A stretch of DNA of 64,000 nt, taken from positions 3,299,501-3,363,500 of the forward strand of contig NZ_OY821667.1 in the NCBI RefSeq assembly GCF_963682185.1, written 5' to 3'. The notes beneath the pieces were generated by a model that saw only the letters and a program-made list of their open reading frames with translations, did no database searches and was not told the DNA's origin. The stretch is from an uncultured Cohaesibacter sp. (GTDB taxonomy: Bacteria > Pseudomonadota > Alphaproteobacteria > Rhizobiales > Cohaesibacteraceae). This document shows, piece by piece, positions 1 through 64,000 of the stretch. Both the position numbers and the translations under genes were made by a program. Each line of letters starts with the position of its first letter. Position 1 is the first letter of the stretch.

Positions 1-2575
1 CGCCATGCGTATCTGGCTCGATCCGATGTCCCTGAACCGTTATCAGCTGACGCCAACTGATGTGGTGAGTGCGGTGGAAGCTCAAAACACCACCGTGTCC
101 GTTGGTTCTTTGGGCACGCAGCCAACACCTGAAGGCCAGCAATTCACGGCCACGTTGACAGCGCAAAGTCAGCTGACCACCGTCGATCAGTTCAAGCAGA
201 TCTTGCTGAAAACCAATGATAATGGTGGCTCCGTCTATTTGGGTGACGTTGCCAAGGTGGAGATTGGACAGGAAGATTATGGCTCTAACTCAATTTTCAA
301 AGGGCTCAATGCATCTGGTTTCGGTATCAATCTGGCGACGGGTGCCAATGCGGTGGATACATCTGCTGCAGTGCGCGCGACAATGGAGAAGCTGAAAGGA
401 TCGCTGCCTGAAGGGGTCGAAGTGCGTTATGCCTATGACACCTCGCCCTTCGTGGAACTGTCGATCAACAAGGTTTATCACACGCTGGGTGAAGCGGTTG
501 TGCTGGTGGTGCTCGTTCTTTTGGTCTTCCTGCAGTCCTTCCGCGCCACTTTTGTTCCATTGATTGCAGTGCCCGTCGTGTTGCTGGGTACACTGGCTGT
601 CTTGGCCGTAACAGGCTTTACCATCAACACGCTAACGATGTTTGCGATGGTTTTGGCTATTGGCCTGTTGGTGGATGATGCCATCGTTGTGGTCGAGAAT
701 GTGGACCGCCTTATGCATGATCAAGGTGTGGGGCCAATGGAAGCAACCCGACGCAGTATGGGGCAAATTACCAGTGCCTTGATCGGTATCGTGGTTGTGC
801 TCTCGGCGGTGTTTTTCCCGATGGCCTTCTTCGGAGGATCGACCGGCGTGATCTATCGCCAGTTTTCCGTGACGATGATCGCCGCCATGGTGTTGTCTCT
901 CTTCGTGGCTCTAACCTTGTCGCCAGCCCTTTGTGCTCGCTTTTTGCGCAAGAAGAAAGAGGGCAAGGAAATCGCTCCGGCACGCTGGTTTAACGAAGGA
1001 TTTGAAAAGCTTTCCCGATCTTATGGCGCCACAGTGCGCTTCATCCTGAAAGCGCCCTTCACGATGCTTCTGGTCTTGGTGCTGGTCACAGGAGGCGCCT
1101 GGATGGTTTATGAGAGGATGAATTCCTCCTTCCTGCCGACGGAAGATCAGGGCATGCTGATGAGTCAGATCAAGCTGCCTGAGGGATCTACCTACAAGCA
1201 GACCAAAGAGGTTGTCTCGGAGGTGGAATCCTATTTGCTGAATGAAGAAGGGGATGCGATAGACGCGACTTTCGCGGCTCTGGGGTTTGGTTTTGGCGGC
1301 ACCGGTTCCAACCAGGCCATGATGTTCATCAAGCTCAAGGACTTCGATCAGCGCGAGGATAGCTCTCTGGACGCTGCCTCTGTTGCCCTTCGTGTCAATC
1401 AACATTTTGGCAGCAACCGACAGGCCCAGATTTTTGTCATGCAGCCTCCGGCTATCATGGGGTTGGGCAATTCGGGTGGTTTTTCGATGTATCTGGTCTC
1501 TCGGAATGGCAATAGCCATGACGAGTTGTCTGAAGCGGCAGACCAACTGGTCGCGCTCGCCCAGAAGGATGATCGGGTTCAGAATATTCGATCATCTGAA
1601 AATGAAGACGAAAGTGCCTTGCGCATCCTGATCGATCAGCCCAAAGCCGAGAGTTTCGGGGTGTCGCTGAGCAGCATTAACGCCATGCTCTCGGTTATCT
1701 TCTCGGGCACGGATGTGAACGACTTCGATTTAAATGGCAACCTGCGCCCTGTTATCGTTCAGGGGGCTGCAGACTACCGCATGCAGCCGGAAGATGTCGG
1801 TAAATGGTATATCAGCAACAGTGATGGCGATATGGTGCCATTCAGTGCTTTTGTTACCACGAAGTGGGAGCCTGTTGCGCCCAGTCTGGCACGCTACGAC
1901 GGGTCCTCGGCAATCAAGATCGATGGCTCGGCCGGACCAAACACCAGCTCTGGGCAGGCCATGGAGGCGATGGAAGAACTGGCAGAGCAGTTGCCAAGCG
2001 GATTTGGTGTGGAATGGACAGGGTTGAGCTATCAGGAGCGACAATCTGGTGAGCAGGCGCCAATGCTGTATGCGCTGTCATTCTTGATTGTCTTCCTGGC
2101 ACTTGCTGCTCTCTATGAGAGTTGGTCAATCCCGATCTCGGTTATGCTTGTTGTTCCCATCGGTATTTTTGGTGCCCTGTTGGCAGCATGGTTGTTTGGC
2201 CAATCCAATGATGTCTACTTCAAGGTGGGCATCCTGACGACGATCGGACTAGCCGCGAGAAACGCGATTTTGATCGTTGAATTCGCCGAAACGCTCTATA
2301 AGCAGGGGCATGATCTGGTAGAGGCTGCTGTGGAGGCTTCCCTGCAGCGGTTGCGTCCCATCATGATGACGGCGCTTACCTTCATTCTGGGTGTGCTACC
2401 CTTGGCTGTAGCCACAGGGGCGGGTGCTAACGCTCAGAATGCAATCGGTATCGGCGTCATTGGTGGCATGGTCGCGTCCACTTTTGTAGGCGTGCTCATG
2501 GTGCCGGTTCTCTATGTCGTGGTTCGTCGCCTCTTTGGTGAAAGACATGACGAGGAAACCGAAGCTAAGGCCTGA
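1..2575 (+). CDS. RND multidrug efflux transporter, inner-membrane pump subunit (5' truncated)
   Basis: AcrB/MexF-type proton-driven pump of the HAE1 family, which would work with a periplasmic adaptor and an outer-membrane channel. The window starts inside the gene. The 856 visible residues align by eye with AcrB from about residue 184 on, so roughly 180 N-terminal residues and the start codon lie to the left. The TM4 motif VDDAIVVVEN carries the Asp pair (fragment residues 224-225), and the C-terminal hydrophobic block is intact. The TM10 motif reads AARNAIL (Arg at fragment residue 752, codon 2258-2260), where AcrB has the proton-relay Lys940. The adaptor gene is presumably upstream, outside the window. 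A strong terminator follows. Substrate unknown. Confidence 0.93.
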   Translation, partial: AMRIWLDPMSLNRYQLTPTDVVSAVEAQNTTVSVGSLGTQPTPEGQQFTATLTAQSQLTTVDQFKQILLKTNDNGGSVYLGDVAKVEIGQEDYGSNSIFKGLNASGFGINLATGANAVDTSAAVRATMEKLKGSLPEGVEVRYAYDTSPFVELSINKVYHTLGEAVVLVVLVLLVFLQSFRATFVPLIAVPVVLLGTLAVLAVTGFTINTLTMFAMVLAIGLLVDDAIVVVENVDRLMHDQGVGPMEATRRSMGQITSALIGIVVVLSAVFFPMAFFGGSTGVIYRQFSVTMIAAMVLSLFVALTLSPALCARFLRKKKEGKEIAPARWFNEGFEKLSRSYGATVRFILKAPFTMLLVLVLVTGGAWMVYERMNSSFLPTEDQGMLMSQIKLPEGSTYKQTKEVVSEVESYLLNEEGDAIDATFAALGFGFGGTGSNQAMMFIKLKDFDQREDSSLDAASVALRVNQHFGSNRQAQIFVMQPPAIMGLGNSGGFSMYLVSRNGNSHDELSEAADQLVALAQKDDRVQNIRSSENEDESALRILIDQPKAESFGVSLSSINAMLSVIFSGTDVNDFDLNGNLRPVIVQGAADYRMQPEDVGKWYISNSDGDMVPFSAFVTTKWEPVAPSLARYDGSSAIKIDGSAGPNTSSGQAMEAMEELAEQLPSGFGVEWTGLSYQERQSGEQAPMLYALSFLIVFLALAALYESWSIPISVMLVVPIGIFGALLAAWLFGQSNDVYFKVGILTTIGLAARNAILIVEFAETLYKQGHDLVEAAVEASLQRLRPIMMTALTFILGVLPLAVATGAGANAQNAIGIGVIGGMVASTFVGVLMVPVLYVVVRRLFGERHDEETEAKA

Positions 2576-2622
2576 GGCGGATTGGGTTTGATATAGGCAA
2601 ACCGAGATCCTGAGATATTTTG

Positions 2623-2654
2623 AAAATGGCGCGCATGCATGTGCGCCATTTTTT
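2623..2654 (+). terminator. Rho-independent terminator after the RND gene
   Basis: A 10-bp perfect stem, AAAATGGCGC paired with GCGCCATTTT, encloses a short self-complementary loop and runs into a T tract. It lies 48 nt after the RND stop codon and separates the pump from the flagellar region. Confidence 0.85.
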
Positions 2655-3491
2655 GTAGATTGGAGCGCACGAAACCGCCAAATACTGCCTATTTTATCGA
2701 TGTGGGTCCAGCGCTTCATGTTTTGCTCATGCCCTCGTGGTTGCAATTTAGGAGCTAGCAGCACTGTCAAAAACCGTGTCGTTACTCTAACGAAAATGTG
2801 ATTCGATGCTCGATTCGATTGGTTGATCTGCCTGATTGCTCCCTCGTTCTTGTGGTTGGACATTGTGAGATATGCTGATATGGGGCCATTTTTCTGTGCA
2901 GAAATGGGGTATTTGCACCGAAAGAAAGCGGTGTTTTGTGTAGATATATATAAAAATATTTCCAATATTTTCCAATTCTGTCCAAATATAAATTCACGTA
3001 AAAATTGAATAATTTAATCCTTTAGTAATATATATTGACAAAATCCTAATTTGATTAGGAAGAACATAAAATATCCAAATTTTAAAAATTGTACGAAATA
3101 TAATTGATGTGAAATACTTAATAAATAGAATTTAAAATATAAAAATAAGTTAATAGTTATTAGTATTAATTAATTTAGCAGACTTATATGTAGTATATAT
3201 ATGTTTTAACGAAAATTAATTAGTATTAAATACTAAAAAAATTAAAATATATAATATATAATGGTAAAATAATTAAAATATACCAGAACAACAAATGTTT
3301 TATATTGACATAAAAATATTATACGTAAAATTTAAAAAAAATATAGTTAAAAATAGGAAATTGTAATTATATTGCGCTAAATTTTGATAGAATAGTTACC
3401 GTCACTTTTTGCTAGGCAAAAGATTCCGAGCCCATTGCAGATTTTTCCTAGAAAAGGTCAGAAAGAAACTGAAAAAAAACTTATAGTTACA
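2655..3491. other. Long non-coding spacer with an extremely AT-rich core (about 2945-3400)
   Basis: I see no credible gene here. From about 2945 to 3400 the DNA is almost only A and T, with many short A and T tracts, which is quite unlike the flanking coding DNA. TTTCCTA or its complement TAGGAAA occurs near 3353 and at 3442-3450, just before the sigma-factor promoter. Such DNA is typical of intrinsically curved or nucleoid-protein-bound promoter-upstream regions; that role is inference. Confidence 0.6.
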
Positions 3492-3517
3492 CGCCTGAAA
3501 GAGTTCGGTACAACGTT
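3492..3517 (+). promoter_or_regulatory. Predicted ECF-type promoter of the sigma-factor gene
   Basis: CGCCTGA (3492-3498), 15 nt, then CGTT (3514-3517). The same two blocks at the same spacing precede the three flagellin genes and flgD. Transcription would start near 3524, giving a leader of about 55 nt. If the adjacent sigma factor reads this element, the gene is autoregulated. Confidence 0.6.
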
Positions 3518-3579
3518 TTATTAGTAGGAAGAATTTTGTGAGGTGACTTCTTAAGCCTGAAACGTTGATGGACTGAACA

Positions 3580-4236
3580 ATGAAGAACGCAACCCTGCAA
3601 TCTGTTTCAAAATCGGACATGCCTGAGACGGTTACGACTAAGTCGCAACTATTGCAGGCACGCGATTTGGTTGCACTAAGTGATGATGAATTGCTTGGTT
3701 TGATCGCAATGGGACAGGAAGAAGCCTTTCAAGCACTCGTTGAGCGTCATATTGATCGTGGCTATGCGGTTGCTTATCGTATCTTGCAAGATGGTCCTGA
3801 GGCTGAAGATGTTCTACAGGATTCATTCCTTCAGGTGTGGACACGCAGGGGCACTTGGAAAGCAGGGCGGGCGAAATTCTCGACCTGGCTGTTCAAGGTT
3901 GTTACCAACCGCTGCATTGATCTGTTGCGTAAAAATAGAACGTCCGCCATGGACGAACTGCCTGATCTGAAAGATGACAGTTCAAACCAGTCGGCTGTTC
4001 TGGAGATGCAGGAGGCAATTGATCTGCTCGAAGGGGCTGTAGCCCAGCTGCCGGATCAGCAGCGCATTGCGATTGTCTTTTCCTACAACGAGAATATGAG
4101 CAACAGCGAAATAGCCGAGATAATGGAAACGAGCGTATCCGCAGTGGAATCCCTGCTCAAGCGCGGGCGTCAGAAATTGCGGCAAATACTCAAGGCTCAC
4201 AGCTCGGACATACTTTCTCTGTTTACTCAGCCTTAA
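3580..4236 (+). CDS. RNA polymerase sigma-70 family (ECF) sigma factor
   Basis: A 218-residue two-domain sigma factor of extracytoplasmic-function size. Region 2 spans about residues 40-112 (AEDVLQDSFLQVW, then KFSTWLFKVVTNRCIDLLRK) and region 4 about 150-208 (LPDQQRIAIVFSY, then the helix-turn-helix SNSEIAEIMETSVSAVESLL). Regions 1.2 and 3 are absent. The ATG at 3580 has only a weak ribosome site; Met13 (3616) is an alternative. The gene is not followed by a recognisable anti-sigma gene but by flagellins. Its own upstream region and those of four flagellar operons carry one shared two-block element, so I infer it directs filament-gene transcription. The exact ECF group is not assignable by eye. 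Confidence 0.9.
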   Translation: MKNATLQSVSKSDMPETVTTKSQLLQARDLVALSDDELLGLIAMGQEEAFQALVERHIDRGYAVAYRILQDGPEAEDVLQDSFLQVWTRRGTWKAGRAKFSTWLFKVVTNRCIDLLRKNRTSAMDELPDLKDDSSNQSAVLEMQEAIDLLEGAVAQLPDQQRIAIVFSYNENMSNSEIAEIMETSVSAVESLLKRGRQKLRQILKAHSSDILSLFTQP

Positions 4237-4265
4237 GCAAATTTTCCTGCAATGTGATTTAATTT

Positions 4266-4292
4266 CGCCCGGTTTGGCTATTGGCTCTCGTT
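4266..4292 (+). promoter_or_regulatory. Predicted ECF-type promoter of flagellin gene 1
   Basis: CGCCCGG (4266-4272), 16 nt, CGTTAGA (4289-4295). It lies just after the sigma-factor stop codon and 64 nt before the flagellin start, matching the blocks found before 3580, 5921, 7594 and 11773. I see no sigma-28 (TAAA-N15-GCCGATAA) promoter here. Confidence 0.6.
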
Positions 4293-4358
4293 AGAGACAG
4301 TAGGCGCACAGTATTTATATTACTATGCGTCAGCTGCCCCGTAACGAGGAGTTTGAGC

Positions 4359-5573
4359 ATGCCTGTTATTTCCACGAATATTGCCGCCACCATAGCTGTG
4401 CGATATTTGAACCAGAGTTCTAGCCGGCTATCTGACTCTATTTCCAAACTCTCAAGTGGGTCGCGCATCAGCCAAGCATCTGATGATCCGGCTGGCCTGG
4501 CGATCGCTACGGGCATGTCCTCAGATCTTTCCAGTCTGGAACAGGCCTCTGTGAATGCGTCAAACAGTCTGGCTCTGTTGCAAACGGCGGACGGCGGAGC
4601 GGCATCGGTATCCGAAATTCTGGAGCGCATGAAAAGCCTTGCATCACAGGCAGCTTCAGGCACGGTAACCGACGATGAGCGCAGCTATATTCAAACCGAA
4701 TTTGCAGCCCTGATGGAAGAGATCGACAGCATCAGCGAAAGCACACGCTATAATGGCGTCAGTTTGCTGGATGGTTCGAGCGATTATTCCGATGATACGG
4801 TGGAAACCGCAGCCGTTTTCAATAGTGGCGTATCTGGTGGCTATAGCGCAACCGCATCGACAGAAGATGTAAGCGCCAGCTTCTCGATCAATGGCACCAA
4901 GGTAACCGTGACCAGCCTTAGTGATGGGGCCAATGCAGAGGCGTTGTCAGCACAGGATCTGGCGGATGCTATCAATGCCTCCCTGCAAGAGCAGGGTGAC
5001 TATACGGTAGCGGCTTCGGTGGATGAGAGCGGAGCGCTTGTCTTCGCAGGAGAAGCAACCGGCGCCAGCGCAACGCTTGAGATCACAAATGTGACCGGAG
5101 ATAGCGGGCTGCTCGCTGCCATGGGACTTACTGAGGGGGCGGATGTCAAGGAACGGGGCACATCGGTTGAAGCCGTGACCACCGGCGCCAACGTGGTGGT
5201 GGGCGTTTCCGGCAATGACACGATCAATCTTTCTATTCAATCCTTAACAACAGACGCTCTCGGACTGTCCGGGTTGGATCTGTCTTCAGAGGACGGAGCG
5301 GCCAAGGCCCTGTCATTGCTTGATCTGGCGGTCGGTTCTGTCGCCAGCGCGCGTGCCGAGATTGGGGCAACCATGTCTCGCTTCGAGTTTCGTTCGCAGC
5401 AAATCGACACAAGCCTTGAAAATCTCGAGGCAGCACGGTCGGCTATCATGGATGTTGATATCGCCAAAGAGATGGCGAAAATGTCTTCCGAGAGGGTGCG
5501 CGTGCAAGCCGCAGCCGCTGCAGTGGCTCAGGCCAACAAGGTGCCGCAATATCTGCTCAAGTTGCTGCAATAA
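4359..5573 (+). CDS. Flagellin (paralogue 1)
   Basis: Filament subunit, 404 residues, exported through the flagellar type III system. It has a conserved N-terminal D0/D1 helix region (MPVISTNIAATIAVRYLN, then SSGSRISQASDDPAGLAIA), a central flagellin-IN-like segment at about 165-270 and a conserved C-terminal helix ending QYLLKLLQ. I start it at 4359 because AACGAGGAG lies 7 nt upstream and the protein then begins exactly like its paralogues; an in-frame upstream extension from 4281 has no homologous sequence. It contains no cysteine, in contrast to the next two copies, and is clearly more diverged from them than they are from each other. Confidence 0.95.
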   Translation: MPVISTNIAATIAVRYLNQSSSRLSDSISKLSSGSRISQASDDPAGLAIATGMSSDLSSLEQASVNASNSLALLQTADGGAASVSEILERMKSLASQAASGTVTDDERSYIQTEFAALMEEIDSISESTRYNGVSLLDGSSDYSDDTVETAAVFNSGVSGGYSATASTEDVSASFSINGTKVTVTSLSDGANAEALSAQDLADAINASLQEQGDYTVAASVDESGALVFAGEATGASATLEITNVTGDSGLLAAMGLTEGADVKERGTSVEAVTTGANVVVGVSGNDTINLSIQSLTTDALGLSGLDLSSEDGAAKALSLLDLAVGSVASARAEIGATMSRFEFRSQQIDTSLENLEAARSAIMDVDIAKEMAKMSSERVRVQAAAAAVAQANKVPQYLLKLLQ

Positions 5574-5668
5574 AGTCTTGTAGGAAGTCGCTCCTGCCTC
5601 TGTGATATTGCAATATGCAATGCGAAAAGAAATTAATGAAAATGGTGTTTACCAAGTATAGTTGCGCG

Positions 5669-5684
5669 TTAGTATTTTCTTAAC
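5669..5684. promoter_or_regulatory. CtrA-like half-consensus site
   Basis: TTAG, 7 nt, TTAAC resembles the alphaproteobacterial CtrA site TTAA-N7-TTAAC with one mismatch. It lies in the AT-rich spacer upstream of flagellin 2, where chance matches are easy. Confidence 0.25.
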
Positions 5685-5774
5685 CATGACAAATTTGTAC
5701 ATAGCCGCTTATATTTAGCCATTTTCCTCTGTTCGCGGGGCTTTTTGAAATCAGTGCGGCCTAAATGTTTATGG

Positions 5775-5789
5775 TTAACAATCAATTAA
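5775..5789. promoter_or_regulatory. CtrA-like site TTAA-N7-TTAA
   Basis: TTAA (5775-5778) and TTAA (5786-5789) are separated by 7 nt, which is the full CtrA consensus core. It lies 30 nt before the predicted -35 block of flagellin 2. CtrA controls motility genes in many alphaproteobacteria. The local AT-richness makes chance occurrence quite possible. Confidence 0.35.
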
Positions 5790-5818
5790 GTCGTTTAAAA
5801 ATAAATTAAAATAAATCT

Positions 5819-5845
5819 CGCCCGGTTTGCGGCGCCTGACCCGTT
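5819..5845 (+). promoter_or_regulatory. Predicted ECF-type promoter of flagellin gene 2
   Basis: CGCCCGG (5819-5825), 16 nt, CGTTACA (5842-5848). This is the best match in the family. The second block and the nucleotides before it (TGACCCGTTACA) are also shared with flagellin 3 (TGACTCCGTTACA). The start codon is 76 nt downstream. Confidence 0.6.
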
Positions 5846-5920
5846 ACATGTTTAAAGCGTGAAATATCGCATGTATTGGCACTGTTTAGTGAAGCCATTT
5901 TTTAGAGTCAGGATCGTACC

Positions 5921-7138
5921 ATGCCAGTAATCTCAACCAACACTGCTGCCAATACGGCAGTCCGCTACTTGAACATCAACTCAGACGACCAATCCAATTC
6001 GTTGGCCAAACTGGCCAGTGGGTCTGCCATTAACAAAGCGTCCGATGATGCGGCGGGTCTGGCTATCTCCACCAAGATTGGTACCGACGTTGCCGCCCTT
6101 GAGCAGGCATCAACCAACGCCTCCCACGCTGTGTCCGTTCTCTCTACCGCTGACGGTGGCGCATCCAACATTTCCGATATCGTCGAACGTATGAAGACCC
6201 TGGCGTCTCAATCCGCTTCCGGTACGGTGACTGACACGGAACGTGCCTACATCCAGGCTGAATTTGAAGAGCTACAGGACGAAATTGACGGCATCTGCGA
6301 ATCCACCCGCTACAACGGCCAGAGCCTGCTCGATGGGTCCAGTGATTTCGCGGTGGATGACACAACGACGGCAGCAGAGTTTGATACAGGATCGGCTGCA
6401 GGCCTTACCGCTCAAGCTTCTACCACAGATTTGACAGCCACCTTTACATTGAATGATGTTGAAATCACCATTTCGACTGAGACCGATGGGACTAATACAG
6501 CCGCACTGACAGCGCAAGAGCTTGCCGATACGATTAATGAGCAGCTTCAAGACGATGGCAATTACCAGATTGAAGCTTCGGTTGACGCCACATCAGGTAA
6601 TCTGGTTATTACGTCTCTTGCAACCGGCGACAATGCTGAAATCACGATCGAGGATACGGCCGGCAGCGCGGCAATACTGACCGCTTTGAACCTCGCAGCT
6701 GGCGTGGACTCAAGTGCGTCGGGCACGACCACCGAAGTCGACACCACTGGTGCTGAAATCGTTGTTGGTTCCACTTCTGCCGACACCATCAACCTTTCCA
6801 TCTCCACGTTGACATGCGAAGCACTGGGTATTGATGAACTCGATGTCTCTACCGAAGAAGGCGCTGCCGAAGCTCTGTCGATTCTGGATATGGCGATTGA
6901 TACAATTTCAGCGGCTCGCGCAGAAATGGGCGCAGAAATGTCACGTTTCGAGTTCCGCTCTGCCCAGATCGACACCAGCGTTGAAAACCTTGAAGCTGCT
7001 GAATCTGCAATCGCTGACGTGGACATCGCAGCTGAACAGGCAAGCTTGTCTTCTTCTTCTGTGAAGGTGCAGGCTGCCGTGGCCGCAGCAACGCAAGCCA
7101 ACGAGATGCCTCAGAACCTGCTGAGCCTTGTCCAGTAA
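5921..7138 (+). CDS. Flagellin (paralogue 2)
   Basis: Filament subunit of 405 residues with canonical N- and C-terminal helical domains (SSFDQ-type D1 region with SDDAAGLAIS; C-terminus QNLLSLVQ) and a central domain of about 165-290. It is nearly identical to paralogue 3. Its central part, DNA 6368-6756, shows no difference from 8041-8429 in the 389 nt I compared, including synonymous positions, whereas the 3' part differs more. It has two cysteines (DGICEST and LTCEALG), unusual for a filament protein. AGTCAGGATCGTACC upstream supplies AGGA as ribosome site. It has its own predicted promoter and is followed by a hairpin. Confidence 0.96.
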   Translation: MPVISTNTAANTAVRYLNINSDDQSNSLAKLASGSAINKASDDAAGLAISTKIGTDVAALEQASTNASHAVSVLSTADGGASNISDIVERMKTLASQSASGTVTDTERAYIQAEFEELQDEIDGICESTRYNGQSLLDGSSDFAVDDTTTAAEFDTGSAAGLTAQASTTDLTATFTLNDVEITISTETDGTNTAALTAQELADTINEQLQDDGNYQIEASVDATSGNLVITSLATGDNAEITIEDTAGSAAILTALNLAAGVDSSASGTTTEVDTTGAEIVVGSTSADTINLSISTLTCEALGIDELDVSTEEGAAEALSILDMAIDTISAARAEMGAEMSRFEFRSAQIDTSVENLEAAESAIADVDIAAEQASLSSSSVKVQAAVAAATQANEMPQNLLSLVQ

Positions 7139-7195
7139 TAGGATGATGAGAAGACACAATGGGCATTTCGTTCATTTGAAATTCTGAAAATCAAG

Positions 7196-7226
7196 AAGCC
7201 TCAGTCCAGAAATGGTCTGGGGCTTT
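7196..7226 (+). terminator. Probable terminator hairpin after flagellin 2
   Basis: AAGCCTCAGTCC pairs with GGTCTGGGGCTT across a 6-nt loop with one mismatch and one G-T pair. A short T run follows. It lies 57 nt after the stop codon. It is weaker than a classical terminator. Confidence 0.5.
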
Positions 7227-7488
7227 AGGCGCAAAATTCTAATCAAGCTGACAGTAGACATAGCAATGGAAAGACAAGAGGCTTCTTTCTTTACCAAGCG
7301 TTAAGCAACAATGAGCATTTCGTGAAAAGAGTAATTGGAAATTTTGAGTCAATATCTAGCGGGGAAATTAATATTTCCCGATTGGATTTCCTTGGAAAAT
7401 CGACTTCAATTATTAATAAAACGACCTGTTGCTACTTCAACTTTGTTGATGCTGCGTTAATAAGCATCCAAATTTTTGAAAATAAATC
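7227..7488. other. Spacer upstream of flagellin 3, no gene recognised
   Basis: AT-rich leader DNA between the hairpin after flagellin 2 and the flagellin 3 promoter. A TTTA-N7-TTAA sequence at 7290-7304 is a weak CtrA-like match. A 93-codon frame crossing this region runs through the promoter and into the start of flagellin 3 in another frame, and I do not accept it. Confidence 0.5.
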
Positions 7489-7489
7489 T

Positions 7490-7516
7490 TGCCTGAATTG
7501 GGCAATTGACTCCGTT
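7490..7516 (+). promoter_or_regulatory. Predicted ECF-type promoter of flagellin gene 3
   Basis: TGCCTGA (7490-7496), 16 nt, CGTTACA (7513-7519). The first block departs from CGCCYGR by one base (T for C at position 1). The start codon is 78 nt downstream, close to the distance for flagellin 2. Confidence 0.55.
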
Positions 7517-7593
7517 ACAGAAACAAGGCGCAGGAAAACGCGTCAATCCGCACTGAAAAAAACGCGGCTATCGTTTAGTACAGGAGTCCGACT

Positions 7594-8811
7594 ATGCCCG
7601 TAATTTCTACCAACACTGCAGCAAACACCGCAGTTCGTTATTTGAATTCCAACTCTGATGACCAGTCCAATTCTCTGGCAAAACTGGCCAGTGGTTCCGC
7701 CATTAACAAAGCGTCCGATGATGCGGCGGGTCTGGCTATCTCCACCAAGATTGGTACCGACGTTGCCGCCCTTGAGCAGGCATCAACCAACGCCTCCCAC
7801 GCTGTGTCCGTTCTCTCCACCGCTGATGGTGGCGCATCCAACATTGCTGACATCGTTGAACGTATGAAGACCCTGGCGTCTGAATCCGCTTCTGGTACGG
7901 TGACTGACACGGAACGCGCCTATGTACAGGCCGAATTTGAAGAACTGCAGGAAGAAATTGACGGCATCTGCGAATCCACCCGCTATAACGGCCAGAGCCT
8001 GCTCGATGGTTCCAGTGATTTCTCCGTGGATGATACGGAAACGGCAGCAGAGTTTGATACAGGATCGGCTGCAGGCCTTACCGCTCAAGCTTCTACCACA
8101 GATTTGACAGCCACCTTTACATTGAATGATGTTGAAATCACCATTTCGACTGAGACCGATGGGACTAATACAGCCGCACTGACAGCGCAAGAGCTTGCCG
8201 ATACGATTAATGAGCAGCTTCAAGACGATGGCAATTACCAGATTGAAGCTTCGGTTGACGCCACATCAGGTAATCTGGTTATTACGTCTCTTGCAACCGG
8301 CGACAATGCTGAAATCACGATCGAGGATACGGCCGGCAGCGCGGCAATACTGACCGCTTTGAACCTCGCAGCTGGCGTGGACTCAAGTGCGTCGGGCACG
8401 ACCACCGAAGTCGACACCACTGGTGCTGAGATCGTTGTTGGTTCCACTTCTGCCGATACCATCAACCTCTCCATCGATAGCCTGACCACTGAATCTTTGG
8501 GCATCGCAGATCTTGATGTATCCACTGAAGAGGGAGCTGCTGAAGCTCTGTCCGTTCTTGACCTGGCAATTGATCAGATCTCCGAAGCACGCGCCGAAAT
8601 CGGTGCAACCATGTCCCGCTTCGAGTTCCGTTCTGCCCAGATCGACACCAGCGTTGAAAACCTTGAAGCTGCACAGTCCGCAATTGCTGACGTGGACATC
8701 GCAGCAGAACAGGCAAACCTGTCTTCTTCCACTGTGAAGGTGCAGGCTGCCGTGGCCGCAGCAACTCAGGCAAACCAGATGCCTCAGAACTTGCTGAGCC
8801 TTATTCAGTAA
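7594..8811 (+). CDS. Flagellin (paralogue 3)
   Basis: Filament subunit, 405 residues, the same architecture and length as paralogue 2 and almost the same sequence. The start is fixed by ACAGGAGTCCGACT upstream. There is one cysteine (DGICEST). The differences from paralogue 2 cluster in the last third (SLTTESLGIADLDV in place of TLTCEALGIDELDV) and at synonymous sites in the first third, while the central domain is identical. This is the reverse of the usual flagellin pattern, where the surface-exposed middle diverges fastest. It is followed by a perfect hairpin and then fliD, which probably depends partly on read-through from this gene. Confidence 0.96.
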   Translation: MPVISTNTAANTAVRYLNSNSDDQSNSLAKLASGSAINKASDDAAGLAISTKIGTDVAALEQASTNASHAVSVLSTADGGASNIADIVERMKTLASESASGTVTDTERAYVQAEFEELQEEIDGICESTRYNGQSLLDGSSDFSVDDTETAAEFDTGSAAGLTAQASTTDLTATFTLNDVEITISTETDGTNTAALTAQELADTINEQLQDDGNYQIEASVDATSGNLVITSLATGDNAEITIEDTAGSAAILTALNLAAGVDSSASGTTTEVDTTGAEIVVGSTSADTINLSIDSLTTESLGIADLDVSTEEGAAEALSVLDLAIDQISEARAEIGATMSRFEFRSAQIDTSVENLEAAQSAIADVDIAAEQANLSSSTVKVQAAVAAATQANQMPQNLLSLIQ

Positions 8812-8819
8812 TGACTAGC

Positions 8820-8847
8820 GCATCAGGCCACTGGCGTGGCCTGATGC
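8820..8847 (+). terminator. Perfect 12-bp hairpin between flagellin 3 and fliD
   Basis: GCATCAGGCCAC and GTGGCCTGATGC pair perfectly around a TGGC loop. Only TTC follows, not a T tract, so it may be a partial terminator or an mRNA stability/processing element that lowers fliD expression relative to flagellin. Confidence 0.55.
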
Positions 8848-8872
8848 TTCGCCCATGATACGGAGTTGATAC

Positions 8873-10603
8873 ATGACGAGTACGACATCTACCACGACGG
8901 ATTCCTCTGGTACGACGACAAGTACAACAACGACGTCAACAACGACGACGTCATCCGGTATCAGCACGGTGAGCTCGAGCGCTGACATCGATTGGGACGC
9001 CCTGATCGAGGCTGCTGTTGCAGAGAAACAGCTTCCTGCAGACCGTATCGAAACAAAAATTGAAGAAAACGAATCCGAGATTGAAGCCTATGAGGAGATG
9101 CAGGATCTTCTCAGCACGCTTCTGGACACGGTGGAAGCCATTCGTGGCACAGATGACTCTCTGGTCGAACTGGATGATATTTTCTCTGAGCGCGAAGCCT
9201 ATCTGACGGGCATCGGCGGAGTGGAAGCCGAAGACGCGCTCGTGGTGACCTGTGAGGCGGGTGTCGCTGTTCAAACCTATGATGTTACTATCTCTCAGCT
9301 CGCGCTAGCGCAAAAGGTTACCAGTACGATTGAATGTACTGACAGCTCCGCAGACCTGGAAATTGAAGGAACTTTTACTCTCACGACGAGTGAATCTGAA
9401 GAGGACGCTGTTGAGATTGAAATAACCGAGGACATGAGCCTCGCGGAAATTGCCGAAGAAATCAATAACTACACCGATGATTCCGGTGTCACCGCCACCC
9501 TGGTTCAGGTTGATGACGATGACTATACTCTGGTACTGACTGGGGCAACTGGTGAGGACATTGTCATGACCTCGACCGATGGGACGGACGTGGGTGTTGC
9601 TCTGGGCATCGTCGACGAAGACACTGGCGAATTCTCTAGTGTGCTTCAGGAGTCTCAGGATGCGGTTTTCACTGTTGATGGCATTGAATTGTCGAGAAAC
9701 ACCAATACCATCGACGACGTTATTGATGGTGTCACCTTCGCGCTTTATGAAACCACCGATGATGGAGAGTCGATCTCTGTTGAAATCAGCCAATCGCTTT
9801 CTGATATCAAGGAAGCGGTTGTGGCATTGGTGGATGCCTATAATGCCTACCGCGAATGGGCTATCACCCAGCAGGAGACCGACGCTGACGGCGGTGCCTC
9901 GGAAGATGCCGTTTTGTTTGGCGACAGCCTGCTTCGTGGCACGAATAACGGCATTTACGCAGCGCTCTCCACAGTTCTTGATGATGAGAGCATGGCGACG
10001 CTCGGCCTTTCCTACGATGAGAATAACTATCTCGAGCTCGATGAAGATACCCTCAACGACGCACTACTCAATGATATCGACTCGATCGAAGATCTTCTGA
10101 ATTTCCAATATGACGTAAGCGACAGTGATTTGGCGCTGCTCAAACGCAACGATGATATGCCCTCCTCGTTCACACTGGATATTACCGTGGATGAAGATGG
10201 AGATGTCACCAGTGTTCTTTGTGATGGAGAGGAGGGCTGCTTCGAAGTGAGCGGCTCTCGTATCGTTGGTGTCGAGGGTACCGAATATGAGGGCATTACT
10301 TTCGTTTATACCGGGGATGAGAGTGACACCATAGAATTTTCTTGCACGGCAGGCATCGTGGAAGAGCTTTATTCTGCCGTGGCGAAATATGCCGACGAAG
10401 ACGACGGGCTTATTGTTTCCCAGATTGAGACGCTGGAAGAGCAAAACGAAGATTACGAGACCGAATATGAAGATATCATGGAGACGGTCGACGCATATGA
10501 AGAGCGTTTGACAACGCTCTATTCTGAATATCAGGCAGCCATTGAGGCGGCCGAAACAGATCTGGCCTATATCGAGGCAATCCTCAATTCTGGAGACGAC
10601 TAA
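8873..10603 (+). CDS. fliD: Flagellar filament capping protein FliD
   Basis: Hook-associated protein 2, which forms the cap under which flagellin polymerises. It has 576 residues. Residues 1-36 are almost only Thr and Ser with a few Gly, an unusual low-complexity start. A FliD N-terminal domain (about 38-140: DIDWDALIEAAVAEKQLPADRI and following) and a C-terminal FliD domain with terminal coiled coil (about 480-576) flank a strongly acidic middle. It carries five cysteines (VTCEAG, TIECTDS, LCDGEEGC, FSCTAG), odd for an external flagellar protein. ACGGAG lies 10 nt before the ATG. fliS follows after one nucleotide, so the two are translationally coupled. Confidence 0.92.
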   Translation: MTSTTSTTTDSSGTTTSTTTTSTTTTSSGISTVSSSADIDWDALIEAAVAEKQLPADRIETKIEENESEIEAYEEMQDLLSTLLDTVEAIRGTDDSLVELDDIFSEREAYLTGIGGVEAEDALVVTCEAGVAVQTYDVTISQLALAQKVTSTIECTDSSADLEIEGTFTLTTSESEEDAVEIEITEDMSLAEIAEEINNYTDDSGVTATLVQVDDDDYTLVLTGATGEDIVMTSTDGTDVGVALGIVDEDTGEFSSVLQESQDAVFTVDGIELSRNTNTIDDVIDGVTFALYETTDDGESISVEISQSLSDIKEAVVALVDAYNAYREWAITQQETDADGGASEDAVLFGDSLLRGTNNGIYAALSTVLDDESMATLGLSYDENNYLELDEDTLNDALLNDIDSIEDLLNFQYDVSDSDLALLKRNDDMPSSFTLDITVDEDGDVTSVLCDGEEGCFEVSGSRIVGVEGTEYEGITFVYTGDESDTIEFSCTAGIVEELYSAVAKYADEDDGLIVSQIETLEEQNEDYETEYEDIMETVDAYEERLTTLYSEYQAAIEAAETDLAYIEAILNSGDD

Positions 10604-10604
10604 T

Positions 10605-11057
10605 ATGAGTTATGCGCAGAACCGCGCTATTAGTGCTTATCGTGCAGCCAATACGGCAGTTCCCCCGGTCAAGGCCGTTGCAATGTTGCTTGATGAAACG
10701 TTGAACGCCATCATCCTGACGAGCTACTATCTTAAACGTAAGGAATTTGAGAATGCTTTCGGGCGCGTTGTTCACGCATCGAAAATTCTTAGTGGCTTGC
10801 GTCAGAATGTCAATCTGGATGCGGACCCTGAAATGGGGCAACAGTTTATAGACATGTATTCGAGTAATATTTTTGCCCTGCACAATGCCTATGGTAAGGA
10901 TAATGCCATTGAGCGCTATGCAAAGCTGGCAAGTGGTATTCTGGAATTTCGCAACGCTTGGGCAGAAATTGCAAGAATGCAACAACGAAGCATTGACACT
11001 GTTATGGCCGGGATCTTAGATCAGGATACGACAGACGTGACTGCAAAAGCTGGATAA
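10605..11057 (+). CDS. fliS: Flagellar export chaperone FliS
   Basis: Cytoplasmic chaperone that binds the C-terminus of flagellin and prevents premature polymerisation. It has 150 residues, slightly longer than the typical 125-135. The start YAQNRAISAYRAANTAVPPVKAVAMLLDETL follows the FliS pattern (a Tyr-rich beginning, then a helix). The ATG is one base after the fliD stop codon, and the ribosome site (CTGGAGACGA) lies inside the end of fliD. The position directly after fliD is the standard one for this gene. Confidence 0.88.
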   Translation: MSYAQNRAISAYRAANTAVPPVKAVAMLLDETLNAIILTSYYLKRKEFENAFGRVVHASKILSGLRQNVNLDADPEMGQQFIDMYSSNIFALHNAYGKDNAIERYAKLASGILEFRNAWAEIARMQQRSIDTVMAGILDQDTTDVTAKAG

Positions 11058-11109
11058 AGCTGGATGATTGGGCCTTGAGCCGTATCGTCCTTCGAATAAT
11101 AGGGCGAGC

Positions 11110-11355
11110 ATGGCCAAGTCCAATGGTGAGATGTTAATAGAGCGGTTTGAAGAACTGCTGGATCTCTATGGCCCGGATATGAAAACATGGCCGCAGGAAG
11201 AGATTGCTGCGGCCAAAGAGCTTATGAGTAAGTCAGAACTCGCTCGGACAAAATATCAGTTTGTTCTAAGCATAGCCAAGCTGGCCGACAACGCCCCGGG
11301 ACCCAAGGCTCCTGCTTCTCTCGTTGATCGGATTATGGGCAAGATAAAAAAGTAG
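11110..11355 (+). CDS. Small anti-sigma-like protein of unknown function
   Basis: 81 residues, soluble, with no signal or membrane segment. The N-terminal half (ERFEELLDLYGPDMKTWPQE) resembles, from memory, the opening of small proteins often encoded beside ECF sigma factors in alphaproteobacteria (pattern RFEALxDxYGADxxxWP). The tail KAPASLVDRIMGKIKK fits the stretch that precedes a membrane helix in those proteins, but here the protein ends. I start at the ATG at 11110; a TTG at 11068 would add 14 residues. It lies 52 nt after fliS, probably in the same transcript. A role as partner of the sigma factor encoded at 3580 is inference. Confidence 0.6.
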   Translation: MAKSNGEMLIERFEELLDLYGPDMKTWPQEEIAAAKELMSKSELARTKYQFVLSIAKLADNAPGPKAPASLVDRIMGKIKK

Positions 11356-11666
11356 CCCGGTTGCTGCGAAGCCATTTTGACCGTCCAACACTGATAAATC
11401 CTGAAGAAGACATCTTATAATATAGTCGTGGCTGGGATTTGTGTTTTGAAGTTGATCTATCATAATATTTTTTCTTTGTAATTTTGATTTTATTCTTAAG
11501 CCAAAAAAAGTGATCGAATAGATAGTTTTCAATATTTTTAATAGTAATAATTATAGATATACTATATATAATTAAGTGTAATATATTTGTATACTTAATA
11601 GGCAAAAATTTCCTATAGGAAATAAATGTTAGGCATATTTTTCCTAAATAAAAATCAAAAAAATTT
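11356..11666. other. AT-rich spacer upstream of flgD
   Basis: Contains no credible gene. The core (about 11400-11660) is very AT-rich, like the spacer before the sigma-factor gene. It includes a 16-bp perfect palindrome (11608-11623) and a further TTTTTCCTAA at 11638-11647, both using the TTTCCTA word seen near 3442. Confidence 0.55.
11608..11623. promoter_or_regulatory. Perfect 16-bp palindrome ATTTCCTATAGGAAAT
   Basis: A perfectly self-complementary 16-mer 43 nt upstream of the flgD -35 block. The half-site TTTCCTA recurs at 11640-11646 and, before the sigma-factor promoter, at 3444-3450. This is suggestive of an activator or repressor binding site for a dimeric protein; the protein is unknown. 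Confidence 0.4.
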
Positions 11667-11692
11667 CGCCTGATTCTCTGTTTTATTTCGTT
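11667..11692 (+). promoter_or_regulatory. Predicted ECF-type promoter of the flgD operon
   Basis: CGCCTGA (11667-11673), 15 nt, CGTTTCA (11689-11695). Spacing and first block are identical to the sigma-factor promoter at 3492. The start codon is 77 nt beyond the second block. Confidence 0.55.
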
Positions 11693-11772
11693 TCATAATT
11701 AAGAGGGATAGAGTCTGCGGTTTGTTGACTGGACTTTATTTCGTGAATCATTGAAACGCGCGAGAAAAAGCC

Positions 11773-12435
11773 ATGACTGTATCTGCACTGGCGTCATCAA
11801 CTGCGACAACGACAACAACAACGACGTCTTCCAGTACTTTGGGACTGGAAACGACGGACTTCCTTCAGCTTATGGTCGAGCAATTGCAGAACCAGAATCC
11901 AACTGACCCAACCGATACGACGGAGTTTCTGGGGCAGTTGGTTCAACTTGCAAACTATGATCAACAGGTTGCCAACTCCGAGAGCCTGGAAGATGTCGTC
12001 AGTTCTCTGGACACCATGCTTTCCTCGAACGGGCTTGGCTATATTGGGCAAACTGTAACCGTCGATGGTGATACCACCACCCTGCAAGACGGATCGGCCC
12101 AATGGAACTACACGCTTGATAGCGACGCTGAAGAAGTGTCCATCAGCATCCTCGATGAGGATGGCAACACTGTTTATACCACAACTGGTGAAGTTGATGA
12201 GGGCACCTACGCCGTTGAATGGGACGGCGTTGATGACGATGGCAACCAGCTTGACGACGGTGGCATCTATACCATTGAAGTCACCGCGACGGATGCCGAC
12301 GGTGAGGAATTGGATGTGAGTACATCGGTCACCGGAACGGTAACCGGGATCGATTCCTCTAGCGATGACACATACCTTCTGATCGGTGACGTCGGTTTTA
12401 CAGTCGACGATATTACGGCGATCAGTTCCACCTGA
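11773..12435 (+). CDS. flgD: Flagellar hook assembly protein FlgD
   Basis: Hook-capping scaffold, 220 residues. After a Thr/Ser-rich N-terminus (residues 8-22), the FlgD signature lies at about 27-70 (TTDFLQLMVEQLQNQNPTDP, then TEFLGQLVQLANYDQQ). The C-terminal part has a FlgD Ig-like/FLN domain (about 85-175). It is strongly acidic. The start at 11773 has only a weak ribosome site (GAGAAAAAGCC). It heads a run of hook genes with flgE 103 nt downstream, and has a predicted ECF-type promoter. No flgB/C/F/G-type basal rod genes are in the window, so the cluster is split from the basal-body genes. Confidence 0.92.
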   Translation: MTVSALASSTATTTTTTTSSSTLGLETTDFLQLMVEQLQNQNPTDPTDTTEFLGQLVQLANYDQQVANSESLEDVVSSLDTMLSSNGLGYIGQTVTVDGDTTTLQDGSAQWNYTLDSDAEEVSISILDEDGNTVYTTTGEVDEGTYAVEWDGVDDDGNQLDDGGIYTIEVTATDADGEELDVSTSVTGTVTGIDSSSDDTYLLIGDVGFTVDDITAISST

Positions 12436-12538
12436 TAAACGTGCCCGCCTTGGGCGCGGTGCAAGTTTCCTGAATTGAATCCAATCCTGCCACTGACCCT
12501 ATGAAAAACAAGAAGTGGCGCATTAGTAGGAGAGTATC

Positions 12539-13843
12539 ATGAGCTTGATGGGTGCAACAAACGCCGCTGTATCGGGGCTCGCCGCGCAGTCACAGGCTTT
12601 GTCAACGGTTTCCAATAACTTGGCAAACTCTGAAACAACCGCATACAAGTCTTCAACGACCAGCTTTTCCAGTCTGGTGGCCGGTAGCGGCGCTTCGAAA
12701 AGCGGCGGGGTTTCTGCCAGCAACACGACGAACAATACGGCTCAAGGCCTGATCACCGACTCTGACATCGAAACCAATCTGGCCATTGAAGGCGATGGCT
12801 ATTTCGTGGTCTCTGAAGATGGAGATTCAACATCGCGATATTATACGCGGAATGGTGAATTCAGCACGGATGAGGACGGTTACCTAACCAATGGTGACTA
12901 TTATCTTCTTGGTTGGGCGACAGATGAAAACGGAGAGGTGTCCGGTGGTGCCAGCAGTGTGAATCTGACCAAGATCGATATTTCGTCTATTCAGAGTTCC
13001 GCCGAGGCGACCACGGAAGTTGCGATGCAGGCCACCCTGCCAGCTGATGCGGATGTAGATGACAGCTTCGAAACGAGCTTTGAAGTTTACGATTCTCTGG
13101 GAACCGCCAGCACAGTAACCGCGACCTACACGAAAGTTGACGAGAACACCTGGACCGTTTCCTATTCTGACCCGGTTTCCGCTGATGACTCCTCAACGAC
13201 AGGATCTGTAACGTCCGACACCTACACGATCTTCTTCGATTCTGATGGCAATCTCGATCACATCGAGGAAGGTGATTACGATTCGGCCACTGGCACCTCC
13301 TCAACTGGTACAACCGTTGACACCGCTTCGCTCTCCATTGACTGGAGCACGGGCGCTTCTGACAGCGATATTACTATGGATCTGGGCACCGCTGGTGGAT
13401 CGGATGGTTTGACACAATATTCTAGCAACGAGTCCGACGAAGCCGAGATTGATGTATCTTCGGTTGATGTTGATGGTCGCCCCTATGGCACCGTAGATTC
13501 CGTTGAAATCGACTCCGATGGGTCGGTTGTTGCCAGCTTCACCAATGGTGAAACGAGAACAATCTATAAGATTGCGATTGCGACCTTCACCAATGCCGAT
13601 GGGCTCACCGAAGATAGTGACGGGATCTATGCTGTCTCTAACTATTCAGGAAATGCCACGCTGCATGTGGCGGGGCAGGGGTCTGCCGGTAGTATCGAAA
13701 GCAGCTCACTGGAAGCCAGTACCGTTGATACCAGCACGGAGTTTGCCTCCATGTTGGCTGCTCAGCAGGCTTATTCCTCGGCATCACAGATCATTTCTAC
13801 CGCCAGCTCGATGTTTGATGATCTTATGAGCGCCGTACGGTGA
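12539..13843 (+). CDS. flgE: Flagellar hook protein FlgE
   Basis: Structural subunit of the hook. It has 434 residues with the conserved N-terminus (MSLMGATNAAVSGLAAQSQ, then VSNNLANSETTAYKSS), a long variable centre, and the flagellar basal body/hook C-terminal helix (EFASMLAAQQAYSSASQIIS, then MFDDLMSAVR). AGGAGAG lies 7 nt before the ATG. The middle is rich in Asp, Ser and Thr, like the other external proteins of this cluster. I see no cysteine. The distance to flgD (103 nt) has no obvious two-block promoter, so transcription from the flgD promoter is most likely. Confidence 0.93.
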   Translation: MSLMGATNAAVSGLAAQSQALSTVSNNLANSETTAYKSSTTSFSSLVAGSGASKSGGVSASNTTNNTAQGLITDSDIETNLAIEGDGYFVVSEDGDSTSRYYTRNGEFSTDEDGYLTNGDYYLLGWATDENGEVSGGASSVNLTKIDISSIQSSAEATTEVAMQATLPADADVDDSFETSFEVYDSLGTASTVTATYTKVDENTWTVSYSDPVSADDSSTTGSVTSDTYTIFFDSDGNLDHIEEGDYDSATGTSSTGTTVDTASLSIDWSTGASDSDITMDLGTAGGSDGLTQYSSNESDEAEIDVSSVDVDGRPYGTVDSVEIDSDGSVVASFTNGETRTIYKIAIATFTNADGLTEDSDGIYAVSNYSGNATLHVAGQGSAGSIESSSLEASTVDTSTEFASMLAAQQAYSSASQIISTASSMFDDLMSAVR

Positions 13844-13848
13844 TCTGA

Positions 13849-14106
13849 ATGTCTAAGGAAGTGGCTCAATTCAGGAAGGAAATTCGCCGCATCAAAGCGG
13901 AGGTGCGGCGATATGAGATGGACCCTGACAGGCAATCGGGCCGGCTTCTGCTGATGGTTGCCAAGAATGATCTGACCACTCTTATAGGCAAGATGCGCAG
14001 GCAGCAACAGGAAATCAAGCTGAAGCGATCGCGCACAACAAAGGCCAATCGGGTCGCGTCAGCCTATGCCAATCTCAACCAATATCGAAAATACAACAAG
14101 GGTTAG
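13849..14106 (+). CDS. Small basic protein of unknown function in the hook operon
   Basis: 85 residues, rich in Arg, Lys and Gln and probably alpha-helical (EVAQFRKEIRRIKAEVRRYE; KMRRQQQEIKLKRSR). I do not recognise the family. There is no signal or membrane segment. It starts 6 nt after the flgE stop codon and ends 9 nt before the FlgN-like gene, so it is almost certainly cotranscribed with hook genes. Size, charge and position would fit a cytoplasmic helper of export or assembly; that is inference. The frame is real rather than a shadow because nothing overlaps it on either strand and spacing is operon-like. Confidence 0.65.
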   Translation: MSKEVAQFRKEIRRIKAEVRRYEMDPDRQSGRLLLMVAKNDLTTLIGKMRRQQQEIKLKRSRTTKANRVASAYANLNQYRKYNKG

Positions 14107-14114
14107 GGTGCGCC

Positions 14115-14600
14115 ATGACTACGAAACTGAATACTGAAATGGTTCATTCGCAACGCGATGTCGAACGCATTGAACAGGCGATCGACAAGGCGATAAATGT
14201 GGCTGACGACCTCATCCGTATTGCAGATGAAGAAAATCAGCGTTTGGAAAGCGGCAGGCCGGCATCGCTTGATGATCTGCTGAGCCGCAAACAAAAGCTG
14301 GCGTCCGAGTTTGATGCTTTCTTCAAGGAGTTCAAAGCCGAACGCGAGGCTTTCCTCTATGCATCTGAAGAGAAATTCAACCAGCTGCAGGATCGAATCC
14401 AGATTCTTGCTCAGTCCTTCATGGAAAATGCAAGCAATCTGAATCGTGCCAAGAGCGCCAACGAGAGACGCATCAATGCCATTATGCGCGCCATCCGCGA
14501 AAATCAGGATGCCAACGCGCTCCCTGGCTATGGCTCCAAAGGTCAGGCTGCAAGTTCAGCCTACGCTGCAGGGTCACTCAAGCCACATAGGAAAGTGTAA
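14115..14600 (+). CDS. flgN: Flagellar protein FlgN-like export chaperone
   Basis: 161 residues, mainly helical with heptad-like spacing (residues 10-130). It matches the FlgN family in layout: an early helix with many charged residues, a loop around ESGRPASLDDLLSRKQKL, a long second helix, and a flexible Gly/Ala/Ser tail. FlgN keeps the hook-junction proteins FlgK and FlgL export-competent, and the gene lies directly upstream of flgK and flgL here, as in many alphaproteobacteria. The ATG follows GGGTTAGGGTGCGCC. The assignment rests on layout and position more than on invariant residues. Confidence 0.7.
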   Translation: MTTKLNTEMVHSQRDVERIEQAIDKAINVADDLIRIADEENQRLESGRPASLDDLLSRKQKLASEFDAFFKEFKAEREAFLYASEEKFNQLQDRIQILAQSFMENASNLNRAKSANERRINAIMRAIRENQDANALPGYGSKGQAASSAYAAGSLKPHRKV

Positions 14601-14722
14601 AACTGATCGAGAACATGTCTCTGGTTATGTGACGATGATGCCATCGTCTTGGCAAGGCCAGACATTCTGATTGTGCAACCTGTAACGACGTAGCCGCGTG
14701 CATGATCTGAAAGGAAAAGGTG

Positions 14723-16081
14723 ATGTCGTCTTTATCGACTGCCCGTTACATTGCATCCAGCTCACTTGCTTCAACGCAGGTGCAAGTTGCCGTAACCTCA
14801 AATAACATCGCCAATGCAGACACCGAGGGCTACACAACCAAAACGGCTTCGGTTTCTTCGTCTATTTCTGCCGGAACAGGCGCGGGTGTCTCGGTAGATA
14901 GTGTTTCCTCTTCAGTCAGCAAATATCTGGTTGAAGATTTGACAGAAGCCACGTCCGAGGCGGCCTATGCAACCACCAAGGCAGACTATTTGAGCAATCT
15001 GCAGACGTCCTTGGGGACACTCGAAGACGAGGACGGTTCGGGAACGTCGTTGGTGGATTCCATATCCGATTTCGAAGAAGCCATGACGGAGCTGGCAACC
15101 ACTCCGGAAAGTACCATTCTATCGAGCAATGCTGTCACGGCGTTGGATGAATTAACCAGCGAGATTAGCGATACTGCAGAAATGGTACAGGATCTGATCG
15201 ATGACGCAGATAGTGAAATCGAGGAATCTGTAGAGGAAGTCAATACGCTTCTGGAAAGCATTGATGCTCTGAATGAACAGATCAGAACCGCTACGGCAAG
15301 CGGCAATAGCACGTCGGATTTAGAGGATCAGTTGACAACAGCCATAGTCGAACTGTCTTCCTATATGGATGTGACGACGTTCAGTTGCGACGATGGCTCA
15401 ACTAAGGTTTATACCTCATCTGGACAGTTGCTGGTGGGATCAACCGCGCATCTTCTGACCACCGGCACAGACTCGGAGGGCCAGACAACCATTTCTGTGA
15501 ATGGCTCGGATATCACCGAACGACTAACCGGGTCAGACAGCAAGATCGGCGCTCTACTTGAACTCAGAGATGAGACGTTACCTGCCTATATGGACGATCT
15601 TGATGAGCTTGCCACCACGTTGATCGAGACCTTGAATGCAGTTGATGGTCTGGATGGTGATATTCTGACCGGGACCAGTGCTCTGGACATCTCGGTGGTA
15701 GACAGCGTCCTTGACGACCCGACCACGTTGCTGGGCTCTGATAATGCATCAACCACCGCCAACAACATCCTCGATGCCCTGCAGGGGGATGCAACTTATG
15801 ATGAGGCTGGTAATCTGGCTTCCGGGGATCGCACATTCACTGAATATGCCACGGAGATCATCTCAACAGCGGTCAATGCTTCCAACAGTGCCTCCGATGC
15901 ATTGGATGTGGCCGAAAGCGCACTTAGCTCTGCAGAAGATGCCATCAGTTCGGCCTATGGGGTGAACGTGGACGAGGAAACCGCTCGGTTAACTGAATTG
16001 GAACAGCTCTATTCACTAGCTTCGACCATTCTGAGTACGCTTCAGGAAATGTTCGAAGATCTTCAGTCGGCATTTGCATAG
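14723..16081 (+). CDS. flgK: Flagellar hook-associated protein 1 FlgK
   Basis: Hook-filament junction protein, 452 residues. The N-terminus has the family motif (SLSTARYIASSSL, then VTSNNIANADTEGYT) and the C-terminus the helical hook-associated pattern (ETARLTELEQLYSLASTIL, then TLQEMFEDLQSAFA). One cysteine (TFSCDDGS, about residue 222). I prefer the ATG at 14723 over the GTG one codon earlier because AAGGA sits at the right distance. It is shorter than enterobacterial FlgK (about 547), the difference being in the variable middle. flgL follows after 8 nt. The 122-nt gap to flgN has no clear two-block promoter. Confidence 0.92.
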   Translation: MSSLSTARYIASSSLASTQVQVAVTSNNIANADTEGYTTKTASVSSSISAGTGAGVSVDSVSSSVSKYLVEDLTEATSEAAYATTKADYLSNLQTSLGTLEDEDGSGTSLVDSISDFEEAMTELATTPESTILSSNAVTALDELTSEISDTAEMVQDLIDDADSEIEESVEEVNTLLESIDALNEQIRTATASGNSTSDLEDQLTTAIVELSSYMDVTTFSCDDGSTKVYTSSGQLLVGSTAHLLTTGTDSEGQTTISVNGSDITERLTGSDSKIGALLELRDETLPAYMDDLDELATTLIETLNAVDGLDGDILTGTSALDISVVDSVLDDPTTLLGSDNASTTANNILDALQGDATYDEAGNLASGDRTFTEYATEIISTAVNASNSASDALDVAESALSSAEDAISSAYGVNVDEETARLTELEQLYSLASTILSTLQEMFEDLQSAFA

Positions 16082-16089
16082 GTGATCAC

Positions 16090-16986
16090 ATGGCAATGCG
16101 CGTTGCTACATTCCATACAACGTCATCTCTTTTGCAGAAGACGCTTAATACTCAGGCAAAACTTGCTCAAATCCAAGAGCAGGAATCAAGTGGCCTTGTG
16201 TCTTCCGATTATGGCGGATTGGGGTCATCGGTTTCCACGGTTCTAGACCTGAGTTCCTCCATCTCAACCGCTGAGGCCAATATTTCTGCTGCTGAAACTG
16301 TTGTCAGTCGCAGTGATACATATGCTTCGGTTCTCGAGGATATTACCGATCTTCTGACCAATGCGCGCAGTGCGGTGTCTGGCACCAGTTCCGATGATGA
16401 GTTGGATGATCTGCAGGCTGAAGCCGCTGAATATCTGGAAGATCTCGTTCTGTTGCTCAATACCCAGTATAATGGCCGCTATATATTCTCGGGCAGTGAA
16501 ATTGATACTGCGGCTGTTGATATTTCGAGCTACGAGGCAACGGATTTAACCACCGTCAATACTGATTACTATCAGGGAGACGACTACACGCAGGTTATTC
16601 GGCTCGATAGCAGTACGGAAGTGGAATATGGAGTAACGGGCGATCTTGAAGGGATTGAGGAAGCGATGCGGGCGCTGTCCTATCTAGCCAATTCGACAAG
16701 CCTCACGACTGATGACCTTGATGATGTTGATGACCTGCTCGTGGATGCGCAGGATGCCTTGATTGCTGCGACGAGTAAGGCTGGCTCGGTTTCCTCACGG
16801 CTGGAAACCTATATTGAAAATGAGGAAGACTTTATTGCAACGGCACAGGAGCTTGCGACGGACATTACGTCCATTGACATCGCATCAGCAGCCGTTGAGG
16901 CAACGGCCTATGAAACCCAGCTGGAGGCAAGTTACTCCGCGCTTAGCAAAATACTGAGCTTGAGCCTGAACGATTATCTCAACTAA
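16090..16986 (+). CDS. flgL: Flagellar hook-associated protein 3 FlgL
   Basis: Second hook-filament junction protein, 298 residues, flagellin-like at both ends. The N-terminal helix (MRVATFHTTSSLLQKTLNTQ, then LAQIQEQESSGLVSSDYGG) and the C-terminal helix (SSRLETYIENEEDF, ending SALSKILSLSLNDYLN) match the family. The central part is short. It lies 8 nt downstream of flgK, the usual FlgK-FlgL pair. Met3 is a possible alternative start. After this gene the flagellar cluster ends; no flaF, flbT or motor genes follow. Confidence 0.92.
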   Translation: MAMRVATFHTTSSLLQKTLNTQAKLAQIQEQESSGLVSSDYGGLGSSVSTVLDLSSSISTAEANISAAETVVSRSDTYASVLEDITDLLTNARSAVSGTSSDDELDDLQAEAAEYLEDLVLLLNTQYNGRYIFSGSEIDTAAVDISSYEATDLTTVNTDYYQGDDYTQVIRLDSSTEVEYGVTGDLEGIEEAMRALSYLANSTSLTTDDLDDVDDLLVDAQDALIAATSKAGSVSSRLETYIENEEDFIATAQELATDITSIDIASAAVEATAYETQLEASYSALSKILSLSLNDYLN

Positions 16987-17263
16987 AGGAGTTTGGGACG
17001 CGTTGTCGTTGTTGGCTTCGGTTGTTCCATATTTCCTTTGCCAAGCATTGGCTAGAGTATGCAATTGGCCTATATTCATGGCGTCTCTCCATTGCTTGCA
17101 CCTTCAAGCCGTCATTTGACATGTCGCTGTTATGGCCATCAAGCGCCTCTTTGGTCATCTCCTTGTCATGATCAAGCGCCTAAAAGGGCTGCAAGCCTGT
17201 TGGCGCATCCTTCTGCGAACAGGTGCGCGTAAAAAAGCCAATCAAAACAAAAGGAGTGCGCTT

Positions 17264-18103
17264 GTGAAACTCGACCCATCCAGACAACAGGCTTTGATCA
17301 ATCTTGTCCGGCAAGCGGCAAAAAGCGAAATCATGCCGCGCTTTCGCCATCTCTCGCCCGAGTCCGTGCGGATCAAGACACGGCATGACGATCTGGTGAC
17401 TGACGCCGATGTAGCCTCTGAAGCCAAGATCAGCAAGGGCGCACTTGAGATCCTCCCAGAGGCCCTGATCATTGGCGAAGAAGCGGTTGCTGCCGATCCT
17501 TCCATTCTGGACAAGATGAGCGATGCCGATTGGGCAGTCATCATCGATCCGGTGGATGGCACATGGAATTTCGCCAATGGGTTGGCGCAATTCGGCGTCA
17601 TTCTCGCGGTAACCTACAAGGGCGAAACCTGCTTCGGTCTCCTCTATGATCCGGTAATGGATGACTGGATCATGGCCAGCCGCGGCGAAGGGGCATGGTT
17701 CTGCCGGCCCGATGGAGAGCCCATCCGACTGGAAACCTCCGCGCCAAAATCTTTTGGCGAGTTGGAAGGAATGCTGCCGCTGTTCCTGTTCCGTCAAGAA
17801 CAGCGAGAACGGCTCGCGGTCTTGATGGCAACGAAACTCGGGCGCGCCAATTCTCTAAGATGCTCATGTCATGAATATCGCCTGCTGGCGCAGGGGCGCA
17901 CTGACTTCATAGTCAATGGCGCAAAGAATCCATGGGATCATGCTGCAGGCGTTTTGATCACGCAGGAAGCAGGCGGTGATGCGGTTTGTCTGGATGGACG
18001 TCCCTACAAGCCGACGGATCATTCAGGGCCGTTCCTTGTGGCGCATAACAAGCAAAGCCTTGAGGCCTTGCGCGAGGCACTTGCCTGGCTGGATGCCAAG
18101 TAA
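17264..18103 (+). CDS. Inositol monophosphatase family protein
   Basis: Mg-dependent phosphatase of the IMPase/CysQ/HisN superfamily, 279 residues. Metal-site motifs are present: GEE (about residue 72), DPVDGTWNFANG (first Asp at residue 95) and NPWDHAAG (Asp 225). I start at the GTG at 17264 because AAGGAG lies 7 nt upstream and the N-terminal helix then has normal length; an in-frame extension from 17132 gives 44 basic residues without support. The substrate cannot be told from sequence: inositol phosphate, 3'-phosphoadenosine phosphate or histidinol phosphate are the family options. It converges on the hydroxyproline cluster with a shared terminator between. Confidence 0.88.
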   Translation: MKLDPSRQQALINLVRQAAKSEIMPRFRHLSPESVRIKTRHDDLVTDADVASEAKISKGALEILPEALIIGEEAVAADPSILDKMSDADWAVIIDPVDGTWNFANGLAQFGVILAVTYKGETCFGLLYDPVMDDWIMASRGEGAWFCRPDGEPIRLETSAPKSFGELEGMLPLFLFRQEQRERLAVLMATKLGRANSLRCSCHEYRLLAQGRTDFIVNGAKNPWDHAAGVLITQEAGGDAVCLDGRPYKPTDHSGPFLVAHNKQSLEALREALAWLDAK

Positions 18104-18127
18104 GCGGCAGACTCGCTTTTCCTATAA

Positions 18128-18160
18128 AAAGCCCCGCAGCAGCGATGCTGGCGGGGCTTT
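18128..18160. terminator. Bidirectional terminator
   Basis: AAAGCCCCGC-type stem with an inner AGCA/TGCT pair and GCGA loop, closed by GCGGGGCTTT. It has A-rich DNA on one side and T-rich on the other. It lies between the convergent phosphatase and D-hydroxyproline dehydrogenase genes. Confidence 0.8.
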
Positions 18161-18189
18161 GGCTTTTGAGTGACGGGCGAAAGCTCCGT

Positions 18190-19434
18190 CTAGAAGAAGC
18201 GGCGGGATGAGAAGCCGCCAACACTGAGGCATGGCTCCTGACCGGTGACAAGGTCGGCCGTCATCTTGCCGGTGATCGGGCCAACGGCAAAGCCCATATG
18301 CCCATGGCCAAAGTTGAAATAGAGGCCCTCATGCTGGCGCGATTCTTCGATCAGCGGCAGGTTGTCCGGGAAGCAGGGGCGGAAGCCCATCCATGGTTCA
18401 TCTTCAACCGGCTTGCCGATCGGATAGAGCTTCTTGGCCCATTTGGAGGCCTTTTTGATCTGAACCGGCGTCTTGCGTGTATCCCGCGCGGCAAACTCGA
18501 TGCCGCTCGTCAGCCGGATGCCATCTTCCATCGGGGTTAGAAGAAAGCCGATATCTTCATCCACGACAGGGCGGATCATGCTGGCGCCATTGTTACTGGC
18601 AAAATGCTGATGATATCCGCGTTTGACTTCAAGCGGGAATTTATAGCCAAAAGGTTTGAGCAGATCCATGCTCCATGCGCCAAGAGCGATGACCACCTTG
18701 GGGGCGGTGACCGGACCATCTTGAGAAGACACTGTCCAACCGCCATTTTCCTGCTTCAGGCTGCGCGCGTCGCCAAGCAGCAAGGCTCCGCCGCGTCCCT
18801 TGAACAGCTCGGCATAGGCCTGCGTCACGCCGCCGGGAGAGGAAACCGAAACGCAGCCTTTCCAGTGAATGGCTCTGTCCTGTTCGGTGAAATGGAAGGA
18901 GGGCTCAAGCGCATCCAGCTCTTTCTTGCCTACAATGTCATATTCAACGCCAAACTCGTCGGCATAGCCGAGGGTGCGGGCAGTGGATTCAAAGCTTTTC
19001 GGGCTGTGATAGAGATTGATCCAGCCGGTTTCGCGGAACTTATCCATGATGCCAGCATCGCGCGCGAAATGGAAATGCTCGGTTGCCGAAACCTGACGCA
19101 AGGGTGTAACGCGCCGTGCATAGGAGGAAATGCCAAAGGGCGTGGAAAGCCTCCACATGGCAAACAGCCAAGGCGCAAGGCGTGGCATCATCGTGGGGTG
19201 ATAATGCATCGAAACCTGGGTGTTGCTGCCATATTTCATCAGCGGCACGATCTCACTGGGAATGACCAGCGGCACATGGCCGTCTTTTTCGATGATTCCG
19301 GCATTGCCGTAAGAGGCTTCAAGGCCCGGTTCCTGACGATCCAGAATGGCAACTTTCAGGCCGCGCTCCTGCAGATGCAGGGCAGTACTCACGCCAACAA
19401 TGCCGGCACCCAGGACGATAACATCATATGACAC
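18190..19434 (-). CDS. hypO: FAD-dependent D-amino acid dehydrogenase family; probable D-hydroxyproline dehydrogenase
   Basis: 414 residues. The N-terminal Rossmann motif VIVLGAGIVGVSTALHLQERG binds FAD, and the DAO fold continues to a C-terminal FNFGHGHMGFAVGP (about 380). It is closest in type to DadA. In this neighbourhood the likely substrate is cis-4-hydroxy-D-proline, oxidised to pyrroline-4-hydroxy-2-carboxylate as by Sinorhizobium HypO. The start is GTG at 19434, with AGGAG 8 nt upstream. It lies downstream of the aldehyde dehydrogenase gene on the same strand, with a hairpin between. A general D-amino acid dehydrogenase role remains possible. Confidence 0.85.
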   Translation of the reverse strand: MSYDVIVLGAGIVGVSTALHLQERGLKVAILDRQEPGLEASYGNAGIIEKDGHVPLVIPSEIVPLMKYGSNTQVSMHYHPTMMPRLAPWLFAMWRLSTPFGISSYARRVTPLRQVSATEHFHFARDAGIMDKFRETGWINLYHSPKSFESTARTLGYADEFGVEYDIVGKKELDALEPSFHFTEQDRAIHWKGCVSVSSPGGVTQAYAELFKGRGGALLLGDARSLKQENGGWTVSSQDGPVTAPKVVIALGAWSMDLLKPFGYKFPLEVKRGYHQHFASNNGASMIRPVVDEDIGFLLTPMEDGIRLTSGIEFAARDTRKTPVQIKKASKWAKKLYPIGKPVEDEPWMGFRPCFPDNLPLIEESRQHEGLYFNFGHGHMGFAVGPITGKMTADLVTGQEPCLSVGGFSSRRFF

Positions 19435-19530
19435 AGCAATACTCCTAAAGCATTTCCCAAGAAAAAGCGGCCTCTTGTTGGGCCTCTCGTTTGGCTTCTT
19501 GGGAACAGACGAAAAATGATTGAAACAAAG

Positions 19531-19563
19531 AAGGGGCCGGGTTGATCAAACCCAGCCCCCTTG
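19531..19563 (-). terminator. Intercistronic hairpin after the aldehyde dehydrogenase gene
   Basis: On the minus strand AAGGGGGCTGGGTT pairs with AACCCGGCCCCTT with one mismatch around a short loop, followed by CTTTGTTTC. It may terminate part of the transcripts before hypO or stabilise the upstream message. Confidence 0.6.
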
Positions 19564-19565
19564 TC

Positions 19566-21083
19566 TTACATATCCTTGGCATCCTGAGGCAGAACGTCAA
19601 GTGGAATGTCCTGATAGCAGACCGGCCGCAGGAAACGGCGGATGGACATGGTGCCAACCGACGTCGCACCAAAGTTGGTGGAAGCCGGGAACGGTCCGCC
19701 ATGCACCATGGAATTGCAAACCTCAACCCCTGTCGGGAAGGCGTTGGCCAGAATGCGGCCCGCCTTGCGCTCAAGGATCGGCAACAACTTGCTGGCAAGC
19801 GGTTTGTCTGCGTCGTCCATCAGCATCGTTGCGGTCAGCTGCCCTTCAAAGCTCTTGGCGATGGTGAGCATTTCCTCTTCGTTCTTTGCCGTGACGATGA
19901 TGCCCATCGGGCCGAAAACCTCTTCCTTCAACGTCTGATTGGAGAGCCAGTCAGCACCGGAAACCATGAACAGGTTCGGCGTTGCATTGCGCATGTCGCA
20001 CATGGAGGTGAGCAACTCGCGGACGCTGGTTTCAGAGGCAACAGCAGCAACGCCCTTGCGGTAGGTGTCCGCCATGCTTGATGTCAGCATGACTTGTTCC
20101 CCCACTTCCTTAAGGCCTGCAACGGTTGCCTGACCAAAGGCTTCGGCCTGTTCTTCCAGAATGATGGCAAGGCCTGGATTGGTGCAGAACTGTCCTGCGC
20201 CGATGGAAAGGGAGCCAGCCCAGCCTTTGCCCAGCTCTTCGCCTTTGGCCTTGACGGCTTCGGGCAGCACGAACATCGGATTGACCGAGCCAAGCTCGCC
20301 GAAGAATGGAATGGGTTCTGGTCGCGCAACACAGAGATCATAAAGCGCCTTGCCGCCCCAGAAGGAACCGGTAAAGCCAACGGCCTTGATCAGCGGGTGC
20401 TGCACAAGTGTGGTGCCCACATCGCGACCACCGCCCTGAACAAGGCTGAAGGCGCCCGGATGGATGCCGCATTTCTTGACGGCAGCAACAATCGCATCCC
20501 CGACGATTTCACCCGTGCCCGGATGGGCGCTATGGCCCTTGACCACCACAGGGCAACCAGCCGCTAGCGCGGCAGCGGTGTCGCCACCGGCAACAGAAAA
20601 GGCCAACGGAAAGTTGGACGCCCCAAACACGGCCACCGGCCCGATCGGACGCTGCATGAGCCGCAAATCAGGGCGCGGTGCTGGCTGACGATCTGGCAGG
20701 GCTTCCGTGAGACGACGGTCGAGATATTCACCATTGCGGATGTGATTGGCGAACATGCGTAGCTGGCCGGTCGTGCGGCCACGCTCGCCCTCAAGACGTC
20801 CTGTCGGCAGGCCGGTTTCAAGATTGCCTGTCTCGGTAATCTCGGCAGCACGCGCCTCGATTTCATCGGCGATGCATTCAAGGAAAGCTGCGCGCTCTTC
20901 GCGGGAGGAATAGCCATAGGACCAGAAAGCCTCTTCCGCAGCCTCACATGCCTTTGCTACAAGGTCAGGTGTGCCTTTTGAAAAATCATGTGCTGGTCCG
21001 GAGACGGGCGCTGAGGAGAAAATCTCTTCGCTTTTGACCTTCTCACCCGCGATCAGATGGCTGCCGTGGGGGGTATAGCTCAT
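19566..21083 (-). CDS. hypH: Aldehyde dehydrogenase; probable 2-oxoglutarate semialdehyde dehydrogenase
   Basis: 505 residues of the ALDH superfamily. Visible active-site residues are Asn157 (GASNFPL), Lys182 (VVVKGHS), general-base Glu263 (FGELGSVNP) and nucleophile Cys300 (GQFCTNPG). The FGELGSVNP and GQFCTNPG forms are typical of type III ketoglutarate semialdehyde dehydrogenases, which finish hydroxyproline (and some sugar) degradation by making 2-oxoglutarate. The start at 21083 is preceded by AAAGGA; an upstream extension to 21158 runs through the promoter. It is divergent from the reductase-like gene at 21257, with an operator-like sequence between. Confidence 0.9.
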   Translation of the reverse strand: MSYTPHGSHLIAGEKVKSEEIFSSAPVSGPAHDFSKGTPDLVAKACEAAEEAFWSYGYSSREERAAFLECIADEIEARAAEITETGNLETGLPTGRLEGERGRTTGQLRMFANHIRNGEYLDRRLTEALPDRQPAPRPDLRLMQRPIGPVAVFGASNFPLAFSVAGGDTAAALAAGCPVVVKGHSAHPGTGEIVGDAIVAAVKKCGIHPGAFSLVQGGGRDVGTTLVQHPLIKAVGFTGSFWGGKALYDLCVARPEPIPFFGELGSVNPMFVLPEAVKAKGEELGKGWAGSLSIGAGQFCTNPGLAIILEEQAEAFGQATVAGLKEVGEQVMLTSSMADTYRKGVAAVASETSVRELLTSMCDMRNATPNLFMVSGADWLSNQTLKEEVFGPMGIIVTAKNEEEMLTIAKSFEGQLTATMLMDDADKPLASKLLPILERKAGRILANAFPTGVEVCNSMVHGGPFPASTNFGATSVGTMSIRRFLRPVCYQDIPLDVLPQDAKDM

Positions 21084-21119
21084 GGATATATCCTTTTGCT
21101 GCAAGAAAGACTTGATGTT

Positions 21120-21147
21120 CTGACGACACAGATAATACAATTTGTAT
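21120..21147. promoter_or_regulatory. Operator-like site between hypH and hypS (degenerate copy)
   Basis: Bases 21120-21140 match 15 of 21 positions of the exact element found at 23443 and 27103, keeping the CGACA block and the ATACAA end. ATACAATTTGTAT (21135-21147) is itself a perfect palindrome. It lies 37 nt before hypH and 110 nt before hypS. Probable binding site of the GntR protein encoded at 27193. Confidence 0.5.
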
Positions 21148-21256
21148 GCATTTGGCAACCGGAGGATTTCCCGTTAGGGTCGGGAACCACAATTTGTCGC
21201 AAATTTAGCTACAGTTTAGAGAACGAAATACGCTTTTTGAACGATAAGAGGACGAT

Positions 21257-22294
21257 ATGTCACAAAAAGAAACGGTCACCATCGAAGCGCTGGAAGCGCG
21301 TGTTTCCCAAATCTTTGAGAAGATTGGCGCGCTTCGGGATGTGGCGGATTGCCTTGCCCACGTCATCGTGGCTGGCGAACGCGACCATTGTGCGGCGCAT
21401 GGGCTTTACCGTATCGAGGGATGTCTGCGCACCATCAAGGCCGGACAGGTAAAACCGGATGTCGAGCCAGCTCTGATGTCGAGCGATGGGGCGATCGTCA
21501 AGGTGGATGCAAAAATGGGCTTCTCCAATCCGGCTTTCGCTTTTGGGCTGCCGCTGCTGGTGGAAAAGGCCAGAGAATTCGGCCTTGCCGCCATGGTGAT
21601 ACAGGATTGCACACACTTTTCTGCGCTCTGGCATGAAACCGAGGCCATCGCCGCCCACGAGCTTGCTGGCCTTGCCATGTGCCCAAGCTATGCCACGGTC
21701 GCGCCATTTGGCGGCAACGCACCCCTGCTGGGCACCAACCCGCTGGCTTTCGGTTGGCCGCGTCCCAAAAAAGATCCTTATGTTTTTGATTTTGCCACCA
21801 GCATGGCGGCACGTGGGGAAATCGAGCTCTACAACCGGGCTGGCAAACCGCTGCCGCAAGGGTGGGGCATCGACAAGGATGGCAAGGAAACCACCGATCC
21901 GGCAGCCGTTCTGGAAGGCTCCATGTTGCCATTCGGCACCCACAAGGGATCAGCCATTTCCACCATGATCGAATTGCTCGCAGGTGCCATGATCGGCGAT
22001 CTGACCAGCCCCGAAGCATTGGAAGCGCTGGGCACCACAACGCTGGCCCCTCATCATGGCGAACTGATTCTGGCGCTCGACCCGATCAAATTCTCTGCCG
22101 GGCGCACGGACAATCCGTTTGAGCGCGCCGAAATGATGCTTGATGCCATCGCCGGACAGGGCGCACGCCTGCCGTCTCAGCGTCGCTTTGCCGCCCGCAA
22201 GCAAACGCTGGCTGAAGGCATCACGCTGGATGAAAGTCAGCTGGCGATGCTGGCAAGGTTTGAGGAAAAGGGGCTGGACGGGGTTAGCCTCTGA
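21257..22294 (+). CDS. hypS: Malate/L-lactate dehydrogenase family; probable pyrroline-2-carboxylate reductase-like enzyme
   Basis: 345 residues of the NAD(P)-dependent YlbC/YiaK/malate-LDH2 family, which is not a Rossmann-fold LDH. Family features include GSNPLAFGWPRP-like text (LLGTNPLAFGWPRP, about 165), the catalytic-His region near residue 50, and DPAAVLEGSMLPFGTHKGSA (about 215-232). Members beside hydroxyproline genes (HypS, LhpI-like, DpkA) reduce delta-1-pyrroline-2-carboxylate or piperideine-2-carboxylate to proline or pipecolate. The ATG follows AAGAGGAC. It converges with the deaminase gene. The exact substrate is unproven. Confidence 0.82.
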   Translation: MSQKETVTIEALEARVSQIFEKIGALRDVADCLAHVIVAGERDHCAAHGLYRIEGCLRTIKAGQVKPDVEPALMSSDGAIVKVDAKMGFSNPAFAFGLPLLVEKAREFGLAAMVIQDCTHFSALWHETEAIAAHELAGLAMCPSYATVAPFGGNAPLLGTNPLAFGWPRPKKDPYVFDFATSMAARGEIELYNRAGKPLPQGWGIDKDGKETTDPAAVLEGSMLPFGTHKGSAISTMIELLAGAMIGDLTSPEALEALGTTTLAPHHGELILALDPIKFSAGRTDNPFERAEMMLDAIAGQGARLPSQRRFAARKQTLAEGITLDESQLAMLARFEEKGLDGVSL

Positions 22295-22316
22295 CCGCTC
22301 CAGACCATGCCAAGGC

Positions 22317-22356
22317 GAAAAAAAACGGAACCCTTTTGCAATAGCAGAAGGGCTCC
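22317..22356 (-). terminator. Terminator of the deaminase gene
   Basis: On the minus strand, CGGAGCCCTTCTGC pairs with GCAAAAGGGTTCCG around a short loop, followed by eight T residues. It lies 33 nt downstream of the stop codon. Confidence 0.85.
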
Positions 22357-22388
22357 GTAGGGGGACTGGGTAAAAGAGAAAGTGTGTC

Positions 22389-23351
22389 TTACCCAAGATA
22401 TGGAGCGAGTGAAGGCTGCTTGCTCCAATTTGCATACCAGTCATCAAACAGCTTGAGCTGTTTGGCGATGTAGCCCTTCTGGCTTTCGCTCAAGACATCC
22501 GTTTCATTGAAGTTGAGCGTATATTCGGTCTTGCCGCGCAGAACCATCATATATTTGAAGCTGAGTACCAGATCTGGCATCTCGTCAAACTTGGACAGAA
22601 CCGCCAGCGACGCTTCCAGCTCAAGGGCCAGACGACGGGCTTCTGTATTGCCCTTCACGGCATCTTGGCAAAGTGCGATCATCAACAGCACTTCTTTGGG
22701 CAGGATGTTGCCGATGCCGGTGATGGCCCCTTGCGCACCGCAATTGACATAGCCATGGAAAACGGCCGTATCCACGCCAACCATCAAGAGCGCATCGTCA
22801 CTATCGCTGCTGGTCATGTTTTCTGCTGCATAGGAAAGCGCAGCCACGCCACCAAATTCCTTGAAGCCGACCAGGTTCGGATGGGTTTTGCGCAGTGCAA
22901 AGAACAGATCTGCGCGCGTTTCAAAGCCATAATAAGGGCTGTTATAAATCACGCCGGGCAGATCAGGTGCTGCCGAAAGAACGGCCTCGAAGTGGGCTTT
23001 TTGGGCGGCAGCAACAGAGGTGCGGGAGAGCTGGCGCGGAATGATCATAAGGCCCTTGGCACCGACTTTCTGCGCATGCGCTGCGTGGGCGGCGGCCATC
23101 TTGCTATTCATGGCGCCAAGACCGGCAACAACGGGAAGGCCAGCTTCGACCAGAAGCTCAACGCCTTTCATGCGTTCTGCATCCGTCAGCAGAGGCCAGT
23201 CGCCCATGGAACCGCAATAGACAACGGCCCCCATTCCTGCCTCGATCATTTCCTTGCCCTGTTTGACCAGAGCGTCATAGTCGGGGGTGCGGTCTTCTTT
23301 GCATGGCGTCATCAGAGCAGGCATGCAGCATGTGAAAATAGTGGAGTCCAT
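22389..23351 (-). CDS. hypD: DapA-family deaminase; probable pyrroline-4-hydroxy-2-carboxylate deaminase
   Basis: 320 residues, dihydrodipicolinate synthase/N-acetylneuraminate lyase family (TIM barrel). The catalytic Tyr136 (VIYNSPYYG) and Schiff-base Lys164 (VGFKEFGG) are present. In context it converts pyrroline-4-hydroxy-2-carboxylate to 2-oxoglutarate semialdehyde and ammonia, the step before hypH. The name hypD follows Sinorhizobium and is unrelated to hydrogenase HypD. I start at the ATG at 23351; a much longer open frame continues upstream antisense to the Xaa-Pro peptidase gene and is not coding. Ribosome site weak (TTGGGAC). Confidence 0.87.
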   Translation of the reverse strand: MDSTIFTCCMPALMTPCKEDRTPDYDALVKQGKEMIEAGMGAVVYCGSMGDWPLLTDAERMKGVELLVEAGLPVVAGLGAMNSKMAAAHAAHAQKVGAKGLMIIPRQLSRTSVAAAQKAHFEAVLSAAPDLPGVIYNSPYYGFETRADLFFALRKTHPNLVGFKEFGGVAALSYAAENMTSSDSDDALLMVGVDTAVFHGYVNCGAQGAITGIGNILPKEVLLMIALCQDAVKGNTEARRLALELEASLAVLSKFDEMPDLVLSFKYMMVLRGKTEYTLNFNETDVLSESQKGYIAKQLKLFDDWYANWSKQPSLAPYLG

Positions 23352-23442
23352 GTATTTGTCCCAAGAATTATCCAAAATCCCGGCCGGTCCCGCCTTTTCG
23401 GGGTGGATAGAAAGATCTATGTTTATGCAGTGACAATACCAG

Positions 23443-23463
23443 TTGTATTTTAATTGTCGACAT
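23443..23463. promoter_or_regulatory. Operator-like 21-bp element (exact copy 1)
   Basis: These 21 bases are the exact reverse complement of 27103-27123. They contain the 8-bp palindrome TGTCGACA and the TTGTAT end. The element lies between the divergent deaminase and Xaa-Pro peptidase genes, 91 and 53 nt from their starts. Confidence 0.7.
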
Positions 23464-23516
23464 GAAATGTTGTAAAAGACACGGCTTTTTCGCTTTCTGT
23501 TGATAGGACGTATGAA

Positions 23517-24644
23517 ATGGAGCAGATCCTTATGAATGATTCCAAGAAAATTCTGTTTGAGAATCGCCTCTCGCGGCTTAGAGCACGCATGGCGGAAGTC
23601 GGCACGGATCTGGTCGCTGTAGGGCCGACTTCGAACATGGCCTGGTTGGCGGGTGTCTCTGCACATGGGGATGAACGGCCGGTGATGGTTCTGGTCACCC
23701 AGAAGGATGCCGCCTTTCTTATGCCGGCGCTCAATCAGGATAGTGTACGCCAGCATACGGATTTGCCTTTTTACTGCTGGGCCGATGCTGATGGCGCTAC
23801 GGGCGCATTGAACAAGATGCTGGCCGACTTCGGTCTTGCGAGGGAAGGCGTTTCGGTGGCTGTCGATGAAGTGATGCGCGCCGATTTTGCTCTGCTGTTG
23901 CTGGATGCGCTGCCGGATAACAAACGTCAGTTCCTTGGTGATACGCTGGGGTATCTGCGTTGTCGCAAGGACGAAACGGAATATGCCCAGCTCAAGGAAA
24001 ATGCCGTGCTGACCGATGCCTGTGTCACCGCAGCTTTTGAATATCTGAAGGTGGGCATGACGGAGCTGGATGTCATCAATTTCATCGATGACTATTTTGC
24101 AAGCCACGGCGCAACAACGGAATTTGCCAGCGTTTGCTTTGGCGGCAATGGTGCGTTCCCTCATCACGACAGCGGCGAGACAAAGCTGCAAGAGGGCATG
24201 CCTTTGATGATCGATTTGGGATGCCGCAAGGGTGGCTATCCAAGTGATTTGACCCGTTCGGGCTATTTCGGGGCCAAACCGGACGGCTATGAAGAGATCG
24301 CGGTCATCGTGGAGGCGGCAGTCAAGGCAGCCCTTGATGCGGCCAAGCCGGGTGTGAAAGCCAGCGCCATTGATGATGCCGCCCGCTCGACCATTGCCAG
24401 CGCTGGCTATGGTGACAAATTCCTGCATCGCACCGGCCATGGGTTGGGCATCGACATTCATGAGCACCCATATATGTCGGCAAGTTCCGAAACGATCCTT
24501 GAAGAAGGCATGGTCTTCTCCATCGAACCGGGCATCTATCTGGCTGGCCAGTTTGGCGTGCGTCTGGAAGACATCGTCATCATGCGCAAGGATGGCCCGG
24601 AAATCCTGTCTGACAAACCACGTGACCTGATCGCAGCCAAATGA
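23517..24644 (+). CDS. M24 family metallopeptidase (Xaa-Pro aminopeptidase/dipeptidase)
   Basis: 375 residues with an N-terminal creatinase-type domain (about 1-140) and a C-terminal pita-bread catalytic domain. The dimetal ligands are visible: Asp in MIDLGCRKGGYPSDLTRS (two Asp), His in HRTGHGLGIDIHEHPY, Glu in FSIEPGIY and Glu in VRLEDIVIM. It would release the residue before proline or hydroxyproline in peptides, feeding the surrounding pathway. AGGA lies 9 nt before the ATG at 23517; Met6 (23532) is an alternative with GGAG before it. The next gene, a prolyl iminopeptidase, starts 37 nt downstream. Confidence 0.9.
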   Translation: MEQILMNDSKKILFENRLSRLRARMAEVGTDLVAVGPTSNMAWLAGVSAHGDERPVMVLVTQKDAAFLMPALNQDSVRQHTDLPFYCWADADGATGALNKMLADFGLAREGVSVAVDEVMRADFALLLLDALPDNKRQFLGDTLGYLRCRKDETEYAQLKENAVLTDACVTAAFEYLKVGMTELDVINFIDDYFASHGATTEFASVCFGGNGAFPHHDSGETKLQEGMPLMIDLGCRKGGYPSDLTRSGYFGAKPDGYEEIAVIVEAAVKAALDAAKPGVKASAIDDAARSTIASAGYGDKFLHRTGHGLGIDIHEHPYMSASSETILEEGMVFSIEPGIYLAGQFGVRLEDIVIMRKDGPEILSDKPRDLIAAK

Positions 24645-24681
24645 TGGCTCATTCCGACCTTCGCTCTTTAAGGAGAGTGCA

Positions 24682-25956
24682 ATGACTTATGTAACATTTC
24701 CCGGCGTCGCCTATCGCGATATCACGCTACCGGTTCCCCTTGATTGGGCCAAACCGGAAGGGGAAAGCCTGACGCTGTTTGCCCGTGAGGTAGTGGACCC
24801 TGCGCGCAAGGAGGAAGATCTGCCCCTGCTCGTCTTCCTTCAGGGTGGCCCCGGTGGCAAGGGTCCACGCCCACAAGGGGGCGGCCCGGCATGGCTTAAA
24901 ACCGCACTCAAGACATACCGCGTCGTGCTGCTCGATCAGCGCGGCACGGGGCGATCCTCACCGGTGGAAGGGCGCCATATGCAGCGCTTTGCCTCCGGCG
25001 AAGAGGGCGCCCGTTTCCTTGCCTGCTTCAGGGCAGACAGCATCATTCGCGATTGCGAGCATCTGCGCAAAGAGGTCTATGGTGGCCGAAAATGGTCAAG
25101 CCTTGGCCAGAGTTATGGCGGCTTTCTGACCCTGTGCTACCTCTCCATGGCCCCAGAGGCGCTGGAAGCCTGCTATGTAACGGGTGGATTGGCCGGGATT
25201 GATGCCCGTGCGGAAGATGTCTATGAGCGCACCTTCCTGCGGGTGGCTGAAAAGAACCGGCATTATTATGCCCGCTATGAGGCCGACAGGGATGTGGTTG
25301 CCCGCATCGCCGATATTCTAGCCAGCGAAGACATCCGCCTGCCTGATGGAGACCGTCTGACGGTGCACCGGTTGCAGACGCTTGGTCTGGGCTTTGGCAT
25401 GAAACCCGGGTACGAGGAAGTGCATTGGCTTCTGGATGAAGCACTGGATGCCGATGGCACCCCGACCGAAAGCTTTCTTGCATCGATCATGGCGGAAACC
25501 GGCTTTGCGACCAATCCTCTTTTCTGTGTCTTGCAAGAGGCCATCTATGGCCAGCATGGCAACGCCTCCAACTGGGCGGCGCAACGGGAGCGTGAAAAGC
25601 ATGCCGTTTTCGAGGAGAGCCATAGGCCATTGCTTTTTACCGGCGAAATGATGTTCCCGTGGATGTTTGAAGAGATCAGGGCGCTCAAGCCTTTCCGGGC
25701 GGCGACAGAGGCGCTGCATGCCATGCCGCTGGAAGAACAGCTCTATGACAAGGCGCGTCTGGCCGCCAACGAGGTGCCTGTTGCGGCTGCCGTCTATTTT
25801 GATGACATGTATGTGGATGCTGGCCTGTCACTGGAAACAGCTGGTCGGGTTGGCAATCTCAAGGCGTGGGTGACCAACGAATATGAGCATGACGGCTTGC
25901 GCCAGGACCCGCGTGTTTTGGCGCGTCTGATGGATATGGTCGCAGGCAACGAATAG
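24682..25956 (+). CDS. Alpha/beta hydrolase, proline iminopeptidase family (S33)
   Basis: 424 residues, cytoplasmic, no signal peptide. The oxyanion-hole motif FLQGGPGGKG (about residue 55), LLDQRGTGRS (about 89) and nucleophile elbow GQSYGG (Ser144) are those of S33 prolyl aminopeptidases, which cleave N-terminal Pro or Hyp. AAGGAGAGTGCA precedes the ATG. It follows the Xaa-Pro peptidase in an apparent two-gene operon, together able to strip both sides of imino acids in collagen-like peptides. It converges with the epimerase gene across a bidirectional terminator. Confidence 0.9.
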   Translation: MTYVTFPGVAYRDITLPVPLDWAKPEGESLTLFAREVVDPARKEEDLPLLVFLQGGPGGKGPRPQGGGPAWLKTALKTYRVVLLDQRGTGRSSPVEGRHMQRFASGEEGARFLACFRADSIIRDCEHLRKEVYGGRKWSSLGQSYGGFLTLCYLSMAPEALEACYVTGGLAGIDARAEDVYERTFLRVAEKNRHYYARYEADRDVVARIADILASEDIRLPDGDRLTVHRLQTLGLGFGMKPGYEEVHWLLDEALDADGTPTESFLASIMAETGFATNPLFCVLQEAIYGQHGNASNWAAQREREKHAVFEESHRPLLFTGEMMFPWMFEEIRALKPFRAATEALHAMPLEEQLYDKARLAANEVPVAAAVYFDDMYVDAGLSLETAGRVGNLKAWVTNEYEHDGLRQDPRVLARLMDMVAGNE

Positions 25957-25983
25957 CCGAGGCTTGTGCGAGACAAAAATAAC

Positions 25984-26004
25984 GCGCGGGGCAAGACCCC
26001 GCGC
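25984..26004. terminator. Bidirectional terminator
   Basis: GCGCGGGG and CCCCGCGC pair perfectly around CAAGA. AAAAATAA on the left supplies a T tract for the minus strand. It lies between the convergent peptidase and epimerase genes. Confidence 0.75.
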
Positions 26005-26033
26005 CAGTTTGCTTTCAAGCTGTTTAGTCAGCT

Positions 26034-27035
26034 TTAAAGCACCGTAAAACCGTGGGCATAAGGGTCGCGATCATCAATGAAGATGGTGTTGAACCCGGTC
26101 TGGCGTGCCCAGCCCCCGATGGATGGAATGATGGCATCCAAATCACCCACCTTGGCGGCGGCTTCCACCCGTCCCTTGAACAGGCTGCCGATGATGCTCT
26201 CGTGAATGAAGGCATCGCCGATATCCAGCCGCCCTTTGGCAACCCAATGGGCCATGCGGGCCGAGGTGCCTGTGCCGCAAGGGGAGCGATCGATGGCCTT
26301 CTCTCCATAAAAGACCGCATTGCGGGCTGTGGCCTCTGGCGCCAGAGGCTTGCCGGTCCAGAGAATATGACTTAGGCCGTTGATAGCCGGATTCTCCGGA
26401 TGCACAAAATCGTATTTTTCATTGAGCGCCGCACGCAGCTTGGGTGAAAAGCCTACCAGCTCACCGGCTGAGAAGTCGGCCATATCCTTGTAGCAATCCT
26501 GAGGCTCCACAATGGCGTAGAAATTGCCGCCATAGGCCACATCCACATGCACGTCTCCCAGCCCGTCAATCTCGGCAGTCATGTCCTCTGCATAAAGGAA
26601 GGCGGGCACGTTGGTCAGCCGGACCTCTTCCACATAGCGGCCTTCCTGCCGATACTCCACGGTGACCAGACCGGCGGGCGTATCCAGCCGTAGCTTGCCC
26701 GGTTCCTTTGGGGTCACCAGACCGTTCTCGATGGCCATGGTTACAGTGCCGATGGTGCCGTGGCCGCACATGGGCAGACAGCCTGAGGTTTCGATGAACA
26801 GAACGGCTATGTCACAATCTTCCCGCGTGGGAGGATAGAGAATCGATCCAGACATCATGTCATGTCCGCGCGGCTCAAACATCAGCCCTGTGCGAATCCA
26901 GTCGAATTCAGCCAGAAAATGTGCCCGTTTCTCTATCATGGTGCTGCCTTCCAGCTGCGGGGCGCCGCCCGCAACTAGCCGCACCGGATTGCCACATGTA
27001 TGGCCGTCAATGCATTGAAATGTATGGTTTTTCAT
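26034..27035 (-). CDS. Proline racemase family; 4-hydroxyproline 2-epimerase
   Basis: 333 residues, the usual size for this enzyme. Both catalytic positions are cysteine: Cys90 in PMCGHGTIG and Cys253 in DRSPCGTGTS. The Cys/Cys pair marks racemases and epimerases, whereas trans-3-hydroxyproline dehydratases have Thr at the second place. With the D-hydroxyproline dehydrogenase, deaminase and semialdehyde dehydrogenase nearby, it most likely converts trans-4-hydroxy-L-proline to cis-4-hydroxy-D-proline (HypRE/LhpA role). It is divergent from the GntR gene, with an operator-like element between. Proline racemase activity cannot be excluded. Confidence 0.9.
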   Translation of the reverse strand: MKNHTFQCIDGHTCGNPVRLVAGGAPQLEGSTMIEKRAHFLAEFDWIRTGLMFEPRGHDMMSGSILYPPTREDCDIAVLFIETSGCLPMCGHGTIGTVTMAIENGLVTPKEPGKLRLDTPAGLVTVEYRQEGRYVEEVRLTNVPAFLYAEDMTAEIDGLGDVHVDVAYGGNFYAIVEPQDCYKDMADFSAGELVGFSPKLRAALNEKYDFVHPENPAINGLSHILWTGKPLAPEATARNAVFYGEKAIDRSPCGTGTSARMAHWVAKGRLDIGDAFIHESIIGSLFKGRVEAAAKVGDLDAIIPSIGGWARQTGFNTIFIDDRDPYAHGFTVL

Positions 27036-27102
27036 CGGGTACCCTGCTCAGGTGATACGCTTTGTGCTTTATGCGTTTCTTTTCTCACATTGACACGATA
27101 AT

Positions 27103-27123
27103 ATGTCGACAATTAAAATACAA
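27103..27123. promoter_or_regulatory. Operator-like 21-bp element (exact copy 2)
   Basis: The exact inverted copy of 23443-23463. It lies between the divergent epimerase and GntR genes, 67 and 69 nt from their starts. Position suggests autoregulation by the GntR protein. Confidence 0.7.
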
Positions 27124-27192
27124 ACATTTGCTTCAGGACTTTAAAGATATTCGCTAGAAATATTCATCGCAACATCGTTGGGCAGCAAGGGC

Positions 27193-27909
27193 ATGACCGA
27201 AACAAAAGAGAAAAAAACAACCAAGGGACCCTATAAGAGAGGTGCAGGCGTTGGCCATGTCTATCAGACCCTGCATCGCGAAATCATAGAGTTGAAGATC
27301 GCACCCGGCAGCCCGATTGATGAGCTGCAGCTGGCGGCGCGTTTTTCCATGTCGCGCACACCTATCCGCGAAGCGCTGGTTCGCCTGGCAGCGGAAGGCC
27401 TGATCACGACGCTGCCTAACAGGGCAACCATCGTTTCCAATATCGATTTTCTCAATCTCTCGCAGTTTTTCGATGCGCTGACCCTGATGTATCGGGTAAC
27501 GACACGACAGGCGGCTGCGAATTATGAAGAAGACGATTTGGCCGATATCAATCACTGGAAGGATCTCTACGCCAAATCGGTGGAGACGCGGGATGTCTTC
27601 GAGATGATCTCCACCAACCGCGAATTCCATCTGGCCATCGCAAAGGCAGGGCGCAACCGCTATTATGTCGAGCTTTTCACCCGCCTTCTTGATGAGGGGC
27701 GGCGTATCCTTCGGCTCTATTACCAGTCCTACAATGATGATATCCCGCATCTTTATGTCGATGAGCATGAGAAGATGATCAAGGCCATTATCAATCGCGA
27801 TCTGGCGCTGGCAGACAAACTGGCAGCAGAACATGCCGACCAGATCGTTCGCCAGATCCAGTCTTATATCGCAGCTGATACACGGGTGAATGGCTCCCTC
27901 GCGCTTTAA
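27193..27909 (+). CDS. hypR: GntR family transcriptional regulator (FCD type)
   Basis: 238 residues. An N-terminal winged helix (about 18-80: VYQTLHREIIELKIAPGSPI, then SMSRTPIREALVRLAAEGLI) is followed by an FCD ligand-binding domain (about 90-220) with the metal/ligand residues of that fold. I choose the ATG at 27193; a TTG at 27178 would add five residues, and neither has a strong ribosome site. It is divergent from the epimerase gene and probably controls all three divergent promoters of the hydroxyproline cluster through the shared 21-bp element. The effector would be a hydroxyproline intermediate (inference). Confidence 0.88.
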   Translation: MTETKEKKTTKGPYKRGAGVGHVYQTLHREIIELKIAPGSPIDELQLAARFSMSRTPIREALVRLAAEGLITTLPNRATIVSNIDFLNLSQFFDALTLMYRVTTRQAAANYEEDDLADINHWKDLYAKSVETRDVFEMISTNREFHLAIAKAGRNRYYVELFTRLLDEGRRILRLYYQSYNDDIPHLYVDEHEKMIKAIINRDLALADKLAAEHADQIVRQIQSYIAADTRVNGSLAL

Positions 27910-27919
27910 GCCGGAAAGA

Positions 27920-27938
27920 CCGGGCTCTAGCGGCCCGG
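27920..27938. terminator. Possible terminator hairpin
   Basis: CCGGGC and GCCCGG pair around a 7-nt loop between the convergent GntR and COG0523 genes. There is no strong T tract on either side. Confidence 0.4.
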
Positions 27939-27942
27939 GTGC

Positions 27943-29187
27943 CTATTTGCTTTGCTCATATTCCCAGACAGGGAAGGGATCTGGCAGATGCTCATAGAGG
28001 GAAGGGTCGAAGGGCCCTTCACCAACAGGAGCCGCCAGAGCCCTATCCAGCATCGAGCAAATGCGTTCCTTGTTCATTTCTCCCAACATGCCGATAAAGA
28101 CGATCTGCTGGCGCCGGTCGCCATAGTGCGGGTCGAGCACCGTCTTGAGCTGTTTGCGCGCAGCCCGATCTTTTGGCCAGCGTTCTCTGGGCACAGACGC
28201 CCACCAATAGCCCAGCGGACCTGTTCTGGCCATATTGCCAGCAAGGCTATATTCACCGACAATGCGGTGGCGTGTGGCCAGCCAGAAATGCCCTTTGGCG
28301 CGGATCACGCCGGGCAGCGGCGTCTGGGTGAATTCGTGAAATTTCTCCGGAAGCAAGGGGCGACGGGCCGTCCAGACAAAGCTGGTGATGCCGAATTCGG
28401 AATCCTCTGGCATGTGGTCGGCAAAGCCATAGAGTTCCTTGTACCATTGTGGATGCTCATGGGCGCGTTGGAAATCAAACAGACCCGTATTGAAAATGGC
28501 ATCCGGCTCGACCACTCCAAAATCCGTTTCGATCAATCGAGCACTGGGGTTGAGGCCATGAATGATGGAGCGGGCCGCGTCCCATTGTTCGCCGCTGGCG
28601 TCTGACACCTTGTTGAGAATGATGATATCGGCAAATTCTATCTGATCCACGAGCAGGTCAGCCAATGTCCGCTCATCATGGTCGGAAAGATCCGCCTTGA
28701 GTGCATCCCTGTCAGCCAGGAAATCCTCTGAGCCGAAATCCTTGAGCAGGTGGACCGCATCAATCACCGTGGCCATTGTATCCAGACGGGCAACATCATT
28801 GAGGCTGCGCCCCTCTTCATCACGAAATTCAAACGTCGTCGCCACAGGTAGCGGCTCGGATACGCCAGTGCTTTCTACCAGCAGATAGTCAAAGCGCCCT
28901 TCTTCAGCCAATTGTCGCACCTTGATCAGAAGGTCATCGCGCAAGGTGCAGCAAATGCAACCATTGCTCATTTCCACCAGTTTTTCTTCTGATTGGCTGA
29001 GCGTGGATTCTTCGCGCACCAGATCGGCGTCAATATTCACTTCGCTCATATCATTGACGATGACGGCAACCCGCCGGCCATCGCGATTGTTGAGCACATG
29101 GTTGAGGAGGGTTGTTTTGCCGGCGCCCAGAAAACCTGAAAGCACGGTAACGGGCAGCCGCTTGTCGATTTTACGTCGTCTGAACAT
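27943..29187 (-). CDS. COG0523 (CobW/ZigA-type) GTP-binding metallochaperone
   Basis: 414 residues, G3E-family P-loop GTPase. Walker A is GFLGAGKTT (18-26), the metal motif CICC spans Cys77-Cys80, and an NKVSD base-recognition motif lies near 195. A CobW C-terminal domain follows from about 270 ([18 protein letters not shown]). COG0523 proteins insert or ration metals, often zinc. A GTTATAAC palindrome 17-28 nt before the start resembles a Zur box, so zinc-limitation control is plausible. It is not linked to cobalamin genes here. The C-terminus lacks a long His-rich stretch. Confidence 0.88.
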
Positions 29188-29203
29188 CTATTTACCACAT
29201 GAA

Positions 29204-29215
29204 ACGTTATAACGT
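29204..29215. promoter_or_regulatory. Zur-box-like palindrome ACGTTATAACGT
   Basis: A perfect 12-bp palindrome with a GTTATAAC core, preceded by GAA, 17 nt upstream of the COG0523 gene. Proteobacterial Zur sites have the form GAAATGTTATANTATAACATTTC, so the core fits but the spacing is compact. Confidence 0.45.
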
Positions 29216-29361
29216 CGCAACTATCAATCTCTTAAGGCCTCCGTCAAGCGTCCAAAAGGCATTGACCGGAGCGATAGCGGATAACTGCCTGTGGCAAATT
29301 GTCCTTTAAATCCAATAACAAGGGCTCTGATGCGCGCAGAAGGCCAGCAGCCAGAAACAAA

Positions 29362-29394
29362 AAAACGGTGCCTCAACATTGGGAAGCACCGTTT
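29362..29394 (-). terminator. Terminator downstream of doxX
   Basis: On the minus strand AAACGGTGC pairs with GCACCGTTT around a 14-nt loop and runs into TTTTTTTG. It lies about 75 nt beyond the DoxX stop codon. Confidence 0.8.
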
Positions 29395-29467
29395 CAAGTG
29401 AGAGAGCCTTATTCTTGGTTTTATGCTCTGGAGAATATCTTGTCTTTTTGTTGACTTGCGGGCGGGC

Positions 29468-29890
29468 TTATTGAGCCCATGCGAGCTTCTGCTCGATGAC
29501 CGGCAGACGCACAGCGAATGCGCCGCTGCCTAGAAGGGCGATTGAGAGGTTGGTGATGGCCCAGAACAGCGGGAATTCCCATCCGCCACCTTCGCTGGAG
29601 AAGACCCAGCCATTGCCCCAATGAACAGACAGGGCGCCAAGGATTGGTGGCAGGGTCAGAATAGCAACTGCGCGAGTGGCGACGCCAAGGATCAGGGCTG
29701 CGCCGCCAACGACTTCAGCGAAAATGGTCAGGTAGGCAAAAATGGCAGGAAAGCCGAGGCTTTCAAAAAAGCCAACCGTGCCCGGAATGGTAAAGATGAA
29801 GATTTTCATCAGGCCGTGGGCCAGAAGCAGAGCGCCAGAGATGACGCGGAGCAGGAAAGCTGCATAAGGAGCGGTTTGATTGTCGATCAT
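29468..29890 (-). CDS. DoxX family membrane protein
   Basis: 140 residues with four predicted membrane helices. The DoxX pattern is clear: LRVISGALLLAHGLMKIF, then GFFESLGFPAIFAYLTIFAEVVGGAALILG and a C-terminal WAITNLSIALLGSG. The start is uncertain. I prefer the ATG at 29890 (GGAA 7 nt upstream), which puts the first helix near the N-terminus; an ATG at 29956 would add 22 polar residues. Function in the family is poorly defined (redox or sulfur-linked quinol chemistry in some members). It lies downstream of, and in line with, the exported SnoaL-like protein. Confidence 0.82.
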   Translation of the reverse strand: MIDNQTAPYAAFLLRVISGALLLAHGLMKIFIFTIPGTVGFFESLGFPAIFAYLTIFAEVVGGAALILGVATRAVAILTLPPILGALSVHWGNGWVFSSEGGGWEFPLFWAITNLSIALLGSGAFAVRLPVIEQKLAWAQ

Positions 29891-30004
29891 TGTAGTGTTC
29901 CAACTGTGGTTGCGTGCAGTCTTTTGCACTGATTCCATTGTTTGATTTGGTTTCATGTGAGGGCTTTCTCTATGGAGAGCCCTCGATCTTGGGAGATCTG
30001 CGGA

Positions 30005-30571
30005 TTAGCGCAGACCGATCTGTTTGTAGAATGCGTCGTTGTCCCAGAAGAGATATTCCTCATCCATGACGCCGTCTTTTGTCCAATGGCCGATGGTTGC
30101 CATGGTCAGTTTGTAAGCTTTGCCGGTTGGCTCTATGAACTTGCCGCCGCCAATTGGCATTGGTTGTGTGAAGGTGCCTGCGATTTCGCCAACAACACCG
30201 GTCCACTCGCCCTGTCCGATGCGAACCGGATGTTTGTCGATCTTGGTATCAGGAGCGAATACGAAGAAGGCCTTGAGGTCTTCGATATGTTGGTCGATGC
30301 CGGTTACGCTGCGTCCGTCGGGCCAATGCACGACGATGTTGTCAGCGTGGCTTTCATGCAGGCGGTCCCATTTCTGGCCCGAGAAAACTTCGAAATCGAG
30401 GGTATCGAAGGTTTCCAGGTTTTTGGCGATACGGGCTTCATCAGCCTGATGGAGTGCCAGTTCTTTAAGTGCTTCGGTTACAGGTTTCGCATTGTCCGCC
30501 GCCAAAGCTGTCGTTGCGATTGTTCCGATGAGAGCCAGTGCTGCGGTCGAAAGGGTCAAGAGCTTCTTCAT
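30005..30571 (-). CDS. Exported SnoaL-like (NTF2-fold) protein
   Basis: 188 residues. A signal peptide (MKKLLTLSTAALALIGTIATTALAADN, cleavage after the ALA motif near residue 25) is followed by a SnoaL/ester-cyclase-type domain (VVHWPDGRSVTGIDQHIEDLKAFFVF; VGEIAGTFTQPM). The function of exported members is unknown. I start at 30571 with GGAA 9 nt upstream; an upstream in-frame stretch of Lys, Asn and Gln codons is the T-rich leader read in frame, not protein. doxX follows 114 nt downstream on the same strand with a GAGGGCT/AGCCCTC hairpin between. Confidence 0.8.
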   Translation of the reverse strand: MKKLLTLSTAALALIGTIATTALAADNAKPVTEALKELALHQADEARIAKNLETFDTLDFEVFSGQKWDRLHESHADNIVVHWPDGRSVTGIDQHIEDLKAFFVFAPDTKIDKHPVRIGQGEWTGVVGEIAGTFTQPMPIGGGKFIEPTGKAYKLTMATIGHWTKDGVMDEEYLFWDNDAFYKQIGLR

Positions 30572-30858
30572 GATGTCGTTTCCGTTCTTCTTATTGTTCT
30601 GTTTCTTATTCTTGTTTTTTCGTTTTGATTTTTTGTTTTGTTTTTGGTCTTGCGTTTGCTGATGAGACATATATGGACCAGTTTTTTAATCAATGAAATG
30701 GAGATTGTGTTGAATAACTATCTATATATTGTTCTTAATAAGTATGTGCGTAACCAAGTGTCTGCGCATGGACAGCGACAGCCCCGAGGCCAAAGCAAGC
30801 GGAAAGGCCCTATTCAAATATCGTCAAGGCAATGGAAGTGAGGTTAGAGTTGCGCGCC

Positions 30859-31836
30859 CTAGGGCATGACATAGCGCAGGATCGCTTCTACGATCATGTC
30901 TCGCTGAGCGGGGACATCTGCTTCATCCCACAGGTCCATGTCAAACACGGCACGCCAGGAATAGCGGTTTGAAACACGCATGAAGCAGAAAGAGGAAATG
31001 AGAAAATGCAGGTGCCAAGGGTTGATGCCAGAACGGAAGATCCCCGCTTCTTCGCCGCGCTCTAGAAGATCGCTGACGGTTCTTATCGCAATGGCATTGC
31101 GTTCTATAAGGCTCTGACGACCAGTGATATGGCGCCCCATTTCGATATTCTCGACAGATACAAGCCGGACATATTCGGGATGTTCTGCATGGTGATCAAA
31201 GGTCACCTCCACGAGGCGCCGCATGGCCTCTTCAGGGGGGAGGGCATCCAGATTTAATCCCTGCTCCTTGCTGCGCACTCCGCCATAGGCTTCTTCCATC
31301 ACGGCGGCATAGAGCTTTTCCTTGCTGCCAAAGTGATAATAGATCATTGGCTTGGTGGTGCGGGTTCTGGCGGCGATCGCATCCACACGGGCACCGCTGA
31401 GCCCCTTTGCGGCGAATTCTTCCATGGCGGCATCAAGGATGTCTCGCCGTGTTATCTCCGCTTCTCTGCGCCGGGGAGCGGGGCGGGGCTCTTCTTTGGA
31501 AGCGTCCTCTTCGATCTCCCTGACATTTGCGATCTCTCTATTGTCTTGAGTCTGCGGCGCCGGTCTCTCTTCCTGAGGGGCAATCGAACCCAGGGGTGTC
31601 TCATGATCAATGACCGGAAGCTCTGAGCGCGCCGAGGCAAATTCCTGCTCCAGATCCTCCAGCATGGCGCGCGCGATCTTGACCCCTTCCGTCACATTGA
31701 TGGCACCGGTAGAGCGCTCGATGACCTTGGAGCGATCTTTATATTGCGGATGCTCCCACAAGTCCCGCGGCACCTTCTTGAGAATGCCAACACGGCCATT
31801 TCGTCCAATACGCACATTCTTGGGGAGCTTTGTCAT
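30859..31836 (-). CDS. TetR family regulator with an integrase-like N-terminal extension
   Basis: 325 residues, about 120 longer than a typical TetR protein. Residues 127-185 form the TetR helix-turn-helix (RRDILDAAMEEFAAKGLSG, then RTTKPMIYYHFGSKEKLYAAV) and the rest a TetR C-terminal domain. Residues 1-70 (KNVRIGRNGRVGILKKVPRD, then KIARAMLEDLEQEF) resemble the N-terminal arm domain (DUF6538 type) of alphaproteobacterial tyrosine recombinases, joined by a charged Pro-rich linker (75-125). The start is supported by GAGG 5 nt upstream. It is divergent from a TRAP operon it probably represses. The domain match is from memory. Confidence 0.85.
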   Translation of the reverse strand: MTKLPKNVRIGRNGRVGILKKVPRDLWEHPQYKDRSKVIERSTGAINVTEGVKIARAMLEDLEQEFASARSELPVIDHETPLGSIAPQEERPAPQTQDNREIANVREIEEDASKEEPRPAPRRREAEITRRDILDAAMEEFAAKGLSGARVDAIAARTRTTKPMIYYHFGSKEKLYAAVMEEAYGGVRSKEQGLNLDALPPEEAMRRLVEVTFDHHAEHPEYVRLVSVENIEMGRHITGRQSLIERNAIAIRTVSDLLERGEEAGIFRSGINPWHLHFLISSFCFMRVSNRYSWRAVFDMDLWDEADVPAQRDMIVEAILRYVMP

Positions 31837-31857
31837 CTTCGCCTCAGGTCTTTGGAA

Positions 31858-31906
31858 AGTATGGAACTCCTTCCAAAGTATGGATTTTTCACTTTGCGAG
31901 TATGGA
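31858..31906. promoter_or_regulatory. Three direct repeats of AGTATGGA upstream of the TetR-type gene
   Basis: AGTATGGA starts at 31858, 31877 and 31899, about two helical turns apart each. The first two lie in a larger TTTGGAA/TTCCAAA inverted repeat (31851-31877). They are directly upstream of the regulator's ribosome site, so likely an operator or attachment for an autoregulator. Confidence 0.45.
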
Positions 31907-32108
31907 TGATAGGCACTTCACAGCGCTTGTCAATATCCGGGATCTGGATTTAAACTATTAGGAAATTGCCTTGGATATCTGGTAAAAATACGGGTTAACC
32001 ATCTAATATTTAGCGATATTCCGTAAAATCGCCCTCTCATGCGGGCAAGATCGTTCACAGCATCATGCGACGCGTTGTCGCAATAGTGGTAATTGTAATG
32101 CTTGTTTA

Positions 32109-32133
32109 TTGACAAAAACTACCAGTAAGTAGT
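32109..32133 (+). promoter_or_regulatory. Predicted promoter and dyad operator of the first TRAP operon
   Basis: TTGACA (32109-32114) is a perfect -35 hexamer. Directly after it ACTAC (32118-32122) and GTAGT (32129-32133) form a dyad with a 6-nt centre, so a TetR dimer bound there would block RNA polymerase. The -10 box is poor. Confidence 0.45.
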
Positions 32134-32444
32134 GTTGTTGGTATGTGCCGTAATTTCGGTATGGATGATTGGGAGACCATCCACGCCGTTAGCTCATTCT
32201 GGTCGGTGTTTGAACCGGCTGCGTGAAACGCGCAAAGAGACCCTTGGGAGGGGAAGGAGCAATTATCGGCATGCAGCTCGGGCTTACCGGCCCGGGGAAA
32301 ACTTGCTGGCGCTCAGGCTGACCAATCGAGCTTCGCGGCTCCATCAGATGATGCGCTCAAACAGGCTCTAGCGAGGAGAAGGAGGCGGTGAGGAATGCAC
32401 CGCTTCGCCGCTCATAAAGGCGGTTACCAAAAGGGAGGCATTCA
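32134..32444 (+). other. Long GC-rich leader of the TRAP operon, no gene recognised
   Basis: About 300 nt between the predicted promoter and dctP. It contains several self-complementary stretches (for example GGGCTTACCGGCCCG near 32280 and GGCGGTG...CACCGC near 32383). A 79-codon frame here is arginine-rich, lacks a ribosome site and looks like translated structured RNA. I do not recognise a known riboswitch. Confidence 0.4.
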
Positions 32445-33431
32445 ATGAACAAGGCATTTGCGAAACTCGCAATCATGGCCGTGGGGATCGGGCTCGCATT
32501 TCCGGTCATGGCCGCAGACTTCAATTTCAAATTCGCGCATTCTCAGCCAGACAGCTCCGTCCGGCATAAATCCATGCTCTTCTTCAAGGAGGCGCTGGAA
32601 AAAGAAAGCGAAGGGCGCATTTCCGTTGAGATCTTCTCGGGCAGCCAGCTGGGGAGCGAACCGGAAGTGATGGATATGGTCAAGATGGGCACCGTGCAGG
32701 GTACCCGTGGTGGCGCTTTCACCAAGGCCAACAAGAAATTCCTGATTTACACGCTGCCATTCCTTTATGACAGCACAGACGCCGTGCTCAAGGCCATGCG
32801 CAGTGACTTCGGCACCCATATCGCCGATGCAGCCAAAGCCAATGGTTATTATATTCCGGCAACCGGTGTGGCTGGCGGCTTCCGCGTGGTGACCAACAAT
32901 AAGCACCCCATCAACACGCCAGCTGATGTAGAAGGCCTCAAGATCCGCACGCCGGGTATTGAAACCATCATCAAGACCTTTGAAGCCCTTGGCGCCAGCC
33001 CGACCTCCATTCCTTATGGCGAGGTTTATATGGCTCTGAAGATGGGGGTCGCAGACGGTCAGGAAAATCCGCCGAGCAATATCTCGGTGATGAAATTCTA
33101 CGAAGCCCAGACCTATCTCTCCCTGCTTAACTACCAGATCCATCCAGATCCCCTCTTTGTGAATCTGAAATGGTATGAAGGCCTGCCGGACGATCTAAAA
33201 ACCGTCTTTGACAAGGTCTCCAAGGAAGCCATGGCATGGAGCGACGAGCATTGGCTCGCCTCCGAAGCTGACTATCTTAAATTCCTCAGCGACAAGCTGG
33301 AAGTGAATGAGATTTCGGCTGAAAACCGCGCCAAATTTGTCGAAAAGGTCCGCCCTGTCTGGGATTTCTACATCCAGAATGGCACTTTCTCCGAAGAGGA
33401 AGTCAATCAGGCCATCGAAGCTGGCAAGTAA
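32445..33431 (+). CDS. TRAP transporter substrate-binding protein (DctP family), system 1
   Basis: 328 residues. Signal peptide residues 1-23 (ending FPVMAADF) and a DctP fold follow. The conserved arginine that grips the substrate carboxylate is in GLKIRTPGIETI (about residue 168), and PYGEVYMALKMGVADGQENP is the family's second signature. AAAGGGAGGC precedes the ATG. The two membrane subunits follow on the same strand after an intercistronic hairpin. The substrate is an organic or sugar acid that cannot be told from sequence; nearby genes give no catabolic hint. Confidence 0.92.
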   Translation: MNKAFAKLAIMAVGIGLAFPVMAADFNFKFAHSQPDSSVRHKSMLFFKEALEKESEGRISVEIFSGSQLGSEPEVMDMVKMGTVQGTRGGAFTKANKKFLIYTLPFLYDSTDAVLKAMRSDFGTHIADAAKANGYYIPATGVAGGFRVVTNNKHPINTPADVEGLKIRTPGIETIIKTFEALGASPTSIPYGEVYMALKMGVADGQENPPSNISVMKFYEAQTYLSLLNYQIHPDPLFVNLKWYEGLPDDLKTVFDKVSKEAMAWSDEHWLASEADYLKFLSDKLEVNEISAENRAKFVEKVRPVWDFYIQNGTFSEEEVNQAIEAGK

Positions 33432-33448
33432 CAGTCAATCTGAATAGA

Positions 33449-33485
33449 GCAGGCGCCGGAAGCGGGAAGTCGCCCCGGCACCTGC
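33449..33485 (+). terminator. Intercistronic hairpin between dctP and dctQ, system 1
   Basis: GCAGG and CCTGC with inner GCCGG/CCGGC enclose a long loop. There is no T tract, so it is more likely an mRNA stabiliser or attenuator giving excess binding protein over membrane subunits. Confidence 0.45.
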
Positions 33486-33518
33486 CAGAGACCACTCAAA
33501 CCATCTGAAAGCTTTGAC

Positions 33519-34037
33519 ATGTCCGGTCCGGCTCCTGCCTATCAGGTGCATCCGGTGCTTCGCGCCGAAAAACTGCTGATGCACTTATTGACGTGGCTTT
33601 TGACAGCGCTCTTTGGCCTCATCTTCGTTCTGGTCGTCATTCTGGTGATCATGCGCTATGGCTTCAACACAACGATTATCGGCGGCAGCGAAGCAACCGT
33701 GATGCTGTTTATCTACACCACGGCGCTCGGCGCGGCGGTGGATATCGCTCGTGGCAAACATATCCGCATCGACGCGCTGATCGACAGCCTGCCCTTGCGG
33801 GTGAAAAGCTGGCTGGAAGGGATCAACCTGATCCTGATCGGCATTTTGCACGCCCTCTTGCTCTATTACAGTACGCAATGGATCTCGGTGGTGGGTAACA
33901 GCGAAGACCCCGTTCTGCATATCGCCGAAGGGCTCATCGAGGTGGCCATCCCCATCGGCTGCGCCTTCGCCATTCTCTTCTGCATCACGCGTCTGATTGC
34001 GCTGATCATGACGCCCCTTCCCAAACCCACAAACTAG
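33519..34037 (+). CDS. TRAP transporter small membrane subunit (DctQ family), system 1
   Basis: 172 residues, four predicted membrane helices (about 20-45, 55-75, 95-118, 140-162). The DctQ signature GSEATVMLFIYTTALGAAVDIARGKHIRID lies around 50-80. It forms the membrane complex with DctM. The ribosome site is weak. It ends 14 nt before dctM. The protein starts with a short cytoplasmic stretch before helix 1. Confidence 0.88.
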   Translation: MSGPAPAYQVHPVLRAEKLLMHLLTWLLTALFGLIFVLVVILVIMRYGFNTTIIGGSEATVMLFIYTTALGAAVDIARGKHIRIDALIDSLPLRVKSWLEGINLILIGILHALLLYYSTQWISVVGNSEDPVLHIAEGLIEVAIPIGCAFAILFCITRLIALIMTPLPKPTN

Positions 34038-34051
34038 CGGTGTGACAAACT

Positions 34052-35329
34052 ATGCTCTTGCTCATTGGCAGTCTTGTCCTGTTCATGCTCATCGGAGTTC
34101 CCATCGCTTATTCGATGGGCCTGTCGGGGCTACTTTATTTTCTCGTCTATCAACCCGATCTCATCGCGGTGCTGCCCGCACGCGTCTATGCTGGCATGAA
34201 CAGCTCGGTGATGTTGTCGCTGCCCCTCTTTATCGTCATGGGCCACCTGATGAACCATGGCGGCCTTACCGGTCGGCTGATTGATTTCTGTATGCTTTTC
34301 GTCGGTCGTCTCAGAGGGGGGCTCGGCCTGGTCTCTGTCCTGACAGCGATGGTGTTTGGCGGCATCTCGGGCTCGTCGGTGTCTGATGCTGCCTCCATCG
34401 GTCAGGTGATGATCCCGGCCATGAAGAAAAAAGGCTATCCGGTGCGCACGGCCACCGGCCTCATTGCTGCGTCGTCTACCATGGGCATGATCATTCCGCC
34501 TTCGATCCCAATGGTCATCTATGCCTTTGCCGCGTCGGAATCGGTCGGGCGGCTGTTTCTGGGCAGCCTGATCGCGGGCGTTATGGTGGGCGTCTTCATG
34601 CTGGGCATCGTGCTGATCATTGCGCACAAGAACCAGTTCCCCTGCGAAGAGGTGGATCTCGCCCCTGCCAAGGTTTTGCGCGGTACGATGGAAGGCCTGC
34701 CCGCCCTCCTGATGCCGCTCATCGTGGTTGGTTCTGTGGTCACCGGCATCGCAACGGCAACGGAATCGGCTGCGGTCGGAGCGCTTTATGCCTTGTTGGT
34801 CGGCCTGTTTGTCTATCGGGGGCTCACGTTCAAAGACCTGCCCAAGCTGTTTGGCGAGGCCATTCTCAGCTCGGCCAACGTGATGATCATCATTGCCTTT
34901 TCCGGCGTCTTCACCTGGATTCTGGCCCTTGAGCATGTCACGCAAATGATCGGTATGCTGTTTGTGCAGCTTCAGCTTGGACCGACAACAGCGATGCTGA
35001 CTGTGGCTGTGGTCATTCTGCTGATCGGCTTCTTTGTCGATGTCAGTCCGGCCATTCTGCTGTTAACGCCGGTCTTTTTGCCTGCACTCAAGATGCTGGG
35101 CGTGTCGCCGATCCAGTTTGGCGCGGTTTTGATTTCCGGTCTCGCCGTGGGTTTGGTGACGCCACCGGTCGGCATGTGCCTCAATGTCTGCGCCAGCGTT
35201 TCGGGGGAGGGGATCCTTTCGGTTTTCCGTGGTGCGCTGCCCTTCCTTTTGGCAAACTTTCTTGTGGTGCTGCTGCTCTGCCTCTTCCCGGTTCTGAGCA
35301 CATGGCTCCCGTCCCTTCTGATGGGCTAG
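34052..35329 (+). CDS. TRAP transporter large permease (DctM family), system 1
   Basis: 425 residues, around 12 hydrophobic segments. Signatures include VFGGISGSSVSDAASIGQVMIPAM (about 110-133), GLIAASSTMGMIIPPSIPMVIYA (about 137-160) and the C-terminal GLAVGLVTPPVGMCLNVCA. It is the sodium-coupled transport subunit. It is the last gene of dctPQM and is followed by a strong bidirectional terminator. Confidence 0.93.
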   Translation: MLLLIGSLVLFMLIGVPIAYSMGLSGLLYFLVYQPDLIAVLPARVYAGMNSSVMLSLPLFIVMGHLMNHGGLTGRLIDFCMLFVGRLRGGLGLVSVLTAMVFGGISGSSVSDAASIGQVMIPAMKKKGYPVRTATGLIAASSTMGMIIPPSIPMVIYAFAASESVGRLFLGSLIAGVMVGVFMLGIVLIIAHKNQFPCEEVDLAPAKVLRGTMEGLPALLMPLIVVGSVVTGIATATESAAVGALYALLVGLFVYRGLTFKDLPKLFGEAILSSANVMIIIAFSGVFTWILALEHVTQMIGMLFVQLQLGPTTAMLTVAVVILLIGFFVDVSPAILLLTPVFLPALKMLGVSPIQFGAVLISGLAVGLVTPPVGMCLNVCASVSGEGILSVFRGALPFLLANFLVVLLLCLFPVLSTWLPSLLMG

Positions 35330-35354
35330 TGGGTACTATCGGCTTGATGAAGAG

Positions 35355-35389
35355 AAGAAACCCCGTAAGCACAGCTTGCGGGGTTTCTT
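35355..35389. terminator. Bidirectional terminator between the TRAP and ABC operons
   Basis: AAGAAACCCCGTAAGC pairs with GCTTGCGGGGTTTCTT around an ACA loop, with one mismatch in 16. It serves both the TRAP operon (plus) and the ABC permease (minus). Confidence 0.88.
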
Positions 35390-35407
35390 GTGTGATAACG
35401 AGCGGTG

Positions 35408-37108
35408 CTAGTTGAGCCCTGCGACCTGACCCTTGGAGAGCCAGCGGAGTAGACCGATCAGCCCAAGCGGAATGAGCGTGGTGATCATGATGGCACAAAA
35501 GGCCATGGCCATGCCAAGCCCAGCAGAGCCTTGGTCGAACTGGGTCCAGATATAGACGGCGATGGTCTGGAAACCGATGGGCGCGACCAGAAGAGATGCG
35601 ACCAGCTCGCGCGAGGCCACTGCAAAGACAAGGATCATCGATGTGACCATGCTGGGCAGGATCAGCGGGAAGATGATCCGGATGAACGCCTTGAGTGGAC
35701 CTGATCCGCTTACCCTTGCCGCCGATTCCAGATTGTCGCCCAGCTGGTGCAGCGAGGCGGTGGCATAGCGCACCGGTTGAGGCAGCAGGATGCAGATATA
35801 GGCCAACAGCAGAATGAAAGGCGTGTTATAGGGCGTAATTGGCAGCCACGGCTGGTTCCACGCCAGAATGATGCCGACCGCGACGACGACGCCGGGCAGA
35901 GAATTCGGCGTGATGGACAGGGCATCCAGCACGAGACGGAAACGTCCGCGTCCCTTGACCACGGAATAGGCGGTGATTGCTCCGAGCAGGCCAGCCAACA
36001 GCGCCGTGGATACGCCAAGTGCCAGAGAGTTGCCCAAGGCGACAAGCCCCTCGCTGCCCTTGCCGAGCAGCTCATTGAAATTATCCATACCCATATTCTC
36101 TGCCGTCAGACCACCGGAGATGGTGCGCGACAGGGCCGTTGCCAGAATGGCCAGAATGGGCAGGCCCGTGGCCAGAAAAGTAATGAAGCCGAAATAGAGC
36201 GAAACCGGCACAGCCCAGAGGCCGAGCGCGCGTTTGTCGGATACCTGAGGTTTGCCGCTGACGATGCGATAATCGCGCCGCGTTAGCAGCCAGCGCTGGA
36301 TCATGAAGGCCACCAGAGCCATGCCCACCAGCACCAGCGATAGAGTCGCAGAGCCGGGCAGGTCAATGGGCCATTCGGAAATTCGGTTCTCGATGCCGGT
36401 TACCAGCACATCGAAACCGATCCTGCGGCCCAGTGCTGCGGGGGTGCCATATTCCTCGATGGACATGGCAAAAACCAGCAAGAGGCTAGCGGCAAGTCCG
36501 GGCATGGCGAGCGGAAAAGTAATGCGCCAGAAGGAGCGCCACTGACCCGCACCAAACACACGGCCTACATCGCTATAACGCGCGCCGATGGTTTCGAAGG
36601 TGCGCGAGAGAACGAAATAGACCACCGAAAAGGTGTTGAGTCCCATGATGATCATGATGCCCGGCACCGAGAAAATCAGTCCGGCCAGATTGATGCCCGT
36701 CACCTGTTCCATATAGCCATGAGGCTGCAGCGTCATGATCCAGCCAAGGGCTGCGATATAGGGCGGGATCATGAAAGGGATCAGCAACAGCGCATCCCAG
36801 ATGATCGCGCCGGGCACCCTGAAGAGGGCGCGCAAAGCGGCAAGAGGAACAGCGAAGAGAGCGGCGAAAAAGACCGTGCCAACACCCAGAAGAAGGGTGT
36901 TTCCGGCGAGCCCGAACAGGTCCGGATCAGACAGGGTCTTGAAAAAGAGAGAGAAGGGAGCGGCCAGTGAGCCGCTCCCGATGTCTGGAAAGATTGCCTG
37001 AATGATGATGAACAGGCAGGGAACTGCAACGACGAGCAGCAGCCCGGAGGTGGCGATCCATCTTAAGAGCGCGCTGCCTTCTGCGCCTGTCGTCGTTGCC
37101 TTTGCCAT
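35408..37108 (-). CDS. ABC transporter permease with two fused membrane domains (AfuB/FbpB type)
   Basis: 566 residues made of two tandem permease domains (about 10-275 and 300-560), each with a coupling-helix motif (first: TFETIGARYSDVGRVFGAGQWRSFWRI; second: LHQLGDNLESAARVSGSGPLKAFIRI). This fused layout is typical of importers for ferric ion, hexose phosphate or 2-aminoethylphosphonate. It overlaps the binding-protein gene by one base (TGATG). It is the last gene of a binding protein-permease pair; the ATPase gene lies upstream on the same strand. Confidence 0.9.
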   Translation of the reverse strand: MAKATTTGAEGSALLRWIATSGLLLVVAVPCLFIIIQAIFPDIGSGSLAAPFSLFFKTLSDPDLFGLAGNTLLLGVGTVFFAALFAVPLAALRALFRVPGAIIWDALLLIPFMIPPYIAALGWIMTLQPHGYMEQVTGINLAGLIFSVPGIMIIMGLNTFSVVYFVLSRTFETIGARYSDVGRVFGAGQWRSFWRITFPLAMPGLAASLLLVFAMSIEEYGTPAALGRRIGFDVLVTGIENRISEWPIDLPGSATLSLVLVGMALVAFMIQRWLLTRRDYRIVSGKPQVSDKRALGLWAVPVSLYFGFITFLATGLPILAILATALSRTISGGLTAENMGMDNFNELLGKGSEGLVALGNSLALGVSTALLAGLLGAITAYSVVKGRGRFRLVLDALSITPNSLPGVVVAVGIILAWNQPWLPITPYNTPFILLLAYICILLPQPVRYATASLHQLGDNLESAARVSGSGPLKAFIRIIFPLILPSMVTSMILVFAVASRELVASLLVAPIGFQTIAVYIWTQFDQGSAGLGMAMAFCAIMITTLIPLGLIGLLRWLSKGQVAGLN

Positions 37109-38040
37109 CAGTTGAAGATCTTCTTGAAGCCAGCCAGAACCTCTTCACGTGACGGCGCGCCTTCAGTGGAAAGCAGCTTCAGATCGCCGATCAGCGGACG
37201 GTCGACCTTGATGTCGGTGCGGGACGGCATCAGGTGAACCTTGGCGACTTCATTCTGGCCTTCGGGAGAAAGCACATAATCGACGAATTTCTTCGCATCA
37301 TCCTGATTTTGGGAGGATTTGAGGATCATGATCGGGCGTGGTGCAACCACGGTGCCGCTTTCAGGGAAGATGGCTTCAACGCTTTCGCCCTTGGCCGCAG
37401 CGCCCATGGTAATATAGTCTACGCCTGCAAAAACGGCCGCTTTTGCGCCCTGCAGAACAGGGTTGAGCGCTGCCTTGTTGGCACCGGCAACGATCGCGCC
37501 ATTGTCTTTGAGGCCTTCCAGCACATCAGTCATGCCATTGGCCGTAAAGGCTTCAACCAGCGTGTAGGTGCCACCAGAAGCAGCTGGATCAGGCAAGGTG
37601 ACCAGATCTTTATACTCGGGCTTGGTGAGGTCGGACCAATCGCTTGGCTTCGGGGTGCCGGATTTGGTGTTCCAGCCAATAACCAGACCGGCAACGCCCT
37701 GAGCGACAGCGGTATCGGTCTTCAGGAAGTCAGGAACCGTTTCGGCATTCGGGCTGGTGTAAGGCAGGAGCAGGCCTTTTTCGGCAAAGCTGGTTGCGGT
37801 ACCCCAGCTGGCGGAGACGACGACATCGGCAACAGGGTTGGCGCTTTCCGCTTCAAGGCGGGCCATCACCTTGCCGGTGGTTGCCTGAAACACATTGGCC
37901 TTGATGCCGGTTTTGGCGGTAAAGCCTTTGACGAGATTCTTAATCAGAGCGCCCGGACCGGCAGAATAAACGGTCACGTCTGCATGGGCAGCAGTGGATG
38001 CCATGAGGCCAAGGGCCAAAGCAAGAGTAAGACGACGCAT
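37108..38040 (-). CDS. ABC transporter substrate-binding protein (AfuA/FbpA type)
   Basis: 310 residues with signal peptide 1-20 (ASTAAHADVTVY). A type II periplasmic binding protein (VTVYSAGPGALIKNLVKGF; VADVVVSASWG; FVDYVLSPEGQNEVAK). The adjacent tyrosine pair of ferric-binding FbpA proteins is missing at the expected place (VFAGVDYITMGAAAKGE), so a phosphorylated or other anionic solute is at least as likely as iron. GGAGCATTTTC gives the ribosome site. Middle gene of an ATPase, binding protein, permease operon. Confidence 0.88.
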   Translation of the reverse strand: MRRLTLALALGLMASTAAHADVTVYSAGPGALIKNLVKGFTAKTGIKANVFQATTGKVMARLEAESANPVADVVVSASWGTATSFAEKGLLLPYTSPNAETVPDFLKTDTAVAQGVAGLVIGWNTKSGTPKPSDWSDLTKPEYKDLVTLPDPAASGGTYTLVEAFTANGMTDVLEGLKDNGAIVAGANKAALNPVLQGAKAAVFAGVDYITMGAAAKGESVEAIFPESGTVVAPRPIMILKSSQNQDDAKKFVDYVLSPEGQNEVAKVHLMPSRTDIKVDRPLIGDLKLLSTEGAPSREEVLAGFKKIFN

Positions 38041-38067
38041 GAAAATGCTCCAATAGTTTGGTCATGT

Positions 38068-39129
38068 CTACGCAGGAAACCAGCGCAGCTCTTCAGGTGA
38101 ATAGGAAATATCGATTAAATCTCCGATCCTTGCGCGCTGGGCGCTGACAAGGCGGATGAGGTGGTCAGTCCCTTCGATACCCAAAGTAAGGGCATGTCCG
38201 GTGCTTCTTGTCTGGGCGCGCAGCACACGCGCCTTGAACTGTGCCGGGCCTTCGCTCCCCAGTCGCATGGCGCGCTCGGGCAGCAACAGGGTGCTCTTAT
38301 CAGAGGCTGCGGGACCATCGGGCAAATGCACCGATGTGCCTTCAACCTGCCAGCCATCGCCATTGCGATCAGCTGGTAACAGGCAACCCAGCCTTAGGAA
38401 GTCAGCCACGGCTACGGTGGCAGGATTGCTGACCAGCTCATCAGGGCAGGCCAGCTGTTCTATCTTGCCGCCGCGCATGACAGCCACATGATCTGCCAGT
38501 GTTAGCGCTTCGCCATGGTCATGGGTCACATAAACCGCGCTGAGATTAAGGTCGGCAACGAGATCGCTGAGCTCTTCCACCATGCTTTCGCGCAATTCGC
38601 GATCAAGATTGGAAAGGGGTTCGTCAAACAGCACGAGCGGCGGTTCGGCAACGATGGCCCGGGCAATCGCTACGCGCTGTTGCTGGCCGCCGGAGAGGTC
38701 GGATGGGCGCCGCTCTGCCATGGCGCCAAGCCCGACCCGGTCGAGCGCCTTTGCTACGCGGTCCCTGCATTCAGCGCCGGGTCGACGCTGCATTTCCAGC
38801 GGGAAGGCGACATTTTTGGCAACGGACATGTGAGGCCACAGGGCGTAATCCTGAAACACCATGCCAAGGCCCCGCTGCTCAGGCGGAAGGGTGATGCCTT
38901 TGGCTGGCGCGGCAACCGCGCGCCCCGCTATTTCGATCGTGCCTTCGTCAGGCAAAAGCAGGCCTGAGACGAGACGCAACAGGGTTGTCTTGCCACAGCC
39001 AGAAGGGCCCAAAAGCCCAAGGACCTTGCCAGCTTCAAGGGAGACGTCAATGCCGTCGAGAACTTTGTTCGCTCCATAACTCATTGATATTGAATGGATG
39101 GAAAGAGCCGTCTGCGAGGAATCGGTCAT
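38068..39129 (-). CDS. ABC transporter ATP-binding protein (FbpC/PotA type)
   Basis: 353 residues. Walker A GPSGCGKTT (about 38-46), Q loop MVFQDYALWPHM, signature LSGGQQQRVAIARA, Walker B LVLFDEPLSNLD and switch His in YVTHDHGEA are all present. A C-terminal TOBE-like regulatory domain follows from about 245. The start is uncertain: I use the ATG at 39129; an in-frame GTG at 39171 adds 14 residues and neither has a good ribosome site. First gene of the three-gene importer operon. Confidence 0.9.
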   Translation of the reverse strand: MTDSSQTALSIHSISMSYGANKVLDGIDVSLEAGKVLGLLGPSGCGKTTLLRLVSGLLLPDEGTIEIAGRAVAAPAKGITLPPEQRGLGMVFQDYALWPHMSVAKNVAFPLEMQRRPGAECRDRVAKALDRVGLGAMAERRPSDLSGGQQQRVAIARAIVAEPPLVLFDEPLSNLDRELRESMVEELSDLVADLNLSAVYVTHDHGEALTLADHVAVMRGGKIEQLACPDELVSNPATVAVADFLRLGCLLPADRNGDGWQVEGTSVHLPDGPAASDKSTLLLPERAMRLGSEGPAQFKARVLRAQTRSTGHALTLGIEGTDHLIRLVSAQRARIGDLIDISYSPEELRWFPA

Positions 39130-39411
39130 AAAGGGAGCTTTGTAGAAATATGGGCGCACGGGACTAAACACAGGACTGAAAATGGTATGGTGTGTGGGGC
39201 GGTCTATAGGAGCTGTATATGACAGTCGTGTGAAGCTTTGATGTCAGCCGTCACATTGGGCCCTGTCAAACCGGGCTTTTGTCCGTTCTGGCCAAAAGCC
39301 TTTACGCTGACAGACTCAGAAGGCATAGTCAGGCTGGCGCACAGCAGTTTCTCGCCTTTGACACGGCGGCGCCACACGGATCGGTTTGAAAGGAAAGGAC
39401 ACCCATTGCCC

Positions 39412-40197
39412 ATGGCCGCATCGATACTCTCCAAAGCCCGAAACATCATGACAGACCCGCTGGCCCGGCCTCGGCTGGTGCTGGATGAGCAACCAAGAGA
39501 TGTTTATGCGATCGGTGATATTCACGGCCGGCTTGATCTGCTCAAGCTGCTTGAGGGCATGATCTTTGCGGAAGCCAAAAGCCGGGCAACGCCGAGCCTC
39601 ATTGTCTCGGTCGGCGATTTGGTGGACCGAGGGCCCGATTCCAAAGGCGTGATCGAGCATTGCCTCTCATCTCCATTGCCGGACAATGTGGAGCGGCTGG
39701 TGCTGTGCGGCAACCATGATCTGACCTTCTGCGAATTTCTCATGCAGCCCACCCTCTCTAGTCCGTGGATCGGATGGGGCGGCGTGGCAACACTTGCTTC
39801 CTACGGCATTGATTTGGATGATTTTGTTAAAACCGGCATGCCCGAGGGCGCGCTTTCGGGTTGGTTAGCCGAGCGGATACCGGCCACGCATAGCGCCTTT
39901 CTGGCCCAATTGCCAGCCGCGCTCACCATGCCCGATGCCCATATCGTGCATGCCGGTATGCGCCACCATGTGCCCATGCAAGAGCAGACTGTGCGGGACC
40001 TGATGTGGAGCCGCGAGCGGTTTCTGGTGGAAGAGCCAGCCTCTGATCGCCGGATCGTTCATGGTCACACGCCTTTTGAGGTGCCTGAAATCGGCCTTGG
40101 CCGGATTGGCATCGACACCGGCGCCGTCTATGGCAACGCCCTTACCGCGGTGCATCTGCAAGGGGAACGCTATCGCTTCCTAAGCGTGCCTGCCTGA
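39412..40197 (+). CDS. Metallophosphoesterase (PPP-type serine/threonine phosphatase family)
   Basis: 261 residues. The three metal motifs of the PPP family are clear: GDIHGR (about 36), GDLVDRGPDS (about 70) and GNHD (about 101), with a later HGHT. It is similar in size to bacterial PrpA/bis(5'-nucleosyl)-tetraphosphatase-like enzymes. An upstream in-frame stretch back to 39238 shows no domain and is probably untranslated. ATG at 39412 and TTG at 39406 are both possible; AAAGGA sits better for the TTG. Substrate unknown. It stands alone between divergent and convergent neighbours. Confidence 0.85.
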   Translation: MAASILSKARNIMTDPLARPRLVLDEQPRDVYAIGDIHGRLDLLKLLEGMIFAEAKSRATPSLIVSVGDLVDRGPDSKGVIEHCLSSPLPDNVERLVLCGNHDLTFCEFLMQPTLSSPWIGWGGVATLASYGIDLDDFVKTGMPEGALSGWLAERIPATHSAFLAQLPAALTMPDAHIVHAGMRHHVPMQEQTVRDLMWSRERFLVEEPASDRRIVHGHTPFEVPEIGLGRIGIDTGAVYGNALTAVHLQGERYRFLSVPA

Positions 40198-40204
40198 CAG
40201 GCAG

Positions 40205-40230
40205 ACAAGGCCAAAAGGGGCCTTGTTCTT
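40205..40230. terminator. Terminator after the metallophosphoesterase gene
   Basis: ACAAGGCC and GGCCTTGT pair perfectly around AAAAGG and are followed by TCTT on the plus strand. The convergent MFS gene ends 39 nt beyond. Confidence 0.7.
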
Positions 40231-40268
40231 CCAGAGAGATGAGCTGCACGAAAGCAAAGAGAAGCGGA

Positions 40269-41606
40269 CTATTGCTTCTCCGCTTCGGTTTCCTCGTCCG
40301 TACGGTCAGGGTTGCTTTCCAAAGGGTCACTTGCCAGACTTTCGCCCTCATAGTCATCTGACAATTCTTCTTCAGCGATTTCGCCATCCGCCAAAAGAAT
40401 GGTCTGCGGCGTACGGGTGCGCATTGGTGAAATAGGAACAAACTGTCCCTTGTCATCGACATCAACCGCGACACGCTGGGTCATACGCCAGATGGTGAAG
40501 AGCAGGATGCCGATATGGGCCATCGTTGTTGAGACAAACAGACCATTGGGGCCCTGTACGGACATCAGTACACCACCCAGCAATGGCCCGATCATCGTTC
40601 CGCACCCCATCAGCAGCAGCAGGCCGCCACTGGTTTGCAGGCCCTCGGAAGGATCCGCATGGTCGTTTGCATGCGCCACCAGCACTGGATAGAAGGAATA
40701 GACAGCAGCGCCGAAAATGGCTGAATAGATGACGGCGATCGTTGTTGTGGTCGGGGCATGGGTAACAAACATGCTGTCCGAAGCGATGGCAACCAGTGCA
40801 ATTACAATCACGACCAGACGACGATCAATCATGTCTGACAGAAAGCCGATGGGGATTTGGGCGGCCGCACCCGCAAGAATGGACGCACTGACGAACAGCG
40901 CCACACCTGAGACCGACAGGCCGATATTGTGACCATACACGGCAACCAGAGTACCGAAGCTGCCGTTCGAGATGCCGGTCAGCAACACAGCGATCACAGC
41001 GACGGGCGAGTTCTTCCATAGGCGGGGTACGTTGAGTTTGGCCCGTGCCAACGGCACTGGCGCCTGGGATTTGGTGAGAGCTGTTGGCAGAAGCGCAATA
41101 ACATAGAAGATGCAGGCGACGGTAAACAGCTGGAAAGTTTCCGGTGACCCGATGGCGATGACCATCTGTCCTGCGGTGCTCGCAAACAGGTTGACCATGG
41201 TGTAAGTGCCAAAGATCATGCCCCGGCTTTCAGGTTCCGAGCGTTCCACCAGCCAGCCTTCAACGATCATGGCTGCACCTGCAAAGGCAAAGCCCGCCAG
41301 CGCGCGCAGAATGATCCAGGCGTAAGGCAAGACCAGCAGGGACGACATCAAGACTGAAATACAGGCCATTGCAGCCATCACGCTGAAAGCGCGAATATGG
41401 CCAACTCTCGTTACAAGTTGAGGAACCAGCAGGCAACCAGACACATAGCCCACGGCCCAGCCCGTACCCAGAAGACCGAGGTTAAAGCTCGAAAAACCCT
41501 CGATGCCGCCTCGAACAGGCAAGAGCATACCGGTTAGTCCACCAGCAAAAAACAGGAAGGCAGAACCGAGCAGAAGCGAAGCGATGGAGAACAGGCTACG
41601 GGACAC
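40269..41606 (-). CDS. Major facilitator superfamily transporter
   Basis: 445 residues with 12 predicted helices and a soluble acidic C-terminal tail (about 395-445, rich in Glu and Asp). The N-terminal half (GFSSFNLGLLGTGWAVGYVSGCLLVPQLVTRVGHIRAF) and the loop motif VERSEPESRGMIFGTY resemble the YcaD-like MFS subgroup. I start at the GTG at 41606, with AAGGA 7 nt upstream, rather than at a TTG 12 codons earlier. Substrate unknown. It lies between unrelated units, with its own promoter region facing the RND operon's terminator. Confidence 0.85.
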   Translation of the reverse strand: MSRSLFSIASLLLGSAFLFFAGGLTGMLLPVRGGIEGFSSFNLGLLGTGWAVGYVSGCLLVPQLVTRVGHIRAFSVMAAMACISVLMSSLLVLPYAWIILRALAGFAFAGAAMIVEGWLVERSEPESRGMIFGTYTMVNLFASTAGQMVIAIGSPETFQLFTVACIFYVIALLPTALTKSQAPVPLARAKLNVPRLWKNSPVAVIAVLLTGISNGSFGTLVAVYGHNIGLSVSGVALFVSASILAGAAAQIPIGFLSDMIDRRLVVIVIALVAIASDSMFVTHAPTTTTIAVIYSAIFGAAVYSFYPVLVAHANDHADPSEGLQTSGGLLLLMGCGTMIGPLLGGVLMSVQGPNGLFVSTTMAHIGILLFTIWRMTQRVAVDVDDKGQFVPISPMRTRTPQTILLADGEIAEEELSDDYEGESLASDPLESNPDRTDEETEAEKQ

Positions 41607-41739
41607 AGAAAAATCCTTTTTAAAAAAGCACTGGTTACTCAAACTGATAAAAGAAAACCACAGCTGATTCCTGCAATCAACATAACAATGATGAGGGTGT
41701 GATCAGACGTGGAGATATGTCCCTTATCCTCAGCAAGAA

Positions 41740-41776
41740 AAAGGGGCATCACTCGGATAATGAGCGACGCCCCTCT
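41740..41776 (-). terminator. Terminator of the RND operon
   Basis: On the minus strand GAGGGGC pairs with GCCCCTT, with an inner CTC/GAG pair, followed by TTTTTCTTG. It lies about 31 nt after the RND stop codon. Confidence 0.8.
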
Positions 41777-41806
41777 TTGTTCCAAACAAATCGGCTTTAT
41801 TGTGCC

Positions 41807-44800
41807 TTACGAAGCTGTCGAGGCATCATCCTTCTTTTTGCCTTTGAACAGGTTGGCAATGCCAACCACAAAGACGAAGAAGGCAGGCACGAACAAGAGG
41901 CCAAGGAATGTGGCCGTGATCATGCCGCCGAACACACCGGTGCCGATCGCATGCTGGGTTTCTGCACTGGCACCACGGGAAAGCATCAGAGGCACAACAC
42001 CGAGCGTGAAGGCAAGCGAGGTCATCAGGATAGGACGCATACGCAGGCGGGCGGCCTCCGTCACGGCATCCAACAGACTGTTCCCTTCGTCATAGAGCGC
42101 GCGCGCGAACTCGACGATCAGAATGGCGTTCTTTGCCGAGAGCCCGATGATGGTGATCAGACCGACCTTGAAGAACACGTCATTCTCAAGACCGCGTACA
42201 TAAACCGACACAACGGCACCGATCACCCCAAGCGGAATGACAAGCAACACCGAGAAGGGGATAGACCAACTCTCGTACAGAGCCGCCAACACGAGGAAGA
42301 CAACGAGCATGGACAAGGCCAGCAGCATTGGCGTCTGCGCATTGGTGTTTTTCTCCTGCAAGGACTGTCCGGTCCACTCGATGCCAAAGCCTTCAGGCAG
42401 TTGGCTTGCAAGGCGTTCCATTTCAGCCATTGCCTCACCGGCCGAGACGCCCGGTGCGGCGCTGCCGCTGATGCGTTCTGCTGGCAGCCCGTTATAGCGA
42501 ACAAGCTGCAATGGGCTCTGCTCCCAAACCGGCTTAACGACCTCTGATAGCTCGACCATGGCTCCGGTGGAGCTTGGCAGGTTGAGCTTCAGCACATCCT
42601 CGATCTGCATGCGGTAGGGCGCATCGGCCTGCACGGTAACGCGGCGCAACTGGCCTTGATAACTATAGTCATTGACATAGTTGGAGCCCATGGCTGACGA
42701 CAGTGTCGAGGCGATGGAGTCAAAGGGCACGCCAAGGAATTCGGCTTTCTGCCGGTCTATGACAAGCCGGATGCTGGCTCCCTGTGGCAAACCGTCCGGA
42801 CGGACACCCGTCAACATCGGGTTTTGTGCGGCCATGCCGAGAAGCTGGTTTCGTGCATTGAGCAATGCTTCATTGCCAAGACCAGCACGGTCCTGAAGAC
42901 GCATGGCAAAGCCTGATGACGTACCCAGAGACGGAATGGACGGAGGAAGGATACTGTAGATTTGTCCTTCCGGAGCCGCGAACATGGTGCGGTTGGCCAT
43001 ATTGGCTTCATCAGACGCTGACGAGTCACGTTCGGCCCAGTCTTCAAGCGTGGTGAAGGACAGCGCGGTGTTGGCACCCGTACCACTGAAGCTGAAGCCG
43101 ACAACGGCGAACACATCCTTGGTCGCTTCGCGTGTATGAGCGTGTTTCTCATACATGGAGACGATTTCCTTGGTCCGTTCCTGGGTTGCTTCCGATGGCA
43201 AGCTATAGAGGGTAATGAAAGACCCCTGATCTTCCTCCGGCAGGAAAGAGGTTGGCAGCTTTATGAAGCTGTAGCCAAGTCCGGAAACAATCGCCAGATA
43301 GAGCACCGCCATGATCGCGATCTTGCGGGCGAACACCGCCACAATGCGGACGTAGACATTGGTAATGCCATCCAAGCCGCGATTGAACCAGCCAAAGAAC
43401 CCACCCTTGGATGCATGATGATCCGGGTCGATCGGCTTGAGCAGGGTTGCACAGAGCGCTGGCGTCATCGAAAGAGCAAGGAAGGCGGAGAACAGGATCG
43501 ACACAGCCATGGACATGGTGAACTGTCGATAGATCTCACCCACGGCTCCAGACGACATGCCCATGGGAATGAACACCGCCGTCAACACCAGCGTAATGCC
43601 GATAACGGCACTGGTAATCTGCTTCATGGCCTTTCGGGTTGCCTCTTTGGGAGGAAGCCCTTCGGTTGCCATGATACGCTCCACATTCTCTACCACCACA
43701 ATGGCGTCATCCACGATGATACCGATGGCGAGCACCATACCAAACATGGTCAGCACGTTGATTGAGAAGCCCGAGACATACATGACGACAAGCGTCCCTG
43801 CCAAAGCGATAGGGGCCACAATTGCCGGAATAAGGGTGTAGCGGATCTTCTGCAGGAACAGCAGCATCACAAGGAACACAAGGACCATGGCCTCGATCAG
43901 GGTATGCACCACTTTCTCGATGGAAATCGCAACAAATGGCGAAGTGTCATAAGGCACTGTCCATACCATCCCGTCTGGCATTGCGGTTGCCAGATCGGCC
44001 ATGCGGTCCTGCACCGCCTGAGACACGCGCATGGCGTTTGCCCCCGGTGCCAGCTGGATTGCCATGGCGGCGGATGGCGAGCCATTGATCCGGGAGACAA
44101 AGGCATAGGTTTGTGCGCCGACCTCGACGCGCGCCACATCCCCCAATGTCAACTTGGAGCCATCCTGATTGGACTGCAGAACGATGTTGCTGAATTCTTC
44201 AGGCGTACTGAGCTGGCCTTCAACAGTCAGTGGCACACCAATCCGTTGTCCTTCCACTGTTGGTTCCGCACCAACGCGGCCCGGAGAGATCTGAACATTT
44301 TGCGCGGCAATGGCGCTTGTCACATCAGACACAGAGAGCGAATAAGACAGCAACTTGTGCGGATTGATCCAGACACGCATTGCCTTCTTGGATACAAAGG
44401 ACTGAACACGACCAACCCCTGCCACTCGGTTAAGTGGCTGGACCAGATTGCGTTCCATATAGTCGCCCAAATCAAGCGCCGACAGAGTTCCATCTGGTGA
44501 TGTAAGGGCAACAACCATCAAAAAGCCTGAAGAGGAGGATTCAATGGTCAGGCCCGTTTGTTGCACCGCCTCGGGCAGGCGCGGCTCGATCGACTTGATC
44601 TTATTCTGCACATCAACCTGCGCCAATTCAGGATCGGTACCTGATTCAAACGTGGCGGTGATGGTAGCCATGCCTGAAGAGTTGGCGGTGGATTCAAAAT
44701 AAAGCAGATGGTTTACGCCGGACAACTCGGGCTCAATGATGCTGACAACGCTATCATTGACCACTTCAGGAGATGCACCGGGATAGGTAGCACGAATGGA

Positions 44801-44929
44801 TACGCTGGGAGGCGCAATATCCGGATAACGCGTGACAGGCAGCAATGACAGAGTCAACAGCCCGCCGAGCACGATAAATATCGCTATGACCCATGCAAAG
44901 ACGGGTCTATCGATGAAAAAACTAGGCAT
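41807..44929 (-). CDS. RND multidrug efflux transporter, inner-membrane pump subunit (complete)
   Basis: 1040 residues, full-length HAE1-type pump. The TM4 Asp pair is present in GIIVDDAIVVVENVERIM and the TM10 motif is the normal SAKNAILIVEF with the proton-relay Lys. Two large periplasmic loops are intact. It starts 12 nt after the adaptor gene, so they form an operon under the divergent TetR regulator. An outer-membrane TolC-like gene is not in the window. Substrates are unknown; MexB/AcrB-like drugs or host compounds are the family range. Confidence 0.95.
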   Translation of the reverse strand: MPSFFIDRPVFAWVIAIFIVLGGLLTLSLLPVTRYPDIAPPSVSIRATYPGASPEVVNDSVVSIIEPELSGVNHLLYFESTANSSGMATITATFESGTDPELAQVDVQNKIKSIEPRLPEAVQQTGLTIESSSSGFLMVVALTSPDGTLSALDLGDYMERNLVQPLNRVAGVGRVQSFVSKKAMRVWINPHKLLSYSLSVSDVTSAIAAQNVQISPGRVGAEPTVEGQRIGVPLTVEGQLSTPEEFSNIVLQSNQDGSKLTLGDVARVEVGAQTYAFVSRINGSPSAAMAIQLAPGANAMRVSQAVQDRMADLATAMPDGMVWTVPYDTSPFVAISIEKVVHTLIEAMVLVFLVMLLFLQKIRYTLIPAIVAPIALAGTLVVMYVSGFSINVLTMFGMVLAIGIIVDDAIVVVENVERIMATEGLPPKEATRKAMKQITSAVIGITLVLTAVFIPMGMSSGAVGEIYRQFTMSMAVSILFSAFLALSMTPALCATLLKPIDPDHHASKGGFFGWFNRGLDGITNVYVRIVAVFARKIAIMAVLYLAIVSGLGYSFIKLPTSFLPEEDQGSFITLYSLPSEATQERTKEIVSMYEKHAHTREATKDVFAVVGFSFSGTGANTALSFTTLEDWAERDSSASDEANMANRTMFAAPEGQIYSILPPSIPSLGTSSGFAMRLQDRAGLGNEALLNARNQLLGMAAQNPMLTGVRPDGLPQGASIRLVIDRQKAEFLGVPFDSIASTLSSAMGSNYVNDYSYQGQLRRVTVQADAPYRMQIEDVLKLNLPSSTGAMVELSEVVKPVWEQSPLQLVRYNGLPAERISGSAAPGVSAGEAMAEMERLASQLPEGFGIEWTGQSLQEKNTNAQTPMLLALSMLVVFLVLAALYESWSIPFSVLLVIPLGVIGAVVSVYVRGLENDVFFKVGLITIIGLSAKNAILIVEFARALYDEGNSLLDAVTEAARLRMRPILMTSLAFTLGVVPLMLSRGASAETQHAIGTGVFGGMITATFLGLLFVPAFFVFVVGIANLFKGKKKDDASTAS

Positions 44930-44941
44930 CAGAAATTCCCG

Positions 44942-46078
44942 TTACTGTTTGGGCTGTTCTGCGGGGGTCGCATTCACTTGTGCACCGTCCTGACTAACCC
45001 GTGTCTGGCCGCGAATGATGACGGTCTCATTTGGCTCGAGACCTTCGGTGACGATGTAGCTTCTCTTGACCAACTCGCCCAGAACCACATTCTTGAAATG
45101 CGCTTTGCCTTCGTCGTCAACAACAACGATGCGTGCATCCCCCGTCACGTCGCGAATGATAGCCTGCTGGGGCACCAACAGGGCATTCTCAACGATCTGG
45201 CGCGGTACAAGGGCGCGAACGAACATGCCGGGCAGCAGATCCTGGTTCGGATTTTCCACCTGCACACGCATGGTCACATCACCAGTGGCTTCATCCACTG
45301 TGACGTCGGTAAAGAGTGGCTGACCTTTTTGTTCATAAACTGCCCCGTCAATACCCAGAATTTCGATGGAAGAGGTGTCCGGAGCCAGATTGGCCATTTT
45401 TTGCATTTTGAGCAGATCAAGTGCAGATCGGCGCAAATCAACATATACCTTGTCAACCTGCTGGACCGTCGCCAGTGCCTGAGACTGGCTGGCAGAAACA
45501 AGTGCGCCTTCGCTTACCAGCGCCGCACCGATGCGGCCATTGATGGGGGAGCGCACTGTGGTGTGATCAAGGTTGATCTGCTGGGCTTTCAATGTCGCCT
45601 TTGCAGCGGCTACGCTCGCCTCGGCGCTCTTGGCTTCAGCCTGAGCGCTATCATAGGTCTGCTGACTGGCTGATTTCTTCTCGAACAGCTGTCTGGCACG
45701 TTCCAGCTGGATGTTGGCAAGATCAAGAGAGGCTTCAGCGCTGGTCAATGCGGCTTGGGCATTTTCAACCTGCGCTTCGTAGCTTTCCGAAGCAATCTTG
45801 AAAAGGGGCTGGTTTTCCTTGACATCCCCCCCTTGTTCAAACAGGCGTTTTTCAAGAATGCCCCCAACCTGCGGGCGAATATCAGCCGTGCGAAAAGCCG
45901 AGACACGCCCGGGCAATTCTTCGCTGATGGTAACGGTCTCTGGCTTGATCTGCATGGTGGTGACCATCGCAGGCGGACGTCCCGCGCCCTGTGCCGAGCC
46001 GGAGGTTGGTGCGAAGGCCAGACCGATTGCAAGGCCCATCGCAACTGTTAAATAATGTTTTCTGGAAGAATGGGTCAT
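44942..46078 (-). CDS. RND efflux periplasmic adaptor (membrane fusion protein)
   Basis: 378 residues. Signal peptide 1-30 (TSGSAQGAGRPP follows), then a lipoyl/barrel half-motif (ELPGRVSAFRTADIRPQVGGIL), an alpha-helical hairpin (about 95-165, AQAALTSAEASLDLANIQL) and the barrel and membrane-proximal domains. The mature N-terminus has no lipobox Cys, unlike AcrA. I start at 46078 with GGAAGG 5 nt upstream; a longer frame from 46174 overlaps the regulatory region. It pairs with the RND pump immediately downstream. Confidence 0.92.
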   Translation of the reverse strand: MTHSSRKHYLTVAMGLAIGLAFAPTSGSAQGAGRPPAMVTTMQIKPETVTISEELPGRVSAFRTADIRPQVGGILEKRLFEQGGDVKENQPLFKIASESYEAQVENAQAALTSAEASLDLANIQLERARQLFEKKSASQQTYDSAQAEAKSAEASVAAAKATLKAQQINLDHTTVRSPINGRIGAALVSEGALVSASQSQALATVQQVDKVYVDLRRSALDLLKMQKMANLAPDTSSIEILGIDGAVYEQKGQPLFTDVTVDEATGDVTMRVQVENPNQDLLPGMFVRALVPRQIVENALLVPQQAIIRDVTGDARIVVVDDEGKAHFKNVVLGELVKRSYIVTEGLEPNETVIIRGQTRVSQDGAQVNATPAEQPKQ

Positions 46079-46195
46079 AATGCCTTCCACTACTTTCAAA
46101 AAAAGAGATCGCCATCTCGCAAGAAACGTCCCGCAAGACAAAAGACTGTTGGAGACACACGAAAACGTGGTCACAAGAGGTGGTCAGTTTAGCAC

Positions 46196-46211
46196 TTGTA
46201 CATATGTCCAA
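46196..46211. promoter_or_regulatory. Near-palindromic operator candidate of the RND operon
   Basis: TTGTACATATGTCCAA is self-complementary in 14 of 16 positions. It lies midway between the divergent adaptor and TetR genes, and TGTCCA recurs at 46223. A typical place for a TetR-family repressor site. Confidence 0.45.
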
Positions 46212-46317
46212 ATTGCACTGCTGTCCAGTTTGATCTTATTTTTACGACGAATTATTTAACAAATGCCATGATTCTCAAATGTAACAGGATCGGGCACGTG
46301 TCGCTTTGGAAAATAAA

Positions 46318-46920
46318 ATGTCATATCTACCTAAAGAGCAAAGGCGCTCCGAGATCATCGAAGCGGCCATTGATGTTATTCAGCATCAGGGGCTGGCTGC
46401 TGCAACCGTGAGGAATGTTGCCAAAGCAACAGACTCTTCGCCCGGCCAGATTCATCACCATTTTGAATCCGCCGACGCATTGCGAGCAGAAGCGCTGCTG
46501 TGCCTGTGGCAACGTATGAAGATCGAATTTCTTAGTCAAATCAAAACTACGTCACCACTCGAGACATTGATCGCCAATCTCGGCGGTTGCGCCCAGAAGG
46601 AAGACAAGGAAACCTTCGCCCAACTTTACAAGGATTTGCTGGAAGCCTCTCGCATGAGTGAAACCATGCATGCCGTTCTCATGCAGATCATGGAAAACAG
46701 TAAGGGAAAATATCACGAGTTGCTCAAAGCAGCGCAGGACGAAGGCGAGCTTCACAAAGAGGCCGATATCGAAAAGCTTGCCCTGACAATTCTGGCTCTG
46801 GCCTTCGGTTTTGGCTTCATGAAAGACATCGCCTTTACAAACTGCGAGGTGCATGACGTCGTCCGTTTTCAAATCGATCTGACCAACCGGGCCTGCTGTA
46901 GTCTCTCCAGTTGCGCCTGA
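46318..46920 (+). CDS. TetR/AcrR family transcriptional regulator
   Basis: 200 residues. N-terminal helix-turn-helix (EIIEAAIDVIQHQGLAAATV, then SPGQIHHHFESADALRAEAL, about 10-57) and a helical ligand domain. The C-terminus is Cys-rich (RACCSSLSSCA). I choose the ATG at 46318 with GGAA upstream; a TTG at 46306 is less likely. Divergent from the adaptor-pump operon, which it most likely represses. The HHHF form of the recognition helix end is shared with BetI-like members. Confidence 0.87.
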   Translation: MSYLPKEQRRSEIIEAAIDVIQHQGLAAATVRNVAKATDSSPGQIHHHFESADALRAEALLCLWQRMKIEFLSQIKTTSPLETLIANLGGCAQKEDKETFAQLYKDLLEASRMSETMHAVLMQIMENSKGKYHELLKAAQDEGELHKEADIEKLALTILALAFGFGFMKDIAFTNCEVHDVVRFQIDLTNRACCSLSSCA

Positions 46921-47116
46921 CCTGAGGGGCCAAAGCTGCGATAATATGCCCGCATGAAAAGGGGCCCCGCACCCGACACTGACTGGACAAGCCTTGCAAC
47001 GGGCGCTAAATCAGAGCCCGTCACAGCAAAAAAGTGTGAAAAGACAATAAGGGTTGCCGAACCTCTTTTCCGCCCTTATCGCCCGGCAACCAAGAGCCAA
47101 CCGAAAGCGATTTCCC

Positions 47117-47683
47117 ATGACATTTCCCCTTTTGCCACAGCGCACCTTCTGCATGATCCGCCATGGCCAGACGACGGCCAACCGGGATGCCATCGTCGCG
47201 GGTGCGACCGATGTGCCCCTGTCTGATCTTGGTCGGGAACAGGCCAGCAAGCTTTCCAGCCTCCATTGGCTGCAGGAAACCAGCCTGTTTGTCAGCCCCA
47301 AGACACGAGCCAAGGATACCTGCCAGCTGGCTTTTCCAAATCGCACCTTCGAGATCCATGAGGACCTGCGCGAGAGGAACTGGGGTGAGTTTGAGGGCAA
47401 ACTGGTCAGCGAGTTGCCCTCGCGCCATGCCGAACCGAAGGATGGCGACACATGGGATGAGCTGCTCGCCCGCGTGCACAAGGCAATTTCGGAATGCTGT
47501 GCCAAGGCCGAAGACACCCTGCCGGTCTTTGTGTGCCATGCTGGCGTCATCCGCGCCGCAATGGTTCTGGCAAATGTCGGCAATGATGTACCCACGGCGC
47601 CTAATGCAAAGCCGCTCTTCTTTCGTTGGACCGGTGAGGGGCATGAAATGACGGATCAGCTTGCAGGTGTTCTTGAACTCTGA
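47117..47683 (+). CDS. Histidine phosphatase family protein
   Basis: 188 residues. The phosphoglycerate-mutase-like active site is visible: CMIRHGQTTANR (catalytic His about residue 15), DLRERNWGEFEG (about 88-99) and the second His in VFVCHAGVIRAA (about 143). This composition matches CobC/GpmB-like small phosphatases; the substrate is unknown. I use the ATG at 47117; a TTG at 47054 adds 21 residues without support. It stands alone, downstream of the TetR gene by about 200 nt. Confidence 0.85.
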   Translation: MTFPLLPQRTFCMIRHGQTTANRDAIVAGATDVPLSDLGREQASKLSSLHWLQETSLFVSPKTRAKDTCQLAFPNRTFEIHEDLRERNWGEFEGKLVSELPSRHAEPKDGDTWDELLARVHKAISECCAKAEDTLPVFVCHAGVIRAAMVLANVGNDVPTAPNAKPLFFRWTGEGHEMTDQLAGVLEL

Positions 47684-47716
47684 CACCCCTAAAACTGCAC
47701 TGCTCACCACAGAGAA

Positions 47717-47743
47717 AATGGCCCGTCATAACAACGGGCCATT
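47717..47743. terminator. Bidirectional terminator
   Basis: AATGGCCCGT and ACGGGCCATT pair perfectly around a 7-nt loop, with A residues on the left and TGTTG on the right. It lies between the convergent phosphatase and uxuB genes. Confidence 0.8.
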
Positions 47744-47793
47744 GTTGCATGGGGCAGTATTGATCGCTTTCAATCACGCTTTCGGGCCAGCAA

Positions 47794-49254
47794 TCAGGCG
47801 AGTGCTGCAACCGCTTCTTTGACGCCCTTCTCCTTGATAGCTCTATAGGCCTCTTCCAGTGAAATCTTGAGCGCGGCGCTCAGCGCCAGCTCTGCAGGGA
47901 AGACGCCTGACTGCTGCATGAGGTTGGAAACGATGATTTCTATGCTGTCCCCTTGTGCCAGCTCTTTGAGCTTTTCGGCGAGCGGATCGCGTACATCAAT
48001 CGGCTGCCCTTCCAGATCAATACCGCTCACATAGATCATCCAGCCAGCCACCAGCAGGGCGAGCCGAGGGTAGGGGGTGCCAGCCTTGAGGTGATGGGCA
48101 ATGGATTCCAGCGCGCGTTGGGGGAGCTTCTGGCTGCCATCCATGGCGATTTGCCATGTGCGGTGACGAATATTCGGATTGCAATAGCGCCCGATCAGGG
48201 CATCGGCATAGGCACCAAGGTCGACCCCTTGCGGCGCTTCAAGCGTCGGGGCCTGCTCATCCATCATCAAGGCATGGGCCGCCGCCTTGTAGGCGGCATC
48301 GCCCATGGTATCGGCGATGGTTTCATATCCGCCCAGATAGCCAAGATATGCAAGGAAGGAGTGGGAGCCGTTCAGCATCCGCAATTTCATATTTTCATAA
48401 GGCAACACATTGCGGGTGAAAGTGGCTCCGGCCTGATCCCAGTCCGGACGCCCCGAGACGAAGTCATCCTCGATCACCCACTGACGGAAGGGCTCGCAGA
48501 GAATCCCCGCCGGATCGGAATAGCCGATGCAATCGGCCGGGATCTGATGGCTTTCTTCGGTCATGGCTGGCACGATGCGGTCGACCATGGTGGAGGGGAA
48601 GCGTGCTTCGGTTTCGATCCATGCTGCCAGATCCGTATCCACCGCGCGGGCAAAGTCCAGCACGGCGCGTTTGGTCATATGACCATTGGAAGGCAGGTTG
48701 TCGCATGAGAGAATGGTGAAAGGCGGCTTGCCCGCCTCGCGACGCTTGGCAAGACCGGCAACCAGCGTGCCGACCACCGTCTTGGGAGCGTGGGGGCTTT
48801 CCAGATCGGCCTTCACCATCGGATTGTCAAAATCAAGCCCGCCATTGGCTGCCAACGTGTAGCCTTTTTCCGTCACGGTGATGGAAACCAGTTCGATGCC
48901 ATCCTCGGAAATGGCCTCCACAATGCCTTCCGGCCCCACCTGTGCCATGTGGCGATGGTCAATCACGGAGCCGACGATGCGGGCGTCCTGCTCTTCGGCG
49001 CCATTTTCAACCACGGTGTAGAGATAGTCGCGCTCTGCCAGACCATCCAGCAGGTCAGTCGGTCCCATAAGTTCGATTTCGCGATAGGCCCAATCTGTTC
49101 CGCCCGCTCCGATCAATTGATCGGTATAGACGGCCTGATGGGCCCGATGAAACGCGCCAAAGCCAATATGGCACATGCGCACCTTGAGGGCATCGCGATC
49201 ATAGGCGGGGCGCCTTACGGTTTCTTTTGCTGCGTCGAAAATGTCGGAAGTCAT
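47794..49254 (-). CDS. uxuB: Mannitol dehydrogenase family; probable fructuronate reductase UxuB
   Basis: 486 residues, long-chain polyol dehydrogenase family. The NAD-binding start MCHIGFGAFHRAHQAVYTDQL (about 27-47) and the catalytic region KLRMLNGSHSFLAYLGYLGG (about 289-308, Lys and Asn/His catalytic residues) are typical. With uxuA and a hexuronate-type GntR regulator nearby, reduction of D-fructuronate to D-mannonate (UxuB) is more likely than mannitol oxidation. It follows the TRAP operon by 147 nt on the same strand, perhaps cotranscribed. The isomerase step (uxaC) and kdgK/kdgA are not in the window. Confidence 0.85.
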   Translation of the reverse strand: MTSDIFDAAKETVRRPAYDRDALKVRMCHIGFGAFHRAHQAVYTDQLIGAGGTDWAYREIELMGPTDLLDGLAERDYLYTVVENGAEEQDARIVGSVIDHRHMAQVGPEGIVEAISEDGIELVSITVTEKGYTLAANGGLDFDNPMVKADLESPHAPKTVVGTLVAGLAKRREAGKPPFTILSCDNLPSNGHMTKRAVLDFARAVDTDLAAWIETEARFPSTMVDRIVPAMTEESHQIPADCIGYSDPAGILCEPFRQWVIEDDFVSGRPDWDQAGATFTRNVLPYENMKLRMLNGSHSFLAYLGYLGGYETIADTMGDAAYKAAAHALMMDEQAPTLEAPQGVDLGAYADALIGRYCNPNIRHRTWQIAMDGSQKLPQRALESIAHHLKAGTPYPRLALLVAGWMIYVSGIDLEGQPIDVRDPLAEKLKELAQGDSIEIIVSNLMQQSGVFPAELALSAALKISLEEAYRAIKEKGVKEAVAALA

Positions 49255-49401
49255 ATCAAAAACTCTTGCGTTGAGTGGCCCGGAGTAGAATGACGCGGGT
49301 CAGCATAAGTGGAATTATACGGGCAAAGAGGCGAGAGCTGCTGGCAATGGCGCGGCGGCTCTCTGGCTTCTCTTTGCATGAGCGGAAAAAGGCAATATCC
49401 G

Positions 49402-50682
49402 CTAACCAAATGCCCAGTTGGGCAAGAAGAGTACCAGCTCGGGTACAAACAGGAGTAACAGAACAAGGCACAGGATGGCCAGCATGAAAGGCAGACTTTC
49501 TTTCACATACTCCTCGATTGGCGTGTCTAGAAGGCTACAGACGGTGAACATGGCCACTCCGACCGGCGGCGTCATGGAACCGAAGGTCACGATCGTCATC
49601 ATCAGGATGCCAAAATGCACTGGGTCCACTCCGGCACTCTTGATAACCGGCACAAAGATCGGCGTGAGCAGCAACACCAGAATGGTGCTCTCGAAGAACA
49701 GCCCCGAGATCAGGAGGAAGATCAGGATGACCCCGACCACCAGATGTGGTTCACTGAGCGAATTGAGCAGGAAACCTGCCACGCTCTGGGGCACCTGCAT
49801 GAAAATGATGGCAAAGCCGATCATGCCACTCATCAGGATGATCAGCATGATCATGCCTATATCGGAAAGCGCATGGCCGAAAGCGCGCTTGATGGAATCG
49901 AATGTCATCACCCGATGGGCAAAGCTGCCGATCAGAATGGCATAGACCACGGCGAAAGCGCCCACTTCAGACGGCGTGAAGATGCCACCACGGATGGAGA
50001 TGATCAGCAGTATGGGGAACAGCAGCGCCCATTTGGCGTCCCATGCCGCCCGGCCCACTTCGCCAAGGGTCGGCTTCTCGGCTGCTTCAATCACATAGTT
50101 GCGCCGTTTGGCGATGACGAAAGCGGCAACCATCAGGAACAGCATCATCAAAAGCCCCGGAACCACCCCGGCCAGAAACAACCGGCCAATGGAAACCTGC
50201 CCCACATAACCATAGAGAATGAGCCCGATGGAGGGCGGGATGGTTGCCGTGATCAGAGAAGAAAGCGCGATGACTGACGCCGTGTAGCCCTTGGAATAGC
50301 GATTGGCCAGCATTTGCGGTCCAAGCACCCGCGCCTCCATGGCTGCATCTGCCACAGCCGAGCCGGAAACACCCCCCATTAGTGTCGACAGAAAGATGGA
50401 CACCAGAGCCAAACCTCCCGACATCCAGCCCAGCGTTGCCTTGGAAAAGCGGAACAGGCGATCGGTGATGTCGCTTTCATTCATCAGGTGTCCGGCCAGC
50501 ACGAAGAAGGGAACGGCCAGAAGCGGGAAGCTCTGAGACACCGTGGCAATCTTTTGCACGCCGATGGAGATCGGCATGATGTCTGATGTGAGGAAGAAGA
50601 CGAAGCCGGAGATCCCGATGGCAAAGGCCACCGGAGCGCCCAGTATCATGAGAATTGCGAAGATAAGTGCGATCAGTCCCAT
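49402..50682 (-). CDS. TRAP transporter large permease (DctM family), system 2
   Basis: 426 residues, about 12 helices. Signatures GVSGSAVADAAMEARVLGPQML (about 105-126), SSLITATIPPSIGLILYGY (about 141-159) and the C-terminal FGSMTPPVGVAMFTVCSLL are those of DctM. It begins 3 nt after the DctQ stop codon. In the hexuronate module it would import a hexuronate such as glucuronate or a related acid; substrate inferred from neighbours only. Confidence 0.92.
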   Translation of the reverse strand: MGLIALIFAILMILGAPVAFAIGISGFVFFLTSDIMPISIGVQKIATVSQSFPLLAVPFFVLAGHLMNESDITDRLFRFSKATLGWMSGGLALVSIFLSTLMGGVSGSAVADAAMEARVLGPQMLANRYSKGYTASVIALSSLITATIPPSIGLILYGYVGQVSIGRLFLAGVVPGLLMMLFLMVAAFVIAKRRNYVIEAAEKPTLGEVGRAAWDAKWALLFPILLIISIRGGIFTPSEVGAFAVVYAILIGSFAHRVMTFDSIKRAFGHALSDIGMIMLIILMSGMIGFAIIFMQVPQSVAGFLLNSLSEPHLVVGVILIFLLISGLFFESTILVLLLTPIFVPVIKSAGVDPVHFGILMMTIVTFGSMTPPVGVAMFTVCSLLDTPIEEYVKESLPFMLAILCLVLLLLFVPELVLFLPNWAFG

Positions 50683-50685
50683 GGG

Positions 50686-51216
50686 TCAGCCCTCCACGGC
50701 TTCTGTCTGGTTGGCTGTGTCATCGGCGCTTTTGGGGCGGGTGAAGACAAGCCGTTCCGCAGCTTTATCCGAACGCCACGAAAGAACCGTGTTGGAAAGA
50801 ATGGAGATGGTGAGCAGGATCGAACCAGCTGGCACCGAAATGGTAACCCATGCATAGGAGAGACCGGAATCGCCGAATACGCGCTGCCAGTTGAGCATCG
50901 TCAGCTTGTAGCCCTCATAGGCCAGCACCAGAAGAAAAGCGATGAAAAGGAAAGCCAGCGCTGTTTCGATCAGGCGGCGCGCTGCAAAGGGAAACAGGCG
51001 GACCAGAAAGTCGACGCCCAAATGCACCCGCTCGCGCATGGCCCGGGTTGCCCCCACAAAGCAGAGCCAGATGAACAGCAACTGCGCCAGATCCACCGAC
51101 CAGATCAACGGGTGTCCGAAGAAACGCATGACTGCCGCGATAAAGACCAGAAATGTGATCACGGCCAGCAGCACAGCACCAACAAAAAATTCGATTTTTC
51201 CAAGAAACCCCGGCAT
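50686..51216 (-). CDS. TRAP transporter small membrane subunit (DctQ family), system 2
   Basis: 176 residues, four helices (about 5-28, 42-62, 82-106, 128-150). The DctQ motif GHPLIWSVDLAQLLFIWLCFVGATRAMRERVHLGVD lies at 33-70. It couples directly to dctM and is separated from dctP by 178 nt containing a small CGCAAG/CTTGCG hairpin (51356-51371). The C-terminal tail is polar and rich in Asp and Glu. Confidence 0.88.
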   Translation of the reverse strand: MPGFLGKIEFFVGAVLLAVITFLVFIAAVMRFFGHPLIWSVDLAQLLFIWLCFVGATRAMRERVHLGVDFLVRLFPFAARRLIETALAFLFIAFLLVLAYEGYKLTMLNWQRVFGDSGLSYAWVTISVPAGSILLTISILSNTVLSWRSDKAAERLVFTRPKSADDTANQTEAVEG

Positions 51217-51394
51217 GACAGCCTCGCTTTTTGTTCATTCTTTCAAGACGGGGGATGAGAGAATGATGCGGTTTATCGTTGAAGTGCGCAAGCCTTGGTG
51301 ACCATCTTGCAGGTGAAAGAGTGCGCTTGAGATTGGGCCGCGTTGTGCGAACTGCCGCAAGGGGGCTTGCGACAGCTCTTATGCATGCTCTTGA

Positions 51395-52375
51395 TTATTC
51401 GGCGGCCATGGCACGCAGTTTGTCGCGCAGGTCGCCATAACCCAGATCGTCATAGACCTTGGCGGTGGCTTCCTTGAAAGGCGTGACATCGACTTCGCGC
51501 ACTTCGACGCCTTTTTCCTTCAGCTCTTTTTCGATGCCTTCGAAGGATTTAAGGGTGCCGTAGGATGCTATATCGCCAGCCTTGAGGGCTTCTTCGCGCA
51601 GAATAGTCTGCAGGTCTGCTGGCAGGCTGTCGAACCACATGGCCGAGGTGACCATGCCGGTGATCAGGTTGATATGGCCGGTCTTGGTGACATATTTGAT
51701 GACCTCATCCAGTTTTGCACCAACAATGGCTGGCAACTGGGCTTCGGCGGCATCAATCACATTGGACGACAGAGCAGAGTAAACCTCGCCCCATGGCATC
51801 GGGGTTGGCGTTGCCCCCATGGCGGCAATGGTGCCGGTCCAGACAGGGGCGCCCGGTGTCCGCATGCGGATGCCGTTGAGGTCTGCGGGAACGTTGATTT
51901 CCTTATTGGTCAGCAGATGGCGTTCGCCCTGCCACCAGTTGAAGGAAAGGATCTGATGACCTGACGCGTCATGCAGTTTCTTGACCCATTCTTCGAACAG
52001 GTCGGAGGTGACAACCTTGCGGATGCCTTCATAGCCAGACGCCAGGAATGGAGCGCCAAGCACACCCAGTTCCTTCTGGAATACGGCAAGGCGGCCACCA
52101 TCAACGATCACGGCCACAGGAGCCCCGGCGCGGGCCTGCTCGAGCACGTCTTCATCGGGACCGAGCTGGGAATTGGGGAACAGTTTGACCTCGATGCGGC
52201 CGTCGGATGCGTCCAGAACGCTGGCCTGAAAGGATTCAAGCCCCTTGTAAAGCGGATCGGATGTGGCCAGAGCAGTGTTGATGCTCAGGGTATAGTCGGC
52301 CGCCATGGCGGCGGAGCCGAGAAGGCTGGCAACTGCGCCAGCCAGAATGGTTTTGCTAAAAGCCGAAAATGACAT
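51395..52375 (-). CDS. TRAP transporter substrate-binding protein (DctP family), system 2
   Basis: 326 residues with signal peptide 1-25 (GSAAMAADYTL). The DctP arginine is in GIRMRTPGAPVW (about residue 170), and the second signature is PWGEVYSALSSNVIDAAEAQ. GGAGG lies 5 nt before the ATG at 52375; an earlier in-frame codon at 52393 is inferior. It is first of dctPQM, 30 nt downstream of the GntR gene on the same strand, so all may be one transcript from the uxuA-facing promoter region. Confidence 0.92.
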   Translation of the reverse strand: MSFSAFSKTILAGAVASLLGSAAMAADYTLSINTALATSDPLYKGLESFQASVLDASDGRIEVKLFPNSQLGPDEDVLEQARAGAPVAVIVDGGRLAVFQKELGVLGAPFLASGYEGIRKVVTSDLFEEWVKKLHDASGHQILSFNWWQGERHLLTNKEINVPADLNGIRMRTPGAPVWTGTIAAMGATPTPMPWGEVYSALSSNVIDAAEAQLPAIVGAKLDEVIKYVTKTGHINLITGMVTSAMWFDSLPADLQTILREEALKAGDIASYGTLKSFEGIEKELKEKGVEVREVDVTPFKEATAKVYDDLGYGDLRDKLRAMAAE

Positions 52376-52405
52376 TTGTTCCTCCCAAGTCATTGTCGAT
52401 GGGGA

Positions 52406-53110
52406 CTAACCGCCCCCGGGTTCAAATAGTTCTGGCTTTTCTTGAGCGATCTGCGGCAGGTCCTTAAGGATGCGGCGTAAGTGAGACCGCATCGCGGCTT
52501 CTGCTGCCGCACCATCGTTGGCAGCAATCGCGGCAACAATGGCATTGTGCTGTTCCAGCAATTTCGCGGTATTATGCTCAACCAACGAGAGATAGCGGAC
52601 ACGATCCATCTGCGCTTTTTGGCTCTGCACGACGGCCCATGCTCCCGTCTTGTGGGCCGCCTCGGCCAAAGTCTGATGGAACAATTCATCGAGCGCGATG
52701 AAGGCATCCGGATCATCCGTCTCAACCGCTCGCTTCTGATGTTCCATCTGGTTTGCCAGCTCGCTGTCCACCGCCTCGTCATGGGACTCGGCCACAAGCC
52801 GCACGATGTCCGATTCAATTGCCTCACGCACGAAGCGGGCATCCATCACCGCGTTGCGGGAGATCTTTTTCACAAAGCTGCCCCTGTTGGGCAGGATATC
52901 GAGCAGACCGTCATTGGCCAGCTTGATGAAGGCCTCCCTTACCGGCTGGCGCGAAACAGCAAAAGAAGAAGCCCATTCGGCCTCTGACATACGGGTGCCC
53001 GGCTTCAGTTGGTTGCGGATGATCTGCTGGCGCAATATCGCGTGGATCTGCGGTGCCACCGGCAAACGCAGATCAATTTCCTGTTGCTCCAACCCATCAA
53101 GCAGCGACAT
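52406..53110 (-). CDS. GntR family transcriptional regulator (FCD type), UxuR-like
   Basis: 234 residues. Winged helix about 15-80 (IHAILRQQIIRNQLKPGTRM, then SFAVSRQPVREAFIKLANDG), then an FCD domain (about 90-220) with the usual Asp/His metal pattern (FHQTLAEAAHKTG). GGAGGATAGCCT precedes the ATG. It is divergent from uxuA and upstream of the TRAP-uxuB genes, so a hexuronate-responsive repressor of both sides is likely. Direct repeats and a TGGCATACCA box lie just upstream. Confidence 0.88.
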   Translation of the reverse strand: MSLLDGLEQQEIDLRLPVAPQIHAILRQQIIRNQLKPGTRMSEAEWASSFAVSRQPVREAFIKLANDGLLDILPNRGSFVKKISRNAVMDARFVREAIESDIVRLVAESHDEAVDSELANQMEHQKRAVETDDPDAFIALDELFHQTLAEAAHKTGAWAVVQSQKAQMDRVRYLSLVEHNTAKLLEQHNAIVAAIAANDGAAAEAAMRSHLRRILKDLPQIAQEKPELFEPGGG

Positions 53111-53130
53111 AGGCTATCCTCCAATTGTTA

Positions 53131-53156
53131 ACCACCATACTGGCATACCACCATAC
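53131..53156. promoter_or_regulatory. UxuR-like operator between the GntR gene and uxuA
   Basis: ACCACCATAC occurs twice (53131-53140, 53147-53156), flanking TGGCATACCA (53141-53150). The latter is 8/10 self-complementary and fits the TGGTATACCA core of UxuR/ExuR-type sites. It lies 21-46 nt upstream of the regulator start. Confidence 0.5.
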
Positions 53157-53330
53157 TTGTCAACCGGAATTGGCTGTGATAAAGAATGATATAACGCGGC
53201 AACAGAGCGCAGAGGCATTGGACCATATGCGCATTGCAGCCGGTTAAAATGCTCCGGGATGCCGGCATGCGCCCCTGATCCCTCGAAGTTGGACCATCGG
53301 GCGCCAAGAACAACATACGGGAGACGGCAA

Positions 53331-54530
53331 ATGCGTCAGACGTGGCGGTGGTTCGGTCCTCAGGATCGGGTTGGAATTGAGGACATGCTTCAGGCCGGTG
53401 TGGAAGGGGTTGTCAGCGCTCTTCATCACATTCCAACCGGAGACATCTGGAGCCCGGAAGAAATTGCGGCGCGCCAACAGCTCATCGCTCGAAAAAAGGA
53501 TGGCACGCCTTCCGGTCTGGCCTGGGAAGTTGTTGAAAGCCTGCCGGTTTCTGAAGACATCAAGCAGCAGAAGGGCAACTGGCGCACTCATATTGAAAAT
53601 TACAAACAGAGCATGCAGCATCTGGCCGACGCCGGTATCAAGATCATTTGCTATAATTTCATGCCGGTGTTGGATTGGACGCGAACGGATCTGACCTATC
53701 GGCTGTCGAGCGGCGCCACCTGCATGCGGTTCGACCTGATCGACTTTGCTGCCTTTGATCTGTTCATTCTGGAACGGGCAGGGGCGCACGAAGATTTCCC
53801 CGCCGATGTGATCGAAGAAGCCAAGGGCCGCTTCGAGCGCCTTGATGATGCCGGGCGCGAGCTGTTGGCGGGCTCAATCATCTACGGCCTACCCGGAGAT
53901 GCCGAGGCACCTTCCATGGCAAATGTGCGGGCCAACCTAGCCCAGTATGACAATATCTCCCAGGAGCAACTACGAAGCCATTTTGTTGCCTTTCTGGAAG
54001 AAGTGGCTCCAGTGGCCCAAACCCTTGGTATGCGCCTTTGCTGCCACCCGGATGATCCTCCGTTCGGACTTCTGGGCCTGCCACGCATCATGTCCACTGA
54101 GGCAGACTACCAATATATGATGGATGCCGTCGATATTCCTGCCAATGGCATCACGCTTTGCTCCGGCTCACTGGGGGCGCGCCCGGATAATGATTTGCCC
54201 GGCATGATGAAACGCCTTGGAGATCGGGTTCATTTCCTGCATTTGCGCAACGTGGCTCTGGAAAGTGACGCGATCATGGGCTCCTTTTATGAATCGGAGC
54301 ATCTGGGCGGACATGTGAACATGGTTGCCCTCATGCAAGCGGCGCTGGATGAAGAGGCAAGACGCAAGGGGGAAGGCCGTGATGACTGGTCGATTCCCAT
54401 GCGGCCCGACCATGGCCTCGATATTCTTGATGACCAGAAGCGCAAGGCGCAGCCGGGCTATCCTGCCATTGGGCGTCTGAAGGGGCTCGCAGAACTGCGT
54501 GGTATCATGGCGGTTCTTTCGTCTCGTTGA
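53331..54530 (+). CDS. uxuA: Mannonate dehydratase UxuA
   Basis: 399 residues, the normal family length. The start MRQTWRWFGPQDRVGIEDMLQAG and the stretch VEGVVSALHHIPTGDIWS are highly typical, with further motifs RLCCHPDDPPFGLLGLPRI and ITLCSGSLGARPDNDL (metal-site Cys/His region). It converts D-mannonate to 2-keto-3-deoxygluconate, following UxuB in glucuronate breakdown. ATG at 53331 with GGGAG upstream; an in-frame start at 53259 would add 24 unsupported residues. Divergent from the GntR gene and followed by a terminator. Confidence 0.95.
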   Translation: MRQTWRWFGPQDRVGIEDMLQAGVEGVVSALHHIPTGDIWSPEEIAARQQLIARKKDGTPSGLAWEVVESLPVSEDIKQQKGNWRTHIENYKQSMQHLADAGIKIICYNFMPVLDWTRTDLTYRLSSGATCMRFDLIDFAAFDLFILERAGAHEDFPADVIEEAKGRFERLDDAGRELLAGSIIYGLPGDAEAPSMANVRANLAQYDNISQEQLRSHFVAFLEEVAPVAQTLGMRLCCHPDDPPFGLLGLPRIMSTEADYQYMMDAVDIPANGITLCSGSLGARPDNDLPGMMKRLGDRVHFLHLRNVALESDAIMGSFYESEHLGGHVNMVALMQAALDEEARRKGEGRDDWSIPMRPDHGLDILDDQKRKAQPGYPAIGRLKGLAELRGIMAVLSSR

Positions 54531-54578
54531 TGGCAAAAGAGTAAGATTTATCAAAAAGATCAAATTGGAAAGCAAACT

Positions 54579-54608
54579 GGGTCGGTAAACTGCCGGCCCT
54601 TCTTTTTC
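54579..54608 (+). terminator. Terminator of uxuA
   Basis: GGGTCGG pairs with CCGGCCC (one G-T pair) around a 7-nt loop, followed by TTCTTTTT. It lies 48 nt after the stop codon. Confidence 0.75.
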
Positions 54609-54732
54609 CATTGCTTGGGGGAACTCTTCCTGAGATGGGCAACATCCGTACTAGGCCTGTTGACACCACCTTGCCACCTGAGGTCTGTTGCTTGTAAAAA
54701 CAATAAGCCAACCAGCCAGAAGGAACAGTGTG

Positions 54733-55911
54733 GTGACACCCGTCGAAAATATTGAGCATCTCGAGATCGAGCATTTAGAGGTCGGATTTGATATCCCAGC
54801 CCGCCCAGGCATGAAGGAAGCCGATATTCAGACCCCGTGTCTTGTTCTTGATCTTGATGCATTGGAACGGAACATTGCCAAGATGGGAGCCTATATCAAG
54901 GCCCATGGCATGCGCCACCGCTTGCATGGCAAGATGCATAAATCAGTCGATATCGCTCTGCTGCAAATGGAAATGGGCGGCGCCTGTGGCGTCTGTTGCC
55001 AGAAGGTTTCCGAGGCGGAAGTCTTTGCTCGTGGCGGCATTTCCGATGTTCTCATCTCCAATCAGGTGCGCGACCCGCACAAGATAGACCGCCTCGCCAG
55101 CCTGCCCAAATTGGGTGCTCGCACCATTGTATGCGTTGATGCTCTGGAAAATGTGGACGAACTTTCCGAAGCCGCACGCGCCCATGAAACAGAAATCGAA
55201 TGTCTGGTCGAGGTGGATTGCGGGGCAGGACGCTGTGGTGTCTCAACCCCTCAGGAAGTCCTTATATTGGCCAAGGCCATCAACAAGGCCTATGGGCTCA
55301 AATTCTCCGGTCTGCAGGCCTATCAGGGTTCCATGCAGCATCTGCCTGCCTATGCGGATCGCAAGGCCAAGATCGATGCTGCCGTTCTTCTGGTCAAGGA
55401 CTGTCTGGCGCTGCTGGACGAAGAAGGGCTGGCCTGTGATATCGTCGGCGGCGGTGGAACTGGCTCCTACTATTTCGAATCCACTTCCGGTGTCTATAAC
55501 GAGCTGCAATGCGGCTCCTATGCCTTCATGGATGCGGATTATGGGCGCATTCTCGATGAGGATGGCAAGCGCATCGATGAGGACGAATGGGAGAATGCCC
55601 TATTCCTGCTGACTTCCGTGATGAGCCATGTGAAGGCAGACCGTGCCATCGTGGACGCGGGCCTTAAGGTACAGTCTGTCGATAGCGGCCTGCCGGTCGT
55701 TTATGGCCGGGATGATGTGACCTATCTGGAATGCTCCGATGAGCACGGCACCATTGCCGATCCTGACGGGGTTTTGAAAATCAACGAAAAGCTGCGCCTT
55801 GTGCCGGGCCATTGCGATCCGACCTGCAATATCCATGACTATTATGTTGGCGTGCGCAAAGGGGTGGTCGAATGCCTCTGGCCGGTGTCTGCCCGTGGCA
55901 AAGCCTACTAG
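54733..55911 (+). CDS. DSD1-family PLP enzyme; probable D-3-hydroxyaspartate aldolase (BhcC-like)
   Basis: 392 residues, fold-type III PLP protein of the D-threonine aldolase/D-serine dehydratase group. The PLP lysine lies in LHGKMHKSVDIALLQ (about 75-80), and the C-terminal metal site is PGHCDPTCNIHDYYVGVR. The opening (GFDIPARPGM, IQTPCLVLDLDALERNIAKMG) and GGGGTGSYYFESTSGVYNELQC agree with my recollection of Paracoccus BhcC, which splits beta-hydroxyaspartate to glycine and glyoxylate. The other beta-hydroxyaspartate cycle genes (aminotransferase, dehydratase, reductase) are not here, so a stand-alone D-hydroxyaspartate role is possible. GTG start at 54733 with AAGGA upstream; 54730 equally possible. 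Confidence 0.75.
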   Translation: MTPVENIEHLEIEHLEVGFDIPARPGMKEADIQTPCLVLDLDALERNIAKMGAYIKAHGMRHRLHGKMHKSVDIALLQMEMGGACGVCCQKVSEAEVFARGGISDVLISNQVRDPHKIDRLASLPKLGARTIVCVDALENVDELSEAARAHETEIECLVEVDCGAGRCGVSTPQEVLILAKAINKAYGLKFSGLQAYQGSMQHLPAYADRKAKIDAAVLLVKDCLALLDEEGLACDIVGGGGTGSYYFESTSGVYNELQCGSYAFMDADYGRILDEDGKRIDEDEWENALFLLTSVMSHVKADRAIVDAGLKVQSVDSGLPVVYGRDDVTYLECSDEHGTIADPDGVLKINEKLRLVPGHCDPTCNIHDYYVGVRKGVVECLWPVSARGKAY

Positions 55912-55959
55912 GCGCAAATCTGCGTAAGTGGCGAGATGGGAGAAGCGGGAGTGTCATGC

Positions 55960-57873
55960 CTAATGGGGCATGAGGCCTTGCGGCTTGCTTTCCTTGCCAA
56001 GCCAGCGTTTGACGGTGTTTCGGTCAATCGAAAGCCGCTGCGCCGTTTTGCTGATATTGCAATTTTCCTGCTTGAAGATCTGGTTCACCTTGGCGGCGAT
56101 CATGTCGTCAAGAGTGGCCCCCTCAAGCAGTTTGTCTGATCCTGTCTCAACGCTTGATATCCGACCCATATGATGGGTTTCCGAGGAGAGGAGCGGCGTG
56201 TCGAAATCATGCAGGCTTTGTAGCGTGGCAAATTTTTCGGCGCAATTCTCAAGCTCGCGCACATTGCCCGGCCAGCTATGATGTCGCAATTCCTTGAGCA
56301 ATTTGCCAGACAGCGGCGGCACCGGAATGGACTGCTGGTGGCAGGCCTTTTCCAGAAAACGGGTAAATAGCAGTTCCGGGTCACCCTTGCGGTCGCGTAA
56401 AGGGGGAATCTTGAGATCCAGCACATTGAGGCGGTAGAATAAATCGGCCCGCAACCGGCCCGCCCTGATGGCTTCAAGCGGGTTCTTGTTGGTTGCGGCA
56501 ATGATGCGCACCTTGATCGGGATGACCTTGTTGTCGCCGATCCGCATGATTTCGCCCGTTTGCAAAGCGCGCAACAGCTTGGCCTGCAGGAAGACATCCA
56601 TTTCGGTCAATTCATCAAGGAAAAGCGCGCCTTCATGGGCCAGCTCGAAGAGGCCGATCTTGCCTGATCGGGACGCACCGGTGAAGGCCCCCGGCGCATA
56701 GCCGAACAACTCGCTTTCCAAAAGATTGCCGGGCAATGCGGCGCAGTTCACGGCCACGAAGGGGCCGTTTGACAGCGCCCCCGCATTATGGATCGACTGG
56801 GCAAACAGCTCTTTGCCGGTTCCTGTTTCCCCCACAATCATGATGTTGCTGGCGGTGCGGCTGTAAAGCTGGGCCATCTCCACGAGACGCTTCATCTCCT
56901 GACAATGGTAGATGATATGCTCAAATGTATATTTGGCGTAAAAGCCGCTCTCGCTCAATTTCTTGCGGATCAGATTGCCAGCATCCTGAATTTTCTGCAC
57001 CGGCTGGAAGAGAATGACCGAGGCATTGTCAGAAAGCTTCTCCGATGAGACGGGGATATGATCCAGCGCCAGCTTGTCGTCATGGCAGGTGACGATCATG
57101 TTTCGGGCATGGGCCTTTTTGCGCAGGGCTTTGCTCAGTTCCGGCGTATTGAAAAAGCCCGCAATATTGGCCCCGAGCAGTTCGTCGCGCGGGTGGGCCA
57201 GAATGGTACTGCCTTGCTTGTTGATCTCCTCGATCCGGCCTTCACTGTTGACCAGAACCGCACCATCTCGTGTGCAATCAAGTACGGCCTCAAGCTTCTT
57301 CTCGGCCAGAAAATAGCGGTTCAGATTTTTGTAAACCAGCATGGCGCGTTCAAAGGCATCAACGATGGTTTCCATGCTGGATTCGATCAGATAGGCGTTA
57401 AGCCCCTTGGATTTTGCCCACTGGAAGGCAACCGCGTCGCCGATCACCACATCCGGCTTCCATTGCACCAGCATATCCATCCGCTCCTGAAAGCTCTCCT
57501 TCTCGCGGAGTTCGAAAGAGCGATAGTTGCGCGACAGGATGGTGCAGACCGGTGAGACGAGGTTGATGAGGGGAGCAAAGCCAACAATGCCGACCCGCGT
57601 CGTCTCTGTCGTTTCCTTATAGACGAAGGCCAGCGTGCGCTGCATGGAGGCCTCCACCTCAATCACCTCCACATTGAGAGAGCGGCGGATCAGACGCGCG
57701 GTGCCGCCGCGACTGATGATGATTTTGGCGCCCTCGTCCAGAGCCCGTTTGGCCGCTTTCACGCCCTGATGCAGATCGCCCAGATAGGCTTTGGCCGGGT
57801 AATTGGATGTATCGATGATGCTCTGCGCCTTGATGCGGATCTGCTCAAAAGGCGCGATAAACGCAATAACCAT
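55960..57873 (-). CDS. Sigma-54-dependent transcriptional activator, PrpR type
   Basis: 637 residues. An N-terminal PrpR_N sensor (about 5-180: [17 protein letters not shown] and following), a PAS-like segment (about 195-300) and an AAA+ domain (about 320-555). The AAA+ domain has Walker A GETGTGKE, the sigma-54-contacting GAFTGA, Walker [11 protein letters not shown] and an arginine-finger region. The C-terminus is a Fis-type helix-turn-helix ([21 protein letters not shown]). ATG at 57873 with GGGGGAG upstream. It is divergent from the ABC operon, whose promoter has a perfect -24/-12 site, so it is almost certainly the activator of that operon. Confidence 0.92.
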
Positions 57874-57939
57874 GACCTGATCTCCCCCTCTGGTCAGGAG
57901 AGAGTATGCGAGGCAGGTGCTGAAATTGCAACGAAGGGC

Positions 57940-57956
57940 TGATGCGATATGCATCA
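57940..57956. promoter_or_regulatory. Upstream activator site candidate
   Basis: TGATGC and GCATCA form a perfect dyad with 5-nt spacing, about 90 nt upstream of the -24 element. The distance and symmetry suit a sigma-54 activator enhancer. It lies in the leader of the activator gene, so it could also autoregulate. Confidence 0.5.
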
Positions 57957-58043
57957 ACAATTAGTGCAAAACAACACAGCTGATGATCCGGCTATTTCCA
58001 TATTCTTTTCAAAAAACAACTAAATATCAATTGCTTATTTGGG

Positions 58044-58059
58044 TGGCATGCGAATTGCA
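58044..58059 (+). promoter_or_regulatory. Sigma-54 promoter (-24/-12) of the ABC operon
   Basis: TGGCATG (58044-58050), 4 nt, TTGCA (58055-58059). GG and GC are exactly 10 nt apart, as RpoN requires, and 14 of 16 positions fit the consensus. Transcription should start near 58070, some 58 nt before the binding-protein start. Confidence 0.88.
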
Positions 58060-58127
58060 AAAATTTCGTTAAGGCGCGCAAAGAACGTCATTGCCTATAC
58101 GAAGTTGAAATGAGAGGAGACAAATAC

Positions 58128-59747
58128 ATGAAAAAGGATATTTTCAAAGTCCTTTTGCTCGGGCTTACCGTGCTCGGGCTGACACCGCTGCAAAGCGGCC
58201 AGGCATCGGCTGAAGGTGGCCAGGTGCTCAACATTGCCCATCCTGTTTTGCAGCAGAACTGGTCGCCCCTTCAGGGAGGAGGACATGCGGCACGCTGGCA
58301 ATCGCTTAGCTGGGCTGCGCCAATGTATTTCGACAAGGACGGCAAGCTGACCCCTTACGTTCTTTCAAGCGTTGAGTCCGATGACAGCTATGTCAACTGG
58401 GCCTTGCACGTCAATCCCGATGCGGTCTGGTCTGATGGTTCCAAGATCACGGCCGAAGATGTGGTCGGCACATGGAACCTGTCTGCCCGCCCGGCAACCA
58501 AGCACGCCCGCGTCAACCTGTTCCTTGGTGGCGTTGAAGGCTTCAACGACGTGGTCGTCGGCAAAGCAAAAGACATGACCGGCCTGTCGGTCACCGATGA
58601 AGCAACTGTGAGTGTCAAGCTCGCAAGCGCCGATCCGATCTTTGACCAGAAAATCGCAACGGCGTTGATCGCACCGGTGAAGATCTCGCAGGCACAGGAC
58701 GACAATGGCAATGAAAAGTCCGACTGGTGGATGCCTCAGAATGGCGTCGTTGTTTCCGGACCTTTCATGCCTGAAACCATGGATCTTGATCAGGGCATTC
58801 TGACCCTTGTACCGAACCCGAATTTCTTCGGTCCGAAACCAAAACTGGAAAAAATCACTCTGACCACCGTGGCTGACGCCAGCACAGCAACCCTGATGCT
58901 CAAACGCGGCACGATGGATGCACACACCGAGCTTATTACGCCTACGATCATTCAGGACCTTGGACCAGATTTCCTCGGAGGCCCGGCGCTCGCCAAAGGC
59001 CAGCAATTCTGGATCAACGCCAAAAAACCTCCGATGGACGACATCAATGTGCGCAAGGCATTGATCATGTCCGTCAATCCTGAAGAGCTTGCTCTTGCAG
59101 CTTTCCCGGACGGCCCCTTCACTGCGGCAACCCAGATCCTCAACAAGGTTCCCGGGGTAGATCCGGATTTCAAGAAATATCCATATGATCCTGAAGCTGC
59201 CAAGGCTGCCCTTGCTGCATCCAAATACAAGGATGCCAACCGTCTGCCAAAAATCATGTTTGTCGGTATTTCCACCCCGACCCATGAAGCCGCTGCCCAG
59301 TATATTGCCGAACAATGGCGCAAGATTCTTGGTATTCAGGGCATTGAAATGAAGCCTGCCATCGAAACCTACTCCGGTCCGGACCAGAAGAGCGTACAGA
59401 TCTTCCGTGACGATGTCGGTACGCGCGTTCCTGATGCGGTTTCCTACCTGATGGGCTCGATCTATTCGAAGTCCGGTAACGCCCGCAACAAGCTGGGTGG
59501 TTACAAAAACGACAAGATTGATGCCCTGCTGGAAGAAGCATCTGCCAAGGGTGTGAAAGATCCCGATCGCATCAAACTTGCCCAGGAAGCACAGCGTCTC
59601 TTCCGTGAAGACTGGACCTACATTCCTTACTACTACGACGTCATGTCGAAATGGGCCATGCCATGGGTTATGAATTTCGACAAGAACGATGACTGGCAGG
59701 TCATCGAGCCATGGAATGTAACCATCGACGAAGCAAAACGTCCGTAA
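58128..59747 (+). CDS. ABC transporter substrate-binding protein, family 5 (DppA/OppA type)
   Basis: 539 residues. Signal peptide 1-28 (GQASAEGGQVL) and an SBP_bac_5 domain throughout (LSWAAPMYFDKDGKLTPYVLSSV; VRKALIMSVNPEELALAAF; AAAQYIAEQWRKIL). It would bind peptides or related amines; the substrate is not readable. The ATG at 58128 has GAGAGGAGA upstream. First gene of a five-gene operon with its own sigma-54 promoter, and followed by a hairpin that should favour excess binding protein over membrane subunits. Confidence 0.92.
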   Translation: MKKDIFKVLLLGLTVLGLTPLQSGQASAEGGQVLNIAHPVLQQNWSPLQGGGHAARWQSLSWAAPMYFDKDGKLTPYVLSSVESDDSYVNWALHVNPDAVWSDGSKITAEDVVGTWNLSARPATKHARVNLFLGGVEGFNDVVVGKAKDMTGLSVTDEATVSVKLASADPIFDQKIATALIAPVKISQAQDDNGNEKSDWWMPQNGVVVSGPFMPETMDLDQGILTLVPNPNFFGPKPKLEKITLTTVADASTATLMLKRGTMDAHTELITPTIIQDLGPDFLGGPALAKGQQFWINAKKPPMDDINVRKALIMSVNPEELALAAFPDGPFTAATQILNKVPGVDPDFKKYPYDPEAAKAALAASKYKDANRLPKIMFVGISTPTHEAAAQYIAEQWRKILGIQGIEMKPAIETYSGPDQKSVQIFRDDVGTRVPDAVSYLMGSIYSKSGNARNKLGGYKNDKIDALLEEASAKGVKDPDRIKLAQEAQRLFREDWTYIPYYYDVMSKWAMPWVMNFDKNDDWQVIEPWNVTIDEAKRP

Positions 59748-59760
59748 GGACGGCGAACCT

Positions 59761-59797
59761 GGACGGGTCGTGGTGGTCTCACTTCCCGTCCTTTTTT
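59761..59797 (+). terminator. Partial terminator/attenuator after the binding-protein gene
   Basis: GGACGGG and CCCGTCC pair around a 17-nt loop with a further GTG/CAC pair inside, followed by six T residues. It is inside the operon, so probably leaky. Confidence 0.75.
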
Positions 59798-59822
59798 CCC
59801 GAATATGCAAGGATGACTTGAT

Positions 59823-60779
59823 ATGGGACGCTACATCTTATTCCGACTTCTGAAGTGGATTCCCTCGGTATTTATTCTTCTTCTGTTGATCTACGCTCTC
59901 GTCTTCTTTGGAGCGGGCGATCCGATCAAGCTTATCTTTCTGCAGGCTCCCGGTGATGTGGCCTATGATCCTGACAGGGTGGAAGCCATCAGGGACGCCG
60001 CAGGCCTGAACCGGCCGTTTCTGGTCCAGTTCGTGGACTATCTTGGCAATATCGCGCATGGCAACTTCGGCAACTCGCTGGTTTCCGGTCGCTCGGTCAA
60101 CTCGATGATCAGCGCAGCGCTTCCGGTGACCCTCAAGATCGGGCTCACCGCGATTTTCCTGCTCTCCATCGTTGGCATCATCCTGGGCGTGATTGCCGCG
60201 CTCAATCAGAACAAGCTGCTGGATAATCTGATCGTGGGCTTCGCCCTCATCGTCTGGGGCATTCCGGTTTTCGTTGCCGGTCCGCTGATCATCGTCTTTC
60301 TCGTGCTGGTCATGGATATGGACGTGCCCTATGGCTGGTCTGGCCTGCTCAGTTTCAAGGTGATTGTTCCCCTTCTGGTTCTGGGGCTCAACCCCATGGC
60401 GCTGATCATTCGACAGGCGCGCGCCGGTGTGCTTGAGGTGCTCAGCGAAGACTATGTCCGCACCGCACGCGCCAAGGGCATTCCGAATTATCAGGTCGTG
60501 GTCAAACACATCATGCGCCCCGTGCTGACGCCAGTTGTCAGCCAGATCGGCCTTCTGGTGATTGCCACGCTCAACAACTCCATTCTCATCGAAAAGGTTT
60601 TCGGGCTGCCCGGCCTCGGGCGCCTCACCGAAACCGCAATCAAGACCTCGGACTATCCGGTCATTCTCGCGATCGTGTTGATCTTCTCGACGGTGGTCAT
60701 GGCCTCCAACCTGCTGGTTGATATTTCCTATCCGCTGCTTGATCCCCGCGCGGCAGCCAAAAAGACAGGAGACGAATAA
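59823..60779 (+). CDS. ABC transporter permease, DppB type
   Basis: 318 residues, six helices with an extracytoplasmic first loop. The coupling motif EDYVRTARAKGIPNYQVVVKHIMR (about 215-238) and the start RYILFRLLKWIPSVFILLL are typical DppB/OppB. It ends in TAATG, overlapping the next start by one base. It partners with the second permease as a heterodimer. Oligopeptide-type import; substrate unknown. Confidence 0.92.
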   Translation: MGRYILFRLLKWIPSVFILLLLIYALVFFGAGDPIKLIFLQAPGDVAYDPDRVEAIRDAAGLNRPFLVQFVDYLGNIAHGNFGNSLVSGRSVNSMISAALPVTLKIGLTAIFLLSIVGIILGVIAALNQNKLLDNLIVGFALIVWGIPVFVAGPLIIVFLVLVMDMDVPYGWSGLLSFKVIVPLLVLGLNPMALIIRQARAGVLEVLSEDYVRTARAKGIPNYQVVVKHIMRPVLTPVVSQIGLLVIATLNNSILIEKVFGLPGLGRLTETAIKTSDYPVILAIVLIFSTVVMASNLLVDISYPLLDPRAAAKKTGDE

Positions 60780-61732
60780 TGACGGACAATACCCTTGAGC
60801 TGCAACAGGAAGAGAAGCAGTTCAGTCTGGCCAAGGATGCCTTTGACCGGCTGATCGCCAACAAGCTCGCCGTTATTGGCATGCTGCTGGTCGTGTTCCT
60901 GTTCTTCATCGCCATTTTCGGCCCCTATATCACGCCTTATGACTTCCTGTCGCAGGATCTGCATGCCCGCAATCAGGCACCATCCTGGGTCCACTGGTTC
61001 GGTACCGATGATTTGGGGCGCGATATCATGAGCCGCGTGATCTATGGCGCAAGAACCGCCGTCATCGTGGCCTTCTCGACCACATTCCTCAGTCTGATCA
61101 TTGGCATTTTCATGGGCTCGCTCGGTGGCTATTTCGGTGGCAAGGTGGATTCTTTCATCGTCTGGCTCATCGACATCACCATGTCGGTGCCCTCCCTGCT
61201 GCTGGTGATCGTCATCAACGTTTCGATGAAGCCGCGGCTGGTCAACTGGATGGATGAGCAATTCCTGCTGACCGGCAACGCCTTCTATCGCAACACCATT
61301 CTGGTGGACTTCGTGCTGGTGTTCGGCTCGCTAGCCCTCATCAAATGGCCCAAGGCAGCCCGCATCATTCGCGGCCAGATCATGTCGGTGCGCAACAAGA
61401 ATTATGTGCTCGCCGCCGAGGCCATTGGGGTGCCAACGGCCAAGATCGTCTGGAAATATGTCATTCCCAATTCCATCGGCCCGATCATCGTCTATATCAG
61501 TGCCGCCCTTGGGGAAGCCATGGTGTTTGAATCCTCCTTCTCCTTCCTGGGTGTTGGCGTGCGTCCTCCGATCCCCAGCTGGGGCAACATGATTTCGGAT
61601 GGATTGCGCGTTTGGCAGCTCTATCCGCACATTCTTGCAGCGCCTGCCGCAGTGCTTGCGTTGGTCACCATCGCCTTCAGTTTCCTTGGCGACGGTCTCA
61701 ACGATGCGCTCAACCCACGGCAATGGAAATAG
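60779..61732 (+). CDS. ABC transporter permease, DppC type
   Basis: 317 residues, six helices. Start FDRLIANKLAVIGMLLVVFLFFIAIFGPYITPYDF is the OppC_N signature, GTDDLGRDIMSRVIYGART (about 80-98) is typical, and the coupling region is MSVRNKNYVLAAEAIGVPTAKIVWKYVIPN. A longer insertion (about 150-185) between helices 3 and 4 is somewhat unusual. Translationally coupled to dppB-like gene. Confidence 0.92.
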   Translation: MTDNTLELQQEEKQFSLAKDAFDRLIANKLAVIGMLLVVFLFFIAIFGPYITPYDFLSQDLHARNQAPSWVHWFGTDDLGRDIMSRVIYGARTAVIVAFSTTFLSLIIGIFMGSLGGYFGGKVDSFIVWLIDITMSVPSLLLVIVINVSMKPRLVNWMDEQFLLTGNAFYRNTILVDFVLVFGSLALIKWPKAARIIRGQIMSVRNKNYVLAAEAIGVPTAKIVWKYVIPNSIGPIIVYISAALGEAMVFESSFSFLGVGVRPPIPSWGNMISDGLRVWQLYPHILAAPAAVLALVTIAFSFLGDGLNDALNPRQWK

Positions 61733-61763
61733 AGACACAACGAACAGCTAAAGGGAGGGCGCT

Positions 61764-62779
<1,016 letters not shown>

Positions 62780-62783
<4 letters not shown>

Positions 62784-63805
62784 CGCGTGCAGCCAAGCAG
62801 CCACTGGTCAAGGTGAAAAACCTTGTCAAATATTTCCCCATCAAGATCGGCGCATTCGGAAGCGAGAAAGCGGTCGTGCATGCCATCGATGACGTCAGTT
62901 TCGATATATTCAAGGGCGAGACCCTGGGGCTCGTAGGCGAGTCCGGATGCGGCAAATCGACGACCGGTTTCACGATCCTGCAGATCTATCGCTCCACGTC
63001 AGGAAGTGTCGAATTTGAAGGGGTCGATCTGGCCTCCCTGTCCAAGCAGGAACTGCGCGCCATGCGCAAGCGGGCCCAGATCGTCTTTCAGGATCCCTAT
63101 TCAACGCTCAATCCGCGCATGACCATCGGTGAAGCGCTGGCCGAGCCGATGAAGGTTCATAAAATCTGCCCTGACAATGAGATTCAAGGCCGGATTGCCC
63201 AGCTCATTCGCGACGTCGGGCTCAATCCCAATGTCGCCAACCGCTACCCGCATGAATTCTCCGGCGGACAGCGTCAGAGGATCTGCATTGCCCGTGCTCT
63301 TGCGTGCGATCCGGAATTCATCGTCTGTGACGAGCCGATTTCCGCGCTTGATGTATCCATTCAGGCGCAGATCATCAACCTGTTGATGGATATTCAGGAG
63401 AAATACAATCTCACCTATCTCTTCATCGCCCACGATCTGGCGGTTGTGCGCCATATCAGCGACAGGATTGCGGTGATGTATCTGGGCAAGATCATGGAGA
63501 TCGCCGAGAAGAAGGATCTGTTCAAGCGGCCGTTGCATCCCTACACCAAGGCGCTACTGTCGGCTGTGCCGGAAGCTGATCCGGATATCGAGCGCCAACG
63601 CCAGCGGATCATCCTCAAGGGGGATGTTTCCAACGCCATTGATCCACCCAGCGGCTGCCGGTTCCATCCGCGCTGTGCCTACGCAACAGATGCCTGTGCG
63701 CAATCCGTGCCGGAACTGGAGGATTATGGCGTTGGACATCAGGTCGCCTGCCTGCGTCTGGACGAGATTGCCATGGAAGAAAAACTGGAAACTGAAGACG
63801 CCTGA
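62780..63805 (+). CDS. ABC transporter ATP-binding protein, DppF type
   Basis: 341 residues. Walker A GESGCGKST (about 53-61), signature FSGGQRQRICIARAL, Walker B FIVCDEPISALDVSIQAQ, switch His in LFIAHDLAVVRHISD, and the C-terminal FHPRCAYATDACAQSVPEL Cys motif. ATGA overlap with the preceding ATPase; both form the heterodimeric motor. Last clear gene of the operon; the next frame starts 158 nt downstream. Confidence 0.92.
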
Positions 63806-63963
63806 CTTTCGCTCTTGAGCGATCCCGATGGCCTCATTTCGCAGGACCACACTGACAACGCGGGCGGCAGACCAACCGCTTTCGCCCGTGCATACAGCCC
63901 CTTTATGCCTTTTTGCCAAGCATCATGCATGGCGCCGAACACATAGTAAAGCCAGGTGTACTC

Positions 63964-64000
63964 ATGAAAATTATTGAGAGCAGAGCCATTCCGACCCCAT
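63964..64000 (+). CDS. Start of a truncated gene, possibly enolase-superfamily (mandelate racemase-like)
   Basis: Only 12 codons are visible (MKIIESRAIPTP). AGCCAGG lies about 8 nt before the ATG. The opening KII-x-x-RAIP is like many mandelate racemase/muconate lactonizing or dipeptide-epimerase proteins, which often sit beside peptide transporters. This is a weak guess. It follows the ABC operon in the same direction. Confidence 0.35.
   Translation, partial: MKIIESRAIPTP

Follow-up and report, generated by a model that had tools for sequence, protein, structure and literature searches.

A putative RpoE6-type ECF sigma factor circuit for a hook–filament gene cassette in Cohaesibacter and other Alphaproteobacteria

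An ECF sigma factor gene located directly before a row of flagellin genes raises the question of whether the factor transcribes these genes, and its own gene, from a shared promoter. The window (the whole analyzed stretch, 64,000 nt) originates from an uncultured marine Cohaesibacter sp. (GCF_963682185.1; NZ_OY821667.1, positions 3,299,501–3,363,500, forward); the cluster features described below are all encoded on its plus strand. We consider it highly probable that an RpoE6-type ECF sigma factor drives its own gene and a hook–filament cassette via the element CGCCYGR-N15/16-CGTTNNA, and that it is checked by a small, soluble anti-sigma factor of the Asf6 type, the gene for which follows fliS.

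The sigma gene (3580–4236) encodes a protein of 218 aa possessing domains PF04542 and PF08281 (sigma regions 2 and 4), which upholds its assignment to group IV (ECF) in an earlier, sequence-only reading of this DNA. The protein shares 44% identity over 177 aa with Azospirillum brasilense RpoE6, its ortholog. In a tree of 63 rows both belong to a 24-row group, apart from other ECF factors (support 97/85), which contains all 23 flagellar-cluster rows. The long-branched L152, whose short locus shows no flagellar genes, is also placed inside the group, so the flagellar label needs two changes on the tree; only one was needed in 0/200 bootstrap trees. No FliA (sigma-28, TIGR02479) scored above the cut-off in the window's own genome, and the sigma factor itself matches TIGR02479 only partly (30.9 bits vs. 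189.6).

The sigma gene is followed by flagellin 1 (4359–5573; 404 aa), flagellin 2 (5921–7138; 405 aa) and flagellin 3 (7594–8811; 405 aa, 94% identical to flagellin 2), each containing PF00669 and PF00700. Further downstream are genes encoding the filament cap FliD (8873–10603; PF07195, PF02465), the flagellin chaperone FliS (10605–11057; PF02561), a predicted anti-sigma factor discussed below, the hook cap FlgD (11773–12435; PF13860, PF03963), the hook protein FlgE (12539–13843; PF07559, PF22692), a FlgN-like chaperone (14115–14600; PF05130, 31.9 bits vs. a cut-off of 30.5) and the hook–filament junction proteins FlgK (14720–16081; PF22638) and FlgL (16090–16986; PF00669, PF00700, named from position and synteny). 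The genes are syntenic with fliC-fliD-fliS and flgD-flgE-flgK-flgL, and the order of the genes present matches that of the window in 94/96 loci. The cluster is a hook–filament cassette, with basal-body and export genes absent from it. The hook genes downstream of flgD had been overlooked previously.

Five two-block elements YGCCYGR-N15/16-CGTT, all found where the sequence-only reading had placed them, precede the sigma gene, the three flagellin genes and flgD. They form the predicted ECF promoters of the sigma gene (3492–3517; CGCCTGA-N15-CGTT, with CGTT at 3514–3517, then TTA; transcription start predicted near 3527), flagellin 1 (4266–4292; CGCCCGG-N16-CGTT, 4289–4292, then AGA), flagellin 2 (5819–5845; CGCCCGG-N16-CGTT, 5842–5845, then ACA), flagellin 3 (7490–7516; TGCCTGA-N16-CGTT, 7513–7516, then ACA) and flgD (11667–11692; CGCCTGA-N15-CGTT, 11689–11692, then TCA). 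If the A. brasilense distance applies, about 13 nt from the first base of CGTT, transcription of flagellins 1–3 and flgD would begin near 4302, 5855, 7526 and 11702, respectively. The claimed spacing (16 nt at the flagellins, 15 nt at the other two genes) and the bases reported 3′ of CGTT were likewise confirmed.

Within the window, GCCYGR-N16-CGTT has three matches vs. 0.6 expected and GCCYGR-N15-CGTT three vs. 0.5 (at least three in 2/100 shuffles for the former; 2/100 shuffles also for the latter, whose third match is on the minus strand at 44180). Genome-wide, neither is enriched (58 + 46 matches vs. 79 + 72 for the reversed control), so rarity by itself is insufficient for a promoter claim. 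A tighter pattern, GCCYGRWWN13-14CGTTNNA, gave 11 matches in the own genome vs. 13 in the control. Five of these are the window sites; five others overlap ORFs, one of them near the start of its ORF, and the last has no downstream same-strand ORF of 60 aa in its 3-kb locus. A wider regulon in this genome was accordingly rejected, no convincing site having been obtained beyond the cluster. A scan of 18 genomes of the genus that allowed only C as the first base, a form that omits one of the five window sites, gave 61 matches in the 12 sigma-bearing genomes, 45 of them within the cluster (membership taken from listed positions), and 45 matches in all for the reversed control in these 12; the six genomes without the sigma gene had 11 matches vs. 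14 in the control.

Although the pattern alone is not rare in the genome, we judge the sites to be real because they are conserved across loci. The sequence-only reading had proposed to look upstream of orthologs in related genomes carrying the sigma gene, and the element does recur there: the strict form is present in 267/300 upstream regions from 93 loci (sigma gene 78/93, flagellin 106/117, flgD 83/90), counts that are not independent since Bradyrhizobium contributes 56 of the 93 loci. Its density is 1.93 matches/kb in the target upstream regions vs. 0.036/kb elsewhere in the same loci, a 54-fold difference. This outside rate replaced an ORF-start control (189/2276 with a strict match), which was dropped as spurious ORFs overlapped the same promoters. 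The spacing is gene-specific, being 15 nt in 78/78 sigma gene sites, 16 nt in 105/106 flagellin sites and 15 nt in 83/83 flgD sites. An A three bases 3′ of CGTT is nearly invariant although it lies outside the search pattern (1.9, 1.9 and 1.6 bits in 25, 41 and 29 non-redundant sigma gene, flagellin and flgD sites, respectively), whereas spacer positions average 0.33–0.45 bits in the same sites. The distance from the element to the start codon is mostly 86–129 nt (16 loci) but amounts to 200–205 nt for four flagellin genes, which belong to two of these loci.

The reversed pattern has no matches upstream of the three gene classes. Strict matches are also lacking before fliD (0/92), fliS (0/92), the anti-sigma gene (0/92), flgK (0/90) and flgL (0/85), with single matches before flgE (1/90) and the FlgN-like gene (1/88). 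Relaxed matches before fliD (CGTA for CGTT) in some Cohaesibacter loci lie within or adjoining a junction hairpin and were not counted. The strict element is absent from 33/300 target regions, including 5/7 Rhodopseudomonas sigma genes, 2/3 Bosea genes and 10/48 Cohaesibacter sigma and flagellin genes, the window counted in.

A characterized system of this type exists in A. brasilense Sp7, where RpoE6 and Asf6 form an ECF sigma/anti-sigma pair for flagellin (J Bacteriol, December 2025; PMC12826043). The RpoE6-dependent fliC2 promoter has a mapped start and the −35/−10 sequence CGCCAG-N16-CGTGAG; deleting either box abolished activity, Asf6 contacts RpoE6 in a two-hybrid assay, and loss of Asf6 leads to FliC2 overproduction (PMC12826043). 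RpoE6 is described as controlling a minor flagellin, an in-frame rpoE6 mutant still swam, and a sigma-first gene order is recorded for Bradyrhizobium, Rhodopseudomonas and Magnetospirillum (PMC12826043). According to the abstract of that paper, no flagellum-specific sigma factor had been known earlier in Alphaproteobacteria. The mechanism is therefore well supported but not new, and the suggestion that a dedicated ECF factor for filament genes would be a novelty is not borne out. What stands of that reading is that each pair of blocks behaves as a promoter for the neighboring ECF factor, given their conserved spacing and position and their resemblance to the promoter mapped in Azospirillum. 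The conserved promoters extend this single experimental case to Cohaesibacter, Roseibium, Pannonibacter, Breoghania, Bradyrhizobium and Rhodopseudomonas, as well as to Bosea, where the element precedes the sigma gene only; they also make it likely that RpoE6-type control covers the hook genes and the sigma factor's own gene.

Both systems combine a CGCC-type −35 and a CGT-type −10 upstream of a flagellin gene, and in A. brasilense, as in A. lipoferum, flgD is likewise preceded by an element like that of the window. However, the flagellin promoter of A. brasilense has a different fifth −35 base and another −10 (CGTGAG), and its spacing corresponds to the 15-nt form, while the 16-nt form precedes the flagellin genes of the loci compared here. 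The rpoE6-asf6 genes terminate the fliC2-fliD-fliS operon, and the region upstream of rpoE6 is not an RpoE6-dependent promoter (PMC12826043); the window sigma gene, in contrast, comes first and has its own element. A. brasilense has one small flagellin vs. three of 404–405 aa in the window, each with an element; in addition, the window anti-sigma gene sits after fliS, apart from the sigma gene, and there are several separate promoters. Another flagellar ECF factor of A. brasilense, RpoE10, reported to regulate lateral flagella (PMC12826043), is set apart by its description as an ECF41-type protein to which a regulatory extension is fused. Enterobacterial FliA (sigma-28)/FlgM likewise places late flagellar genes under a sigma/anti-sigma pair, but the window system uses the ECF group and has no FlgM domain; no FlgM (PF04316) was found in 18 genomes.

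Alternatively, the element could be the binding site of an activator, such as an FlbD- or Rem-like regulator. A sigma-54-type activator gene does lie within a fliF-fliG-fliN-flhA cluster at 1.634–1.642 Mb, yet we regard this explanation as very unlikely: the element consists of two boxes in a single orientation with a spacer that is variable and yet of fixed length per gene, the similar A. brasilense element has a mapped start (PMC12826043), and scanning the window for the sigma-54 consensus gave one match (58044), which is chance level, with none near the cluster. Slightly less credible still is that the sites are served by another ECF factor, e.g., the general stress factor EcfG. A CGTT −10 is found in several ECF groups, which would permit this, but the EcfG −35, GGAAC, differs from CGCCYGR. 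Moreover, 95/96 loci (all located via the sigma gene; the 96th, L056, is incomplete) contain flagellin, fliD and fliS genes along with the sigma gene. Among 19 genus and family genomes, the cluster FliD occurs only alongside it, in the same 11 listed with a 72–97% sigma ortholog and in 0/8 of the others; four order-level genomes, chosen for having the sigma factor, carry FliD as well. Chance occurrence of CG-rich words close to genes, which the lack of genome-wide enrichment would allow, is practically negligible in view of the 54-fold enrichment upstream of three gene classes, the fixed spacing and the extra A.

The ORF at 11110–11355 (81 aa; 74 aa if translation begins at the conserved Met8, position 11131), also overlooked earlier, encodes a predicted soluble anti-sigma factor homologous to Asf6. 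A profile built from its family finds A. brasilense Asf6 (i-E 1.5e-20) and an A. lipoferum protein (4.5e-18), and 95/96 loci contain a member. The protein matched no named Pfam or NCBIfam family at 0.001; the best hit in a Pfam scan of 22 members was DUF3379, in two members (E 0.0048). RsiW was the top PDB match both in a fold search (E 4.3, probability 0.25, TM 0.56) and in a profile search (E 0.83), neither significant alone. Among 27 short loci (a few kb each) showing no flagellar gene, the same N-terminal domain lies next to an ECF gene in 26; 24 of the 27 have a transmembrane-like segment (19-residue hydropathy > 1.6). The window protein shares this domain with the membrane-anchored anti-sigma candidates near other alphaproteobacterial ECF genes but lacks such a segment; it resembles a shortened version of the proteins of this widespread, membrane-anchored family. 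It is predicted to bind the sigma factor. A probable anti-sigma factor can now be named in species where hypothetical proteins are listed (PMC12826043).

In the proposed RpoE6-type circuit, free sigma factor would fire the promoter of its own gene, producing positive feedback; autoregulation is likely, as the sigma gene carries the element too. The factor would also fire the flagellin promoters, with read-through to fliD, fliS and the anti-sigma gene providing negative feedback, and the flgD promoter, leading to hook and junction gene expression, while the Asf6-type protein would restrain it. Recognition of these sites by the factor in this Cohaesibacter and read-through of the operon are what we infer from the comparisons above. 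A perfect 12-bp RNA hairpin without a T run (8820–8847; folding z −3.2) lies between flagellin 3 and fliD, and strong stems are predicted at this junction in the 21 folded loci (longest paired run 9–18, by single-sequence folding only). It may restrict read-through into the anti-sigma gene.

Two more hook/filament gene sets, likewise missed before, are found elsewhere in the same genome, at 1.0 and 3.26 Mb, so the sigma factor need not control the main filament of the cell. We tentatively speculate, while considering it rather unlikely, that the cluster is an accessory hook–junction–filament–cap cassette mounted on a basal body that also serves another flagellin set, the ECF/anti-ECF pair switching the outer flagellum and the anchor-less anti-sigma factor being exported via the flagellar channel as an independent FlgM-like checkpoint. 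Such inhibitor export, if true, would mean that the assembly checkpoint familiar from FlgM had been solved independently a second time. FlhA is single-copy in five of six cassette-bearing genomes tested outside Cohaesibacter, and 60–80 kb around it in those five contain no relative of flagellin, FlgE, FlgK or FlgL, and flgD in one. In Cohaesibacter, at least two FlhA matches are found in 12/12 cassette-bearing vs. 0/6 cassette-free genomes; as the additional FlhA appears only alongside the cassette, the latter may instead belong with a second Cohaesibacter basal body.

The gene of a 218-aa ECF sigma factor (sig, 3580–4236) opens a cluster at 3.5–17 kb of the window, where sig, three flagellins, fliD, fliS, an 81-aa ORF (11110–11355), flgD, flgE, a FlgN-like gene, flgK and flgL all lie on the forward strand of a 5.39 Mb Cohaesibacter genome. 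We consider it very likely that an RpoE6-type sigma factor drives its own gene and this hook-filament cassette under the restraint of an Asf6-type anti-sigma factor. The sequence-only reading had placed five copies of a predicted ECF promoter, YGCCYGR-N15/16-CGTT, at 3492 (sig), 4266, 5819 and 7490 (flagellins) and 11667 (flgD), and a pattern search of the window found each exactly there. Genome-wide, GCCYGR-N15/16-CGTT gave 104 matches versus 151 for a reversed control, and a tighter pattern 11 versus 13; rarity alone hardly lifts the element above chance. Five of these 11 matches cluster within 8.2 kb, each upstream of a correctly oriented gene; five others overlap ORFs, and the last has no same-strand ORF downstream in its own 3-kb locus. 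AT-rich stretches lie upstream of the sig promoter (2980–3400; 16% G+C) and the flgD promoter (11400–11660; 22%), compared with 54% for the window.

Conservation was counted in 93 loci, comprising the window, 15 loci from relatives and 77 of 80 from named genomes; L046–L048 were excluded as duplicate copies of genomes already in the set, as were genes less than 300 nt from a locus end. Followed into relatives, as the sequence-only reading had proposed, the strict element recurs upstream of sig (78/93), flagellin (106/117) and flgD (83/90); a relaxed form (CGT for CGTT, any fifth base) raises these counts to 82, 106 and 85. Spacing is 15 in all 78 sig and all 83 flgD sites and 16 in 105 of the 106 flagellin sites. 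The reversed pattern gave no match upstream of sig, flagellin or flgD genes in these loci, where element density is 1.93/kb inside the target windows versus 0.036/kb outside. Split by the organism name on record, the counts for sig, flagellin and flgD are 9/12, 29/36 and 12/12 in Cohaesibacter (window included), 8/8, 8/8 and 6/7 in Roseibium/Labrenzia, 50/56, 56/56 and 52/55 in Bradyrhizobium, 2/7, 6/7 and 4/6 in Rhodopseudomonas, and 4/4, 2/4 and 4/4 in four order-level genomes; Pannonibacter and three other named records have 1/1 throughout, Breoghania 0/1, 1/1 and 1/1, and Bosea 1/1, 0/1 and 0/1. The high bit values of the boxes themselves partly reflect selection by the search pattern; an A three bases past CGTT, absent from that pattern, carries 1.6–1.9 bits in each of the three classes once near-identical sites are removed.

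A close sigma orthologue occurs in 11 of 17 same-genus genomes. Exactly these 11 also have the cluster FliD, which was not found in the remaining eight genomes tested at genus and family level; it is present as well in four order-level genomes that had been selected for a 53–57% sigma orthologue. Among 96 loci, flagellin, fliD, fliS and the small ORF are present in 95 each, flgD in 92, flgE in 91, the FlgN-like gene in 89, flgK in 88 and flgL in 86. As far as genes are present, 94 loci keep the window's order (all ten steps in 84); in L042, flgD and flgE lie on the opposite strand, ahead of sig. Large secondary replicons carry the cassette in Azospirillum (L156, L157) and in Hyphomicrobiales bacterium UR115 (L158, CP131057.1), and in genome G140 FlhA is on a contig other than the putative counterpart of the UR115 replicon.

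In a 63-row tree, the window sigma factor groups with RpoE6 of Azospirillum brasilense and A. lipoferum (support 97/85), in a 24-row group that comprises every flagellar-cluster sigma factor in the tree (23) plus a single long-branched row of other origin; the window protein and RpoE6 are 44% identical across 177 residues. According to PMC12826043, the A. brasilense fliC2 start has been mapped behind a promoter CGCCAG-N16-CGTGAG that depends on RpoE6, RpoE6 contacts Asf6, and the locus is syntenic with those of Bradyrhizobium, Rhodopseudomonas and Magnetospirillum. We located the A. brasilense locus on plasmid record NZ_CP032342.1 via the FliC2 accession in that text. Both Azospirillum species have a similar element upstream of flgD. 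The Azospirillum flagellin promoter has spacing 15 in our numbering, versus 16 in the cassette flagellins, which slightly reduces our confidence in the main explanation. The conserved sites and RpoE6 orthology support the regulatory reading well, but the sequence-only claim that a dedicated ECF factor for filament genes is new falls, because RpoE6/Asf6 was described earlier (PMC12826043). Among the titles and abstract openings listed from an open-access library, we found no other paper on an ECF factor for an alphaproteobacterial flagellin; the introduction of PMC12826043 also mentions RpoE10 in connection with lateral flagella. The new elements are a conserved wiring with several promoters, the assignment of the small ORF as an anti-sigma gene and the view of the cluster as a cassette.

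An anti-sigma profile built from the 81-aa ORF and 12 homologues matches Asf6 (98 aa) at 1.5e-20, and the family occurs in 95 of 96 loci, the exception being L056, an incomplete locus. For Bradyrhizobium and its relatives, the entry in PMC12826043 for the genes separating fliS from flgD reads "hp, hp". The AlphaFold2 model of the 81-aa protein has four helices (mean pLDDT 83), and RsiW is the top match by both structure and profile, both weak. Across the class, 100 of 385 genomes carry the domain. Of the best 29 loci besides the window's own, two have flagellar genes, both lacking a membrane segment in the protein; among the other 27, which are short loci with flagellar genes possibly lying further off, an ECF gene is adjacent in 26 and a transmembrane-like segment present in 24. 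These counts suggest that the flagellar version is a truncated relative of an anti-sigma factor anchored in the membrane. Of the 95 members from flagellar clusters, 20 (16 from Bradyrhizobium) do carry such a segment, which disfavors general export of the anti-sigma factor; it is C-terminal in L061, L064, L070, L083, L101, L119 and others.

The window's own genome (G000) encodes two FlhA versus three hook and filament gene sets: one at 1.00–1.02 Mb, where two ~500-aa flagellins accompany rod and ring genes, one at 3.24–3.28 Mb that includes FliF, FlhA, an export ATPase and a 318-aa flagellin, and a third, which is the window cluster. In the first set, the flagellins and a FlgL-like protein (1.009–1.015 Mb; L162, 9347–15273) lie beside rod, P-ring and L-ring genes and form a separate filament set; the two flagellins have Flagellin_N scores of 48 and 50 bits, versus 120–125 in the cassette. 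Relatives of the other sets' FliF, FlhA, FlgI and FlgG are absent from the 64-kb window (tblastn, E 1e-4), so the cluster is a cassette obliged to use another basal body. A. brasilense without Asf6 forms thinner filaments, probably almost only of FliC2, and loses the polar flagellin band (PMC12826043); by analogy, this phenotype would fit a switch of the outer flagellum. In Cohaesibacter, at least two FlhA matches occur in 12/12 cassette genomes and one in each of six without the cassette. One G000 FlhA lies at 3.263 Mb, and in 9 of 12 cassette genomes a second FlhA lies ~32–38 kb from the sigma gene.

A strong hairpin between the last flagellin and fliD (8820–8847) also occurs in L031–L045, L049, L054, L057, L060 and L066, with stems varying in sequence among loci; that of the window has no T run. 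It may protect flagellin mRNA or dampen fliD.
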